Assembly: GCA_001603595.1 (NCBI GenBank)
Contig: LUZK01000015.1
Location: 1-53,120, forward strand
Direction of reading: 5' to 3'
Source: Bacteroidales bacterium Bact_19
Lineage (GTDB): Bacteria; Bacteroidota; Bacteroidia; Bacteroidales; ML635J-15
DNA length: 53,120 nt
Made by a program: the position numbers and the translations under genes. The notes beneath the pieces are model-generated. The model made no database searches. It was not told the origin of the DNA and saw nothing but the letters and a program-made list of their open reading frames with translations. Shown here piece after piece: positions 1-53,120 of the stretch (its first letter is position 1; every line of letters begins with the position of its first letter).

Positions 1-1
1 T

Positions 2-2248
2 CTAAGACAAAAAGCCAATAAAAAGATTTTAGGCTATAGTTTTTATGCAAGGGTTTATAATCTGGTAAATCCCCAAAAAGAAGAAATCAGAGAAGAAAGA
101 AGGAGAAAAAAGGAGGCCGAAATTAATGAACGTCGTAAGTTAAAAGCTAAACGCCCAAAAGAAAAATTTTATTTAACGCGTTGGATTCGACAAATCGGAG
201 AATCTCCGGTTGTTTATAGTGAAGAATTAACACAACGTTCTTTAAGGAACATAAGATCATTCCTGCAAACACAATCTTATTATAATAACAGTGTTTCTTA
301 TTCTGTAAAAAATATTAGTAAAAAAAGAGTAATTTTAACTTATGACATAAAAACAGGTCCGGCTTATGTTATTAAAGAAATTGTTTATGATGTTCTTGAT
401 CCTAAAGTGTTAGAAATAATTCAATCCGATACTGTAAATTCTCTCGTCCGATACAATTCAAAATTAAATACAAATAATCTTCAATCGGAGCGGGAAAGAG
501 TACTTCGATTGCTCAGGACAAAAGGCTATTATTATTTCAATTTGAATAACATTCATTATTTTGTTGATACTCTTAACGGACACGATAACGTAAAGTTAAC
601 TTTTACAATCAGAAAAGAATTTGGCAATGATGATATTACTGAAAATACTTTCACAACACAAAAAATTAACAGGGTTTTTATACATTCGGATTATGATTTG
701 AATTTAGCAATTACAAAAAACCAAGAATATTTTGCTATGCTTGATACCATTATTGTTGAAGGTATTCAAATAATTTACAGAGATAAGTTAAGATTAAAAC
801 CTAATGTATTACTACAAGCTTGTTTTATTAAACCCGGGAATTTATATAATATCGAAGATATTGAGAAAACTCATACACATCTAAGCTCTCTCAGACAATT
901 TAAAAACATAAATATAGTTTTGCGACAGCCCGATGATTTAGTATTGAATAGTCTTAAAGAAAAAAATCTTGACGTTTATATTTATTTAACTCCATTGGAT
1001 AAACAAAATATAAATTTTGAACTAGAAGGGAATAATACTTCCGGTAACATTGGGATGTCCGGAGGTATTTCGTATTTGAACCGTAATATTGTAAAAGGGG
1101 CTCAAATTTTCAATGCCAAAGGGAATCTCTCGTTTCAAACAATGTTTGTTGAGGATACCATTCGTCGCTCATATTTCTTTAATACTCTTGAATACGGAGC
1201 AGAATTAAGGCTTACAATACCTAGGTTACTACTGCCCTTTTCCCTTTCTCCAGAATTTATAAAAAGAAGTTATCCCAGAACTAATTTATTCTCAACATAT
1301 TCATATCAACAACGCCCTGATTACACAAGATCTATTCTTAATGCCGGTTTTGGATACAGTTGGAAAAGCGGTCGAAATAATTATTTTACTAATAATATAA
1401 GTCCGATTACTATTAATTTTGTTAAAATTTTTGATTTTAATCCTATTTTTCTTGAACAAATCAAACACTTATACATTAGATATTCTTATGAAGATCAGTT
1501 AATTACATCTCTGAATTACAGCCTTGTTTTTAGCAATCAAAAACTTACAAAGCATGAAGATTTTACATATATCTGGCTAAATTTTGAATCAAGCGGCAAC
1601 GTATTAAGTTCTGTTTATAAAATTGCAGGCATTCCTAAAATTGATAGTACTTCATACAGGTTTATGGGAATAGAATTTTCTCAATTTATTAAAGCAGATT
1701 TAGACTTTAGAAGATATAATTTTATTGGTGAAAGTCAACAAATTGTTTACCGTGCATATTTTGGAATAGGTTTGTCATATGGGAATTCGACAAAAGGATT
1801 ACCTTTTACAAAAAAATATTTTATCGGTGGAGCTAATGATATCAGAGCTTGGAAAGTCCGTGAAGTCGGACCCGGGTCATATTTTAATCCTGATCGCACA
1901 TTCGACCAAATCGCAGACATGAAGATTATGTTTAACGCAGAATACAGATTCCCGATTTTTTCGTATTTTAAAGGAGCATTGTTTTTAGATGCCGGAAATA
2001 TCTGGGCTGTCGATAAAAATGACAACAGAGCAGGGGCATTATTTGATTTGTACAGATTTTATAAAGAGTTTGCCTTGGGCACAGGTATTGGAACAAGAAT
2101 AGACTTAACATTTTTTGTTGTCAGGTTTGATTTTGGGATTCCTTTATACGACCCACGGTATGACGAAGGCAACAGGTGGTTTACGGCATTCAAGGATTTT
2201 GGCTTTAAACAATTTACTGTAAACTTTGGTATTGGATATCCATTCTAA
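2..2248 (+). CDS. tamL: TamL-like BamA/TamA-family outer-membrane protein (5' end outside window)
   Basis: Outer-membrane 16-strand barrel protein of the Omp85 family, expected to assemble proteins or lipoproteins in the outer membrane with a TamB partner. The frame is open from base 2, so the GTG at 407 is internal and the true start lies upstream of the window; 748 residues are visible. The visible N-terminus has a very basic Lys/Arg/Glu-rich stretch, then POTRA-like domains (roughly visible residues 65-330), then the barrel, which contains a FIGGANDIRAW segment close to the VRGF-type lid-lock region of Omp85 proteins, and ends in an aromatic residue (GIGYPF). The arrangement with a basic linker before POTRA matches Bacteroidota TamL. 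The lipobox expected for TamL is not in view. The next gene begins one base after the stop codon, so the two are probably co-transcribed. Confidence 0.85.
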   Translation, partial: LRQKANKKILGYSFYARVYNLVNPQKEEIREERRRKKEAEINERRKLKAKRPKEKFYLTRWIRQIGESPVVYSEELTQRSLRNIRSFLQTQSYYNNSVSYSVKNISKKRVILTYDIKTGPAYVIKEIVYDVLDPKVLEIIQSDTVNSLVRYNSKLNTNNLQSERERVLRLLRTKGYYYFNLNNIHYFVDTLNGHDNVKLTFTIRKEFGNDDITENTFTTQKINRVFIHSDYDLNLAITKNQEYFAMLDTIIVEGIQIIYRDKLRLKPNVLLQACFIKPGNLYNIEDIEKTHTHLSSLRQFKNINIVLRQPDDLVLNSLKEKNLDVYIYLTPLDKQNINFELEGNNTSGNIGMSGGISYLNRNIVKGAQIFNAKGNLSFQTMFVEDTIRRSYFFNTLEYGAELRLTIPRLLLPFSLSPEFIKRSYPRTNLFSTYSYQQRPDYTRSILNAGFGYSWKSGRNNYFTNNISPITINFVKIFDFNPIFLEQIKHLYIRYSYEDQLITSLNYSLVFSNQKLTKHEDFTYIWLNFESSGNVLSSVYKIAGIPKIDSTSYRFMGIEFSQFIKADLDFRRYNFIGESQQIVYRAYFGIGLSYGNSTKGLPFTKKYFIGGANDIRAWKVREVGPGSYFNPDRTFDQIADMKIMFNAEYRFPIFSYFKGALFLDAGNIWAVDKNDNRAGALFDLYRFYKEFALGTGIGTRIDLTFFVVRFDFGIPLYDPRYDEGNRWFTAFKDFGFKQFTVNFGIGYPF

Positions 2249-2249
2249 A

Positions 2250-2801
2250 ATGAAAAAAATTATATTATTCATATTATTATCTTTTTACACTTTAGTGGGA
2301 TTTTCGCAATTAGGGGAAAGAACATTTATGAGTTTTCTTGGGATAAATCCTCAAGTTCATGTTGAAAAAAATTATCCTGCCGGTGCATTTGACATAAATA
2401 TTTTGCCTATAGCATATCAATGTCCTTTAGCAGGATACAATCTGGATTTTCGGTTGATGTCTATTGTATATTATGGTATCAGACCTTTAAACAGTGCAAT
2501 TAAAAATATTGGTTTTGAAATAGGAATACCATATCATTTTAATTTCGAACGAAAATTTCCTTATATATCGAAAGGTTTCTTTTTATCACCCGGATTTGTG
2601 TTAATAAAAGATGTTATAGAAATGCATCGTATTTCAGCAGTATTTTTTGAATTTGGTTATAATTTTCATTTTGGAAAAAGATTTTCGATAATGCCGGGAG
2701 TACAATATGGTCGAAAATTTGTTGTTCTTTCCGGCGGTAATTCAGTAGTTTTGAATTATTATAATGTCAAGTTGATTTTGGGATTCTGGCTAATAGAATG
2801 A
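2250..2801 (+). CDS. Small secreted/outer-membrane beta-barrel-like protein of unknown function
   Basis: 183-residue protein. I chose the ATG at 2250, directly after the tamL stop, because it begins MKKIILFILLS, a normal signal peptide ending near GFSQ; the in-frame ATG at 2226 lies inside tamL and would put a charged peptide ahead of the signal. The mature part is rich in alternating hydrophobic, aromatic and glycine residues and reads like a small membrane barrel. I do not recognise a family. Tight coupling to tamL suggests an envelope role, but that is inference. Confidence 0.7.
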   Translation: MKKIILFILLSFYTLVGFSQLGERTFMSFLGINPQVHVEKNYPAGAFDINILPIAYQCPLAGYNLDFRLMSIVYYGIRPLNSAIKNIGFEIGIPYHFNFERKFPYISKGFFLSPGFVLIKDVIEMHRISAVFFEFGYNFHFGKRFSIMPGVQYGRKFVVLSGGNSVVLNYYNVKLILGFWLIE

Positions 2802-2849
2802 TTATTTACAACCTGTTGAATAATTATTAATAAATACTTAAGAAAATCT

Positions 2850-2879
2850 TTTGTTTTTGATAAACTAAAACTAATTTTG
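2850..2879 (+). promoter_or_regulatory. Bacteroidota-type promoter of gatE-gatD
   Basis: TTTG at 2850-2853, an 18-base spacer, and TAATTTTG at 2872-2879 match the Bacteroidota consensus TTTG-N19-TAnnTTTG with the spacer one base short. The predicted transcript would have a leader of about 35 bases before the gatE ATG at 2919. Confidence 0.6.
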
Positions 2880-2918
2880 GAACTCAAAAATTTTAATAAT
2901 TAAATTTTTATTTGAGCG

Positions 2919-4898
2919 ATGAAAAATTTTGATCCCTACCAGAATTATTTAGCTACATTAAAAAAAATCGGATATATTCCTCGTCAGCTTGCAAAACAGG
3001 AAGATTACGACAGAATCGGATTTATGTCGGGTTTGGAAGTCCATCAACAATTATTAACAGAGAAAAAACTATTTTGTCATTGTCCGGCTGGAATTTATCA
3101 AAAAGATGAGGAATATGATGCAGAGGTAATTCGCCACATGCGTCCGACTTTGAGTGAGCTGGGGGAATATGACGGAACAGCATTAATGGAATTTAAAACC
3201 AGAAAAAATATTGTTTACAGAATTAATAATAAAACAGCCTGTACTTATGAGGTTGACGATACCCCACCTTTTTTAATCAACAAAGATGCTCTTGAAAAAG
3301 CCTTGATAATCACTATTTTATGTAAATTCAATGTTGTAGGCGAGGTACATATAACTCGTAAACAATATCTTGACGGCAGTATTCCTACAGGATTTCAACG
3401 CACTGCTATTCTTGGAGTTGAAGGTGAAATTGAATTGAAAAACAAAAAAGTAAGATTAATTCAATTAAGTATCGAAGAAGATTCTTGTCGTGAAATTAGC
3501 GATGTTGGACATTGGCGTGTGTATAAAACCGATAGACTTGGAATGCCGCTTATAGAAACTGTTACATATCCCGACATGAAGAATCCAGACGAAGTTAAGG
3601 AAGCCTGCGATTACATCAGATTCCTGAATCGCTCAACCGGATTGGTCAGAACAGGAATGGGAGCTGCTCGTCAGGATGTTAATGTAAGTTGCAAGGGGGG
3701 AACAAGAGTCGAAATTAAAGGAGTTGCACACACAAAATGGATTCCGGAACTTACTCACAACGAATGTTTCAGACAATGGTCATTACTCGCTATTCGTGAT
3801 GAATTAAGACAGCGAGTCTCCGACTGGCAAAATTGGAAAATTGAATATACTTATCTTGATTACGATGCTTTTGTAATTACTCATCCTGCAATTAAATCTG
3901 CTAAGGAAAGCGGGAAGAAATTACTTGCAGTGAGATTACCTCATTTTAAAGGAATACTGTCTTGGTATAATCAGCCGGGAATAATGTTTGCTCAGGAAAT
4001 TGCTGATCGTTTGAAGGTTATAGCTTGCCTTGATTTTCCAAATATGGTACATTCAGAGCTGCCTGTTCAGGTAATCACAGATTCAGACATGGAAATCATA
4101 AAAATGATTATGAATTGTGATGAAGAAAAAGATGCTCTTATTGTTTTTTGGGCTACCGAAGATGATGTGGCAACCGCTCTGGAAACTATCGAAGAAAGAT
4201 GCAAAATGGCTTTTGAGGGCGTCCCAAACGAAACCAGAAAATCTTTTGAAGACGGTACTACAATGTTCGAAAGAGTATTGCCCGGTCCCGACAGAATGTA
4301 TCCCGATACAGATTCTACACCAATACCTCTTTCGGTTGAATATATCGAAAATCTTAAAAAACGTATCCCCAATACCGTACGCGAAAGAGTAAATCAAATG
4401 TTGGCATGGGGTATTCCAGAATCTTCGCATACATATATTCTTAGCCGAAATTTATATCCATATATCGAAAAAACAATCAACGAGTATGGTATTGATCCCA
4501 CCGTTGCAGGAAAATTTTTTGGACAGGAACTTAAAAAGGTTGAAGGCAAATACCAGAAAGGACAAGATTTTACCTACGACAGATTGCTTGATTTAATAGC
4601 GTTTTTAAAGCAAAATAATTTACATTGTCCATTAGGAATTTATATGTTACCTGAGTTGTATCAACATCCTAACCTTGACTTTGAATCAATTTTAACCATA
4701 CTAAAATTTAAACGTCGTAGCAAGGAAGAATTGATTTCCAAAATTGATTTTTTGATTGAAAAATACAATTCCGAAGCTAAAAACAAAACAAAAGAAAATT
4801 CCTTAAATTGGGTCATGGGGCAAATCAGACCAATGGCTGTTGGCAACATGGATTTGAATGAATTAAAAGAGGAAATAGAAAAAAGAATAACTCAATAA
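2919..4898 (+). CDS. gatE: Archaeal-type Glu-tRNA(Gln) amidotransferase subunit GatE
   Basis: GatE binds Glu-tRNA(Gln), activates the glutamate by phosphorylation and uses ammonia delivered by GatD to make Gln-tRNA(Gln). The 659-residue protein has the GatB/GatE catalytic cradle at about 30-300 (GLEVHQQL near 38; RQDVNVS near 251 followed by RVEIKG). A GAD-type insertion of the kind found in bacterial AspRS and archaeal GatE occupies about 305-440, and a helical YqeY-like tail about 480-659. Bacterial GatB is about 480 residues and lacks the insertion, so length and domain order both indicate GatE. It is followed 10 bases later by gatD, the obligate partner, and has a Bacteroidota-like promoter. 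GatDE is regarded as an archaeal pathway, so its presence here is unusual and suggests transfer. A GatB with an odd insertion is the only alternative, and the gatD neighbour argues against it. Confidence 0.9.
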   Translation: MKNFDPYQNYLATLKKIGYIPRQLAKQEDYDRIGFMSGLEVHQQLLTEKKLFCHCPAGIYQKDEEYDAEVIRHMRPTLSELGEYDGTALMEFKTRKNIVYRINNKTACTYEVDDTPPFLINKDALEKALIITILCKFNVVGEVHITRKQYLDGSIPTGFQRTAILGVEGEIELKNKKVRLIQLSIEEDSCREISDVGHWRVYKTDRLGMPLIETVTYPDMKNPDEVKEACDYIRFLNRSTGLVRTGMGAARQDVNVSCKGGTRVEIKGVAHTKWIPELTHNECFRQWSLLAIRDELRQRVSDWQNWKIEYTYLDYDAFVITHPAIKSAKESGKKLLAVRLPHFKGILSWYNQPGIMFAQEIADRLKVIACLDFPNMVHSELPVQVITDSDMEIIKMIMNCDEEKDALIVFWATEDDVATALETIEERCKMAFEGVPNETRKSFEDGTTMFERVLPGPDRMYPDTDSTPIPLSVEYIENLKKRIPNTVRERVNQMLAWGIPESSHTYILSRNLYPYIEKTINEYGIDPTVAGKFFGQELKKVEGKYQKGQDFTYDRLLDLIAFLKQNNLHCPLGIYMLPELYQHPNLDFESILTILKFKRRSKEELISKIDFLIEKYNSEAKNKTKENSLNWVMGQIRPMAVGNMDLNELKEEIEKRITQ

Positions 4899-4908
4899 AA
4901 GTTAAAAA

Positions 4909-6297
4909 ATGGATAATACAGATTTTTTTCAGGGTTATAAAGGGAGAGCATTAGAATTACTAAAAAAATATAATGTAAGAGTTTGGGGGCAAGCCGAAAT
5001 TGATACAACACGCGGAAAATTTAAAGGCACTGTTCTTCCACGATCTGTTAATGATGATGATGAACATATTGTAATTAAGGTAATAACCGGGTATAATATT
5101 GGATTAGATATCAATACAATAATTGATATGAAAGAGGTTGGCTATAAGAAAGCCAATTATGCAATTCCGGAAAAAGAATTTCCATATACTCCCGGCTTAC
5201 CAAAAGTTAAATTGTTTGGAACAGGAGGAACTATTGCTTCTCGTCTTGATTATCGTACAGGAGCAGTTATCCCGGCATTTTCTCCCGGAGAATTATATGG
5301 AGCCGTTCCTGAACTTGCTCAAATATGCAATTTAGAAACAGAAAAATTATTTGCTGTTTTTTCCGAAAATATGGGGCCTCAACAATATATTGCTCTAGCA
5401 AAAGCAATTGGCAGGGAAATAGAAAAAGGTGTTGACGGAATAGTTATTGGTCATGGAACAGATACTCTTCATCATACGAGTGCAGTGTTAACTTTTATGT
5501 GTCAAAACCTTCCTGTACCTGTAGTTTTAGTTGGTTCGCAGCGTTCGTCAGACCGCCCGAGTTCCGATGCCGCTTTGAACTTACAACACGCAATGAAAAC
5601 TGCCGGACATTCTGATATAGCTGAAGTCTTAGTTTGTATGTTTGGCCCTACTTCTGACGAGTATGGGCTGTTACATAAAGGAACAAGAGTGAGGAAAATG
5701 CACTCATCCTATAGATCTACCTTTAGAACTATTGGAGATACTCCTGTAGCAATGGTTACTACAAAAGAAATAACCCCTATAAAGAAAAATTATAACAAAC
5801 GTCGTAATGATAAAAATGTTATTATCAAGCCATATTTTAGCGATAAAGTTACCATGGTTTATTATTATCCCGGAATGAAACCCGATACAATTCACGGGTT
5901 AATTGATGCCGGATATAAAGGAATTGTATTTGTTGGTACAGGGCTCGGACATGTTAATAAAGAAATATATCCTGCAATACGTCGTGCTCATGCAGAAGGA
6001 GTACACATGTATATGACTTTGCAAACTATTTGGGGATACGTTCAAATGTATGTTTATGATACAGGTCGTGATATGATGGCTATGGGAATAATTCCAGCCG
6101 GAAATATGCTTCCCGAAGTGGCTTATGTAAAACTTGGCTGGGCTTTGGGACAAACCGAAGATCCTGAAGAGGTAAAGAGAATTATGCTTACTCCGGTTAA
6201 TGATGAAATTACAGAACGCGAACCTTATAACGGTTATTTAGTTTATCAAGGAGGTGTTCCCGAAGTAGAAGAATTTATCAAAAGAGTAAGAAAGTAG
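4909..6297 (+). CDS. gatD: Glu-tRNA(Gln) amidotransferase subunit GatD (asparaginase-like)
   Basis: GatD releases ammonia from an amide donor for GatE. The 462-residue protein has a small N-terminal beta domain at about 15-90 that plain L-asparaginases lack, then a type I/II asparaginase fold. The catalytic residues can be placed by motif: Thr105 in GTGGTIAS, Thr184-Asp185 in GHGTDT, and Lys263 in TRVRKMHSS, the same Thr/Thr-Asp/Lys set used by Methanothermobacter GatD (from memory). The N-terminal domain, the length and the position directly after gatE identify it as GatD and not a metabolic asparaginase. The start ATG at 4909 is 10 bases after gatE. Confidence 0.9.
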   Translation: MDNTDFFQGYKGRALELLKKYNVRVWGQAEIDTTRGKFKGTVLPRSVNDDDEHIVIKVITGYNIGLDINTIIDMKEVGYKKANYAIPEKEFPYTPGLPKVKLFGTGGTIASRLDYRTGAVIPAFSPGELYGAVPELAQICNLETEKLFAVFSENMGPQQYIALAKAIGREIEKGVDGIVIGHGTDTLHHTSAVLTFMCQNLPVPVVLVGSQRSSDRPSSDAALNLQHAMKTAGHSDIAEVLVCMFGPTSDEYGLLHKGTRVRKMHSSYRSTFRTIGDTPVAMVTTKEITPIKKNYNKRRNDKNVIIKPYFSDKVTMVYYYPGMKPDTIHGLIDAGYKGIVFVGTGLGHVNKEIYPAIRRAHAEGVHMYMTLQTIWGYVQMYVYDTGRDMMAMGIIPAGNMLPEVAYVKLGWALGQTEDPEEVKRIMLTPVNDEITEREPYNGYLVYQGGVPEVEEFIKRVRK

Positions 6298-6308
6298 AAT
6301 TGCTAACT

Positions 6309-6953
6309 ATGGATTCGGTCTTAAGTAAAGTTGAAATTACTCTGATTATTCAAAAGCTAAATAATAAACTAAAAACATCTGTTTTGCCGGGAATCGAAGC
6401 TCATAAAACTATGATTCCCATTTTTCCTGAAAATCCACCTGATTATTTTGCTAAAGATCTTGTTCTAAAAGAAGCTGCTGTTTTGGTATTGTTATTTGTA
6501 GAAAATGACTCGTTAAAAACAGTTCTAATAGAACGAGCCCCTGATGCAGGACCACATTCAGGACAAATTGCTTTTCCGGGCGGTAGGCGTGAACCCGAAG
6601 ATATTGATTTAATTGATACGGCAATTCGTGAAACCTTCGAAGAGATAGGTGTGCAAGTTAATCGAGATAATTGTATAGGAATTTTAACCCCAATAGCTAT
6701 TCCGATTAGCAGTTTTTCGGTTAGTCCTGTAGTTGTTTTTGTTGATAAACCCTTAGGTTTTACTTTAACACCTGATGAAGTTAAACAAATTTATGTTCTG
6801 GATTTAATAGAATTGCTAAGTAACGAAAAATCCAAAAAAATTGTAGTACGCGGAATGACTATTGATGCTCCGGGATTTGAATTTGAAAATGGATTTATTT
6901 GGGGAGCAACGGCTATGGTTTTAAAAGAAATTAAGGAAATAATTTTTATATAA
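6309..6953 (+). CDS. Nudix hydrolase, probable CoA pyrophosphatase
   Basis: Cytoplasmic Nudix enzyme, probably splitting CoA or acyl-CoA into phosphopantetheine and 3',5'-ADP. The Nudix box is clear (GGRREPED followed by AIRETFEEIG), and the preceding stretch with ERAP, HSGQ and AFPGG fits the CoA-specific extension of NudL/YeaB-type enzymes. The length, 214 residues from the ATG at 6309, suits that family. A TTG at 6300, two bases after the gatD stop, would add three residues and cannot be excluded. The close spacing suggests read-through from the gatDE transcript. Confidence 0.82.
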   Translation: MDSVLSKVEITLIIQKLNNKLKTSVLPGIEAHKTMIPIFPENPPDYFAKDLVLKEAAVLVLLFVENDSLKTVLIERAPDAGPHSGQIAFPGGRREPEDIDLIDTAIRETFEEIGVQVNRDNCIGILTPIAIPISSFSVSPVVVFVDKPLGFTLTPDEVKQIYVLDLIELLSNEKSKKIVVRGMTIDAPGFEFENGFIWGATAMVLKEIKEIIFI

Positions 6954-7111
6954 AATTCTCTCATTAAAAAAGATAAATTTTGTTATAATTTATTTAATTT
7001 ATTACAAATTGCAACCATAATGTAAATTTTAAGGTCTTGAAGTTGATTAGTTTTTTTAAATTGCAAAAATTTTAAAGTTAAAAATTAATATTTATAATCA
7101 ATACAAATTTT

Positions 7112-10100
7112 ATGAAAAAGTTTACCATTTTGATTTTATTAGTAAGTTTTGGAAGTTTTGTTTTTTCTCAAATCTCAAATCAAAAACCAATTTTGAAAAT
7201 AACCTCCGAAACAGAAGAAGAAATAATAATGGAATTTAATTTAAATTCTTATTATTTTGAACAAGTTGAAACATCAAGAGGTCTTGCAAATGTTACTAAA
7301 ATCCCCGGATGCTCAAACAATTATACCAAAGGAACGCCGGATTTAGCATATTACACTAAAGCAATAAATATTCCGGCAAAAGGAAATGTACATTGCGAGG
7401 TTTTAAATTATAATTATATTGTTATTCCCGACATCTTAATTGCTCCTTCAAGAGGAAGCATAATGAGGAATATTGATCCTCAAACAGTTCCTTATGAATA
7501 TGGAAAAGAATACTCTATAAATGCATTTATGCCTGATAAACAAGCATTTTTGAGCGAGCCTTATATCATACACAAACTTAGAGGCACTAACCTCACAATA
7601 GTCCCATTTTCTTATAATCCAGTTACAAGAGAACTAAGAATTTACACAGATATACTTTTAAAGCTTACATTTGACTCAAATTCTTCATCTAAAAATGAAT
7701 TGACAGTTTCAAATAATAAAGTTGCTGACGAATTTTTAAATTTATATAAAAGACATTTTGTAAATTTCCATAACAACAGTAAATATACTCCTCTCGAAGA
7801 TGGCACTCCCGGAAAAATGTTAATAATTTGTGCAGATAATTACGCAAGTGCTATGTATCCATACATTTCGTGGAAAAGAGAAAAAGGTATTGAAGTTGAA
7901 ATGGTACTAAAAAGTCAGGTTGGAACTACTTCAACACAGATAAAAAGTTTTATTCAAAACTACTATAATAATAATGAACTCACTTATGTTCTTTTAGTAG
8001 GTGACGGTCCTGATATTCCGCCAATGACAATTAGTAATAACGACTCCGATAATGGTTACGCATATCTCAACGGTAGTGATGGTTATGCAGATGTTTTCAT
8101 CGGAAGGTTTTCAGGAAATTCTGTGGCTGATATTCAAATTCAGGTACAAAAAATGATTTATTACGAACGCGATATGGGAGTTGATGCTGCCTGGTTGGAA
8201 AATGCTTTTGGATCGGCTTCAAGTGAAGGCGGAGGTTCTACAGGTCATAATGGAGGAGAATCTGATGTAGTTCATCTAAATCTTATTAAAACAAAATTGG
8301 AAAATTACGGATATACTGTTACTCATGTAAATCAAGATGGTGGTAATAACGCCATGATTACTACAGCCTTTAATTCCGGAATGGGTGTAGCAAACTATAT
8401 TGGACATGGAGATGTAACCTTATGGGTAAATACGAATTTTACAAATACTAATGTAAATGCTTTAACTAATAATTATAAACTACCTTTTATTTTTAGTGTT
8501 GCTTGTGTGAATGGAGATTTTAAAAATAACACTTGTTTTGCTGAAACTTGGTTAAGAGCTTCAAATAATGGACAACCTACTGGAGCTGTAGGCTTTTTGG
8601 GTTCAACAATAAATCAGTCATGGAATGAACCAATGACAGGTCAGGATGAAATGAACGACATTTTAGTGGAATCTTATCAAAATAACATTAAAAGAACTTA
8701 CGGTGGAATTTGTTTCAATGGTTTATTTAAAATGATTGAGGAGGGAGGCCAAGGTCAAGCAATGGCAGATACATGGACATTGTTCGGTGATCCTTCACTA
8801 ATGGTTAGAACCAAAACCCCTCAAGTAATGAATATTACTCATTCAGGCACAGTTTCTGTTGGTGCTACTGAGTTTATTGTCAATTGCGATGTAGAAGGAG
8901 CGTTAGTGTCGCTTACAAAATACGAAAATAATGAGACTATTATAATAGGGTATGCTTATGTTTCTGGTGGAATTGCTAATGTTACAATTGCTCCTTTTGA
9001 TGCTCCGGGAACTATGAAAGTTACTGTTACTGCCTTTAATAAAATTACTTATCAGGAAGATGTTACTGTAATTGTTCCTGAAGGTCCTTATATTGTTAAC
9101 GGTGGATTTTCTATTAATGATGAGGACAGTAACAATAATGGTGTAGTTGATTATAATGAAACGTTTTTTATAAATCAGGCTTTGAATAATGTAGGTATTG
9201 CTGACGCAAGTTTTGTTACTGCAACAATAAGTTCAACTTCATCTGATGTTCAAATTTTGCAAGAAAGTGCTAATTTTGGATTTATTTCTGCAGGGTGTAC
9301 AAGTACTCTTGGTAATGCTTACATGGTTTCTGTTAATGATGGAGTAGCCGATCAAACTTTAATACCATTCTCATTGCTTGTCGAAGATATGGAAAATCAT
9401 ACCTGGATAATGAATTATAATATTGCTGTTAATGCTCCTGCTATGGAAATATCATTCTATGGCATTGATGATTCACAAGGAAATAACAACGGCATGCTTA
9501 ATGCCGGAGAACAAGTTATCCTTAAAATTAAGGTCGCCAACAATGGACATTCTGCATCTCAAGCAGGTAATCTTCATATATATTCTTCAAACGCTAATGT
9601 AACTTTATTAGATTCTGAAAAACCTGTAATCGGAATTAATTATGGAGAATTTGAAATAATTGAATTTGAATTAGTAGTTAATGAAGAAACTCCGGTTGGA
9701 GAGAATATTTGTTTTGATTATGTACTCAATACTGGTATGTATAATGCTCAATCTTCAACTTGTTTACCTTGTGGTCTGCAGATAGAAGATTTTGAAACTG
9801 GTGATTTTACAAAATATGAATGGGTAAATAATACAAACAGACCATGGATTATTGTAAGTGATGTTGTTTATGAAGGACAAAATGCAGCAAAATCAGGTCA
9901 GGTTCCTTCATCGGGAGGAGAATCTGTTTTGACAATAAATTTAAACGTTTTAAATAATGATGAGATTCAATTCTATAAAAAAGTAAGCTGTGAAGCTGCT
10001 TCTTCATGGTGGGGACAATTGACTTATTGGGATTATCTTTCTTTCTCAATTGATAATGTTGAAAAAGGAAAATGGGCAGGTGAAGTTAACTGGAGTCAAG

Positions 10101-10519
10101 AAACTTATCCGGTAACTGCAGGAAATCATTCATTCAAATGGACTTATAAAAAAGATAATTACGTTGACGAAGGTAGCGACTGTGCATGGTTGGATTATAT
10201 TAAACTTCCAAATCATCAACAGGCTGTTAGCATTGTTAATTCAAATGTTGTTGTTAGTCAAAATATTGTAAATGTTTATCCAAATCCTGCAACTAACTAC
10301 TTTAATCTATATGTAAATCTTACTGAAAATATCGAAGCTAAAATTTATGTATATACAGTTGACGGAAAAACTGTTTATGAATATTCTCAATCTTTTGAAA
10401 TCTTAAAAGGCGAAAATATTATTCCTATAAATTCATCAAAATTTGATAACGGCATATACATAGTTAAATTGGTTTTGGAAAATGAAGTATATACCAAGAC
10501 GGTTATTATAAACTGGTAG
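7112..10519 (+). CDS. Arg-gingipain-like C25 cysteine peptidase with T9SS type A sorting domain
   Basis: Secreted endopeptidase, 1,135 residues. Order: signal peptide (about 1-20), gingipain-type propeptide (about 25-225), C25 catalytic domain (about 233-575), Ig-like domain, further beta domains, and a type A sorting domain from about 1052 (NVYPNPA start). The catalytic dyad is His432 in YIGHGD and Cys465 in VACVNGD, 33 residues apart as in RgpB (His211/Cys244). The RgpB S1 residues Asp163, Trp284 and Met288 have counterparts in Asp385 (GESD), Trp504 (NQSW) and Met508, so arginine specificity is predicted; this alignment is from memory of RgpB. The PPAD-like gene follows after 57 bases. Haemagglutinin/adhesin repeats of RgpA/Kgp are absent. 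Final sorting to the surface is inferred from the C-terminal domain. Confidence 0.9.
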   Translation: MKKFTILILLVSFGSFVFSQISNQKPILKITSETEEEIIMEFNLNSYYFEQVETSRGLANVTKIPGCSNNYTKGTPDLAYYTKAINIPAKGNVHCEVLNYNYIVIPDILIAPSRGSIMRNIDPQTVPYEYGKEYSINAFMPDKQAFLSEPYIIHKLRGTNLTIVPFSYNPVTRELRIYTDILLKLTFDSNSSSKNELTVSNNKVADEFLNLYKRHFVNFHNNSKYTPLEDGTPGKMLIICADNYASAMYPYISWKREKGIEVEMVLKSQVGTTSTQIKSFIQNYYNNNELTYVLLVGDGPDIPPMTISNNDSDNGYAYLNGSDGYADVFIGRFSGNSVADIQIQVQKMIYYERDMGVDAAWLENAFGSASSEGGGSTGHNGGESDVVHLNLIKTKLENYGYTVTHVNQDGGNNAMITTAFNSGMGVANYIGHGDVTLWVNTNFTNTNVNALTNNYKLPFIFSVACVNGDFKNNTCFAETWLRASNNGQPTGAVGFLGSTINQSWNEPMTGQDEMNDILVESYQNNIKRTYGGICFNGLFKMIEEGGQGQAMADTWTLFGDPSLMVRTKTPQVMNITHSGTVSVGATEFIVNCDVEGALVSLTKYENNETIIIGYAYVSGGIANVTIAPFDAPGTMKVTVTAFNKITYQEDVTVIVPEGPYIVNGGFSINDEDSNNNGVVDYNETFFINQALNNVGIADASFVTATISSTSSDVQILQESANFGFISAGCTSTLGNAYMVSVNDGVADQTLIPFSLLVEDMENHTWIMNYNIAVNAPAMEISFYGIDDSQGNNNGMLNAGEQVILKIKVANNGHSASQAGNLHIYSSNANVTLLDSEKPVIGINYGEFEIIEFELVVNEETPVGENICFDYVLNTGMYNAQSSTCLPCGLQIEDFETGDFTKYEWVNNTNRPWIIVSDVVYEGQNAAKSGQVPSSGGESVLTINLNVLNNDEIQFYKKVSCEAASSWWGQLTYWDYLSFSIDNVEKGKWAGEVNWSQETYPVTAGNHSFKWTYKKDNYVDEGSDCAWLDYIKLPNHQQAVSIVNSNVVVSQNIVNVYPNPATNYFNLYVNLTENIEAKIYVYTVDGKTVYEYSQSFEILKGENIIPINSSKFDNGIYIVKLVLENEVYTKTVIINW

Positions 10520-10576
10520 TTTAGAAAGGTCTCCCTTCGAGGAAACATTTTTCTAATAATTAAAAAAATATTTATT

Positions 10577-12274
10577 ATGAAAAGGAAAATTTTTTTAGTT
10601 TGCATATTAGGTTTTCTTTCAAGTGTGATTTATTCTCAGCAGATTACCGATCCAAAAATTCAAGCAAAATATCATGCATTAAATTATGAAGAGCTGAGTC
10701 AAAAAGGCTTGAATTCGAAGAGTTTTGTAGAAACAACTCCACCTGCGGGACCAGTTCGAAATATAGCAGAATTTGAGCCTAATCAAGGGGTTATAATTTC
10801 TTATGCAAATAACTTTGGCATACCTGCGACATTGATTCGGGCACTTGCAGAATATGTTCATGTTTATGTTGTGTGTGCAAATAATAGTACAGCTCAGAAT
10901 ATAAATACTTATTTTATTAATAACAATGTCAATACTGCTAATGTATCTTATGTTATTGCTCCAATAGATTCTTATTGGTCAAGAGATTATAGCCCTTGGT
11001 TTATTGAATACACAGATAATCATGTCCCCGGAATTGTAAATTTTCCTTATAATCGTCCTCGTCCTAATGATAATGATATTCCTATTGTTTTTGGAAATTA
11101 TTTAGGTTTGGAAGTATTTGGAATGAATGTAGTTCATACAGGAGGTAATTACATGTGCGACGGATACGGAGTTGCTGCTTCAACTGATTTAGTGTATGAA
11201 GAAAATACAAATTTAACTTCCAATCAAATAATGCAAAAACATTTGGACTACTTAGGCATTTCAAACTATCACTTAGTGCCTGATCCATTGGGAGATTACA
11301 TTAAACATATTGATTGTTGGGGAAAATTTCTAGACGTTGATAAAATATTGATAACAAGTGTTCCTGCTACGAATCCTCAATATGCAGAATATGAAGCAAT
11401 GGCTGATTATTGGGCAAATCAAACCAGCTCTTACGGAACAAAATATAAAGTTTATCGGACTTACAGTCCAAACGGACAGCCATATTCCAATTCTTTAATT
11501 ATGAACAATAAAGTATTTATTCCTTTTGTTAACGGTTCTGGTAGTTCTTATAACAGTCAAGCTGCAGATGTTTATGCTCAGGCTTTACCCGGCTATCAAA
11601 TTATAGGAATAAATTATGATTATTGGTACAGCACAGATGCTTTGCATTGTCGCACTCACGAAGTCCCTGACCTACAAATGTTAAGAGTAAAACATATTCC
11701 TTATCATGATACAATTGAATATCAGGATTTGTTTATGTTTTCGGCGGAAGTTTATTCTTTTTCCAATTCGAATGCAATTAATAGTGTTAAACTATATTAT
11801 AAAGTAAACGATCAAACTACATTCTCTGAATTAGCTATGCAAAATATTGGCAACAATAATTATTTTTGCAGTCTTAGTTTTAACTTTGGCGATGAGGTAT
11901 ATTATTATATAGAGGCAACAGATTCTCGCCCTCATACAGAATATCATCCTTATTTAGGATCTGTAAATCCGCATCATTTTGTAATTAGTGATCCATATTC
12001 CATAGCATATCAAGATGAAATGTCCTATGTAAAAGCCTATCCTAATCCTGCAACAGAGCAACTTTTTGTCGTTGCAAACAATATAAATCAGAATATTCAA
12101 AGAATAGAGATAGTGGATTTAACCGGTAAGATTGTTAAAACAGTTGATATTTCTAAGACTTCGTTTGATTGGGACCTTTTAACGATTGATATTTCAGAAC
12201 TTCCTTCACAGCTTTATGTATTAAAATTAGTATCTGATCAAAAAATCTTTCTGACAAGATTTGTAAAATACTAA
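10577..12274 (+). CDS. Porphyromonas-type peptidylarginine deiminase (PPAD-like) with T9SS sorting domain
   Basis: Converts arginine, probably C-terminal peptidyl arginine, to citrulline and ammonia outside the cell. The 565-residue protein has a signal peptide (about 1-20), an agmatine-deiminase/PAD fold (about 55-375), an IgSF-like domain, and a type A sorting domain from about 485 (YPNPATEQ). Residues reported as catalytic in P. gingivalis PPAD all have counterparts at an offset of 7-8: Asp137, His244, Asp246, Asn305 and Cys358. The PPAD arginines 152 and 154, which hold the substrate's free carboxylate, correspond to Arg160 and Arg162 in YNRPRPND. That argues for peptide, not free agmatine, as substrate. 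It is the second gene of a likely pair with the Rgp-like protease. PPAD itself is 556 residues, so the length fits. Confidence 0.9.
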   Translation: MKRKIFLVCILGFLSSVIYSQQITDPKIQAKYHALNYEELSQKGLNSKSFVETTPPAGPVRNIAEFEPNQGVIISYANNFGIPATLIRALAEYVHVYVVCANNSTAQNINTYFINNNVNTANVSYVIAPIDSYWSRDYSPWFIEYTDNHVPGIVNFPYNRPRPNDNDIPIVFGNYLGLEVFGMNVVHTGGNYMCDGYGVAASTDLVYEENTNLTSNQIMQKHLDYLGISNYHLVPDPLGDYIKHIDCWGKFLDVDKILITSVPATNPQYAEYEAMADYWANQTSSYGTKYKVYRTYSPNGQPYSNSLIMNNKVFIPFVNGSGSSYNSQAADVYAQALPGYQIIGINYDYWYSTDALHCRTHEVPDLQMLRVKHIPYHDTIEYQDLFMFSAEVYSFSNSNAINSVKLYYKVNDQTTFSELAMQNIGNNNYFCSLSFNFGDEVYYYIEATDSRPHTEYHPYLGSVNPHHFVISDPYSIAYQDEMSYVKAYPNPATEQLFVVANNINQNIQRIEIVDLTGKIVKTVDISKTSFDWDLLTIDISELPSQLYVLKLVSDQKIFLTRFVKY

Positions 12275-12604
12275 TAGTGGGATAAACTCTTTGCAGGTTT
12301 TGATTTGTAAAAATGTCGTTTCTGTACAGTTTTGAGCAGGATTATTATTTTTTTACCATAGAATTATAATAAACCAAATATTTCACAGCAGAAAATCCAA
12401 AATTTTGGATAAAAATATCTTGTTTTTGCTGTATATCAACCTATTACAACTAATAAAAATTCCAAACGCTATACATTGGAAATTAAAGTCTATAGAGGAA
12501 TTTGGTATAAATATATAACCTATTCTAAAGTATAGATGTTCCATATACATTTATTCTTCAAAGCGATATTAAAACGATACATGCAGCATTTGAAGTTTAA
12601 CTGA
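12275..12604. other. Non-coding gap downstream of the PPAD-like gene
   Basis: About 330 bases with no convincing open frame on either strand. It contains a nested inverted repeat (listed separately) and otherwise AT-rich sequence. It ends where the decayed type B sorting domain becomes readable. Confidence 0.5.
12385..12432. repeat. Nested inverted repeats downstream of the PPAD-like gene
   Basis: A perfect 16-base palindrome (ATCCAAAATTTTGGAT, 12395-12410) is flanked by outer arms ACAGCA at 12385-12390 and TGCTGT at 12427-12432. It lies 110 bases after the stop codon. It may be a 3' hairpin of the protease/deiminase transcript or a protein-binding site; there is no clean U-tract directly after the inner stem, so it is not called a terminator. 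Confidence 0.4.
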
Positions 12605-12610
12605 ATTTTA

Positions 12611-12790
12611 TGTTTTAAAAAATTTTATGTTTATAATCGCTCGGGACAATTATTATGGGAAAGTCAAAGTGAAATGCATTGTGACGGAAAGTATAAAGGA
12701 AAACCTTTACCTGATGAAACTTATTTGTTTCTTATTGATCTTGGAGTTAATAGTCCAAATATTACCGGTATCGTATCTATTGTTTACTAA
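12611..12790 (+). pseudogene. Remnant of a T9SS type B (CHU_C) sorting domain
   Basis: About 59 codons read as the last part of a gliding-motility-type C-terminal domain: FYVYNRSGQLLWES, then CDGKYKGKPLPDETY, then GIVSIVY and a stop at 12788-12790. Intact domains in this window have the same layout (IYNRWG..., WDG, NGVYYWY...). There is no start codon or signal peptide, and an in-frame TGA lies just upstream at 12602-12604. The canonical NRWG is NRSG here and WDG is CDG, consistent with decay. It is what remains of a deleted surface protein. Confidence 0.72.
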
Positions 12791-12875
12791 TTAAATTAAT
12801 TATTTAAACTGATTCTAAATTTTATAAAAAGCATTTTTATATGTTTTTTAATTATTATTTAAATTACAAAAATTA

Positions 12876-12883
12876 TATTTTTG
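12876..12883 (+). promoter_or_regulatory. Probable -7 element of the rseC-rnf operon
   Basis: TATTTTTG fits TAnnTTTG and lies 25 bases before the chosen rseC start at 12909. No good TTTG is present at the expected upstream distance, so only the -7 element is claimed. Confidence 0.4.
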
Positions 12884-12908
12884 CATCTAATTTTGTGCAT
12901 TGTTATTT

Positions 12909-13325
12909 ATGTCACATAATGATAAGATTGAACATATAGGCGTAATTAGCGAAATTAAAGATGGCATTATTAAAGTAGATATCAATGTTCAATCTGCTTG
13001 TGCAAGTTGTCATGCTTCAGGAGTTTGTGGAGTAGATTCATCAAATAGAATCATAGAAGTATTTGCAAATCAGTCCCAGTATAATATTGGAGATCAGGTA
13101 AAGGTAGTGATAAAACAAAGGCTTGGTTATGTTGCATTATTATTGGGATATGTAGTTCCTTTTTTTGTAATAGTATTGACATTAGTAATATTTTTAAAAC
13201 TTGGAATTAGTGAGGGAATCTCAGGTTTGTTTTCTGTTCTTATTTTGATTCCTTATTACATAACCGTTTATTTATTTAGAGATAAGATAAAGAAAGAGTT
13301 TAACTTTGAAATTGAAAAAATTTAA
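12909..13325 (+). CDS. rseC: RseC/SoxR-reducing-system family membrane protein
   Basis: 138-residue inner-membrane protein of the RseC/RsxC-associated family, commonly the first gene of rnf operons in Bacteroidales. Its N-terminal domain carries a cysteine cluster (CASC, then GVCG, near residues 31-42). Two transmembrane segments follow at about 76-96 and 101-121. I prefer the ATG at 12909 to the TTG at 12900, which sits closer to the promoter box and would add only three residues. The stop is 5 bases before rnfB, so it is part of the operon. Its likely role is a redox or regulatory accessory to Rnf; the exact function in this phylum is unknown. Confidence 0.85.
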   Translation: MSHNDKIEHIGVISEIKDGIIKVDINVQSACASCHASGVCGVDSSNRIIEVFANQSQYNIGDQVKVVIKQRLGYVALLLGYVVPFFVIVLTLVIFLKLGISEGISGLFSVLILIPYYITVYLFRDKIKKEFNFEIEKI

Positions 13326-13330
13326 GTTTA

Positions 13331-14197
13331 ATGTTTATGGATATTATTCTGAACACTTTGATTACTTTGAGTTTGTTGGGAGCAGTTATGGCTGTTATCC
13401 TATACGTAGTGGCACAAAAATTTAAAGTTTATGAGGATCCACGTATAGATGTTGTAGAAACTTTGACTCCAGGAGCTAACTGTGGAGGTTGTGGACATCC
13501 TGGATGTAGAGGTTTTGCCGAAGCATGTGTTAAAGCTGAAAGTCTTGACGGTTTGTTCTGTCCAGTTGGTGGAAATGAAACAATGAAAAAAATTGCAGAA
13601 GCTCTCGGACGTGCAGTCGTTGAAGCTGAACCAAAGGTTGCTGTTGTGCGTTGTAATGGTACTTATGAAAAGCGAAATAAAACAACTTATTATGACGGAC
13701 CAAGCTCTTGTGCCATAGAACATTCTTTATATATGGGAGATACTGATTGTGCATACGGATGTTTAGGTTTAGGAGATTGCGTTGCTAAATGTACCTTTGA
13801 TGCAATGTATATGGACGAAGAATCCGGGTTACCTATGATTGATGAAAATAAATGTACGGCATGCGGAGCTTGTGTAAAAGCCTGTCCGAGAAACATTATC
13901 GAATTAAGAAACAAAGGTAAGAAAAATCGCAGAATTTATGTTTCTTGTGTCAATCATGATAAAGGGGCAGATGCTCGTCGAGCATGCGGAGCAGCATGTA
14001 TTGCATGTAATAAATGTGTTAAAGTATGTCCTTACGAAGCAATTGTAGTCGAAAATTTCTGTGCATATATTGACTTTGAGAAGTGTAAATTATGCAGAAA
14101 ATGTGTTGCAGAATGTCCAACCGGAGCAATACTCGAAGTAAACTTTCCACCTCGTAAGGAAAAGGTCGAAAGTGCTGAAGAAACAGCTGTTAATTAA
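13331..14197 (+). CDS. rnfB: Electron transport complex subunit RnfB
   Basis: Iron-sulphur subunit that takes electrons from reduced ferredoxin into the Rnf complex. The 288-residue protein starts with one membrane helix (about 5-28), followed by the 4Fe-4S domain with a GANCGGCGHPGC motif near residue 50. Several ferredoxin-type clusters follow, built from CTACGACVKACP, CIACNKCVKVCP and CKLCRKCVAECP, with an additional CxxGLGDC region before them. This multi-cluster layout is normal for RnfB. A second ATG two codons downstream could be the actual start. Second gene of rseC-rnfBCDGEA. Confidence 0.95.
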   Translation: MFMDIILNTLITLSLLGAVMAVILYVVAQKFKVYEDPRIDVVETLTPGANCGGCGHPGCRGFAEACVKAESLDGLFCPVGGNETMKKIAEALGRAVVEAEPKVAVVRCNGTYEKRNKTTYYDGPSSCAIEHSLYMGDTDCAYGCLGLGDCVAKCTFDAMYMDEESGLPMIDENKCTACGACVKACPRNIIELRNKGKKNRRIYVSCVNHDKGADARRACGAACIACNKCVKVCPYEAIVVENFCAYIDFEKCKLCRKCVAECPTGAILEVNFPPRKEKVESAEETAVN

Positions 14198-14233
14198 TGT
14201 AAAAGTTTTAACTTTAATATAGGAGATTAAGCA

Positions 14234-15565
14234 GTGTTAAAGACATTTCCAAAAGGTGGTGTTCATCCACACGAAAACAAATTTTCGGCAGGAAAACCTA
14301 TAGAGAAAATTGAATTGCCAAAGCAGGTATCAATTCCGGTATCACAACACCTTGGAGCTCCTGCACAACCTGTTGTTAATAAAGGAGATGAAGTAAAAGT
14401 TGGTCAGCTTATCGCAAAAAGCACAGGGTTTATTTCTGCAAATATTCATTCATCAGTGTCGGGTAAGGTTTCTAAAATTGAGAAAATTATTGATTCTACA
14501 GGATATAAGCAAACTGCCATCATTATTGATGTTGAAGGTGATGAATGGCTTCCAGAAATTGACCGCAGTACTGCACTGGTAGAAGATATTGACAAATTTA
14601 CAGCTGAAGAAATCAGAGCAAAAGTAGCTGAAGCTGGTATTGTAGGTTTGGGTGGTGCAACATTTCCAACAAATGTTAAAATTTCCATACCGCAGGGAAA
14701 AGTTTGCGAAAACTTGATAATAAACGCGGTTGAATGTGAACCATATCTTACCTCGGACCATCAGCTTATGCTCGAAAAATCTGACGAAATTATTGTTGGA
14801 GCTCGATTACTTCAAAAAGCTGCCGGAGCAAAAAAGATTTACATCGGTATCGAAAACAATAAACCTGATGCAATAGAGCTGTTGAAGAAAAAAGCAGCTA
14901 AATATCAGGATATTGAAGTTGTTGCATTGAAGGTTAAATATCCTCAAGGAGGTGAAAAGCAACTGATAAAAGCTGTTGTTAACAGAGAAGTTCCCTCAGG
15001 AGGTTTACCAATAGATGTTGGGTGTGTAGTTCAGAATGTTGGTACTGCTTATGCTGTTTATGAAGCTGTGCAAAAAAATAAACCTTTAATAGAAAGAGTT
15101 GTAACAGTAACTGGTAAATCTGTTCCAAAACCTTCTAATTTGCTTGTAAGAATAGGTACTCCGGTAAGTAATTTAATCGAAAAAGCAGGGGGATTACCTG
15201 AAGATACGGGAAAAATTGTGAATGGTGGCCCTATGATGGGAAAAGCTGTTAAAGATTTTTCAATTCCTGTAACTAAAGGGACTTCAGGTATTTTACTTAT
15301 TACATCTGATGAAGCAAAACGTCCTAAGACATATAATTGTATTCGTTGTGCAAGATGCGTATTTGTGTGTCCGATGGGGCTAGAGCCTTATCTTATAAAG
15401 AATATGGCTACTGTTGGAATGTTTAAAGAATTGCAAGATGAAAGAGTTCTAGACTGTATGGAATGCGGATCCTGCTCTTTCGGTTGTCCTGCAGGAGTTC
15501 CTCTTTTAGATTATATTCGTTTGGGTAAAGCAAATTTAAACAAAATATTAAGATCAAAAAAATAA
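14234..15565 (+). CDS. rnfC: Electron transport complex subunit RnfC
   Basis: Peripheral NADH/NAD-binding subunit with FMN and two 4Fe-4S clusters. The 443-residue protein begins LKTFPKGGVHPHENK, the usual RnfC N-terminus, which fixes the start at the GTG at 14234. An AGGAG at 14221-14225 precedes it, one of the few Shine-Dalgarno-like sites in the window. A Gly-rich NAD/FMN site (VGLGGATFPTNVK) lies near residues 138-150, and cluster motifs CIRCARCVFVCP and CMECGSCSFGCP lie near 370-420. It lacks the long Ala/Lys-rich C-terminal extension of the proteobacterial protein, as expected outside that group. Confidence 0.95.
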   Translation: MLKTFPKGGVHPHENKFSAGKPIEKIELPKQVSIPVSQHLGAPAQPVVNKGDEVKVGQLIAKSTGFISANIHSSVSGKVSKIEKIIDSTGYKQTAIIIDVEGDEWLPEIDRSTALVEDIDKFTAEEIRAKVAEAGIVGLGGATFPTNVKISIPQGKVCENLIINAVECEPYLTSDHQLMLEKSDEIIVGARLLQKAAGAKKIYIGIENNKPDAIELLKKKAAKYQDIEVVALKVKYPQGGEKQLIKAVVNREVPSGGLPIDVGCVVQNVGTAYAVYEAVQKNKPLIERVVTVTGKSVPKPSNLLVRIGTPVSNLIEKAGGLPEDTGKIVNGGPMMGKAVKDFSIPVTKGTSGILLITSDEAKRPKTYNCIRCARCVFVCPMGLEPYLIKNMATVGMFKELQDERVLDCMECGSCSFGCPAGVPLLDYIRLGKANLNKILRSKK

Positions 15566-15571
15566 TAAATA

Positions 15572-16576
15572 ATGGGACAGAATAGATTAATAGTTTCGTT
15601 ATCTCCACATGATCATGCAAAGGACTCTGTGAGTAAAATCATGTATGGAGTGGTAATAGCAATGATACCGGCTCTGCTTGTATCAGTTTATTTTTTTGGG
15701 TTGGATGCTATTAGGGTTAATTTAATTGCAATTGCAGCATGTATTTTTTTCGAGTGGATAATTCAAAAATTATTATTAAAAGGAGAATTAACAATCACAG
15801 ACGGCTCTGCAATTGTTACAGGGATGTTATTGGCGTTTAATGTTCCATCTAATTTGCCATGGTGGATAATTGTTATTGGAGCATTAGTATCAATAGGTAT
15901 TGGCAAAATGTCTTTTGGAGGTTTAGGTAATAATCCGTTTAATCCCGCATTGGTTGGTCGCGTATTTTTGTTAATATCATTTCCGGTACAAATGACTTCT
16001 TGGCCGAAAGTTCAGGTTCTAAACTTTGCAATGACCGATGCTCAAACCGGTGCAACGCCTCTTGCAATTGTAAAAGAAGGCTTAAAAAACGGGGAGTCTT
16101 TTTCAAGTATTATTAATAATTTGCCTACAAGCTACTCAGATATGTTTTTTGGTCAGATGGGAGGATCTTTAGGAGAAATTTCTGCAATAGCTTTGATTAT
16201 AGGTGGATTGTATATGCTTTATCGTAAAATTATCACCTGGCATATCCCTGTCTCTATAATTGCAACAGTTGCTATTTTTACCGGTATTCTTTACGGCATC
16301 AATCCTGATAAATATGCAGATCCTTTATTTCATCTATTAACGGGAGGTTTAATGCTGGGAGCTATTTTCATGGCAACAGATATGGTAACCAGCCCTATGA
16401 CAGCAAAAGGTATGATTATTTATGGAGTAGGAATAGGTATAATAACCGTTTTGATAAGAGTATGGGGAGCTTATCCAGAAGGCGTTTCTTTTGCAATTTT
16501 AATAATGAATGCGTTTACCCCTTTAATTAATTATTATGTAAAACCAAAACGTTTTGGTGAAATTGTAAAAAAGTAG
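15572..16576 (+). CDS. rnfD: Electron transport complex subunit RnfD
   Basis: Integral membrane subunit with about nine to ten helices that carries a covalently bound FMN and forms part of the ion path. The 334-residue sequence contains DAQTGATPL; Thr162 in TGAT is the likely flavin attachment residue. The conserved GGLGNNPFNPALVGR segment lies near 116-130 and a second conserved DMVTSPMTAKG segment near 270. It starts 6 bases after rnfC and is followed 3 bases later by rnfG. Confidence 0.94.
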   Translation: MGQNRLIVSLSPHDHAKDSVSKIMYGVVIAMIPALLVSVYFFGLDAIRVNLIAIAACIFFEWIIQKLLLKGELTITDGSAIVTGMLLAFNVPSNLPWWIIVIGALVSIGIGKMSFGGLGNNPFNPALVGRVFLLISFPVQMTSWPKVQVLNFAMTDAQTGATPLAIVKEGLKNGESFSSIINNLPTSYSDMFFGQMGGSLGEISAIALIIGGLYMLYRKIITWHIPVSIIATVAIFTGILYGINPDKYADPLFHLLTGGLMLGAIFMATDMVTSPMTAKGMIIYGVGIGIITVLIRVWGAYPEGVSFAILIMNAFTPLINYYVKPKRFGEIVKK

Positions 16577-16579
16577 GTT

Positions 16580-17224
16580 ATGGCAAAGAAAGAATCAACA
16601 TTTTTAAACATGACGCTTACACTATTTGTAATTACGGCAATTTCTGCTTTAGCTTTAGCGTCGGTATATAATTTAACAAAAGGCCCTATCGAAAATGTAA
16701 AAAAGCAAAATTTACAAAATGCAATTGGAGTGGTAGTCCCTGATGCTCGAAAAGGAAATTTTGACGATTTTGAACAAATCGTTGTTAAATCTTCAGATGG
16801 TATTGGAGATATTACTATGTACAAAGTCGTTGTTGATAACGAATTTAAAGGTATGGCAGTGAAAACTTTTTCCATGAAAGGATTTGGAGGGATAATTTCA
16901 GTTATGGTTGGTTTTACTCCAGATGGAACGATTATTGATTCTGATGTTTTGGAACATAAAGAAACTCCGGGTTTAGGTGATAAGACTTCTAAAAATGTAA
17001 GTTCTTGGAATGAACAATTTAAAGGTAAAAACCCCGATCAATTTAAATTAACTGTAAAAAAAGATGGTGGTGATGTAGATGCAATTACAGCTGCAACTAT
17101 TAGTTCACGGGCATACTGCGATGCTCTTAAGAGAGCTTATGATACTTATATAAATTATTTATCTGCAAATGGTCAGAATTCCATTGAAAATAATGTTGAA
17201 CCTAAAGATGGAGGAAACAAGTAA
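16580..17224 (+). CDS. rnfG: Electron transport complex subunit RnfG
   Basis: Membrane-anchored periplasmic FMN-binding subunit. The 214-residue protein has one N-terminal membrane helix (about 9-31) and an FMN-binding domain. The flavinylation motif reads [12 protein letters not shown], with Thr173 as the likely attachment residue; the usual form is S/T-G-A-T, so the second position is Ala instead of Gly here. Flavinylation would need an ApbE enzyme, which is not in the window. The stop codon TAA overlaps the rnfE start (TAATG). Confidence 0.93.
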
Positions 17225-17802
17225 TGAATAATTGGAAAAACTTTACTAAAGGATTTATAAAAGAAAATCCGGTATTTGTTCTAGTTTTGGGGATGTGTCC
17301 AACTTTAGGAGTAACAACATCTGCAATTAATGGATTGGGAATGGGATTAGCAACAACTTTTGTGCTTTTTGGTTCTAATGTGGTGATTTCATTAGTTAAA
17401 AACTTCATTCCCGATAAAGTACGTATTCCATCATTTATAGTTATTATCGCTTCATTTGTTACAATTATTGATTTATCAATGTCAGCTTATGTTCCCGACT
17501 TATATAAATCTTTAGGATTATTTATCCCTCTAATTGTTGTAAACTGTATCGTTTTAGGAAGAGCCGAAGCTTTTGCATCGAAGAACACAATTATTTCTTC
17601 TGCAATTGATGGTTTAGGCATGGGGTTGGGATTTTCTTTCGCTCTAACATTACTTGGTGCATTGAGAGAATTATTAGGAGCTTATTCATTATTCGGGCAT
17701 AAATTTATAAATACTGACGGGATATTGGTTTTTGTACTAGCTCCCGGTGCTTTTTTAGGCTTAGCTTACCTAATTGCCATTATGAAAAGAATCAATAAAT
17801 AA
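17224..17802 (+). CDS. rnfE: Electron transport complex subunit RnfE
   Basis: Integral membrane subunit of 192 residues with about six helices, homologous to NqrD. It contains the family's inverted-repeat hallmarks, including [19 protein letters not shown] near the N-terminus and [12 protein letters not shown] near 111-122. The start ATG overlaps the rnfG stop, indicating translational coupling. RnfE and RnfA together form the membrane core that binds a 2Fe-2S centre and carries the ion flux. Confidence 0.94.
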
Positions 17803-17818
17803 TTAAAATATAAGTATT

Positions 17819-18391
17819 ATGGAATATATAATAATTATTATAAGTGCAATATTTGTCAATAACATAGTATTAGCTCAATTCCTTGGAATCTGCCCTTTCC
17901 TAGGAGTTTCGAGTAAAATTAAAACATCCTTAGGTATGGGAGGAGCTGTTTTGTTTGTTATGACTCTTGCCACAATTGTTACGTGGCTTATTATGAATTA
18001 CATTCTAATGAAATTCAATATAGTATTTATGCAAACAATTGCTTATATATTAGTAATTGCTGCATTAGTACAAATGGTAGAAATTATACTAAAAAAGATT
18101 AGCCCTTCTTTATATCAGGCACTTGGAGTTTTTCTCCCATTAATTACCACCAATTGTGCAATACTTGGAGTTGCAATTATGGTAATACAAAAGAATTATG
18201 ATTTATTGCAAAGTGTTGTATTTTCTATAGGAACAGCTCTCGGATTTACATTAGCTTTGATTATTTTGGCTGGAATTAGAGAACAACTCGAAAAATTACC
18301 TATCCCAAGCGGTATGAAAGGAGTTCCTGTAGCTTTAGTCGTTGCCGGTATTTTGGCTCTCGCTTTCATGGGTTTTGCTGGTCTTGTTTAA
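17819..18391 (+). CDS. rnfA: Electron transport complex subunit RnfA
   Basis: Integral membrane subunit of 190 residues, about six helices, homologous to NqrE. Recognised by [19 protein letters not shown] near 13-31 and [12 protein letters not shown] near 111-122, the two half-repeats with the paired cysteines. Last gene of the operon; a strong terminator follows. The gene order B-C-D-G-E-A is the one seen in Bacteroides-type and proteobacterial-like clusters, as opposed to C-D-G-E-A-B of clostridia. Confidence 0.94.
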
Positions 18392-18410
18392 AATATTTAT
18401 TTATGATTTT

Positions 18411-18450
18411 TGAGCAGGTGATTTATTACTTTCACCTGCTTTCTATTTTT
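18411..18450 (+). terminator. Rho-independent terminator of the rnf operon
   Basis: Perfect 9-base stem AGCAGGTGA (18413-18421) with TCACCTGCT (18432-18440), a 10-base loop, followed by a T-rich tract (TTCTATTTTTT). Confidence 0.85.
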
Positions 18451-18470
18451 TAATTTTGAAAAAAAATATA

Positions 18471-19250
18471 ATGGATAAAAGATTGGAAGAATTCAAACGA
18501 CTGTTGGATATAATGGATGTATTAAGAGACAAGTGCCCATGGGACAGTATCCAGACAAACCAAAGTCTTAGAACATTAACAATTGAAGAGGTTTATGAGT
18601 TAGCAGATGCCATCCTCGAAGAAGATGATGAAAACATAAAAAAAGAGCTTGGTGATATTCTTTTACATATAGTTTTTTATGCTAAAATAGGTCAGGAAAA
18701 AAATAAATTCGACATCTACGATGTTATCAAAGGTATTAACGAAAAACTAGTATTTAGACATCCGCATATTTTTAGTGATGTGAAAGTTGATACAGCTAAG
18801 GATGTGGAAGAAAACTGGGAAAGGTTAAAGCTCAAAGAAGGTAAGAAAAAACGTGTGCTCGGAGGTATAGTAAATTCTATGCCTGCAATGATAAAAGCTC
18901 ATAGAATTCAGGACAAAGCCAGGGGAGTGGGGTTTGATTGGACAGACAAAGAACAGGTTTGGAATAAAGTTAATGAAGAACTTACTGAATTAAAAAAAGA
19001 AATCACCAATAATAATCCTCAAAAAATTGAGCAGGAATTTGGAGATTTACTTTTTGCGGTTATTAACGCTGCAAGATTATACGGTGTCAATCCCGAAAAT
19101 GCTCTAGAGTTGACAAATAAAAAATTTATACGAAGATTTAACTATCTCGAAGAACAAACAATCGCCAAAGGAAAAGATTTGAAAAATATGACTCTCGAAG
19201 AGATGGATAAAATCTGGAACGAAGCAAAACAAAAGGAAAACAATTCGTAA
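18471..19250 (+). CDS. mazG: Nucleoside triphosphate pyrophosphohydrolase MazG
   Basis: Hydrolyses (d)NTPs to monophosphate and pyrophosphate, a house-cleaning role. 259 residues with tandem MazG domains: the first carries EEVYELADAI and ELGDILLH, the second EELTELKKEI and EFGDLLFA, the metal-binding E-x2-E...E-x2-D pattern. The family's KCPWD near the N-terminus is present. I choose the ATG at 18471; the upstream TTG at 18456 lies inside a TAATTTTG (18451-18458) that looks like this gene's own -7 promoter element. The glycosyltransferase starts one base after the stop. Confidence 0.92.
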   Translation: MDKRLEEFKRLLDIMDVLRDKCPWDSIQTNQSLRTLTIEEVYELADAILEEDDENIKKELGDILLHIVFYAKIGQEKNKFDIYDVIKGINEKLVFRHPHIFSDVKVDTAKDVEENWERLKLKEGKKKRVLGGIVNSMPAMIKAHRIQDKARGVGFDWTDKEQVWNKVNEELTELKKEITNNNPQKIEQEFGDLLFAVINAARLYGVNPENALELTNKKFIRRFNYLEEQTIAKGKDLKNMTLEEMDKIWNEAKQKENNS

Positions 19251-19251
19251 T

Positions 19252-20373
19252 TTGGAAATTTTTATAAAAATATCAGTTTTATATTATATAGCCATTATTC
19301 TTTTTTTAGCATCATTAACTATCCGATTTTTCTACAAAGTTTTTTTGCCGTTAATTCTACTGAAGTTTTTTAATGAAAATAAAAAAGCTAAGAAAGTAAT
19401 ATTTTATAAACCAATTTCAGTAATTATTGCCGCACATAATGAAGAAAATAACTTACGTAGAAATCTTATTAAAGTTTTGGAACAGGATTATGCTGATTTT
19501 GAAGTTATTTTGGTTGATGATGGTTCAATAGATAATACTCGGGAATTTATAAATGAATTAAAACAAAATTATACAAATCTCCGATACATCAGTTTACAAT
19601 ATAATATTGGTAAAAAAGCTGCCTTAACAAAGGCTATCGAGTTAAGTAAAAATGAAATATTAGTTTTTACCGATGCAGATTGCTACCCGGCTTCAAAATA
19701 CTGGTTAAAATATATCAGTCAACATTTTATGGATGACAAAGAACGTATAGTCTTGGGATTTGGCGACTACAAAAAGGAAAAAGGGTTTCTGAATTGTTTT
19801 ATCAGACTTGATACATATTATATCGCAATTTTATATTTTCACTCGGCAATAATAAAACAGGCATTTATGGGAGTTGGAAGGAATCTGGCTTACACAAAGT
19901 CATTGTGGTATAAAGTTAACGGTTTTGAAAATCACCGTCATATTATCTCGGGCGATGATGATTTATTTATAAAATCAGCATCCGGAATGGCAGAAATTTC
20001 CATTGAATTAAATCCGCAAGCAAAGACAATATCATTTCCTAAAACAAGATGGAAAGATTTTATCAATCAAAAATTTAGACATGTTTCAACTTCTGATTTC
20101 TATAGTCTTAGAAATAAACTTTTAACTTCAGGAGATATTTTATCCACATGGATGTTTTATTTTACGTTAATATTATTGTCGTTCTATTTTTCATTACCAA
20201 AAATTTTAATCATTTTGTTTTGTTATTATTTTATTATATCTGTGTTCAATTTGATTTTTAGCAAAAGATTAAATTGTAAACTCAATATTTTTTGTATTGT
20301 ATTATTTGATATCTTTGCGATGTTTTTTTATGTATCGATTTATTTATTAAAGAAGTTGAAAATTAGAAATTAA
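19252..20373 (+). CDS. Membrane-bound family 2 glycosyltransferase
   Basis: 373 residues. Layout: N-terminal membrane helix (about 5-27), GT-A catalytic domain (about 55-290), and two or three C-terminal helices (about 300-370). Catalytic features visible: SVIIAAHNEENNL, VDDGS, the metal-binding DAD in FTDADCY, and GDDDLF. A QKFRH segment stands where processive enzymes have QxxRW. This resembles membrane GT2 enzymes that act on lipid or polysaccharide acceptors; substrate unknown. The start appears to be TTG at 19252 one base after mazG; no nearby ATG would keep the first helix. Confidence 0.82.
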   Translation: MEIFIKISVLYYIAIILFLASLTIRFFYKVFLPLILLKFFNENKKAKKVIFYKPISVIIAAHNEENNLRRNLIKVLEQDYADFEVILVDDGSIDNTREFINELKQNYTNLRYISLQYNIGKKAALTKAIELSKNEILVFTDADCYPASKYWLKYISQHFMDDKERIVLGFGDYKKEKGFLNCFIRLDTYYIAILYFHSAIIKQAFMGVGRNLAYTKSLWYKVNGFENHRHIISGDDDLFIKSASGMAEISIELNPQAKTISFPKTRWKDFINQKFRHVSTSDFYSLRNKLLTSGDILSTWMFYFTLILLSFYFSLPKILIILFCYYFIISVFNLIFSKRLNCKLNIFCIVLFDIFAMFFYVSIYLLKKLKIRN

Positions 20374-20374
20374 G

Positions 20375-20974
20375 ATGCAGGAAAAAAGAAGTTTCTCAAT
20401 CAAAGCCCAGCAGGATATTGAAATTGTTCATCGTGCTTTAGATGGTGAGGAAAAGGCTTTTGGAGAGCTTCTCGACCGTTATCAGGATTCAATATTTTTT
20501 ATGTTGTTAAAAAAAGTCGGCAATGAAAATGATGCAGAAGATTTAACAATGGAAACATTTGCCAAAGCATTTAATAATTTACACCAATATACACCGGCAT
20601 ATACTTTTAGTACATGGCTTTTTAGAATTGCAATTAACAATTGCATTGATTTTATACGTAAGAAAAAAGTAAGACCACAAATAAATAATTCCGGGATTGA
20701 TTTTAATGACCCGGAAAGTGGAGAATTTTCATTCTCAGGAGTAACTCCTGAAGATTTACTCATTAAGGAACAAAAAGCAGAAGAAATAAAAAAAATAATA
20801 AAAACCCTCAAGCCACGATACACTAGGCTTATTGAAATGAGATATTACCAAGAAATGTCTTACGAAGAAATTGCTGCAGCTCTAAATTTACCTATAGGTA
20901 CAGTAAAAGCCCAGTTATTCAGAGCAAAAGAGTTGTTGGCAGCCTTGATTCAAAATAAGAGTGATAAAATTTAA
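20375..20974 (+). CDS. ECF-type RNA polymerase sigma factor
   Basis: 199-residue sigma-70 family factor with only regions 2 and 4. Region 2 spans about 25-95 (DAEDLTMETF, STWLFRIAINNCIDFIRKK). Region 4 spans about 135-190 (MRYYQEMSYEEIAAAL and GTVKAQLFRAK helix-turn-helix). No anti-sigma gene is next to it: the upstream gene is a glycosyltransferase and the downstream one rsmG. Regulon unknown. Confidence 0.9.
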   Translation: MQEKRSFSIKAQQDIEIVHRALDGEEKAFGELLDRYQDSIFFMLLKKVGNENDAEDLTMETFAKAFNNLHQYTPAYTFSTWLFRIAINNCIDFIRKKKVRPQINNSGIDFNDPESGEFSFSGVTPEDLLIKEQKAEEIKKIIKTLKPRYTRLIEMRYYQEMSYEEIAAALNLPIGTVKAQLFRAKELLAALIQNKSDKI

Positions 20975-20978
20975 ATTG

Positions 20979-21602
20979 ATGCGTGAAATTTTATTAAAGT
21001 ATTTCCCTAAAATTACAGTTAAGCAGATAGACAAACTTTTAAAATTAAATGAAATTTTTCCTGAATGGAACTCTAAAATAAATTGTATAAGTAGAAAAGA
21101 TATTCAAAATTTATTTATAAATCACATTTTACATTCTCTTTCCGTTGCTAAGATTTTTAATTTTCCTGCCGGAACACGTATTGTTGATGTAGGCACAGGA
21201 GGAGGATTTCCGGCTATTCCGCTTTCGATATTGTTTCCTGATGTAATTTTTTATCCTGTTGACAGCATAAGTAAAAAAATTACGGTTGTAACCGAAATAG
21301 CAAACCTATTGGAATTAGAAAATGTTTTTCCTATTAATAACAGATGTGAAAACCTCAGTTTTAAATGCAATTTTGTTGTTAGCAGAGCAGTTACTGCATT
21401 TCCTGCGTTTTATAAGATGACAAAAAACTTAATTGATAAAGAATCAATAGAAGGATTTTATCCTAATGGGATAATTTATCTTAAAGGAGGAGACTTTGAT
21501 GAAGAAATAAAAGATTTCCGTGATATTAAAATTTATCAATTAAAAGAGATATTTGAATATGAATTTTTTGAAACAAAAAAAATTATTTATTTATCCACAT
21601 AA
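20979..21602 (+). CDS. rsmG: 16S rRNA (guanine-527-N7)-methyltransferase RsmG
   Basis: Methylates G527 of 16S rRNA with S-adenosylmethionine. 207 residues from the ATG at 20979; a GTG at 20961 inside the sigma-factor gene would add six residues but is less likely. Motifs: FPEWNSKINCISRKD near the N-terminus, the SAM site VDVGTGGGFPAIPL near 70-83, and SRAVTAFP near 136. All are RsmG signatures. Confidence 0.92.
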   Translation: MREILLKYFPKITVKQIDKLLKLNEIFPEWNSKINCISRKDIQNLFINHILHSLSVAKIFNFPAGTRIVDVGTGGGFPAIPLSILFPDVIFYPVDSISKKITVVTEIANLLELENVFPINNRCENLSFKCNFVVSRAVTAFPAFYKMTKNLIDKESIEGFYPNGIIYLKGGDFDEEIKDFRDIKIYQLKEIFEYEFFETKKIIYLST

Positions 21603-21617
21603 AATTTTCTAAAAAAT

Positions 21618-21648
21618 TTTGAAGTAATAAAATTAAGTTCTATTTTTG
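21618..21648 (+). promoter_or_regulatory. Consensus Bacteroidota promoter of rpmH
   Basis: TTTG at 21618-21621, exactly 19 bases, then TATTTTTG at 21641-21648: a full match to the Bacteroidota consensus. The predicted leader before the rpmH ATG is about 38 bases. Confidence 0.85.
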
Positions 21649-21689
21649 CAATCCGTAAAATTTGAGTAACAATATAAAATATAAACGAG

Positions 21690-21848
21690 ATGAAAAGGAC
21701 TTTTCAACCTTCAATAAGAAAAAGAAGGAATAAACACGGTTTCAGAGAAAGAATGTCAACTCCAGAAGGACGTAAAGTATTAGCTGCAAGAAGAGCAAAA
21801 GGAAGAAAAAAATTAACAGTTTCAGATGAACCCAGACATAAAAGATAA
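21690..21848 (+). CDS. rpmH: 50S ribosomal protein L34
   Basis: 52-residue, highly basic ribosomal protein. The start MKRTFQPS, the [12 protein letters not shown] segment and [16 protein letters not shown] are diagnostic of L34. The C-terminal extension VSDEPRHKR is slightly longer than in E. coli (46 residues), as is usual in Bacteroidota. It has a consensus promoter and its own terminator, so it is a single-gene transcript; rnpA, its neighbour in many bacteria, is not beside it. Confidence 0.97.
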
Positions 21849-21868
21849 TTTTGTTTGGACAAAAAGAT

Positions 21869-21898
21869 AAAACTGCCGATTTTGGCAGTTTTTTTTAT
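21869..21898 (+). terminator. Rho-independent terminator after rpmH
   Basis: Stem AAAACTGCC / GGCAGTTTT with a six-base loop (GATTTT), running directly into a T-tract. Confidence 0.9.
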
Positions 21899-21966
21899 CT
21901 ATTTAATTTGTTATATTCCAACGAATTAGATAAATTTTTAAACAAAATTAAAAAAAATATTAGAAA

Positions 21967-21999
21967 AAAAATAATGTTTAGAAAAAAACATTATTTTTG
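21967..21999 (+). promoter_or_regulatory. Inverted repeat overlapping a -7 box upstream of the barrel gene
   Basis: Perfect 13-base arms at 21967-21979 and 21986-21998 with a 6-base spacer. The right arm overlaps TATTTTTG at 21992-21999, a TAnnTTTG match. The arrangement could be an operator over the promoter of the gene at 22038; there is no clear TTTG at the expected -33 distance. Confidence 0.45.
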
Positions 22000-22037
22000 C
22001 AATGATAACTAAATGTTTAATTAATAGCCTTTCGATT

Positions 22038-22883
22038 ATGAAAAAAATTACAGTTTTAATTTGTGCTTTATTTCTTGTAGGAGGAATTTTTGCACAGGAA
22101 GTTAATATGACTTCCAAACGGGGAGAAAAAATACTGCCCGAGCAAGGCGAAATGGCTCTTGGAATTGATGCTATGCCGATCCTAGAATTCTTTGGAGATA
22201 TGTTTAACGGGTACAGTGTTGGAAATAGTACTACGTTAGGATTTATAAACGGATTGTATGCAAACAATGTGATTTACGTTAAGTATTATCTTGAAGATCA
22301 GGTAGCTATACGTGGAGCTTTGCGTCTGGGTTATACTAATTGGATTGATCAAGAGTTTGTTACTGCAAATCAAGAAGTACCAGATCCACTGGTGCAGGTT
22401 ACTGACAAAAATATTTTTAATTCAACAAACATTGGTTTAGGAGCAGATTATTTGATGTATCGCGGAAAAGGTCGTGTACAAGGTTATTTTGGTGGAGGTG
22501 CTTTTATTAACTATTCTGCATGGACAGATAAGTATGTTTATGGAAATCAAATGACTACCGAATATCAGTCTCCAGCATACTGGGATTTTGCTGCTGATAT
22601 TCAAAGAACCGGTTCTCAGAGATTATTAGAGCAGTACAACAATCTTGATTTAGGACTAAGTCTTCGTGGCGTGATTGGTGTAGAATATTTCTTTGCTCCA
22701 AAGATTTCTATTGGGGGTGAAATGGGACTCGGATTTAACGTATCAAGAGATGGCGGATATCAAACAATAGAACGATGGACAGGAACAGAACGTGAGGTTG
22801 TAACCACAAAACGTGCTGTTGATAGTTTCATTGGAATTGATAACTTTACTTCAGGTTCAATGTTTATTATGTTTCATTTTTAA
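22038..22883 (+). CDS. Outer-membrane beta-barrel protein, function unknown
   Basis: 281 residues from the ATG at 22038, which begins MKKITVLICALFLVGG and ends its signal peptide near GIFAQ. An upstream in-frame ATG at 22002 would bury the signal and is not preferred. The mature protein has alternating strands and many Gly/Tyr/aromatic residues (GYFGGGAFINYS, LGLSLRGVIGVEYFF) and ends in MFHF, an aromatic barrel terminus. Family cannot be named. It probably shares a transcript with the lipoprotein 42 bases downstream. Confidence 0.78.
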   Translation: MKKITVLICALFLVGGIFAQEVNMTSKRGEKILPEQGEMALGIDAMPILEFFGDMFNGYSVGNSTTLGFINGLYANNVIYVKYYLEDQVAIRGALRLGYTNWIDQEFVTANQEVPDPLVQVTDKNIFNSTNIGLGADYLMYRGKGRVQGYFGGGAFINYSAWTDKYVYGNQMTTEYQSPAYWDFAADIQRTGSQRLLEQYNNLDLGLSLRGVIGVEYFFAPKISIGGEMGLGFNVSRDGGYQTIERWTGTEREVVTTKRAVDSFIGIDNFTSGSMFIMFHF

Positions 22884-22925
22884 TTAGGAAAAAAATAATT
22901 TAGTAATAATTTAAAATTTAAGACC

Positions 22926-23393
22926 ATGAAAAATATTATTTCGATTATGATGGTAGCCGCAATCGGCATGTTATTAGTGTTCACAGGGTGTAAAGAAGAA
23001 GAATACCAAACTGAACCACTAAAAATGGTAACACTCTCCGGAACAGTTAAAGCTGAATTAAATCTTTCAACTGCCGGATTAGAATCAGTACCTAACGGAA
23101 CAAAAATCATCTTCCGTATTAATTCCGAGGACTTAGTACAAACTCCAATAGCTGGATATACTTATCAAATTTTGCAATATGAAGCTACAGTTGTTGATGG
23201 TACTTACACAATTCAACTTCCTGCCGTAAAATTTAATGCAGCAAGAGTAGATATTACTCCGGTAGATTTTCAAACTGATCAAATTCAACCTGACAACTCA
23301 AGATTAGAAAAAACTTACATTGGTAATTCTGCTATTGAATTTATTCAAGAAGGGGAAAGATATTTTGAAAATCTTACTTATACCGCTATCTAG
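22926..23393 (+). CDS. Small surface or periplasmic lipoprotein, function unknown
   Basis: 155 residues. A type II signal peptide ends in the lipobox VFTGC (Cys at about 21), followed by KEEE, an acidic stretch of the kind associated with surface export of lipoproteins in Bacteroidota. The rest looks like a single beta-sandwich domain (GTVKAELN..., DGTYTIQLPAVKF), reminiscent of carboxypeptidase-regulatory-like folds. It follows the barrel gene and ends just before a terminator, so the pair may work together. Confidence 0.75.
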   Translation: MKNIISIMMVAAIGMLLVFTGCKEEEYQTEPLKMVTLSGTVKAELNLSTAGLESVPNGTKIIFRINSEDLVQTPIAGYTYQILQYEATVVDGTYTIQLPAVKFNAARVDITPVDFQTDQIQPDNSRLEKTYIGNSAIEFIQEGERYFENLTYTAI

Positions 23394-23406
23394 AAAATAG
23401 ATTGAT

Positions 23407-23439
23407 AAAAAAAAAGCCGGTTAATCCGGCTTTTTTTTT
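23407..23439. terminator. Bidirectional terminator between lipoprotein and hemolysin III genes
   Basis: Perfect 14-base arms (nine A plus GCCGG, pairing with CCGGC plus nine T) around a TTAAT loop. The A/T flanks make it work on either strand, and it overlaps the stop codon of the minus-strand gene. Confidence 0.9.
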
Positions 23440-24079
23440 ATATCAGATATAAAAAAGCAAAGAAATGGCATATACTTCCGCCTAAAATACTTAAATGCCA
23501 TATTCCGTGACCAAAAGGAATTTTTTTAATTAAATAAAAAACTATTCCTGAGGCATAGCTTAAACATCCGGCAAGCAAAAACCATAATGTTGTGCCATTA
23601 GTATTTTTAATAAGTGGAACAATTACAAAAATAACAATTGATGCCATTCCAAGATAAACAAATGCTGAAATGGTTCTTTCCTGTTTTCCGCCTTTATAAA
23701 AGATCACCTTATAAATTATTCCTGAAAGTGCTAAAATCCAAATTATTGAAAAAACTATCCAGCCAATATTTCCACCAATAGCAACAAGACATACCGGAGT
23801 ATATGTTCCGGCAATTAGCAAGTAAATTGTGCTGTGGTCAAGTTTATTTAGTTTTGATTTTACTCTTAAATTTTTAACGGAATGAAACAAAGTTGATGAA
23901 ATAAACATTGCAATCATTGTGGCTCCGAAAACAGTAAAACTTATTATTTTTATGTTTTCTTGCCTTATTGCTGAAAATACAACTAATAAAACAAGAGCTG
24001 ATATTGATATCAATATTCCAATTCCATGAGATATTCCGTTAAAAATTTCTTCAGCTTTGATAAGTTTTTTTGATTTCAT
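23438..24079 (-). CDS. Hemolysin III / PAQR-family membrane protein
   Basis: 213 residues with seven predicted membrane helices. The PAQR/HlyIII metal-site motifs are present: EIFNGISHGIG near residue 11, LFHS near 64, and GHGIWHLSILGGSICH near 189-204. In bacteria the family (YqfA/HlyIII) is tied to membrane homeostasis; haemolysis is not established for most members. A CAAAAATA at 24113-24120 reads as TATTTTTG on this strand and is a plausible -7 element. Confidence 0.9.
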   Translation of the reverse strand: MKSKKLIKAEEIFNGISHGIGILISISALVLLVVFSAIRQENIKIISFTVFGATMIAMFISSTLFHSVKNLRVKSKLNKLDHSTIYLLIAGTYTPVCLVAIGGNIGWIVFSIIWILALSGIIYKVIFYKGGKQERTISAFVYLGMASIVIFVIVPLIKNTNGTTLWFLLAGCLSYASGIVFYLIKKIPFGHGIWHLSILGGSICHFFAFLYLI

Positions 24080-24133
24080 AATTTATAAAAATAAAATTTT
24101 ATAATATTTTTACAAAAATACAATTATAAAAAA

Positions 24134-25423
24134 ATGAATGAAGAGTTTTTACATTTTATTTACCGTTTTAAGCTTTGGTCCAATAATAACTGCTATTTGA
24201 CTACAGGGCAAAAATTTGAAATCATTGATACAGGAATTTATAATCGAGATTCCGGTCCCGACTTTTTTAATGCCAAAATCAAAATAGGTGATACTGTGTT
24301 TGTTGGAAATGTCGAAATTCACATAAATGCATCAGATTGGTACAATCATGGACACGAAAAAGACAAGGCATATAATAATGTTATTCTACATGTTGTATTT
24401 AATGACAATAGAAAAGTTTACATTAATAAAAGAGAATTGCCGACCTGGGAAATTAAATTTTCACATTTGCTCTTTAATAAATACGCCGAGTTTAAACTAA
24501 ATGAAAGTGATATTCCATGCTATGAATATATTTCGCTTGTTGACGATTTTAAATCGAAAATGTGGTTTGATAAAATGGCCATTGAAAGGCTTGAGGATAA
24601 AGTAAGTTTTTATGATGATATTTTAAAGAAAAGTTCGGGAGATTTTGAGCAAATTGTTTATCTAAGTCTGGCGAAAAGTTTTGGTTTTGGAATTAATTCT
24701 GATACATTCTTTAATCTTGCTTATACAACTCCGCTAAATATTGTAAAACATTATGGTGGCAACAAAAATCTTCTAGAAGCTTTGTTTTTCGGACAATCCG
24801 GTTTGCTTGATAACGCGATCACAGATAATTATGTAATAGATTTAAAGAAAAGTTATGATTTTTTAGTCCGAAAATTCAATATATTTCCAATTAATTCATC
24901 AAACTGGAAACATTCAAGAATCCGACCTTCAGGTAATCCTTACATGCGTATTGCACAATTTGTATCGGTTATGTCGGAATTTGGCAGGTTTGTTCATTTA
25001 ATCTCTAAAAATGAAATAGATTTTAAGGAAATAAAGAATTTCTTTAATGTTGTGGTATCGGATTATTGGAAGAATCATTACATCCCTGGAAAAGTTTCTG
25101 AGAATGTAAAATACAAATTGGGAAATGAGGCAGTAAATTCGGTAATAATTAATGCAGTAATACCTATGTTGTTTTTGTGGCAGAAATATTATAATCCGAA
25201 TTATGATCCTGAAACAATCCTTGATTTTTTGAAGAGTCTTAAGCCCGAAAACAACAGAATTACTAGAGAATGGGAAAGGTTAGATGTTGTTGCAAAAAAT
25301 TCTTATGAATCACAGGCTATTATAAACTTAAAAAAGAATTATTGTGATAATAAAAGATGTCTGAGGTGCAACATTGGTTATGAAATTTTAAGTAAGATAC
25401 ACAAAATTGATTTTAACGGATAA
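24134..25423 (+). CDS. DUF2851 family protein
   Basis: 429-residue cytoplasmic protein (no signal peptide). The N-terminal part (LHFIYRFKLW, IIDTGIYNRDSGPDFFNAKI, GNVEIHINASDWYNHGH) is the recognisable hallmark of DUF2851, a family common in Bacteroidota. The D-SGPDF-N-A and G-VEIH motifs resemble a PD-(D/E)XK nuclease-like core (D...E-x-H), which is my inference. The C-terminus has a small cysteine cluster (CDNKRCLRC). Divergent from hemolysin III and followed by a separately promoted gene. Confidence 0.82.
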   Translation: MNEEFLHFIYRFKLWSNNNCYLTTGQKFEIIDTGIYNRDSGPDFFNAKIKIGDTVFVGNVEIHINASDWYNHGHEKDKAYNNVILHVVFNDNRKVYINKRELPTWEIKFSHLLFNKYAEFKLNESDIPCYEYISLVDDFKSKMWFDKMAIERLEDKVSFYDDILKKSSGDFEQIVYLSLAKSFGFGINSDTFFNLAYTTPLNIVKHYGGNKNLLEALFFGQSGLLDNAITDNYVIDLKKSYDFLVRKFNIFPINSSNWKHSRIRPSGNPYMRIAQFVSVMSEFGRFVHLISKNEIDFKEIKNFFNVVVSDYWKNHYIPGKVSENVKYKLGNEAVNSVIINAVIPMLFLWQKYYNPNYDPETILDFLKSLKPENNRITREWERLDVVAKNSYESQAIINLKKNYCDNKRCLRCNIGYEILSKIHKIDFNG

Positions 25424-25450
25424 ACAAAAGTAAAATTTTAACAACTTTTT

Positions 25451-25481
25451 TTTTAATACATTGTTTTTCATTGTAATTTTG
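25451..25481 (+). promoter_or_regulatory. Probable promoter, close to the start codon, of the type B cargo gene
   Basis: TTTT at 25451-25454 (one mismatch to TTTG), 19 bases, then TAATTTTG at 25474-25481. The ATG at 25487 lies only 6 bases after the box, so the transcript would have almost no leader. Confidence 0.5.
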
Positions 25482-25486
25482 TTGAT

Positions 25487-28081
25487 ATGAATAAATGTTT
25501 GGTAATCATATATGTATTTTTATTTTTATCTTGTTATGCTTTTGGTACTCATAATAGGGCGGGCGAGATAACATATCGTCAGATTTCGGAATTGACATTT
25601 GAAGTAACAATAATTACATATACAGCCACAGGTCCGGGTTGGACTGCTGATCGTCCAAAACTTGACATCAATTGGGGGGATAATACTACAAGCACTTTAA
25701 ATCGAGTAGAAGAAGTTTTTCTACCGGATTATTATAAACGTAATAAATATGTAGGTGTACATAAATATCCAGGTCCGGGAATTTATGTATTAGTAGTCGA
25801 GGACCCAAACAGAAATTTAGGCGTCAGCAATATACCTAATTCGGTAAATACTGTTTTTAGTATTTCAACTACACTAATGATAAATCCACAGTTAGGCTCA
25901 AATAACACACCAATACTTACGCAACCTCCAATAGATAAAGCAGCAGTAGGTAGAAAATTTGTTCATAATCCGGGAGCTTATGACCCAGACGGTGATAGCC
26001 TTTCGTATAAACTTACCGTTTGCAGAGCCGAAAATGGACAGCCAATAGCAGGATACACTTTTCCAGAAGCTTCCAATACTTTTTATGTTGATGAAGTTTT
26101 AGGTGATTTAGTTTGGGATGCACCCATTATGGCAGGCATTTATAATGTAGCTATGTTGATAGAAGAGTGGAGGAATAACATTAAAATTGGCGAAATCGTC
26201 AGGGATATGCAAATAGAGGTTTATGAAACTAATAATAAACCTCCTGTAATTATATCAGTAGAGCAAATATGTGTCGAAGCAGATTCATTATTAACTTTTA
26301 AAATTACTGCTACCGACCAGGATAATGACAGAATTACATTAAGTGCTGCCGGAGCTCCTTTTGTTATGTCGGGGTCAGTAGCTTTATTTGAACAAACCTT
26401 AAATAATCCGGGTTATGCCGAAGGAATTTTTACATGGCAAACTTCATGTGAATTAGTTCGCAAACAACCCTACAACGTTAATTTTAAAGCTGAAGATAAT
26501 TCTACACCAATAAGTCTGGTGGATATTAAAAGTGTTGGAATTACGGTTGTTGCTCCACCGGTAAAAAATTTATCAGCTTCTGCTAACACCATTGAAATAA
26601 ATTTAAGCTGGGATATTCATTATTGTCCTAATATTACAGGATATAATATTTACCGTAAAATTTCACCAAGTGGTTTTGTCCCTGAATTTTGTCAGGTAGG
26701 TGTTCCTCCCGAATTGGGATATACAAAAATTAGATTTGTTCAAGGAAGTTCCATTGTTGAATATACTGATAAAAGTGTTTCACAGGGACATGAATATTGT
26801 TATCTGGTTACAGCTGTTTTTGCAGATGGAGCAGAATCTTATGTAAGTAATGAAGTTTGTGCCATATTACAACGCGGAATTCCGACAATTACTAATGTAA
26901 GTGTATTATCAACCGATACCCAAACAGGTAGTATTTATGTTGCTTGGTCAAAACCAACAGAAATTGATATAGGAACAGCTCCAGGTCCATATCAATATGT
27001 TGTTTATCGTTCCGAAGGTTATTTTGGTGAAAATCTTCAGCAAGTATATGTAACAGATTATATAAACGATACAATATGGATAGATAACGGAATTAATACA
27101 AAAGATTATCCGTATTCATATAAAGTGGAATTCTATAATAATGCCCCAAGTAACAGATATCTTATTGGTGCTCCTCATATTGCCTCTTCCATTTTTGTGG
27201 AAATAAACCAAATGGAAAATGCTCTTGAATTAGTCATAAACAAAAATACGCCATGGATAAATTATGAATATACGATTTATAAATACAACGAAACAATAAA
27301 TAATTTTGATTCCCTTACTACAATAACGAATCTAAAACATGTTGACAGAGGCTTGATAAATGGTAAAGAATATTGTTATTATGTTCGTTCCAAAGGCGGA
27401 TATTCAATAGAAGGAATAATTAATCCTATATATAATTTATCTCAAATCAACTGTGCAGAAGCAATTGATACAACGCCTCCTTGTCCCCCAGTAATATCTG
27501 TTGAATCTTTGTGTGATTCGGTATTTAATTATGTAACCTGGCAATATTATGATACTTGTAATAATGATGTTAAATCATATAAATTGTTCTACTCTCCTTT
27601 TTTAAATGGAGTCTCTGAATTAATTGCAGTTTTTACAGCAGATGTTTTTGGATATAAACATTTTCCGCAATTTAGTATGGCAGGATGCTATTATATGACT
27701 GCAGTTGATTCTTTTAATAACGAAAGTGTTAGTTCAAACAGAGTTTGTGTAGATAATTGTACTTTCTACCAATTACCAAATGTTTTTACTCCCAATAATG
27801 ATGGGATAAACGATTATTTTCGACCTATCGAACCATATTATTTTGTTACAAGAATTAATATACAAATTTTCAACAGATGGGGATTATTGATGTACGAAAC
27901 TACAAATCCTGATATAATGTGGGATGGCAGAGATTTTAAGACGGGAAAAAAAGTAAGCGATGGGGTTTATTTTTATGTTTGTGATGTTTTTGAGCAAAGA
28001 TTAACCGGCGAAGAAGTACGACATCTAATTGGTTTTGTTCATGTTTTTAATGGTGAACCTAAAATACCGGTTCAAGAATAG
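25487..28081 (+). CDS. Large secreted protein with fibronectin-like domains and T9SS type B sorting domain
   Basis: 864 residues. Signal peptide at about 1-20 (ends near CYAFG). The N-terminal THNRAGEITY region is often found at the start of gliding-motility-associated proteins. Cadherin/PKD-like beta domains (about 140-360), then three fibronectin type III-like domains (about 360-740). The C-terminal type B domain (CHU_C) starts near 763 with PNVFTPNNDGINDYF, then FNRWG and a GVYFYV segment. Probably exported by the T9SS and placed on the surface or released; adhesive or structural role is likely, but no ligand can be named. A TPR gene follows 5 bases later. Confidence 0.85.
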   Translation: MNKCLVIIYVFLFLSCYAFGTHNRAGEITYRQISELTFEVTIITYTATGPGWTADRPKLDINWGDNTTSTLNRVEEVFLPDYYKRNKYVGVHKYPGPGIYVLVVEDPNRNLGVSNIPNSVNTVFSISTTLMINPQLGSNNTPILTQPPIDKAAVGRKFVHNPGAYDPDGDSLSYKLTVCRAENGQPIAGYTFPEASNTFYVDEVLGDLVWDAPIMAGIYNVAMLIEEWRNNIKIGEIVRDMQIEVYETNNKPPVIISVEQICVEADSLLTFKITATDQDNDRITLSAAGAPFVMSGSVALFEQTLNNPGYAEGIFTWQTSCELVRKQPYNVNFKAEDNSTPISLVDIKSVGITVVAPPVKNLSASANTIEINLSWDIHYCPNITGYNIYRKISPSGFVPEFCQVGVPPELGYTKIRFVQGSSIVEYTDKSVSQGHEYCYLVTAVFADGAESYVSNEVCAILQRGIPTITNVSVLSTDTQTGSIYVAWSKPTEIDIGTAPGPYQYVVYRSEGYFGENLQQVYVTDYINDTIWIDNGINTKDYPYSYKVEFYNNAPSNRYLIGAPHIASSIFVEINQMENALELVINKNTPWINYEYTIYKYNETINNFDSLTTITNLKHVDRGLINGKEYCYYVRSKGGYSIEGIINPIYNLSQINCAEAIDTTPPCPPVISVESLCDSVFNYVTWQYYDTCNNDVKSYKLFYSPFLNGVSELIAVFTADVFGYKHFPQFSMAGCYYMTAVDSFNNESVSSNRVCVDNCTFYQLPNVFTPNNDGINDYFRPIEPYYFVTRINIQIFNRWGLLMYETTNPDIMWDGRDFKTGKKVSDGVYFYVCDVFEQRLTGEEVRHLIGFVHVFNGEPKIPVQE

Positions 28082-28086
28082 ATAGT

Positions 28087-29286
28087 ATGTATTATAAAAA
28101 AATATTAAATATTATTTTCTTTCTTACGGTAATCCTGAATTTGCAAGCACAAGATTTTGATTTGCCTCTAAACTATTATAAAGCGGAATATTATTTATCT
28201 CAAAATCTACACGATTCAGCTTTGCTATTAATAAATAATTGTTCTGATAATTATTGTATTGAACTTAAAATTGATATTTTAATTTCTCAATCAAAATATT
28301 CCGAAGCCATAAATTTATCAAAACAACTAAATAAAACTAATCCGGCAACAGCAAATTATAAACTTGCGAAAATTTATGCTTTTTTGTCGTTTGCAGACGA
28401 GAGTGTAGAATACTTAAAAAAATATTTTGAGTTCAAAGACCCATTACCATATTCTAAAATTATAAAAGAAAATTGTTTCGAACAAATATCTAAAACTTCC
28501 GAATGGAGAAATTTTTGGCAAAATGCCAGATATAACAATTATTATGAAAAGCTTTTTGAATCGGAATATCTTATCAATACGGGGAAATACGATGATGCAA
28601 AAAATATGTTATCCGAAAATTTCGGTTCATATCAATATCTTAAATATTATCAATTAGCTTTAATCGATTATTACAAAAATGATTATTCATCTTCTTACAA
28701 ACAAATAAATCAAACACTCTCTATAAAGAAAAATTACATACCGGCACTAATTCTAAAGTATAAATTAGAGTTCCAACTTAACGACTTTCAAAATGCACTT
28801 AGAACAAAAGAACAATTGCTGAAAATTGATAAATATAACTCAATACACTTATACGACTATGCCGAAATAAATTATAAGACTAAAGAATATTCAAAAGCCT
28901 TAAACTATATAAATATATTTATTGACTGTTTTCCACAAAATGAAAATGCACTGTTTCTTAAAGCAGAAATTCTTGCCACCAAAGAAGATTTTAAAAATGC
29001 TTTAATCGTATTAAACGAACTTCTTAATTTAAATACCTCAAAAACTGATTATTTTAATTTAAGAGGAAATATTTACTATAGTATTAAAACATGGGAATTT
29101 GCCTTGAAAGATTTTACTATGTCCTTGGATATAGATCCTTACGATGCGGAAATATGGAAAAAGACAGGAGATTGTTATTTTAACATGAATTTTAAGGAAA
29201 AAGCATGCTACGCATGGAAGAGAGCAGCAACCTTGAAGAGTACTGATGCAGGGAGAATGTTTTACAAGGAATGCGAAGGAAAATAA
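28087..29286 (+). CDS. Secreted TPR-repeat protein
   Basis: 399 residues. Signal peptide at about 1-22 (ends LQAQ), then at least five tetratricopeptide-like repeats, clearest at about 215-385 (NSIHLYDYAEINYKTKEY, NALFLKAEILATKEDF, DYFNLRGNIYYSIKTWEF). It sits 5 bases after the type B cargo gene, so the two are likely co-expressed and the TPR protein may help handle that cargo in the periplasm. Function otherwise unknown. Confidence 0.82.
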   Translation: MYYKKILNIIFFLTVILNLQAQDFDLPLNYYKAEYYLSQNLHDSALLLINNCSDNYCIELKIDILISQSKYSEAINLSKQLNKTNPATANYKLAKIYAFLSFADESVEYLKKYFEFKDPLPYSKIIKENCFEQISKTSEWRNFWQNARYNNYYEKLFESEYLINTGKYDDAKNMLSENFGSYQYLKYYQLALIDYYKNDYSSSYKQINQTLSIKKNYIPALILKYKLEFQLNDFQNALRTKEQLLKIDKYNSIHLYDYAEINYKTKEYSKALNYINIFIDCFPQNENALFLKAEILATKEDFKNALIVLNELLNLNTSKTDYFNLRGNIYYSIKTWEFALKDFTMSLDIDPYDAEIWKKTGDCYFNMNFKEKACYAWKRAATLKSTDAGRMFYKECEGK

Positions 29287-29302
29287 TTTTTTTGATTTTT
29301 AA

Positions 29303-29429
29303 ATTCATATTCAAAATAATGTTGTTAAAAATAAGTAGAAAGATACAAAGAAAACGAGGCAATGATAATTTGTAGTTTATTTCTTGAAATTTTTGAAAAA
29401 AATATTCATATTCAAATTTATGTTGTTAA
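29303..29429 (+). repeat. Two 26-base direct repeats upstream of the transposase-like gene
   Basis: Copies at 29303-29328 and 29404-29429, starting ATTCATATTCAAA and ending TGTTGTTAA, identical at 24 of 26 positions and offset by 101 bases. The second copy sits just upstream of TAATTTTG (29452-29459). They could be binding sites for the downstream protein or a duplicated end of a lost element. Confidence 0.6.
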
Positions 29430-29466
29430 TTTTTTATTATATTTACACTAATAATTTTGCTTTCTG

Positions 29467-30507
29467 ATGAATAAAGATTTTCAAAACATTAGTTCCGAGT
29501 TGTTGGAAATTTACTCCAAAAAGTTGAAAGTAAAATCTTGTCCGCATTGTAAAAGTAAAAGGTTTATAAAGCACAGTAGATATAAATACACTCAGCGATT
29601 TAAATGCCTTGATTGCGGGCGTACTTTTCTTCCGAGTACAGGAACAAGTTTGCATTATCTACACAAGAAGGAAGTTTTCATAGAGTATTCAAAGATAATA
29701 CGTGAACAAGGGCTATTGTCCTTGAAAAAGATGCGAGAGCTTTGTAATATAAGTCATTTAACGGCATTTGACTGGAGGCACAAGATATTACTGTCAATAC
29801 CGGAGAGCAACAGAAAGCTTAAGGGAGATATATTTTGCGACGATATTTGGTTTGTTTATAGTCAAAAGGGGCGAAAATTAATTCCGGGAGCAAGGCGAAG
29901 ACCATTGCCGGAGCCTTTTAAGCATAGAGAATTTACCGTTAGAATGATTTCAATGAATAATCATTCAAGAAATTTAATGAAAATTGTCAAGGTTGGGGAT
30001 TTATATTTCAAAGATTTTTTTGAAGCCTTTGCAAACAGTATAGATAGAAATGCTTGTATTTACAATATTTCAAAAAATGATCAGTTAAAGAAATTTGCTA
30101 AAGAAAAAGCTGTAAAACATATTATTCCTTCTATAGAAGAAGCAAAAAATAATTATAAACTTTTTCAGACAAGAAGCGAAATAAAAAACTTTATCAATAA
30201 AATTTTAAAGGGAGTCTCTACTAAGTATTTACAGCTTTATGCTGGATATTATTCCTATGCAAAAAATCAAGTCTTTGATGCCATTTCAGAAAAATTTTTA
30301 AATCACCGACATGTTTGGTTTACTTATACTAGATTAGAAGATATTTATTATATATTTACAAAATTAGCAACTAAGGTGTTGTTTGCTCATGAAAATAAAC
30401 GCTTCTGGAAAAGCACGAGAAATATGGTAATACCTGAAAGATCTATGATTTTAAAAATAGATGAGGACTTATATAAATACATTTCTGGAATTAGCAGAAT
30501 TTATTAG
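29467..30507 (+). CDS. IS1595-like transposase homologue, probably catalytically degenerate
   Basis: 346 residues. N-terminal zinc ribbon (CPHC at about 21-24, CLDC at about 48-51), a helix-turn-helix-like stretch (LSLKKMRELCNISHLTAFDWRHK), and an IS1595-type DDE core recognised by GVSTKYLQLYAGYY near 260-273. The DE of the first motif is DD (FCDDIW), and the position where I would align the second catalytic Asp reads IYNIS with no Asp. A candidate Glu remains in TRSEIKNF. The 3' end overlaps the convergent glycosyltransferase by 17 bases, leaving no room for a terminal inverted repeat, and none was seen at the 5' side. A fixed, possibly domesticated DNA-binding protein is more likely than an active IS. 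Confidence 0.65.
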   Translation: MNKDFQNISSELLEIYSKKLKVKSCPHCKSKRFIKHSRYKYTQRFKCLDCGRTFLPSTGTSLHYLHKKEVFIEYSKIIREQGLLSLKKMRELCNISHLTAFDWRHKILLSIPESNRKLKGDIFCDDIWFVYSQKGRKLIPGARRRPLPEPFKHREFTVRMISMNNHSRNLMKIVKVGDLYFKDFFEAFANSIDRNACIYNISKNDQLKKFAKEKAVKHIIPSIEEAKNNYKLFQTRSEIKNFINKILKGVSTKYLQLYAGYYSYAKNQVFDAISEKFLNHRHVWFTYTRLEDIYYIFTKLATKVLFAHENKRFWKSTRNMVIPERSMILKIDEDLYKYISGISRIY

Positions 30508-31531
30508 TTTTTGTTTTAATGATTTCTGAATATGTTTTTTTTCGCTTTAAAAAATATTTCCAAATTATATTTTTATTAACAAATCCATCTAAATATTTCA
30601 TTGCTTTAGGTTTTATAATTTTTCTGTTTTTAGCCATTTTATTTGCATTTATCCAAAAGTGAAAATATGCTTTGACGATTGCTAAAGAATGTTTTGGTTT
30701 GGCTTGAAAAAGAAATTGAAAAGCTGCAAAGGAGTCGTAAAATAATCTTACAAATTTCACAAAGTTTCTTTTAAACTTAGGCATGTTTTTCTCTATCAAA
30801 TACAGATTATTTCTGTAATTGAGGTATGTTTTAGTGGGATTTGTCTTATTTAAAGTTCCTCCTCCCAGATGATAAATTTTTGATTTAGGTTCACATACGA
30901 TTTTATAACCAATATTTTGAATTCTCCAGCACAGGTCTATTTCTTCTTGATGGGCAAAAAACCTTTCATCAAAGCCATTGAGTTTAAAAAATAATTTGCT
31001 GCGAATCATTAGTGCTGCACCGCTAATCCAAAAGCAGTAAATTTGAGAATCATATTGACCTTCATCAATTTCGCAAGTGTCAAAAATTCTTCCTCTGCAA
31101 AACGGATAGCCGTTTTTATCAATAAAGCCGCCTGCGGCACCTGAATATTCGAATTTTTTTCTATCCTCAATTTGCAGTAATTTGGGTCCACAAACACCAA
31201 TGGATTCGTCTTCTTCCATTAAATTATATAAAATCCTATGCCATTGGGGAGTAGTTTCAATGTCAGTGTTGAGTAATATAAAATATTTGTGTTGAAGTTC
31301 TTTAAGCCCATGATTATAGCCACCGGCAAAACCAAAATTTTTTTCTAATTCAATAATTCTAATTTCCGGAAAATTCTCTGATATGTATTTAATTGAATTG
31401 TCGCTGGAGTTGTTGTCTATAATAATAATCTCGCTAATATCATCAGTTGTATCATTAATTATTTTACGTAGATATTTTTTTAAAAAATGTTCCCCGTTCC
31501 AATTTAATATTACAATAGCAATATCTTTCAT
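30491..31531 (-). CDS. Family 2 glycosyltransferase, rhamnosyltransferase-like
   Basis: 346-residue cytoplasmic or membrane-associated GT-A enzyme. Motifs: IVILNWNGEHFLKKYL at the N-terminus, IIDNNSSDNS near 37, LNTDIE (DxD equivalent) near 92, and HQEEIDLCWR near 193, the set seen in WbbL-type rhamnosyltransferases and related surface-polysaccharide enzymes. Donor and acceptor unknown. It lies 5 bases downstream of the PhoH/PIN gene on the same strand, suggesting one transcript fabI-phoH-GT. Confidence 0.85.
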   Translation of the reverse strand: MKDIAIVILNWNGEHFLKKYLRKIINDTTDDISEIIIIDNNSSDNSIKYISENFPEIRIIELEKNFGFAGGYNHGLKELQHKYFILLNTDIETTPQWHRILYNLMEEDESIGVCGPKLLQIEDRKKFEYSGAAGGFIDKNGYPFCRGRIFDTCEIDEGQYDSQIYCFWISGAALMIRSKLFFKLNGFDERFFAHQEEIDLCWRIQNIGYKIVCEPKSKIYHLGGGTLNKTNPTKTYLNYRNNLYLIEKNMPKFKRNFVKFVRLFYDSFAAFQFLFQAKPKHSLAIVKAYFHFWINANKMAKNRKIIKPKAMKYLDGFVNKNIIWKYFLKRKKTYSEIIKTKTNKFC

Positions 31532-31536
31532 AAATT

Positions 31537-32877
31537 CTATAAAATATCAGAAGCGAGTTCAGCGAGATAACTTCTTTCTCCTTTGACAAGATTAACATGT
31601 GCAAAAATTGATTGTCCTTTCATTTTTGTTATCATATATGAAAGTCCATTTGAACGAGCGTCAAGGTATGGAGAATCAATTTGACCTATATCGCCGGTAA
31701 AAACCAGTTTTGTACCTTCTCCGGCTCTTGTTATAATAGTTTTTATCTCGTGTGGCGTCAAGTTTTGTGCCTCATCAATTATAAAAAATACTTTGGACAA
31801 ACTTCTTCCTCGAATATATGCTAAAGGTTCGATTAGTAATTTTTCGGTTTGTAACATTTCATCAATCCGATGAAAATCTGGGCTTTGCTGTTTAAATTGA
31901 TGTTTTATTACAGACAAGTTATCGAAAAGAGGTTGCATGTATGGCGAGATTTTTTCTTTAGCATCTCCTGGTAGATAACCCATTTCTTTGTTGGAAAGTG
32001 CAACTATAGGTCGGGCAAGAAATATCTGTTGAAAGTCTTTACGTTGATGTAAAGCAGCTGCTAATGCAAGTAGAGTCTTACCTGTTCCTGCTTTTCCTGT
32101 TAGACCTACCAGCAAAATATCAGGTCTTAAAAGAGCATCTATTGCAAATGTTTGTTCTGCATTTCTTGGTAAAATTCCGTAAACAGTGGTTTTGTTAATT
32201 CTTTCTATAGTTTCGTTTGTAGAATTATATCTTGCTAAAGCACTTGTATTACCATTTTTTAAAATAAAATACTGGTTGGCATTAATCTCGGTTACTGCTT
32301 TTAATTCTTTTGCTTGAATACCTTCTTCGGATTCGTATAAAGATTTTATCAAGTTTTTATCAACATTACTTATTGTAATAACCTCTCTATTAAGACTCTC
32401 GAGGTTTTGAACATGGTCATGTTTATAATCTTCAGCATGAATGCCGAGAGCTTTGGCTTTAACTCTAAGATTAATATCTTTTGTAACCAAGGTAGTATGT
32501 CGATACGGAAATTTATTTTGATAATACTCCGCAATGGCAAGAATTATATGATCTGGTCGGTGTTCTGGAAAGTTGTTTTGTAATTTTTCTGAAAAAGGCT
32601 TTCCAGTCTCAATAAAAAGCCGTCCTAAATTTTCTCCCAGACTAACTCCTTTAATAAAATAGTCATCTCCTGAAAGATTATCTAAAATCCTTGTAAATTC
32701 TCTAGCATGAAAATTAATTAAATCATTACCTTTTTTAAATTGGTCTAATTCTTCAAGAACAACAATAGGCAACACGATATCGTTTTCTTCGAACTTGAAA
32801 ATACATCTGTAATCATGCAGCAGAACATTAGTATCTAGAATAAAAATCTTTGATACTTTCGATTTTTTTCGAGCCAT
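31537..32877 (-). CDS. PIN-PhoH fusion ATPase (PhoH2/YlaK-like)
   Basis: 446 residues. N-terminal PIN ribonuclease domain (about 10-150; acidic site includes Asp15 in LDTNVLL and the TKD near 132), then a PhoH-type RecA-like ATPase (about 235-446) with Walker A GKAGTGKT at 261-268 and Walker B FFIIDEAQN. PIN-PhoH (PhoH2) proteins are reported to act as RNA helicase/RNase enzymes. 41 bases downstream of fabI, with no obvious promoter between. Confidence 0.9.
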   Translation of the reverse strand: MARKKSKVSKIFILDTNVLLHDYRCIFKFEENDIVLPIVVLEELDQFKKGNDLINFHAREFTRILDNLSGDDYFIKGVSLGENLGRLFIETGKPFSEKLQNNFPEHRPDHIILAIAEYYQNKFPYRHTTLVTKDINLRVKAKALGIHAEDYKHDHVQNLESLNREVITISNVDKNLIKSLYESEEGIQAKELKAVTEINANQYFILKNGNTSALARYNSTNETIERINKTTVYGILPRNAEQTFAIDALLRPDILLVGLTGKAGTGKTLLALAAALHQRKDFQQIFLARPIVALSNKEMGYLPGDAKEKISPYMQPLFDNLSVIKHQFKQQSPDFHRIDEMLQTEKLLIEPLAYIRGRSLSKVFFIIDEAQNLTPHEIKTIITRAGEGTKLVFTGDIGQIDSPYLDARSNGLSYMITKMKGQSIFAHVNLVKGERSYLAELASDIL

Positions 32878-32918
32878 AGTTTTTGTATTAAATTAAGGCT
32901 CTAAAATAAAACAAAATT

Positions 32919-33746
32919 TTATTCTCCACAACCGCAATCTATATATTGTTGGATAAGTTTATTGGAAATTCCCATCATCGAGAACCCTCCGTCGTTGTAT
33001 ATCGTTTGCATGGTAATCATTCTGCTCAGATCTGAGAATAGAAATACACAAACATCCGAGCACGAACTAGCATCCGCATTGCCTAATGGCGACATTGCGT
33101 CGGCATAATTGTAAAACGCATTAAATCCTGAGACTCCTGTACCGGCTGTAGTTTTTGTAGGGGATTGAGAAACAGCATTTATTCTTACTTTTTTAGAAAT
33201 TCCATAATGATAACCAAATTGTCGAACAATTGATTCAAGCATAGCTTTTGCTTGTGACATATCGCTGTAACTGCTAAAAACTCGCTGAGATGCAATGTAA
33301 GATAGGGTTACAACAGAACCCCATTCGCTGATAGCGTCCATCTTCTTTGCTACTGATAGAACTTTATGTAATGATATTGCCGAAACATCAAGTGTTTTCA
33401 TTAAATAATCGTAATCTAATTCCGGATATGGAATGTTTTTTCTTACATTAGGAGACATTCCTACAGAATGCAAAACAAAATCTATTTGTCCTCCTAATAT
33501 TTTCATGCTTTCTTCGAATAAATCTTCAAGCTCCGAAACTTCTGTTACATCGGCTGCTATAACTTGAGATTCAGTGGTTTTTGCTAATTCAAAAATGTCT
33601 TTTTTACGTAAAGCAATAGGAGAATTTGATAAAACAAATTTTGCTCCTTCTTCTTTTGCTTTTAGAGCAACTTGCCATGCTATGGAGTTCTCGTCTAGAG
33701 CTCCGAAAATTATCCCCCTTTTTCCTTTTAATAGATTGTATGCCAT
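32919..33746 (-). CDS. fabI: Enoyl-[acyl-carrier-protein] reductase FabI
   Basis: Last reductive step of fatty-acid elongation, using NAD(P)H. 275 residues, short-chain dehydrogenase fold. The FabI catalytic set is visible: Tyr150 in LSYIAS, Tyr160 and Lys167 in a Y-x6-K motif, with an N-terminal nucleotide site GALDENSIAWQVA. A CAAAAATA at 33808-33815 reads TATTTTTG on this strand and gives a plausible -7 element about 60 bases upstream. The C-terminal tail after MMGIS is slightly longer than in E. coli FabI. Confidence 0.93.
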   Translation of the reverse strand: MAYNLLKGKRGIIFGALDENSIAWQVALKAKEEGAKFVLSNSPIALRKKDIFELAKTTESQVIAADVTEVSELEDLFEESMKILGGQIDFVLHSVGMSPNVRKNIPYPELDYDYLMKTLDVSAISLHKVLSVAKKMDAISEWGSVVTLSYIASQRVFSSYSDMSQAKAMLESIVRQFGYHYGISKKVRINAVSQSPTKTTAGTGVSGFNAFYNYADAMSPLGNADASSCSDVCVFLFSDLSRMITMQTIYNDGGFSMMGISNKLIQQYIDCGCGE

Positions 33747-34026
33747 ATTTTATTTTATTAATTGTGTAAATTAACAAGTTAAAAAATTTTATGTTCATTT
33801 ATTTTTACAAAAATACATAATTAACAAATTAAAAAAAAAATTAAAAATTACCAACCCAAAAAGATGATTTAATTTCTTTTATTTCAGAAGTTTTATAGTA
33901 ATGATATATGATAAAGAGTATAAAAAAATGATTTAAAAATATAAATATATTTTATAAATAGAATTTGTATGATTTTATTGTATAATTTTGTTTTATTGGA
34001 GAGTTAACAAAAATCAAATTTATTCT

Positions 34027-34560
34027 ATGAGATATTTCTATGTTATTCTAATCTCAATGTTTGCTGTTAGAGCATTAGCTCAAAATTATTATGTTACTGA
34101 TTTTAGTTTAAAACAAGCGGAAAATTTGTCTATTCCTGTTAAATTTGAAGAATATTAGGAATTTGAAATTTCGCAAAGAATTTATTTAAAGAAATTAATA
34201 AGTTATTTTAGGAGTAATTATGATCTTCCAGAATATTTAGATAAGGGGAATAAAGAAAAAGATATTGAAGATTTTAATATTAGAATAAAAATATGGTATC
34301 AAGAACATCCCGAATTTGTTGATATCTTAAATTTACGTACCTATTGGGATTTTTATAAATTTGATGCAAGTTGTTATGATAAGCCTCCTGTTTACAAAAA
34401 AAATATGTCAAATGCTGAAGAAGATGCTTATGAAAAACGTTTTAATAATTGGATGGCTCATCATCCAGATTTACCAAAAATAACAGGGGATGATGAAGAA
34501 GCTAAAATCAAATATGAGAAAGAATTAATGAATTTTTTGAATAAATATTACAAGAGATGA
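34027..34560 (+). pseudogene. Secreted protein gene broken by an in-frame TAG
   Basis: Reading frame of 178 codons starting with a signal peptide (MRYFYVILISMFAVRALAQ), interrupted by TAG at 34156-34158 (codon 44) and otherwise open to TGA at 34558-34560. After the stop the same frame continues as a coherent charged protein (YFRSNYDLPEYLD, NWMAHHPDLPKI), so this looks like a single nonsense mutation, not two genes. Function not recognised. Its end overlaps the presumed original start of the broken adhesin gene. Confidence 0.75.
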
Positions 34561-34852
34561 GAAAAAAATATTAACAAATACTAGTATAATTTTATTTTTT
34601 ACATAACTTTTATTTGCTACAAATAATATTGAATCTCAAATAGTTGAGACTTTTACTTCCTCAACCACATGGACTTGTCCTGAAAATGTAACAACTATTA
34701 CCGTCGAATGTTGGGGTGCAGGAGGTGGAGGCGGCGGAACAACCACGTATAATGCTAAAGGAGGAGGTGGTGGAGCAGGAGGTGCTTATGCAAAAAAAAC
34801 TTTAAATGTAATACCCGGAAATGTATATGCGGTAAATGTAGGTAATGGAGGA
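34557..34852 (+). pseudogene. Broken 5' end and signal peptide of the large adhesin-like gene
   Basis: The ATG at 34557 (MRKK...) is followed by a run of seven A residues. Only with one extra A does the frame continue as a typical signal sequence (KILTNTSIILFFT) into the large open frame. Even then a TAA at about 34604 falls inside the hydrophobic core (FFT-stop-LLFAT). After it, the frame is open and encodes TFTSSTTWTC, a glycine-rich segment, and then the main frame. So both a one-base frameshift and a stop appear to separate the signal peptide from the protein. Confidence 0.6.
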
Positions 34853-37800
34853 TTGGGTTCAACAAATGCAGGAGGACAAGGAGGGGCTTCTTGGTTTGGG
34901 TCTACTTCAACTGTTTATGCTGAAGGTGGAGCTGGAGGAGCTGCACCAAATGGAGGTACTGCTTCTGGTGGTATCGGCTCTTCTGCTAATAGTATTGGCG
35001 ATATAGTATTTAGTGGTGGCAATGGTGCCAATGGAACGAGTACTCAAAGTGGAGGAGGTGGTGGTGGTGCAGGTTCTAATGGAATTGGAGGCAATGCAAA
35101 TGGAACGATTGCTGGTACCGGAACCTCTGAATTTGGTGGTAACGGTGGCACTGGATTGACAAGTGGAGCAAACGGTAATCTGGGACAAAATTATGGTGGT
35201 GGAGGTAGTGGAGCTTTTGTAAACAATAATACTGATAGATCTGGAGGTTCTGGTGCTAATGGGTTTGTTCGTATAACTTATTCATGTAATATTTCAACAA
35301 TTCCTTGGTCAGAAAATTTCGATGTTGTTACAATTCCAAATTTTCCATTGTGCTGGTATAAAGAAAATGGAGATTGGGTAACAACAAATAACTCTAATTC
35401 TACATATGATGCTGATGCACGAAGTGGTACTCGATTTCTGCGAGAAAGTTATTCGGCAACAGATGAGTTTATATGGACACCAGGCTTCACTCTTACTGCG
35501 GGAATTACATATGAATTTTCATTTTGGTGGGCCGGAGATGGTTATTCTGGATGGACAGGAGATGTTTTTTATAATACTAGTCAAAATTCGGCCGGTGCAG
35601 TACAATTAGGAGCCTCCTTTGTAACTTCGGATCAAACAACTACGAAAACATATTACGAGGTAGTAAGAACTTTTACTCCTTCAGTTACACAAATTTATTA
35701 TTTTGCTATTAGAGTTAATGCAAACAATTCTCCGTGGTATTTAAGTTTTGACGACTTTTCTTTACGTATTGCTAATAATATGAGTTATGTGAGTTCAACA
35801 GTAACCCAAGATAATACAAACTATGTAACTCCAGGATCTATTAACAATCAAGTGATTTGTATTCAAATTGTGACTGATGGCACAATAAATCCTTTGAGTA
35901 TAACGGATTTTTCTTTTCAAACAACAGGCTCTTCGAATCCAAGCAATGATATTGTTAATGCAAAATTATGGTATACAGGGACTAGTTCTTCATTTGTTAC
36001 AACAACTCAATTTGGCTCAACATATTTAAATCCAAATGGAAGTTTCTCAATTACCGGAAATCAAAGTCTTTTAAATGGTACAAATTATTTTTGGTTAACT
36101 TATGATATATCTCTGGGTGCGACTGTTGATAATTATATTGATGCAGTTTGTAATCAGATAAATATTCAAGGTATTGATTATGTGCCTTTAGTTCAATCTC
36201 CTGATGGAAACAGGCAAATAAAAAATATATTTTTAATATCTGATCCATCAACAGTTACAACATGTAACGGTCTTTTTTACGACTCTGGTGGTCAAGCGGG
36301 GGATTATGGTAATAGCGAAAATTATACTAAAACATTTGTGTCGGCAACACCGGGGAGTGCTTTGCAATTTTCTTTTAACGAATTTAATACAGAAGGAAAT
36401 TACGATTACCTATATGTTTATGATGGAGGTTCAACATCTGCTCCTCAAATTTCAGGAAGTCCTTTTCACGGTACTGAATTACCCCCAGTTATTACAGCGA
36501 ATAGTGATTCTATAACCTTTAAATTTCTTTCAGATATTTCAGGAATAAGATCAGGTTGGACGGCATCACTCACTTGTGTTTCTATATCTCCTCCAAATTG
36601 TATTACTTACGTAACTCCAATTAATGGAGACACAGATGTTTGCCCTGGTTCTGTTGAACTTAAATGGGTACAATCCACAATAGGATTTTTACCTTATGGT
36701 TATAAAATTTACTTTGGAACAGATAATCCTCCTACAAATATTTTAAATGGAGTAAATATTGGTAATGTAAATTCTTATGATGTCGAAAACCTAAATCCTA
36801 GTACAACTTATTATTGGAAAATAGAGCCATTTAATTCTGGTGGCACGAATACCTCTTGTTCTGTTCAAAGTTTGACAACTACAAATGTTGAAATTACAAG
36901 CACAAATTCTCCGATCACAACTTGTCAGAACACTGCTACTCTCACAGCTACAGGTAGCGGAACAATTAACTGGTACTCCACTTCTGCCGGAGGCGTTCCA
37001 ATTGCTACAGGAAGTTCATATAATGCGACTTTTAGTGGTAATACCATATATTACGTATCATCTTCTATCGGTTCTCCAACAGAATATAATGTAGGTAAAA
37101 CATCATGGACATCCTCTGATGGTTATTTTGGTACTAGTAATTGGGGTTTAAGATTTACAACCTATACACCACTAACAATAAAAAGTGTCGATGTTTACGT
37201 AGAAACTGCTAATAGTACTGTTATAATAAAACTTCAGAATAGTAATGGTTCAGATTTACAAACATTTACTTTTAATAATTGCCATGCCGGCTTAAACACT
37301 TTGAATTTGAATTGCTTGATTAACAATCCTGGCGATTATCGTTTAGTATCGGGAAATTCAACTTATTTAGGTCGAGGAAGTACAAGTGTTTCTTTCCCTT
37401 ATACTCAACCCGGAGTTATTTCTATTACAGCCAGTGAATGGGGAGGTACCACAATAGGAACATATTATTTCTTTTATAATTGGGTTGTTCAAGTATCGGG
37501 AGCTTGCGAATCTGCTAGAATCCCAGTTGAGGTAATACATACAGCTGAAACTATCACTATTAATCCGGATGGACCTACAACATTTCTTGACGGGGGCTCT
37601 GTGGGGCTATTTGCTTCAAGTTCCGCTTCTCCGGCATATACATACACATGGACACCATCTGAGGGTTTAAATACAACTTCCGGAGCTAATGTTACAGCTT
37701 CTCCGAATGTTACTACAACTTATACAGTTACTGGAACTAACGGTTCTTGTACTAATACAGCACAAATTACGGTCTCTGTTACATATCCATGTTTCGGATT

Positions 37801-40657
37801 AGGAATAGGGCTAGTGCCTATATCTTCTCTTCCTTTTAGCGAAACATCAACAACATGTGGAGCAATAAATGACCTTACTTCTTCGAATGTGGTAACGTGT
37901 GGCAGTTCAAATTATCTTACAGGTGAAGATAAAGTTTATTCTTTTACTCCTGATATTTCAGGCTCTATTACAATAGATTTAACTTCTACTGGAACATGGA
38001 CAGGTATCATGCTTTATGAAGGTTGTCCTGTTTCAGGACATGAGGGAGTATGTGTTGCATATCAACAAAGTTCTACAGGTAATAAATCTATATGTGTTAG
38101 TGTTGAGGCTTTTCAAACATATTATTTAATTATTGATTCATATGCTTCACCTACATGTAATCCATATACCATAAGTATTTCTCAGCCTGATCCGTTTGCT
38201 ACTTCAAATGATTTGCCATGTAATGCTACAAGCATTGCTATTGGCGGAATTATATCAGATAATAATACTTGTTCTTCGGGTGTAAATGAACCTTCTGTGC
38301 CTAGTTGTTGGACTTCAGGAACTGTTAATTCTCTGTGGTACAAGTTTCAAGCACCTGCTTCAGGTACAGTCAAAATCAAAACTAGTCTTGGAACTCTTAC
38401 TGCTACTCAAATTGCGGTATACCAAGGTAATTGTAATAATCTTGTTTTCGTTGCTAATTCATGCAATGAAGATGCAGCAGGAGTTTGTAGCGGCAGTACT
38501 CAAAACTCTGCAGTTACTTTAGTTGGTCTTAATCCGGGAGATTATTACTATATTATTGTTGATGGGGAAAATGAACTTGTTGGATCATTTAGTTTGCAAA
38601 TAATTGACGGTATTGAGAATTGGCCAACTGTTCCTCAACAAGATTGTTCGGCTGCTACATTGGTTTGCAATCCACAAACTTTGGTTGGAGACCCTGGATT
38701 TGTTGGCGCAGGATCTACATGTGATTTTACTACTCCTTACGGTTGCTTTAGTTTTGGCACTCAAAACAATACTGTTTGGTATAAAATTGACATTGCAAAC
38801 GATGGTCAATTAATTTTTGAAATTATCCCTAACTTATCATCTACAGATTATGATTGGGCTTTAGTAAATATTACCGGGAATCCTGATGCATGTTCACAAA
38901 TAGCTTCAGGATCTTTATTGCCGGTTAGATGTAATTTTTCTGCTACCAGCGGAACCACAGGCTTACGTGTAGACTATTCAAGCACCAGTGAGGGGGCATC
39001 AGGTCCGCCGTTTTGTGCTCCTTTAACTGTTTCTGCCGGACAATCATATCAAATTTTGATCTGGAATTGGTCAGGGAATAATACAGGTTTCAATTTGGAT
39101 CTTACCAACTCAACTGCAGGTAGTATCAATTATGATTCTCCAACCTCATTGACATGGTCTGGTGGGGCAAGCTCAGATTGGTTTAACCCTCTGAACTGGG
39201 GGGGATGTGCTATACCTGATTGTAATATTGATGTTATTATTGTTAATGGTCCTGCAAACCAACCGGTAATTAACGCAGATGGTGCAAATTGTAAAAGCAT
39301 TAGCATTCAAAATGGGGCAAGTCTTACTATAAATCCGGGGAAAACTCTGGTTGTTTGCGACGACTTTGAAAACCTCGGAACTTTAAACATTGATGAAACT
39401 GCTACCATTGTACTTAATGATAACTGGTCTGTACATGAGTTCAATGGAAATTTCACCGGAATTAACGCCCTTGGAAATATTGATGTCAATAAATTAAACG
39501 GGAACGTTCTATTCTTACAAGATATCGAAGTTAAAGGTAATTTTACAACACAAAATCCAACAAGTATTGTTGATGTTAATGGTAAGAATTTTACCATAGG
39601 AGGAAATTTTCAAATTTTTGATGGGACATTCTCAAATTATGGAAATAATACTTTGACTTTTAATGGCAGTTCAAATCAAATTTATAGTCCAGGAGGAGGC
39701 TTAATTTTACATAATGTTGTAATAAATAAGTCAGGCGGAGAACTTGTTTTGGAAAGAAATCTTGAACTTGATAATTCTGGACAATTAAGCCTTATTAATG
39801 GTATAATCAACACTAATTTTAGAAAAGTTGTTATTAATAATAATTCCAGTGATGCTATTATAGGTGGAAATGCGAACTCTTATATCTTTGGAGACCTTCG
39901 AAGGTATATTCAAACAAATAATATGACTTATTCTTTCCCCGTTGGAACAGCTTCGGAATATAGATTGGTTCAATTAAATAATAATTACCTTACTGGAGTT
40001 AACTATATAGATGCTTTATTTTCTTCTTCGTTTTCTAATTTAGGATCGCTTAATACAAGCTTAGCTCAGGATTTAGGAACACCTTATTCTTCAATATCAA
40101 ATGAAGGAATTTGGATCTTACAACCAAATTCACAACCAACAGGAGGATCCTATTCTATAAATTTATGGTTTAACGGTGGTGGAATTAATTCATTTGCAGG
40201 ATTATTTGATAATCAATTTGGCCCTTTGAAAAGGCCTGTTGGTTCTACAAGTGCAGCTGAATGGACTACTGGTGGAGGTACTCTTAATACGGAAAACACT
40301 CCCGGTAGAACAGTTGCCGGTGGATTTGCCAGAAGAAATGGGTTAACTGAATTCTCTGAATTTGCGATCGCAAAATCTGATATTCCACTTCCAATTGTTT
40401 TGGAAAACTTTAAGGCTATTTGTGCAGACAATAAAACTACATTAACTTGGACCACTATTTCTGAAAGTAATAATGATTATTTCAGTGTTCTCAAAAGTAC
40501 TAATGCTAAAAAATTTGAAATCATTGGAACTGTGAAAGGTCATGGTAATAGTAATATTCCTGTTACTTATCTTTATTCTGATCCTTATCAAAATAATGGT
40601 GATGTTTTCTATAAATTATTGCAACACGACTTTGATGGAAAAATCTCAAGCTCTTAA
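34853..40657 (+). CDS. Truncated giant adhesin-like protein (CUB, choice-of-anchor J, Ig-like domains)
   Basis: Longest uninterrupted part, 1,934 residues from a TTG that is not a credible start; the frame is open further upstream but no intact signal peptide connects to it (see the broken 5' end). Order: glycine-rich segment (1-140), choice-of-anchor J/MAM-like domain (about 150-310), BNR_assoc_N-like beta domain (about 312-450), CUB domain (about 470-575), fibronectin-like domain (about 585-675), Ig-like/PKD domains, two pre-peptidase-like beta domains, then a beta-helix-like segment. It ends at TAA 40655-40657 in the middle of the linker leading to the sorting domain, which continues in frame downstream. 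Likely a non-functional secreted cargo gene; a recent loss, because the frame is otherwise clean. Confidence 0.75.
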   Translation: MGSTNAGGQGGASWFGSTSTVYAEGGAGGAAPNGGTASGGIGSSANSIGDIVFSGGNGANGTSTQSGGGGGGAGSNGIGGNANGTIAGTGTSEFGGNGGTGLTSGANGNLGQNYGGGGSGAFVNNNTDRSGGSGANGFVRITYSCNISTIPWSENFDVVTIPNFPLCWYKENGDWVTTNNSNSTYDADARSGTRFLRESYSATDEFIWTPGFTLTAGITYEFSFWWAGDGYSGWTGDVFYNTSQNSAGAVQLGASFVTSDQTTTKTYYEVVRTFTPSVTQIYYFAIRVNANNSPWYLSFDDFSLRIANNMSYVSSTVTQDNTNYVTPGSINNQVICIQIVTDGTINPLSITDFSFQTTGSSNPSNDIVNAKLWYTGTSSSFVTTTQFGSTYLNPNGSFSITGNQSLLNGTNYFWLTYDISLGATVDNYIDAVCNQINIQGIDYVPLVQSPDGNRQIKNIFLISDPSTVTTCNGLFYDSGGQAGDYGNSENYTKTFVSATPGSALQFSFNEFNTEGNYDYLYVYDGGSTSAPQISGSPFHGTELPPVITANSDSITFKFLSDISGIRSGWTASLTCVSISPPNCITYVTPINGDTDVCPGSVELKWVQSTIGFLPYGYKIYFGTDNPPTNILNGVNIGNVNSYDVENLNPSTTYYWKIEPFNSGGTNTSCSVQSLTTTNVEITSTNSPITTCQNTATLTATGSGTINWYSTSAGGVPIATGSSYNATFSGNTIYYVSSSIGSPTEYNVGKTSWTSSDGYFGTSNWGLRFTTYTPLTIKSVDVYVETANSTVIIKLQNSNGSDLQTFTFNNCHAGLNTLNLNCLINNPGDYRLVSGNSTYLGRGSTSVSFPYTQPGVISITASEWGGTTIGTYYFFYNWVVQVSGACESARIPVEVIHTAETITINPDGPTTFLDGGSVGLFASSSASPAYTYTWTPSEGLNTTSGANVTASPNVTTTYTVTGTNGSCTNTAQITVSVTYPCFGLGIGLVPISSLPFSETSTTCGAINDLTSSNVVTCGSSNYLTGEDKVYSFTPDISGSITIDLTSTGTWTGIMLYEGCPVSGHEGVCVAYQQSSTGNKSICVSVEAFQTYYLIIDSYASPTCNPYTISISQPDPFATSNDLPCNATSIAIGGIISDNNTCSSGVNEPSVPSCWTSGTVNSLWYKFQAPASGTVKIKTSLGTLTATQIAVYQGNCNNLVFVANSCNEDAAGVCSGSTQNSAVTLVGLNPGDYYYIIVDGENELVGSFSLQIIDGIENWPTVPQQDCSAATLVCNPQTLVGDPGFVGAGSTCDFTTPYGCFSFGTQNNTVWYKIDIANDGQLIFEIIPNLSSTDYDWALVNITGNPDACSQIASGSLLPVRCNFSATSGTTGLRVDYSSTSEGASGPPFCAPLTVSAGQSYQILIWNWSGNNTGFNLDLTNSTAGSINYDSPTSLTWSGGASSDWFNPLNWGGCAIPDCNIDVIIVNGPANQPVINADGANCKSISIQNGASLTINPGKTLVVCDDFENLGTLNIDETATIVLNDNWSVHEFNGNFTGINALGNIDVNKLNGNVLFLQDIEVKGNFTTQNPTSIVDVNGKNFTIGGNFQIFDGTFSNYGNNTLTFNGSSNQIYSPGGGLILHNVVINKSGGELVLERNLELDNSGQLSLINGIINTNFRKVVINNNSSDAIIGGNANSYIFGDLRRYIQTNNMTYSFPVGTASEYRLVQLNNNYLTGVNYIDALFSSSFSNLGSLNTSLAQDLGTPYSSISNEGIWILQPNSQPTGGSYSINLWFNGGGINSFAGLFDNQFGPLKRPVGSTSAAEWTTGGGTLNTENTPGRTVAGGFARRNGLTEFSEFAIAKSDIPLPIVLENFKAICADNKTTLTWTTISESNNDYFSVLKSTNAKKFEIIGTVKGHGNSNIPVTYLYSDPYQNNGDVFYKLLQHDFDGKISSS

Positions 40658-40945
40658 GTTATTTCTGCGAAATGTTATGATTACCAATACTCTAATGAAA
40701 AAATTCGAATTACTAATAATCAATCAGAATCTATTATTGAAATCCACTTTTTAGACAAATTCCAAAATGATGTTTATATTTCTTTAATTGATAATCTCGG
40801 TCGCATTATTTATTATAGAGTTGAGAATGTTTCAATGCCGTTAACACATATAATTTCAACTGTATATTTTTCCCCGGGATTATATAATATTATTATAAAC
40901 TCTTTGAATTTTTCACATACAGAAAAAATTACTGTTGTAAAATAA
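40658..40945 (+). pseudogene. Detached T9SS type A sorting domain of the adhesin-like gene
   Basis: In the same frame as the preceding 1,934-codon ORF and directly after its TAA, about 95 codons run to a second TAA at 40943-40945. They contain the type A features: IEIHFLDKFQNDVYISLIDN, LGRIIYY, SPGLYNIII and a final TEKITVVK. This is the sorting signal the truncated protein needs for T9SS export. Its reading frame has no further lesions. Confidence 0.8.
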
Positions 40946-40947
40946 AA

Positions 40948-40978
40948 TTTCATTTATTTTACAACTTTTGTAATTTTG
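40948..40978 (+). promoter_or_regulatory. Probable near-leaderless promoter of trkH
   Basis: TTTC at 40948-40951 (one mismatch), 19 bases, then TAATTTTG at 40971-40978. The trkH ATG at 40983 lies 5 bases beyond the box, which predicts an mRNA with essentially no leader. Confidence 0.5.
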
Positions 40979-40982
40979 CAGT

Positions 40983-42434
40983 ATGTTAAATTACAAGCTA
41001 ATATTATTATTTTTAGGAGTGCTTCTTTTTATTGAAGGAGCATTTATTACTATATGCTCTTTGATATCGGCTATTTACGGTGAAAATGATTTTTTTGCCC
41101 TGACAATTTCTGCTTTAATTGTATTCTTTGTAGGATTTTTACTGTATATTTTTAATCGAAAAACTAAAAAAGAAGTTTCTAAACGAGAAGCATATCTTAT
41201 TGTAACGGGGGGGTGGCTTATTTTATCTCTTTTTGGTGCTTTGCCATTTTATATTAGCCGATATATTCCTTCATACACTAATGCTTTTTTTGAAACTATT
41301 TCGGGGTTCACTACAACAGGAGCATCAATATTAAATAATATCGAAGCTTTGCCTCGAGGTTTATTGTTGTGGAGAAGTACAACACAATGGATTGGGGGTA
41401 TGGGAATAATTGTATTTTCTATTGCCATCGTTTCGTTTATAAAAATAGGAGGGATGCAACTCTTCAATGCAGAAGTCCCAGGTGTTGAAAAAGATAAGCT
41501 GCATCCTAAAATTCGCCAAACAGCAAAAAAACTATGGATGGTTTATTTTTTTCTTACTCTCGCCGAGACTTTTCTCCTTGTTTTTGGAGGTATGAGCGTT
41601 TTCGACGCTGTTAATCATTCTCTCACAACAATGGCAACAGGAGGTTTTTCTACCAAACAAGCTAGCATAGCTTATTGGAATTCTCCATACATACATTACG
41701 TGATAACTGTTTTTATGATTCTGGCCGGAACGAACTTTTCACTTACTTATTATGCTTTTACCGGAAAATTAAAAAAGGTTTTTAATAATACGGAATTCAA
41801 GTTTTATCTATTGGTCATTTTTGTAGCCACTGTTATAATTGCTGTGGGACAATTTGTTTTTATGCACAGACCTGCAGAGTTTTCATTTCGAAGTGCTATT
41901 TTTCAGGTTGTTTCAATAATAACCACAACCGGATATGCAACTGATGATTATTTATTGTGGGTTCCTAAAGGTTTATGGGTTATCATTCTTTTGTTAATGT
42001 TTTTTGGAGGTTGTTCAGGGTCAACATCCGGTTCAATAAAAATCGTGAGAATACATATACTTTTAAGGAATAGCTATACTGAGTTTAAAAGAGTTTTATT
42101 ACCTCATGCCGTTGTTCCTGTAAAGTATAATAAGCATGTTATTTCCAACAATATAATTAACAACATCCTGGCGTTTGTAATTCTTTATATGATGATTTTT
42201 GCTATAGGTACTGTATTTTTATCTTTTTCGGGATTGGATTTTGAAAGCGCATTGGGTGCCGTTGCTACTTGTTTAGGGAACATAGGACCCGGTATTGGTA
42301 GTGTAGGACCCAGCTCGAACTTTTATCACATTACTGATGCTGGTAAGTGGTTCTTATCGGCTTTGATGCTTATCGGTCGTTTAGAATTATTTACAGTGCT
42401 TATACTATTTACAAAAGCCTTTTGGAGATACTAA
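40983..42434 (+). CDS. trkH: TrkH-family potassium uptake channel subunit
   Basis: 483-residue inner-membrane protein moving K+ (or Na+/K+), with four pore-loop repeats. The filter loops are visible as TTTGASI, ATGGFST, TTTGYATDD and CLGNIGPG, each with the conserved glycine. It would need a TrkA regulatory subunit, which is not in the window. It starts shortly after the broken adhesin gene from its own promoter and converges with the YrdC-family gene. Confidence 0.92.
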   Translation: MLNYKLILLFLGVLLFIEGAFITICSLISAIYGENDFFALTISALIVFFVGFLLYIFNRKTKKEVSKREAYLIVTGGWLILSLFGALPFYISRYIPSYTNAFFETISGFTTTGASILNNIEALPRGLLLWRSTTQWIGGMGIIVFSIAIVSFIKIGGMQLFNAEVPGVEKDKLHPKIRQTAKKLWMVYFFLTLAETFLLVFGGMSVFDAVNHSLTTMATGGFSTKQASIAYWNSPYIHYVITVFMILAGTNFSLTYYAFTGKLKKVFNNTEFKFYLLVIFVATVIIAVGQFVFMHRPAEFSFRSAIFQVVSIITTTGYATDDYLLWVPKGLWVIILLLMFFGGCSGSTSGSIKIVRIHILLRNSYTEFKRVLLPHAVVPVKYNKHVISNNIINNILAFVILYMMIFAIGTVFLSFSGLDFESALGAVATCLGNIGPGIGSVGPSSNFYHITDAGKWFLSALMLIGRLELFTVLILFTKAFWRY

Positions 42435-42460
42435 AATCGTTGTTTTTCTTTTATAATTCA

Positions 42461-43081
42461 TTACCATTCAGGCTCATAATTCCCCATTCTAACAATTTCC
42501 GGAGGATTCACAGTGCAATCAACCACTGTTGAAGCCACTAAGCCGCCATAACCACCGTCAATCACTGCATCAACAAGATTTCTATATTCCTCAAAAATCA
42601 ATTCAGGGTCTGTATTGTATTCAATAATTTCGTCATTAGTTTTTAGCGAGGTGGTGATAATTGGATTATCAAGTTCTTTTACAATTTCCCTGATAATTTT
42701 ATTATCAGGAACTCTAATTCCAATTGATTTTCTATTAGATTTTAAAATTTTAGGGACATTGATATTCGCTTCCAGGATAAATGTAAAAGGTCCTGGAAGA
42801 TTTCTTTTCATTAATTTGAAAATATTATTATCAATAGGGCGAGTGAAATCCGAAATGTGACTTAAATCATAACAAATAATGGAAAAATTTGCCTTTTCAG
42901 GTTTTATCCCTTTTATCTGAGCGACTCTTTCAATGGCCTTGGGTTTATAGATGTCACAACCTATGCCATATACAGTGTCGGTGGGATATATAATTACACC
43001 TTCCTCTTTTAATATTTCAACAATCTGCCGCACTTGTCTTTCGGCAGGATTTTCGGGATGCATTCTTATTAAAATGCTCAT
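42461..43081 (-). CDS. YrdC/YciO-family (L-threonylcarbamoyladenylate synthase-like) protein
   Basis: 206 residues, single YrdC domain with no Sua5 C-terminal domain. The nucleotide/threonine-binding region ([18 protein letters not shown] near 28-45, KGIKPEK near 57) is intact. YrdC/TsaC makes the threonylcarbamoyl-AMP used for t6A in tRNA; the YciO branch has a less certain role, and this protein's length and its [10 protein letters not shown]-terminus resemble YciO. Its ATG overlaps the fsa stop by an ATGA, so translation is probably coupled. Confidence 0.85.
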
Positions 43082-43734
43082 TTATTTAATTTATTATAAT
43101 CTTCCAGAAATTTCTGCAAGCCTAAGTCTGTAAGAGGATGTTTTAACAATCCTAAAATTGCATCAAGGGGGCAGGTTGCAACATCGGCTCCTACTTCAAG
43201 ACATTTTATTATATGCATTGTGTGGCGAATTGAAGCAGCTAGTACCATTGTTCCAAAATCATAGTAATTGTAAATGTCAACAATTTGCCTGATAAGTTCT
43301 ATACCATCGGTGCTGTTGTCATCCAATCTACCTATAAATGGCGAAACATAAGTTGCTCCTGCTTTTGCAGCCAACAAAGCTTGACCTGCACTAAAAACCA
43401 ATGTACAATTTGTACGAATACCTTTAGAACTTAAGTACTTTATAGCTTTTATCCCATCCTTTATAACCGGTACTTTAACAACAATCTGTGGATGTAATGC
43501 AGCAAGTTCTTCGCCTTCTTTTATCATTCCTTCGAAATCTGTACTAATAACTTCGGCACTTACATCGCCGTCAACGATGTTGCAAATTTTTACATAATGG
43601 TCGAGGATGTTTTGTTTTCCTGCAATGCCTTCTTTTGCCATCAATGATGGATTTGTAGTAACACCATCAATTACACCTAAGGCTTGAGCTTCCTTAATTT
43701 GCTCCAGATTAGCTGTATCTAAGAAAAATTTCAT
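43078..43734 (-). CDS. fsa: Transaldolase-like fructose-6-phosphate aldolase
   Basis: 218-residue short transaldolase of the FSA/MipB/TalC group. Schiff-base Lys87 is in [16 protein letters not shown] at the N-terminus and [20 protein letters not shown] near 104-123 are family hallmarks. It either interconverts sugar phosphates as a transaldolase in the non-oxidative pentose phosphate pathway or cleaves fructose-6-phosphate; sequence alone does not decide. First gene of the pair with the YrdC-family gene. Confidence 0.92.
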
Positions 43735-43747
43735 AATCTTTTTTTTG

Positions 43748-43778
43748 CAAATTTAGTTATTCTTTTTGTTTTGTGAAA
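43748..43778 (-). promoter_or_regulatory. Probable promoter of fsa
   Basis: On the minus strand TTTC (43778-43775), 19 bases, then TAAATTTG (43755-43748): one mismatch to the Bacteroidota consensus, 13 bases before the fsa ATG. Confidence 0.55.
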
Positions 43779-43931
43779 ATTTACAAAAATTATTATCTAT
43801 AAAATAATTTTTTTAAAGCATCGTTTATTAAATAAGATTTAACAGTGATTTGTTAATAAAATAAGTTAATAAAAATTTTATGGTCCTTGGAATGTTTTTA
43901 AATTCGTGGAATAATTAAAATCGGATGTAAT

Positions 43932-44615
43932 ATGTTGTTATTAAATGTTGATACTTTACAAAATGCTGCAGTTCAGGGAGAATCCGGAGAACTGACTTTG
44001 TCTTTTTTTGAATTGGCTACCAAGGGTGGTTGGATAATGATTATTTTAGCTTTTTTGTCGGTTGTGGCAGTTTATATTTTCATTGACCGCTTTATTGCAA
44101 TTAAAAAGGCATCAAAAGAACAAAAATCTTTTATGGATAATATTCGTAATTTTATCCTCGAAGGAAAAATCGAACAAGCTCTTGATACTTGCCGTATAAA
44201 TGATGGTCCTATTGCCAGAATGATTGAAAAAGGCGTTATGAGAATTGGACGACCATTAAGCGATGTTAATACTGCTATTGAAAATGTAGGTAAACAAGAA
44301 GTTGCTAAACTTGAAAAAGGACTCCCGATTCTGGCTTCTATTGCCGGAGGTGCTCCAATGATTGGTTTTTTAGGTACTGTTATTGGTATGGTTCGCGCTT
44401 TTTATGATATGGCTACTGCCGGTAATAATATTGATGTTACTCGTCTTTCAAATGGTATTTATACCGCAATGGTAACTACCGTTGGAGGGCTAGTCGTTGG
44501 TATCATAGCTTATTTCGGATATAATATTCTTGTAGCAAGAGTATCAAATTTGGTAACTCAATTAGAAGCAAAAACAACCGAATTTATGGATATTCTTAAT
44601 CAACCTGTAAAATAA
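43932..44615 (+). CDS. exbB: MotA/TolQ/ExbB proton-channel family protein
   Basis: 227-residue inner-membrane protein with three helices (about 34-54, 132-155, 175-198). Together with ExbD it converts the proton-motive force into movement of TonB. Conserved GGAPMIGFLGTVIGMVRAF near 136-154 and GIYTAMVTTVGGLVVGI near 174-191 are ExbB/TolQ hallmarks. First gene of exbB-exbD-tonB. Start ATG at 43932; a TAAATTCG at 43899-43906 is a one-mismatch -7 box. Confidence 0.9.
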   Translation: MLLLNVDTLQNAAVQGESGELTLSFFELATKGGWIMIILAFLSVVAVYIFIDRFIAIKKASKEQKSFMDNIRNFILEGKIEQALDTCRINDGPIARMIEKGVMRIGRPLSDVNTAIENVGKQEVAKLEKGLPILASIAGGAPMIGFLGTVIGMVRAFYDMATAGNNIDVTRLSNGIYTAMVTTVGGLVVGIIAYFGYNILVARVSNLVTQLEAKTTEFMDILNQPVK

Positions 44616-44623
44616 GACAGATT

Positions 44624-45034
44624 ATGGCAATAAAATCTCGAAATAAAATCAGTGCAGAATTCAGTATGGCGTCAATGACCGACATAGTGTTTTTGCTATT
44701 GATATTTTTTATGGTAACATCAACTCTAATAGCACCTAATGCTTTAAAATTATTGTTGCCACAAAGTAATTCTCAAACCGAAGCAAATCCAATAGCATCA
44801 GTTTCAATTAAAGATTTGCAGGATGGTACATATGCCTTTGCTGTTGGAACTACTTATTGTGCCGAATCGGAAGTTGAAACTCTACTTAAAAAAGCCGTCG
44901 CAGGTCAAAATGAACCCTATGTTTCATTGCATGTTGACAGAACAGTGCCAATGGAACAAGTTGTTAAAATAATGAATATCGCTAAAGATAATAAATGGAA
45001 GTTAATTCTTGCAACTCAACCAATAAGTAAATAA
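44624..45034 (+). CDS. exbD: Biopolymer transport protein ExbD/TolR
   Basis: 136 residues, one N-terminal helix (about 20-41) and a periplasmic domain. Asp20 in MTDIVFLLLIFFMVTS is the essential proton-relay residue. It lies 8 bases after exbB and abuts tonB. The number and type of genes suggest a dedicated TonB motor; Tol-Pal genes are absent. Confidence 0.9.
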   Translation: MAIKSRNKISAEFSMASMTDIVFLLLIFFMVTSTLIAPNALKLLLPQSNSQTEANPIASVSIKDLQDGTYAFAVGTTYCAESEVETLLKKAVAGQNEPYVSLHVDRTVPMEQVVKIMNIAKDNKWKLILATQPISK

Positions 45035-45790
45035 ATGAACGATTGGATAAAACAACATATTCACGGAGTAATAGGAGCAATATTATATATTGTTTTTGTA
45101 ATAGTTTTGCTTTTGTTGCTCGGATTTAAAACCCCATTGCCTCTTCCTCCTGAAGAGGCTATACTAATTGACTTTGCCGGAGGTGGCAATCGAGATGCGG
45201 GTGCTTCCTTATCTGCCTCACACAATGAACAAAATGCCTCTTCTCAAAACACTTCAACATCTGGTGTCAACACTCAAAGTTTCGAAGATGCCGCCTCCAT
45301 GCAGTCAAGTACTGTTCCAACCGTTAATAATACTCCAAACACGCAAACTAATACAGATCAAACTACTACTCAAAATACAAAACCTACAAATCCTAACGCT
45401 GATAGAATAAATAATCTGTTTGGCGGAAATGTTTTTGGGAATGGTACAGGCTCAGGGTCTTCCGGCACCGGTACAGGTAGTGGAAATCCGGGGACGGGTT
45501 TGGACGGTTCTGGCTCAGGTACAGGACCAGGCGGTGTTGGGGGTAGTATAACCGGTCGCCGTAAAGTTTTCACTGTCGAACCAACACCACAAGAAAACCT
45601 TACAGGAAAAGTGGTACTCAGAATTACAGTGAATGAAAGAGGGGATGTTACAGATGTAAGCCTTGTCAGTACAACTTGTGATAGATGTGTCAGACCGGCT
45701 ATGGATGCCGTTCGACAATGGAAATACGAACCAAAACCCGGTACCGGATACCAAACAGGAAATGTAACAATAGAATTTAAACAAACATAA
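45035..45790 (+). CDS. tonB: Energy transducer TonB with low-complexity linker
   Basis: 251 residues: N-terminal membrane anchor (about 10-30), a long Ser/Asn/Thr/Gln-rich then Gly-rich linker (about 48-170), and a TonB C-terminal domain (about 172-251; GKVVLRITVNERGDVTDVSL, VRQWKYEPKP). The Pro-Lys-rich linker typical of E. coli TonB is missing. A C-x2-C pair (CDRC) sits in the C-terminal domain. The ATG abuts the exbD stop with no gap, and the stop lies next to a bidirectional terminator. Confidence 0.9.
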   Translation: MNDWIKQHIHGVIGAILYIVFVIVLLLLLGFKTPLPLPPEEAILIDFAGGGNRDAGASLSASHNEQNASSQNTSTSGVNTQSFEDAASMQSSTVPTVNNTPNTQTNTDQTTTQNTKPTNPNADRINNLFGGNVFGNGTGSGSSGTGTGSGNPGTGLDGSGSGTGPGGVGGSITGRRKVFTVEPTPQENLTGKVVLRITVNERGDVTDVSLVSTTCDRCVRPAMDAVRQWKYEPKPGTGYQTGNVTIEFKQT

Positions 45791-45815
45791 AAAACACCGC
45801 CATGGCGGTGTTTTT
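45790..45815. terminator. Perfect 26-base palindromic terminator shared by tonB and elbB
   Basis: Five A, then a CACCGCCATGGCGGTG core, then five T, fully self-complementary. It overlaps the last base of the tonB stop (45788-45790) and the minus-strand stop of elbB (45814-45816), so the two convergent genes share it. Confidence 0.9.
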
Positions 45816-46461
45816 ATTTTATCAATCCCAGCATCGCTTCTACAGCAGATTCAATTCCCACAGCAGTTTTATAAATTGTATCTGCGAGCATATAACAGGG
45901 TGTTGTAACAATTTTATTAACTTCGTCTATTGCAACTTCATCATAGTTTTTGTTAACATGTTTTGCTCCTTGTTTTTCTGCTATAAGTGCAGTGTTTTTA
46001 TCGTTCCCGATTGTAATAATTCCTCCTATAACTTTTGCAACAATCATTGGAGCAATACATAGTGCTGCAATTGGCTTTTTTGCAGCGTGAAAATCTTTTA
46101 ACTTTTCAGCCACTAATTCATCTACTTTATAATTTTCGCCATCAATTGCATAAGTCGAAAGATTTTTTGCTGCTCCATAACCTCCAGGCAATAATACACC
46201 ATCGAAATCTTTCACATTTAATTCCGATAAAGGTTTAATCTTCCCTCTTGCAATGCGAGCAGCTTCAACTAAAACATTTCTTTTTTCATTTGTTACCTCG
46301 CCGGTGTAGTGATTAATTACGTGGAATTGTTCTTTGTCTGGAGCAAAGCATTCATAACCAACTTCATTTTTCGAAAGAGCGTACAAACTCAAAGTAGCTT
46401 CATGAATTTCGCTACCATCGTAAACTCCACATCCTGATAATATAACAGCAATTTTTTTCAT
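45814..46461 (-). CDS. elbB: ElbB-like DJ-1/PfpI-family glyoxalase
   Basis: 215 residues, DJ-1/PfpI class I glutamine amidotransferase-like fold. ElbB members begin with VILSGCGVYDGSEIHEA; here this motif is intact. The nucleophile elbow reads ALCIAPM, with the Cys at about 134, and PGGYGAAKNLS near 92 is also diagnostic. E. coli ElbB has glyoxalase activity (methylglyoxal) and is linked to isoprenoid synthesis. A divergent promoter is at 46497-46526. Confidence 0.92.
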   Translation of the reverse strand: MKKIAVILSGCGVYDGSEIHEATLSLYALSKNEVGYECFAPDKEQFHVINHYTGEVTNEKRNVLVEAARIARGKIKPLSELNVKDFDGVLLPGGYGAAKNLSTYAIDGENYKVDELVAEKLKDFHAAKKPIAALCIAPMIVAKVIGGIITIGNDKNTALIAEKQGAKHVNKNYDEVAIDEVNKIVTTPCYMLADTIYKTAVGIESAVEAMLGLIK

Positions 46462-46496
46462 ATATTTTGATTTTTAATTATTTTAATTTATTTTTA

Positions 46497-46526
46497 CAAA
46501 TGTAATAAAATATCGAAAAATTCAAA
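46497..46526 (-). promoter_or_regulatory. Probable promoter of elbB
   Basis: On the minus strand TTTG (46526-46523), 18 bases, then TACATTTG (46504-46497), consistent with TAnnTTTG and one base short in the spacer. Confidence 0.6.
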
Positions 46527-46533
46527 ATTTTTT

Positions 46534-48213
46534 ATGGACAGTATAAAGAATAAATTAACAAAAATTTTTAAAGAGTTATACCCGGATTTCCCAACTAAGA
46601 GTCTTGAAAATTTTATTTGGGAATTAAAAGATTACAAAGACGAATACGAATCGAAGCCGAAAAAGAATGAAAGTAACCCAGAATGGTATAAAGATGCTGT
46701 AGTATATTCTCTCTATGTGGATTTGTTTAACAATGATTTTTCCGGGCTAATTGATAAATTACCTTATCTGAAAGATTTGGGAGTTAATTGTTTATGGCTT
46801 TTACCGGTATTAGAATCACCAATGAGAGATGCAGGGTTTGATATTTCTGATTATCGCTTAATACGAAAAAATTTAGTTGGTGAAAAAGGACAAAAAGTTT
46901 TTTATGATTTTTTGAATTTAGCTCACGAAAAAGAGATAAAAGTTATTTTTGATATTGCCATAAATCATACTTCAAATCAACATTATTGGTTTAAAAAATC
47001 TGCTCTACCTGAGAAAAATATCTATTCCGATTATTATATCTGGAGCGACAATGATAGGGGGTATTCTAAATGTAGGTTACTATTTAAAGGAATGTGCCAC
47101 AGCAACTGGGAAAAACATGAAAACGGTAAATATTATTTCCATAGATTTTTTGAGTTCCAGCCGGATTTGAATTATAGAAATCCCAACGTCTTATTTGATA
47201 TGTGTCGAAATTTTATGTTTTGGATAGATAAAGGGGTTGACGGGTTCAGAGCAGACGCAATACCTTACTTGTGGAAGGAAGAAGATACAGATTGTGAAAA
47301 TCTTGAAAATACTCATAATATCGTAAAATTTTTCAGAGCAGTTATTGATTTTATAAACCCATCTGTTATGTTGCTGGCAGAAGCTTGCCAACCACCAAAA
47401 GAAGTAGTTAAATACATGGGTGATGGTGACGAATGTCATGCCGGATATAATTTTCCGCTAATGCCCCAAATGTTTAAATCAATTGCCCTTAAATCATTGG
47501 AACCTGTGAAAAACATACTGGATCTAAGCGTTACCCCAGTAATCCCCGAAAATAGTCAATGGTTCACATTTTTAAGATGCCACGATGAACTAAGCCTTGA
47601 ATTAGTTTATGTCAGCGAAGAAGATAGAAAATTCATTCACGAAACTTATTGTCACGACCCTAAATGGGATTTCAGGGTTGGTGAAGGAATTTCTGCAAGG
47701 TTAAGCGAATTATTTAAAATGGATCCGGATAAAATTCTTGCCGCTTTTAATTTGATGCTCACACTTCCAGGTACCCCGGTGATTTATTATGGCGATGAAT
47801 TTGCTAAAACTAACGATTGGGCATATTATAATAACCAAATCAAAATCACTGGACATGATGATACAAGAAATCTTGTGAGAGGAAAAATAAATTGGGATGA
47901 AGTACTTATCAAAATCAAAGATGAAAATACTATTGAAGCCAAAGTCTTTCTTAATTTGAAAGAGATGATTTCAATACGAAAACAATATAAATCATTTTCG
48001 AGAGGTAGGCTTAATTTTGATAAATTTCAAAGTCTTGATATTATCGAGAGAGTGTATGATGAAGAAAGGATAAGAGTTTTGATCAATTTTTCCGGAGAAG
48101 AAGTTATTTTAGAAGATGACGATATCCTTTCAGGAAAAATATTATACAGTTATAATTTTTCACAAAAAGAAAAAATCTTAAAACATTTTGGATTTATTTG
48201 GATATTTTTATAA
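46534..48213 (+). CDS. GH13 alpha-glucosidase-type enzyme, trehalose synthase (TreS)-like
   Basis: 559 residues, no signal peptide, so cytoplasmic. A short N-terminal helical part precedes the GH13 barrel (about 50-470) and a C-terminal beta domain. All four GH13 motifs are present: DIAINH near 140, GFRAD with nucleophile Asp241, LLAEA with acid Glu283, and FLRCHD with Asp351. The GDGDECHAGYNFPLMP stretch near 297-310, PENSQWFTFLR and PGTPVIYYGDE closely resemble trehalose synthases (maltose-trehalose interconversion). The maltokinase domain or gene found with many TreS is absent here. A related alpha-glucosidase or sucrose/maltose-specific activity remains possible. Confidence 0.82.
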   Translation: MDSIKNKLTKIFKELYPDFPTKSLENFIWELKDYKDEYESKPKKNESNPEWYKDAVVYSLYVDLFNNDFSGLIDKLPYLKDLGVNCLWLLPVLESPMRDAGFDISDYRLIRKNLVGEKGQKVFYDFLNLAHEKEIKVIFDIAINHTSNQHYWFKKSALPEKNIYSDYYIWSDNDRGYSKCRLLFKGMCHSNWEKHENGKYYFHRFFEFQPDLNYRNPNVLFDMCRNFMFWIDKGVDGFRADAIPYLWKEEDTDCENLENTHNIVKFFRAVIDFINPSVMLLAEACQPPKEVVKYMGDGDECHAGYNFPLMPQMFKSIALKSLEPVKNILDLSVTPVIPENSQWFTFLRCHDELSLELVYVSEEDRKFIHETYCHDPKWDFRVGEGISARLSELFKMDPDKILAAFNLMLTLPGTPVIYYGDEFAKTNDWAYYNNQIKITGHDDTRNLVRGKINWDEVLIKIKDENTIEAKVFLNLKEMISIRKQYKSFSRGRLNFDKFQSLDIIERVYDEERIRVLINFSGEEVILEDDDILSGKILYSYNFSQKEKILKHFGFIWIFL

Positions 48214-48272
48214 AAAATTGGCAACTAAATCTTAAAATTAACGTTAAAAAGGTGTTAAATTAAAATTATAAT

Positions 48273-51200
48273 ATGAGAATAAAATTTGGTTTATTGATTT
48301 TTATTTCACTTATTGCTGGCAATATTTATTCGCAACAGCTATTAAGCAGTAATTATGAAACTGCTATTTTTATAAATGTGCATGAGTATTGTGAGAATGT
48401 AGAATATTTGTTTGACAACACTCAAGGAAATGATCTTGAAATTCCGAGATGTTACAGGATGTATCCCGGAGCAAGTTCATATTTTAAATTTGTTGTTCCT
48501 GAAACCGGATGGGCTACAGTAAGAATGAATTTCACCGAAGAAACTTTATTTGGTTTGGCTTTTTATAAATTTGAAGATGGTGAATATCATGAAATAAAAT
48601 GCGATGTTTTTCGTAGTACTCAGGGTTTTTTGACATTAAATCCAAGCTATGAATTACAAGGGCAAGAAATATTAGCAAGATTTTGGAAATTAGGAGACCC
48701 TGATCAGGGTAGTGTGGGTTTATGTATTTTTTCACAAGAAATGGAAGGATTTCATAAAGTTTTATCTGTAAGTACTACTCAATACACTGTTAATCAACTG
48801 GTTCAAGACGTATTAATAACGGGATGTTTAACGGCTGATAATATACAATACACTGGGCATAGCAGTGCAATAGGATATTTTTATAATGGGATTCCTGGAT
48901 TGGATTTTGCCGACGGAGTGATAATGGCATCTGGAAACGTTGCAACAGCCGTAGGACCTAATAATACAGGTTCTTCAGGCACTAATCTTGGGCAATCCGG
49001 AAGTCCAATTTTAAATAGTATTGCCAATGGAACAACTTACGATGCTGCTATTCTTTCTTTTAATTTTGTCCCTGCTTCAAATGTTCTGGAGTTTCAATAT
49101 GTTTTTGCCAGTGAGGAATATCCTGAATTCGCAAATTCTAGTTATAATGACGTCTTTGCATTTTTACTTAGCGGAGGCCCCGAAAATTATAATAATGTGA
49201 ATATTGCGTTAATCCCAGGAACAAGTACTCCAGTTACAATTAACAACGTTAACCATATCGTAAATTCACAATATTACATAGATAATCAAGGAAGTGCAAA
49301 CATACAATATGATGGGATGACTGTTACTTTAACAGCAACAAAACCGGTAACACCTTGTGCAACATATAATATTAAGCTTGCTATTGCCGATGTTTATGAT
49401 GGTATTTACGATTCTGCGGTATTTTTAAAAGCTGCATCTTTCGTGTCAGGAGAAAACTACACTGTTCAGAGTTTCAATTCATGGTCACCTGCAGTTTCGG
49501 TTATGCGAGGATGCTCTAATTATATTGTATTTAGCCGAACAGATGCAACTCCTCTAAATCAACCTGTACCGGTTGAAATATCCATTTCCGGTACTGCTGT
49601 GCCAGGTGTGGATTATTCCCCAATACCTACGAATTTGGTAATTCCTGCAGGACAGCAAAATATTATCGTTTATTTTGATGCCTATGACCTAGGTTATCCT
49701 ACAGGCGACAGAACAATTATTCTAACTTTTGAAAATGGCTGTCCTTGTTCAACCAGTACCACAGAACATGTAATTACAATAACAGATGCCTTTAGCATTA
49801 ACCCTGTGTTAATTAATGATTCTCCTGTATGTGTTGGAGATCCTGCTACTTTAACATTACAATTAAATACTCCAAATCCTCAGCATGTTCAAACAATCTG
49901 GAGTACAGGAGATACTGATGTAAACTCCATTCAAGTTACTCCAAATCAAACGACTACCTATTGGGTGCAAGTTCTTTTTCCTTGTGATACAATTACATTA
50001 TATACTACAGTGCAGGTTGTTCAACCGCCTGTTGTTAATTTGGGTCCGGATTTTTCAGTACCTCAATTAAATACTAATTTAGTAGCTTACCCTGCTCCCG
50101 GAAATACTGGAGAGTGGTCATTTGTTTCGGGGCCCGGAACCGCAAATATCTTAAATCCAACAAGTGCAAATGCTTCTGTTTTTGTAAGTAATTTAGGAAC
50201 TTATACTTTCCAGTGGACAGAAACCAGCCTACCTCCCAACTGTGTTTCTTCTGATCAAATCAGTGTTTATTTTTATCATATACCCGTCTCTGAATTTACA
50301 GCATCCACTCCTTTATGTTTTGGAGACAATATAAATATTGTTTTTACAGGAGATATTGTGCCAAGTCTTGCTATTTTTAATTGGGATTTTGATAATGCTA
50401 ATATAATTAGTGGAGAGGGACAAGGACCTTATGTAATAAATTTTCCTACACCAGGTTATCATACTATATCTTGTACTGTAACCGAGGAATTATTATCTGA
50501 CACCTACACCCTTGAAATATTTGTTCCTACACCTGTTGGAGCAGATTTGGTAATTGAAGATGATCCTTGCTTTGAATCATGTAGAGGTAGGGCTACTGTC
50601 TTACCAACCGGTGGAACGCCTCCATATAGTTACACATGGGGATCTTCCACTAATGTGATGATGAATCTTTGTGTAGGAGATTATTCTGTAATAGTAATGG
50701 ATCACAATGCTTGTACCTATCAAACCTCATTTACAATAAATCAACCACCACCATTAACATTCACATCAAGTTCAAGTAATGTTCTGTGTTACAATACACT
50801 CACCGGATCAGCTCATGTTGATGCTGACGGAGGTACCCCACCATACTATTATTTATGGAGTGATGGATTTAATATGGCAGATCATACCGGAATTGCTGCC
50901 GGTCAATATTTGGTTACAATTTCTGACGCAAACGGATGCAGTCTTTTCCACATGTTTAATATTACTCAACCAAATTTGCTTCAGGTTTCAACATCAGGAA
51001 ATTATGCCATTTGTGAAAATCAATCTGTAAACATCATTGCTCAGGAAATGGGAGGTACTGCACCTTATGTTTATTACTGGGATAATGGTGATGGTACAGG
51101 TTTTAATCCAGGTCCTCAAACATTTAACACTGTTCCGCATAATGATATAACCTATACTGTTTATGTTGTTGATGCTAACGGTTGCGTAAGTAATCAAGCC

Positions 51201-52982
51201 GTAAGCGAGATTATCGTCAGCCCTGAGATGTCTGTTAATCTGACAGTAAATAATGCTAAATGTTATCAATCTTGCGATGGTTCAGCACATCTTCAAATTA
51301 ATGGAGGATTGCAACCGTTTAGTTATAGTTGGGCAGCCAGTGGTCCAAATCTTAACAATCTATGTGCAGGTCTTTATACTGTAACAGTAACTGACCGAAT
51401 AGGCTGTAAAGCTGATACAATGTTCATTGTAACTCAACCAACAGCATTAAATTTAAATTTGCAAAACGAAAATGCAAAGTGCCATGACTCAAATGATGGA
51501 AGTATTACTGCTTTGGTAACTGGCGGTACACCACCATACAACTATCTCTGGTCGAATAATGCTCAATCAAATCAGATAACAGTAGCTCCGGGCAACTATT
51601 TCCTTACCGTCGCCGATGCAAATAATTGTAGAGTTTATGGAAACTCAACAATTTCGGCTCCTCAGCAATTAAGAATTTTACCTTTATATAACCCTACAAT
51701 TTGTTTAGGAGGAACAGCTACCGTTATTGCTCAGGCTGCCGGCGGATCACAACCTTACCAGTTTTATTGGTTGGGAGACAACGGCGAAGAACAATTTGTC
51801 CACATGTTTAATACCAGTCCTCAAACAACCACTAATTATAATCTAACTGTTACGGATAACAATGGGTGCACTGCTCTTAGTAGTGGTGTAACAGTAAATG
51901 TTTTACCTCCGATTACAATTGCGAATGTGAATAATAGTGTTAATCATGTTTGCGAAGGTAAAGGGGTTTACATAGAGCTTGATATTTCGGGAGGTAACGG
52001 AGGACCTTATACTATAGTTAATCATCTCGGTGAGATTATTGCTAATCCGTTCATATTTTACCCAACTGAAACAACAAATTTAATCCTTACAGTTGATGAC
52101 GATTGTGAAACTCCCGCAGCGGTTGACTCTATTATGATTTATGTCGAACCATTACCTTACGTGGATTTTATAGTTGATCCTATAGAAGGATGTCCGGGGA
52201 CTCCGCTTTCTTTCCAAGCTTTAGATACAGTATCTCATTACAGCTATCGATGGGATTTTGGAGACAATAAGTTTGCTTTTGTTAAAAATCCTTATCATGC
52301 ATATTTTCAGGGCGGAACTTATAATGTTAGCCTCGAAGTAACTGATATGTATGGATGTAAAAATAGTTTGACAAAAAGTTCATTCGTCAATATTTTTCCA
52401 CGTCCTTATGCTAATTTTATTGCTAATCCGGAAGTCGTCGGAATTCTAAATCCTATGATTAAATTTAAAGCCTTATCGGATGAGAATGATAAAATAAATT
52501 ATTACTTCTGGTATTACGGTGATGGAGATTCTACAATAAACTTCAAAGAACCAGTGCATTATTTCAGAAATATTGGAGAATATGAAGTTACTCTTGTTGT
52601 TGAAAATGAACAAGGCTGTAGAGATACTGCCATGAGAAAAATTCTGGTTAATGATCAGCACACAGTATATGCTCCTACGGCTTTCACTCCCAACGGAGAT
52701 GGAATGAATGATTGTTTTAGAATTTGCGGAGAAGGCATTAATCGGCATTCATTTGAAATGAAAATTTATAATCGTTGGGGTGAGTTAGTATTTTATACAG
52801 ATGTTTTCAATCCAAATGGAGGTTGCGATACTTGTGGTGATGGTGCCTGGGATGGAACCAGAGGTTCCAGGATGAAAGGAGATCCTTATTTACCTAATGG
52901 AGTTTATTATTGGTACGTAACTTTCACAGATTATTACAATATAGGGCATACTTATTCAGGACATGTTCAGTTGATAAGATAA
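48273..52982 (+). CDS. Giant secreted SprB-repeat protein with T9SS type B sorting domain
   Basis: 1,569 residues. Signal peptide about 1-20 (ends IYSQQ), an N-terminal beta domain, a choice-of-anchor L domain (about 172-390; DGVIMASG, FVFASEEYPEF-like segment), a Calx-beta-like domain (GVDYSPIP), Ig/PKD-like domains, then four SprB repeats at about 765-826, 835-899, 995-1056 and 1067-1130. Each repeat has the form C...G...GGTPPY-Y-W...AG-Y-VTV-D--GC followed by -QP. Two PKD domains and a CHU_C type B sorting domain from about 1466 (TAFTPNGDGMNDCF, IYNRWGE, NGVYYWY) end it. Likely a surface adhesin or gliding-type protein exported by the T9SS. Confidence 0.87.
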   Translation: MRIKFGLLIFISLIAGNIYSQQLLSSNYETAIFINVHEYCENVEYLFDNTQGNDLEIPRCYRMYPGASSYFKFVVPETGWATVRMNFTEETLFGLAFYKFEDGEYHEIKCDVFRSTQGFLTLNPSYELQGQEILARFWKLGDPDQGSVGLCIFSQEMEGFHKVLSVSTTQYTVNQLVQDVLITGCLTADNIQYTGHSSAIGYFYNGIPGLDFADGVIMASGNVATAVGPNNTGSSGTNLGQSGSPILNSIANGTTYDAAILSFNFVPASNVLEFQYVFASEEYPEFANSSYNDVFAFLLSGGPENYNNVNIALIPGTSTPVTINNVNHIVNSQYYIDNQGSANIQYDGMTVTLTATKPVTPCATYNIKLAIADVYDGIYDSAVFLKAASFVSGENYTVQSFNSWSPAVSVMRGCSNYIVFSRTDATPLNQPVPVEISISGTAVPGVDYSPIPTNLVIPAGQQNIIVYFDAYDLGYPTGDRTIILTFENGCPCSTSTTEHVITITDAFSINPVLINDSPVCVGDPATLTLQLNTPNPQHVQTIWSTGDTDVNSIQVTPNQTTTYWVQVLFPCDTITLYTTVQVVQPPVVNLGPDFSVPQLNTNLVAYPAPGNTGEWSFVSGPGTANILNPTSANASVFVSNLGTYTFQWTETSLPPNCVSSDQISVYFYHIPVSEFTASTPLCFGDNINIVFTGDIVPSLAIFNWDFDNANIISGEGQGPYVINFPTPGYHTISCTVTEELLSDTYTLEIFVPTPVGADLVIEDDPCFESCRGRATVLPTGGTPPYSYTWGSSTNVMMNLCVGDYSVIVMDHNACTYQTSFTINQPPPLTFTSSSSNVLCYNTLTGSAHVDADGGTPPYYYLWSDGFNMADHTGIAAGQYLVTISDANGCSLFHMFNITQPNLLQVSTSGNYAICENQSVNIIAQEMGGTAPYVYYWDNGDGTGFNPGPQTFNTVPHNDITYTVYVVDANGCVSNQAVSEIIVSPEMSVNLTVNNAKCYQSCDGSAHLQINGGLQPFSYSWAASGPNLNNLCAGLYTVTVTDRIGCKADTMFIVTQPTALNLNLQNENAKCHDSNDGSITALVTGGTPPYNYLWSNNAQSNQITVAPGNYFLTVADANNCRVYGNSTISAPQQLRILPLYNPTICLGGTATVIAQAAGGSQPYQFYWLGDNGEEQFVHMFNTSPQTTTNYNLTVTDNNGCTALSSGVTVNVLPPITIANVNNSVNHVCEGKGVYIELDISGGNGGPYTIVNHLGEIIANPFIFYPTETTNLILTVDDDCETPAAVDSIMIYVEPLPYVDFIVDPIEGCPGTPLSFQALDTVSHYSYRWDFGDNKFAFVKNPYHAYFQGGTYNVSLEVTDMYGCKNSLTKSSFVNIFPRPYANFIANPEVVGILNPMIKFKALSDENDKINYYFWYYGDGDSTINFKEPVHYFRNIGEYEVTLVVENEQGCRDTAMRKILVNDQHTVYAPTAFTPNGDGMNDCFRICGEGINRHSFEMKIYNRWGELVFYTDVFNPNGGCDTCGDGAWDGTRGSRMKGDPYLPNGVYYWYVTFTDYYNIGHTYSGHVQLIR

Positions 52983-52999
52983 TATTTATAACAAATGTT

Positions 53000-53028
53000 A
53001 AAAATCCTCATTCTTGAGGATTTTTTTT
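53000..53028 (+). terminator. Rho-independent terminator after the SprB-repeat gene
   Basis: 11-base perfect stem (AAAATCCTCA pairing with TGAGGATTTT plus one A-T pair), loop TTCT, and a run of T. No gene is recognisable in the remaining roughly 90 bases to the window end. Confidence 0.9.
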
Positions 53029-53120
53029 AATGTTTTATAATAGAAATTTCTATTATTTATCTATGTTTTAGCCTAATTCATTTAAAAAAAATAGTTAAAG
53101 TATAATAGTTGATTTTACTG

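Follow-up and report, generated by a model that had tools for sequence, protein, structure and literature searches.

We report that a Bacteroidales contig analysed here over 53,120 nucleotides (LUZK01000015.1, this stretch hereafter being the window) carries a gene for an Arg-gingipain (Rgp)-like protease of family C25 next to a gene for a deiminase resembling PPAD, the peptidylarginine deiminase of Porphyromonas gingivalis, and that this arrangement is maintained across the window's family between flanks that differ. Cleavage after arginine followed by citrullination is a two-step process best known from the gum-disease bacterium. We propose, with a probability of roughly three in four, that the pair forms a secreted two-step module for Rgp cleavage and citrullination of the resulting C-terminal Arg in Bacteroidales not named Porphyromonas. 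Both enzyme families were already known; what is new is the conserved pair and its association throughout the order.

In the proposed mechanism, the protease, of gingipain type and specific for Arg, would be produced as a zymogen and cut proteins after arginine, and since such cleavage leaves peptides ending in arginine, R160, R162 and Y241 of the deiminase would hold the new C-terminal carboxylate while C358, H244 and N305 would turn the arginine into citrulline, releasing ammonia. We infer both activities, their coupling and a shared transcript. The benefit may be a supply of peptides and ammonia, or relief of the protease from product inhibition by Arg-ended peptides.

Table 1. Features of the protease-deiminase locus, in window coordinates.
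Feature	Position	Strand	Evidence
Rgp-like (gingipain R type) C25 protease, 1135 aa	7112..10519	+	ORF, Pfam/NCBIfam, RgpB match, fold
Protease layout: signal peptide, prodomain, caspase-like catalytic domain, Ig-like domain, ~400 aa, T9SS type A sorting domain		+	
C25 prodomain, aa 28-207, including R119	7193..7732	+	PF08126 7.4e-33; RgpB prodomain 4ief_A
C25 catalytic domain, aa 236-565	7817..8806	+	PF01364 2.7e-61; residue map
Ig-like domain after C25 catalytic domain, aa 570-652	8819..9067	+	PF03785 4.4e-17
Protease T9SS type A sorting domain, aa 1055-1133	10274..10510	+	PF18962 / TIGR04183
Intergenic gap, 57 bases	10520..10576	+	
PPAD-like peptidylarginine deiminase, 565 aa	10577..12274	+	ORF, Pfam, PPAD match, residue map, fold
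Deiminase layout: signal peptide, pentein catalytic domain, Ig-like domain, T9SS type A sorting domain		+	
PAD_porph catalytic region, aa 84-364	10826..11668	+	PF04371 1.5e-27; D137, R160, R162, Y241, H244, D246, N305, C358
Deiminase T9SS type A sorting domain, aa 488-558	12038..12250	+	PF18962 5.2e-11

A preliminary description of this DNA had reported an Rgp-like protease beside a PPAD-like deiminase, and that observation is confirmed: both open reading frames were located where it had placed them, separated by the short gap it gave, and Pfam found a Por_Secre_tail domain in each protein, as expected from its claim that both end in a T9SS type A sorting domain. The signal peptides of the two proteins were called by eye only. 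The scans listed no terminator-like or sigma-70-like site within the gap between the genes; the promoter scans, uninformative as a whole, found 33 sigma-70-like sites (36 expected) and 86 occurrences of the TANNTTTG pattern (88 expected). A recent foreign insertion was rejected on the G+C content, which is 0.32 in both genes and 0.33 in the remaining window. A mobile or plasmid-borne pair was likewise rejected, as no plasmid DNA matched positions 7000-12400 and no phage matched the deiminase.

The preliminary description had proposed looking for synteny in relatives, and a C25 protease was found directly upstream of PPAD in 25 of the 26 loci of the window's family, in 24 by its catalytic domain and in one (L061) by its C-terminal part at a contig end. 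The catalytic domain is partial or split at L050, L053, L067 and L073, and the family proteases of G012 and G026 are split in the assemblies, through either error or decay. The gap between the genes has a median of 28 (range 1-372) in 24 family pairs. Flanking genes vary between subclades, with rnf genes lying downstream in the window and in 5 of 19 other loci compared, and other flanks or no shared flank elsewhere. Across 19 loci, PPAD identity tracks C25 identity (r = 0.98, 171 pairs), and the pair is retained down to 46% PPAD identity. Five of the 31 family genomes lacked a PPAD at 1e-20. Two of them (G010, G030) are cut by contig ends, G005 has only a protease, which groups with a second copy of G016, and G004 and G025 hold only weaker C25 matches (E 2.1e-40; 39% identity) that lie outside the tree sampling.

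The association extends beyond the family. The order sample comprised 393 genomes, with scoring limited to the best three or four candidates in each. Of these genomes, 108 had a strong PPAD match, and an Rgp-like match was present in 100 of the 108 versus 58 of the 285 others; eight strong-PPAD genomes had no such match. Since 58 genomes have an Rgp-like protease without a strong PPAD, the protease is not dependent on the deiminase. The T9SS marker was found in 369 of the 393 genomes, and among marker-positive genomes the association was unchanged (100/108 versus 56/261); co-occurrence as a by-product of the T9SS was rejected on this ground. With one genome per family, the protease was found in 36 of 36 strong-PPAD genomes versus 19 of 84 others, and a within-family shuffle attained the observed co-occurrence in 1 of 5000 trials; related genomes are not independent, and these family-level tests do no more than soften the effect of kinship. 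Outside the window's family, linkage was uncommon: 16 of 122 distinct PPAD loci had some C25 gene within 3 kb and the remaining 106 had none, 3 kb of sequence being available on both sides in only 80 of the 122. Pairs with the order reversed, PPAD coming first, occur at L155, L163/G748 and L198/G531.

These counts bear on the possibility that the two are independent secreted digestive enzymes, their adjacency being passive synteny and the deiminase using peptides made by any protease. The unlinked majority of loci outside the family would fit such an arrangement, as would the PPADs of G027 and the named locus L120, which have no protease neighbour, and the resemblance of both proteins to T9SS cargo in an order where the T9SS is so widespread. 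However, passive synteny would not readily account for a pair that persists at low PPAD identity while its flanks vary, for co-occurrence at the level of one genome per family, for pairs in reversed order, or for G004, G005 and G025, from which the two seem to be missing together. We consider independence unlikely.

The protease contains the Pfam domains Propeptide_C25, Peptidase_C25 (208 bits), Peptidase_C25_C and Por_Secre_tail. Among solved structures its best match was RgpB (4ief/1cvr) at E 1.9e-107, with 138 of 301 aligned residues identical (46%) in the initial portion of mature RgpB. The dyad H432/C465, which the preliminary description had likened to that of RgpB, aligns to RgpB H211/C244, and the S1 counterparts it had named (D385, W504 and M508) align, together with Q502, to D163, W284, M288 and Q282. 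These four S1 residues are kept in all 23 alignable PPAD-adjacent family proteases, the truncated L067 being left out. The predicted fold gave a TM of 0.91-0.92 to RgpB versus 0.77 to Kgp, the model being poor just around the W504 loop. In the protease tree RgpB lies within a 72-row Rgp-like clade (support 99) with Kgp outside, the Kgp row being partial and on a long branch; all trees were quick ML searches with SH-aLRT as the only support. Kgp (4TKX/4RBM) shares the C25 fold and dyad with the window protease but is a far weaker match (E 1.4e-20) with a gap at the D163 column, and a Lys-gingipain type was rejected on the S1 residues and the score. The window protease is also like RgpB (1CVR, 4IEF) in its prodomain, prodomain Arg, Ig-like domain and T9SS tail, and unlike it in having approximately 400 residues between the Ig-like and sorting domains and in the residue preceding the mature N-terminus, which is Lys224 where RgpB has Arg229. 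Lys224 is basic, but an RgpB-type autoprocessing site after a prodomain Arg is lacking; this is a processing detail and not what the specificity claim rests on. Judged from its sequence, the window protease would cleave after Arg and be made as a zymogen.

The prodomain suggests another role for the deiminase, compatible with the two-step module, namely that it chiefly activates the neighbouring protease. If the zymogen were cut after R119, the Arg end of the prodomain would sit in S1, and its citrullination would free the active site. R119, a residue the preliminary description had not named, aligns to Arg126 of the RgpB prodomain, its placement in S1 being predicted from sequence, and this Arg is kept in all 21 family neighbours with a letter at that column. 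Arg126 is described as occupying S1 in the RgpB zymogen (PMC4357240), and in a study of P. gingivalis strains the proteins that nearly all of them citrullinated included an Arg-gingipain (PMC6147916). However, proteases without a strong PPAD are common across the order, as counted above, and activation as the chief role seems improbable.

The deiminase (Pfam PAD_porph, 97 bits, and Por_Secre_tail) matched PPAD 4yt9 best, at E 8.5e-115 against 5e-09 for 1xkn, with 193 of 413 residues (47%) identical to PPAD. As the preliminary description had stated, the protein retains each of the five catalytic residues of PPAD, C351/H236/N297 and the guanidinium-binding D130 and D238 corresponding to C358/H244/N305, D137 and D246, and R160 and R162 align to R152 and R154. 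To these we add Y241, absent from its list, which aligns to Y233; R152, R154 and Y233 of PPAD bind the C-terminal carboxylate of the substrate (PMC4487231). Both Arg were present in all 149 distinct strong PPADs read and the Tyr in 142, being missing in seven. The alignment to 4YT9 runs through residue 470 and includes the Ig-like domain, and the predicted fold is close to PPAD (4YT9/4YTB/5AK7; TM 0.95-0.96, rmsd 1.2-1.6), versus a target-normalised TM of approximately 0.70-0.79 for agmatine deiminases. Unlike PPAD, the window protein has K243 at the position of N235, and it adjoins its presumed protease partner. It probably acts on C-terminal rather than internal peptidyl-Arg, to judge by these residues.

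The agmatine deiminase AguA shares the pentein fold and the Cys/His/Asp/Asn centre. Eleven plasmid records matched the deiminase protein at 22-25% identity (seven annotated as agmatine deiminase, four unannotated there), and in the six agmatine-deiminase-type plasmid proteins (four so annotated, two unannotated) equivalents of R152, R154 and Y233 are absent, neither Arg being found in any of the six. That the window protein is a secreted enzyme of broad PF04371 type acting on agmatine or free arginine, unrelated to peptides, is very improbable: the Pfam family is common to both and NCBIfam agmatine deiminase models match weakly at 31.7-37.3 bits, but these scores fall far under the cut-offs of 381.8 and 483 bits (31.7 against 381.8 for TIGR03380), the PPAD-type Arg pair and Tyr are present, PPAD is by far the nearest fold, and the tree splits the PPAD side from the agmatine-deiminase type with SH-aLRT 100, on long branches. 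A free-agmatine enzyme was rejected on the same scores, Arg pair, tree and fold together with a search for AguA in the window's genome, which gave no match at 1e-10. The grouping of the deiminase, the S1 alignment to RgpB and synteny in relatives are the three points on which the preliminary description had made its interpretation depend; none of them spoke against it, and the two-step module is supported.

The preliminary description had further remarked that such adjacency would bear on where PPAD came from. In the trees, the P. gingivalis enzyme falls together with G700 and further lineages, as one tip inside the order-wide PPAD diversity. Since this is a different clade from that of the window's family, the window pair is not its direct ancestor, and a direct-source role is unsupported by the trees. 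The separate clade, together with the 106 unlinked loci, means that the pair points instead to a functional partnership and to a broad PPAD family, and the remark has to be amended to that extent. The Rgp and PPAD genes of P. gingivalis are presumably unlinked. We lean towards PPAD being an old secreted partner of Arg-gingipain in Bacteroidota rather than something that arose in a periodontal pathogen, serving two-step C-terminal citrullination, fixed in a single operon throughout the family of the window and relinked elsewhere, sometimes in reverse, with P. gingivalis having inherited or acquired one branch whose genes we take to be apart.

Given the number of PPAD-bearing genomes, the invariant Arg pair and the position of P. 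gingivalis as a single tip, the origin and purpose of C-terminal citrullination become testable in other bacteria. Its original purpose outside P. gingivalis is now approachable, the locus supplies a natural Rgp-PPAD pair for biochemistry, and the findings bear on which bacteria outside the mouth could make citrullinated peptides. Within Bacteroidales this family of deiminases is broad, with P. gingivalis on a separate branch, and PPAD-like genes also occur in metagenome-assembled genomes labelled, as given, Cloacimonadota, Chlorobiota and Aminicenantes.

The protease and deiminase genes lie side by side on the forward strand, 57 bases apart, and both products carry the type A T9SS sorting domain that the preliminary description had ascribed to them. 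The protease ORF (1135 aa) comprises a C25 prodomain, the catalytic domain, an Ig-like domain and the type A tail, and the deiminase ORF (565 aa) a PAD_porph domain followed by the same kind of tail. The nearest solved structure to the protease is RgpB (E 1.9e-107), with Lys-gingipain (Kgp) far weaker (1.4e-20), while that to the deiminase is PPAD (E 8.5e-115), 1xkn being next (5e-09). Fold models, built from each window protein with locus homologues only, gave target-normalised TM scores for the deiminase (pLDDT 89) of 0.95-0.96 against PPAD and about 0.70-0.79 against agmatine deiminases, and for the protease (pLDDT 76, weak at residues 500-507) of 0.91-0.92 against RgpB and 0.77 against Kgp.

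Residue maps were read by script from the printed alignments to RgpB and PPAD. As had been proposed, the protease dyad H432/C465 and the S1 counterparts D385, W504 and M508 fell on the RgpB columns H211/C244, D163, W284 and M288, with Q502 at Q282. The deiminase likewise kept R160, R162 and the catalytic set in the expected places, W134, D137, R160, R162, Y241, H244, D246, N305 and C358 aligning with PPAD W127, D130, R152, R154, Y233, H236, D238, N297 and C351. Prodomain R119 of the protease aligns with RgpB Arg126, the residue occupying S1 in the zymogen; counting against RgpB likeness, Lys224 rather than Arg precedes the mature N-terminus. Within the family, all 23 alignable proteases next to a PPAD gene have equivalents of D163, Q282, W284 and M288, and all 21 with a letter at the prodomain Arg column have Arg there. 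Published work describes the roles of RgpB D163, W284 and M288 (PMC9559808, PMC4357240) and gives PPAD R152, R154 and Y233 as ligands of the substrate carboxylate (PMC4487231). The sequences support T9SS sorting domains, a zymogen whose prodomain has Arg where RgpB fills S1, Arg-type S1 residues and C-terminal-carboxylate ligands in the deiminase. Both proteins would be secreted, the protease probably cleaving at Arg and the deiminase probably citrullinating its cleavage products; the two genes may share one transcript, and the coupled enzymes could benefit the cell. Two other long open frames of the same genome (L010, G000 C153; L012, G000 C120) match residues 661-1044 of the protease only, at 27-31% identity.

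PPAD was found at E <= 1e-20 in 26 of 31 genomes of the window's family, and a C25 catalytic domain lay directly upstream on the same strand in 24 of the 26 loci read, including partial or split C25 genes (L050, L053, L067, L073). At L061 (G008) only the C-terminal part of a C25 gene precedes PPAD, at a contig end, and G027 alone among the 26 has no C25 neighbour, as is also true of L120, a named relative in the same clade. The intergenic gap in the 24 pairs has a median of 28 bases (range 1 to 372), and PPAD divergence parallels C25 divergence (r = 0.98, 19 loci). Of 20 loci whose flanks were compared, the window and L047, L049, L050, L051 and L055 have rnf genes 3' of the pair and the other 14 do not, so that the pair persists in differing surroundings. 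Conservation in related genomes, which the preliminary description had left to be checked, thus extends to 25 of 26 family loci. Among the five family genomes without PPAD at 1e-20, G005 has a single protease, which clusters with G016's second copy, G004 and G025 have weaker C25 matches only (neither in the C25 tree), and in G010 and G030 contigs end and presence is not judgeable; these absences are provisional because the genomes are draft assemblies. The Rgp-PPAD pair is real and family-conserved, a new arrangement of known kinds of enzyme, of which we found no report in the open-licence PMC full texts searched.

In the C25 tree (81 rows), 23 family neighbours and four other family proteases form one clade (99), with RgpB inside a wider Rgp-like clade and Kgp, a partial row, outside. 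The deiminase does not group with agmatine enzymes, a placement that would have spoken against the proposal: in a quick 75-row ML tree, six agmatine-deiminase-type plasmid proteins (four so annotated, two unannotated) split from all PPAD-like rows with support of 100, on branches flagged as long, and the window's family is a single clade (95). A 147-row tree built without this outgroup places P. gingivalis PPAD within a 25-row clade (96), near Lentimicrobiaceae-type sequences. G700 neighbours P. gingivalis PPAD in both trees, far from the window's family; as to the wider relationships of P. gingivalis PPAD the trees disagree, in part since the smaller lacks many of the near rows. Among the matches listed, at least 572 of 587 stretches encode relatives at 1e-3, and 80 named loci were retained from them; these come from MAGs whose labels, which may be wrong, include Bacteroidales, Bacteroidetes, Cloacimonadota and Chlorobiota. 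A second PPAD-like class (L095-L106) forms a sister group, about 30% identical, in which all 12 loci read keep the R152/R154 equivalents but carry Gly, Gln or Pro in the Y233 column; this class may accept internal arginine.

Outside the family, strong PPAD genes were read at 122 distinct loci; 16 of these have some C25 gene within 3 kb, in 14 cases on the same strand, and of the 80 loci with 3 kb on both sides 8 have one. In some of them the protease is of Rgp type and has every S1 residue; three of these run in reversed order, PPAD first (L155; L163, G748; L198, G531). Elsewhere the nearby C25 protease is of a different type, with no D163 equivalent (L079, L088, L206; also L077 and L123, at about 4 kb) or with Ser/Thr at W284 (L125, L128, L209). 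Tight linkage thus characterises the family and recurs here and there elsewhere; it is not the rule. At L209 (G636) and L128 tandem C25 genes precede PPAD, the nearer with Ser or Thr at the S1 lid Trp284, the farther gapped at Asp163.

Across the order, one draw of 393 genomes (390 with a family label) was searched with P. gingivalis PPAD (cut-off 1e-30; strong below 1e-70), the catalytic part of the window protease (1e-60) and SprA_N for the T9SS; the best three or four candidates were scored per genome, so that misses are possible for both genes. PPAD matched in 141 genomes (108 strong, 33 weak), the protease in 158 and SprA_N in 369. The protease was present in 100 of 108 strong-PPAD genomes versus 58 of 285 others; when a single genome was taken from each of 120 families, in 36/36 versus 19/84; and with families taken whole, in 44/46 versus 20/74. 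Shuffling protease presence within families gave a mean of 95.0 against the 100 observed, which was reached in 1 of 5000 shuffles. The association is strong, and was not found in the open-licence PMC papers searched. It is also one-sided, the protease often occurring without PPAD and PPAD seldom without the protease, the pattern expected of a deiminase needing Arg-ended products. In a phylum-wide draw the window deiminase was matched at 1e-20 in 26 of 395 genomes, rarer than within the order; apart from the window itself, four of these matches have 40-45% identity and the remainder 29-34%. PMC8826395 already states, referring to a supplementary figure, that pPAD genes occur more widely than had been assumed, so breadth of PPAD alone is not wholly new; Porphyromonas is described as holding two PF04371 lineages in PMC10394638.

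Coordinates of the gene pair and other features of the window
Feature	Position	Remark
GatE and GatD, archaeal-type Glu-tRNA(Gln) amidotransferase, adjacent	2919-4898, 4909-6297	both above NCBIfam cut-offs
Rgp-like C25 protease	7112-10519	
PPAD-like deiminase	10577-12274	
rnf electron transport cluster	12900-18391	begins ~0.6 kb 3' of the pair; RnfB confirmed, other genes named by eye
IS1595-like transposase	29467-30507	59 bits, under family cut-off 75
1934-aa ORF, TTG start; BNR_assoc_N, CUB and Ig_7 domains	34853-40657	no NCBIfam name matched
1569-aa SprB-repeat/PKD protein; choice-of-anchor L domain, type B T9SS tail	48273-52982	

GatDE is regarded as archaeal, and the window genome is of Bacteroidales type.
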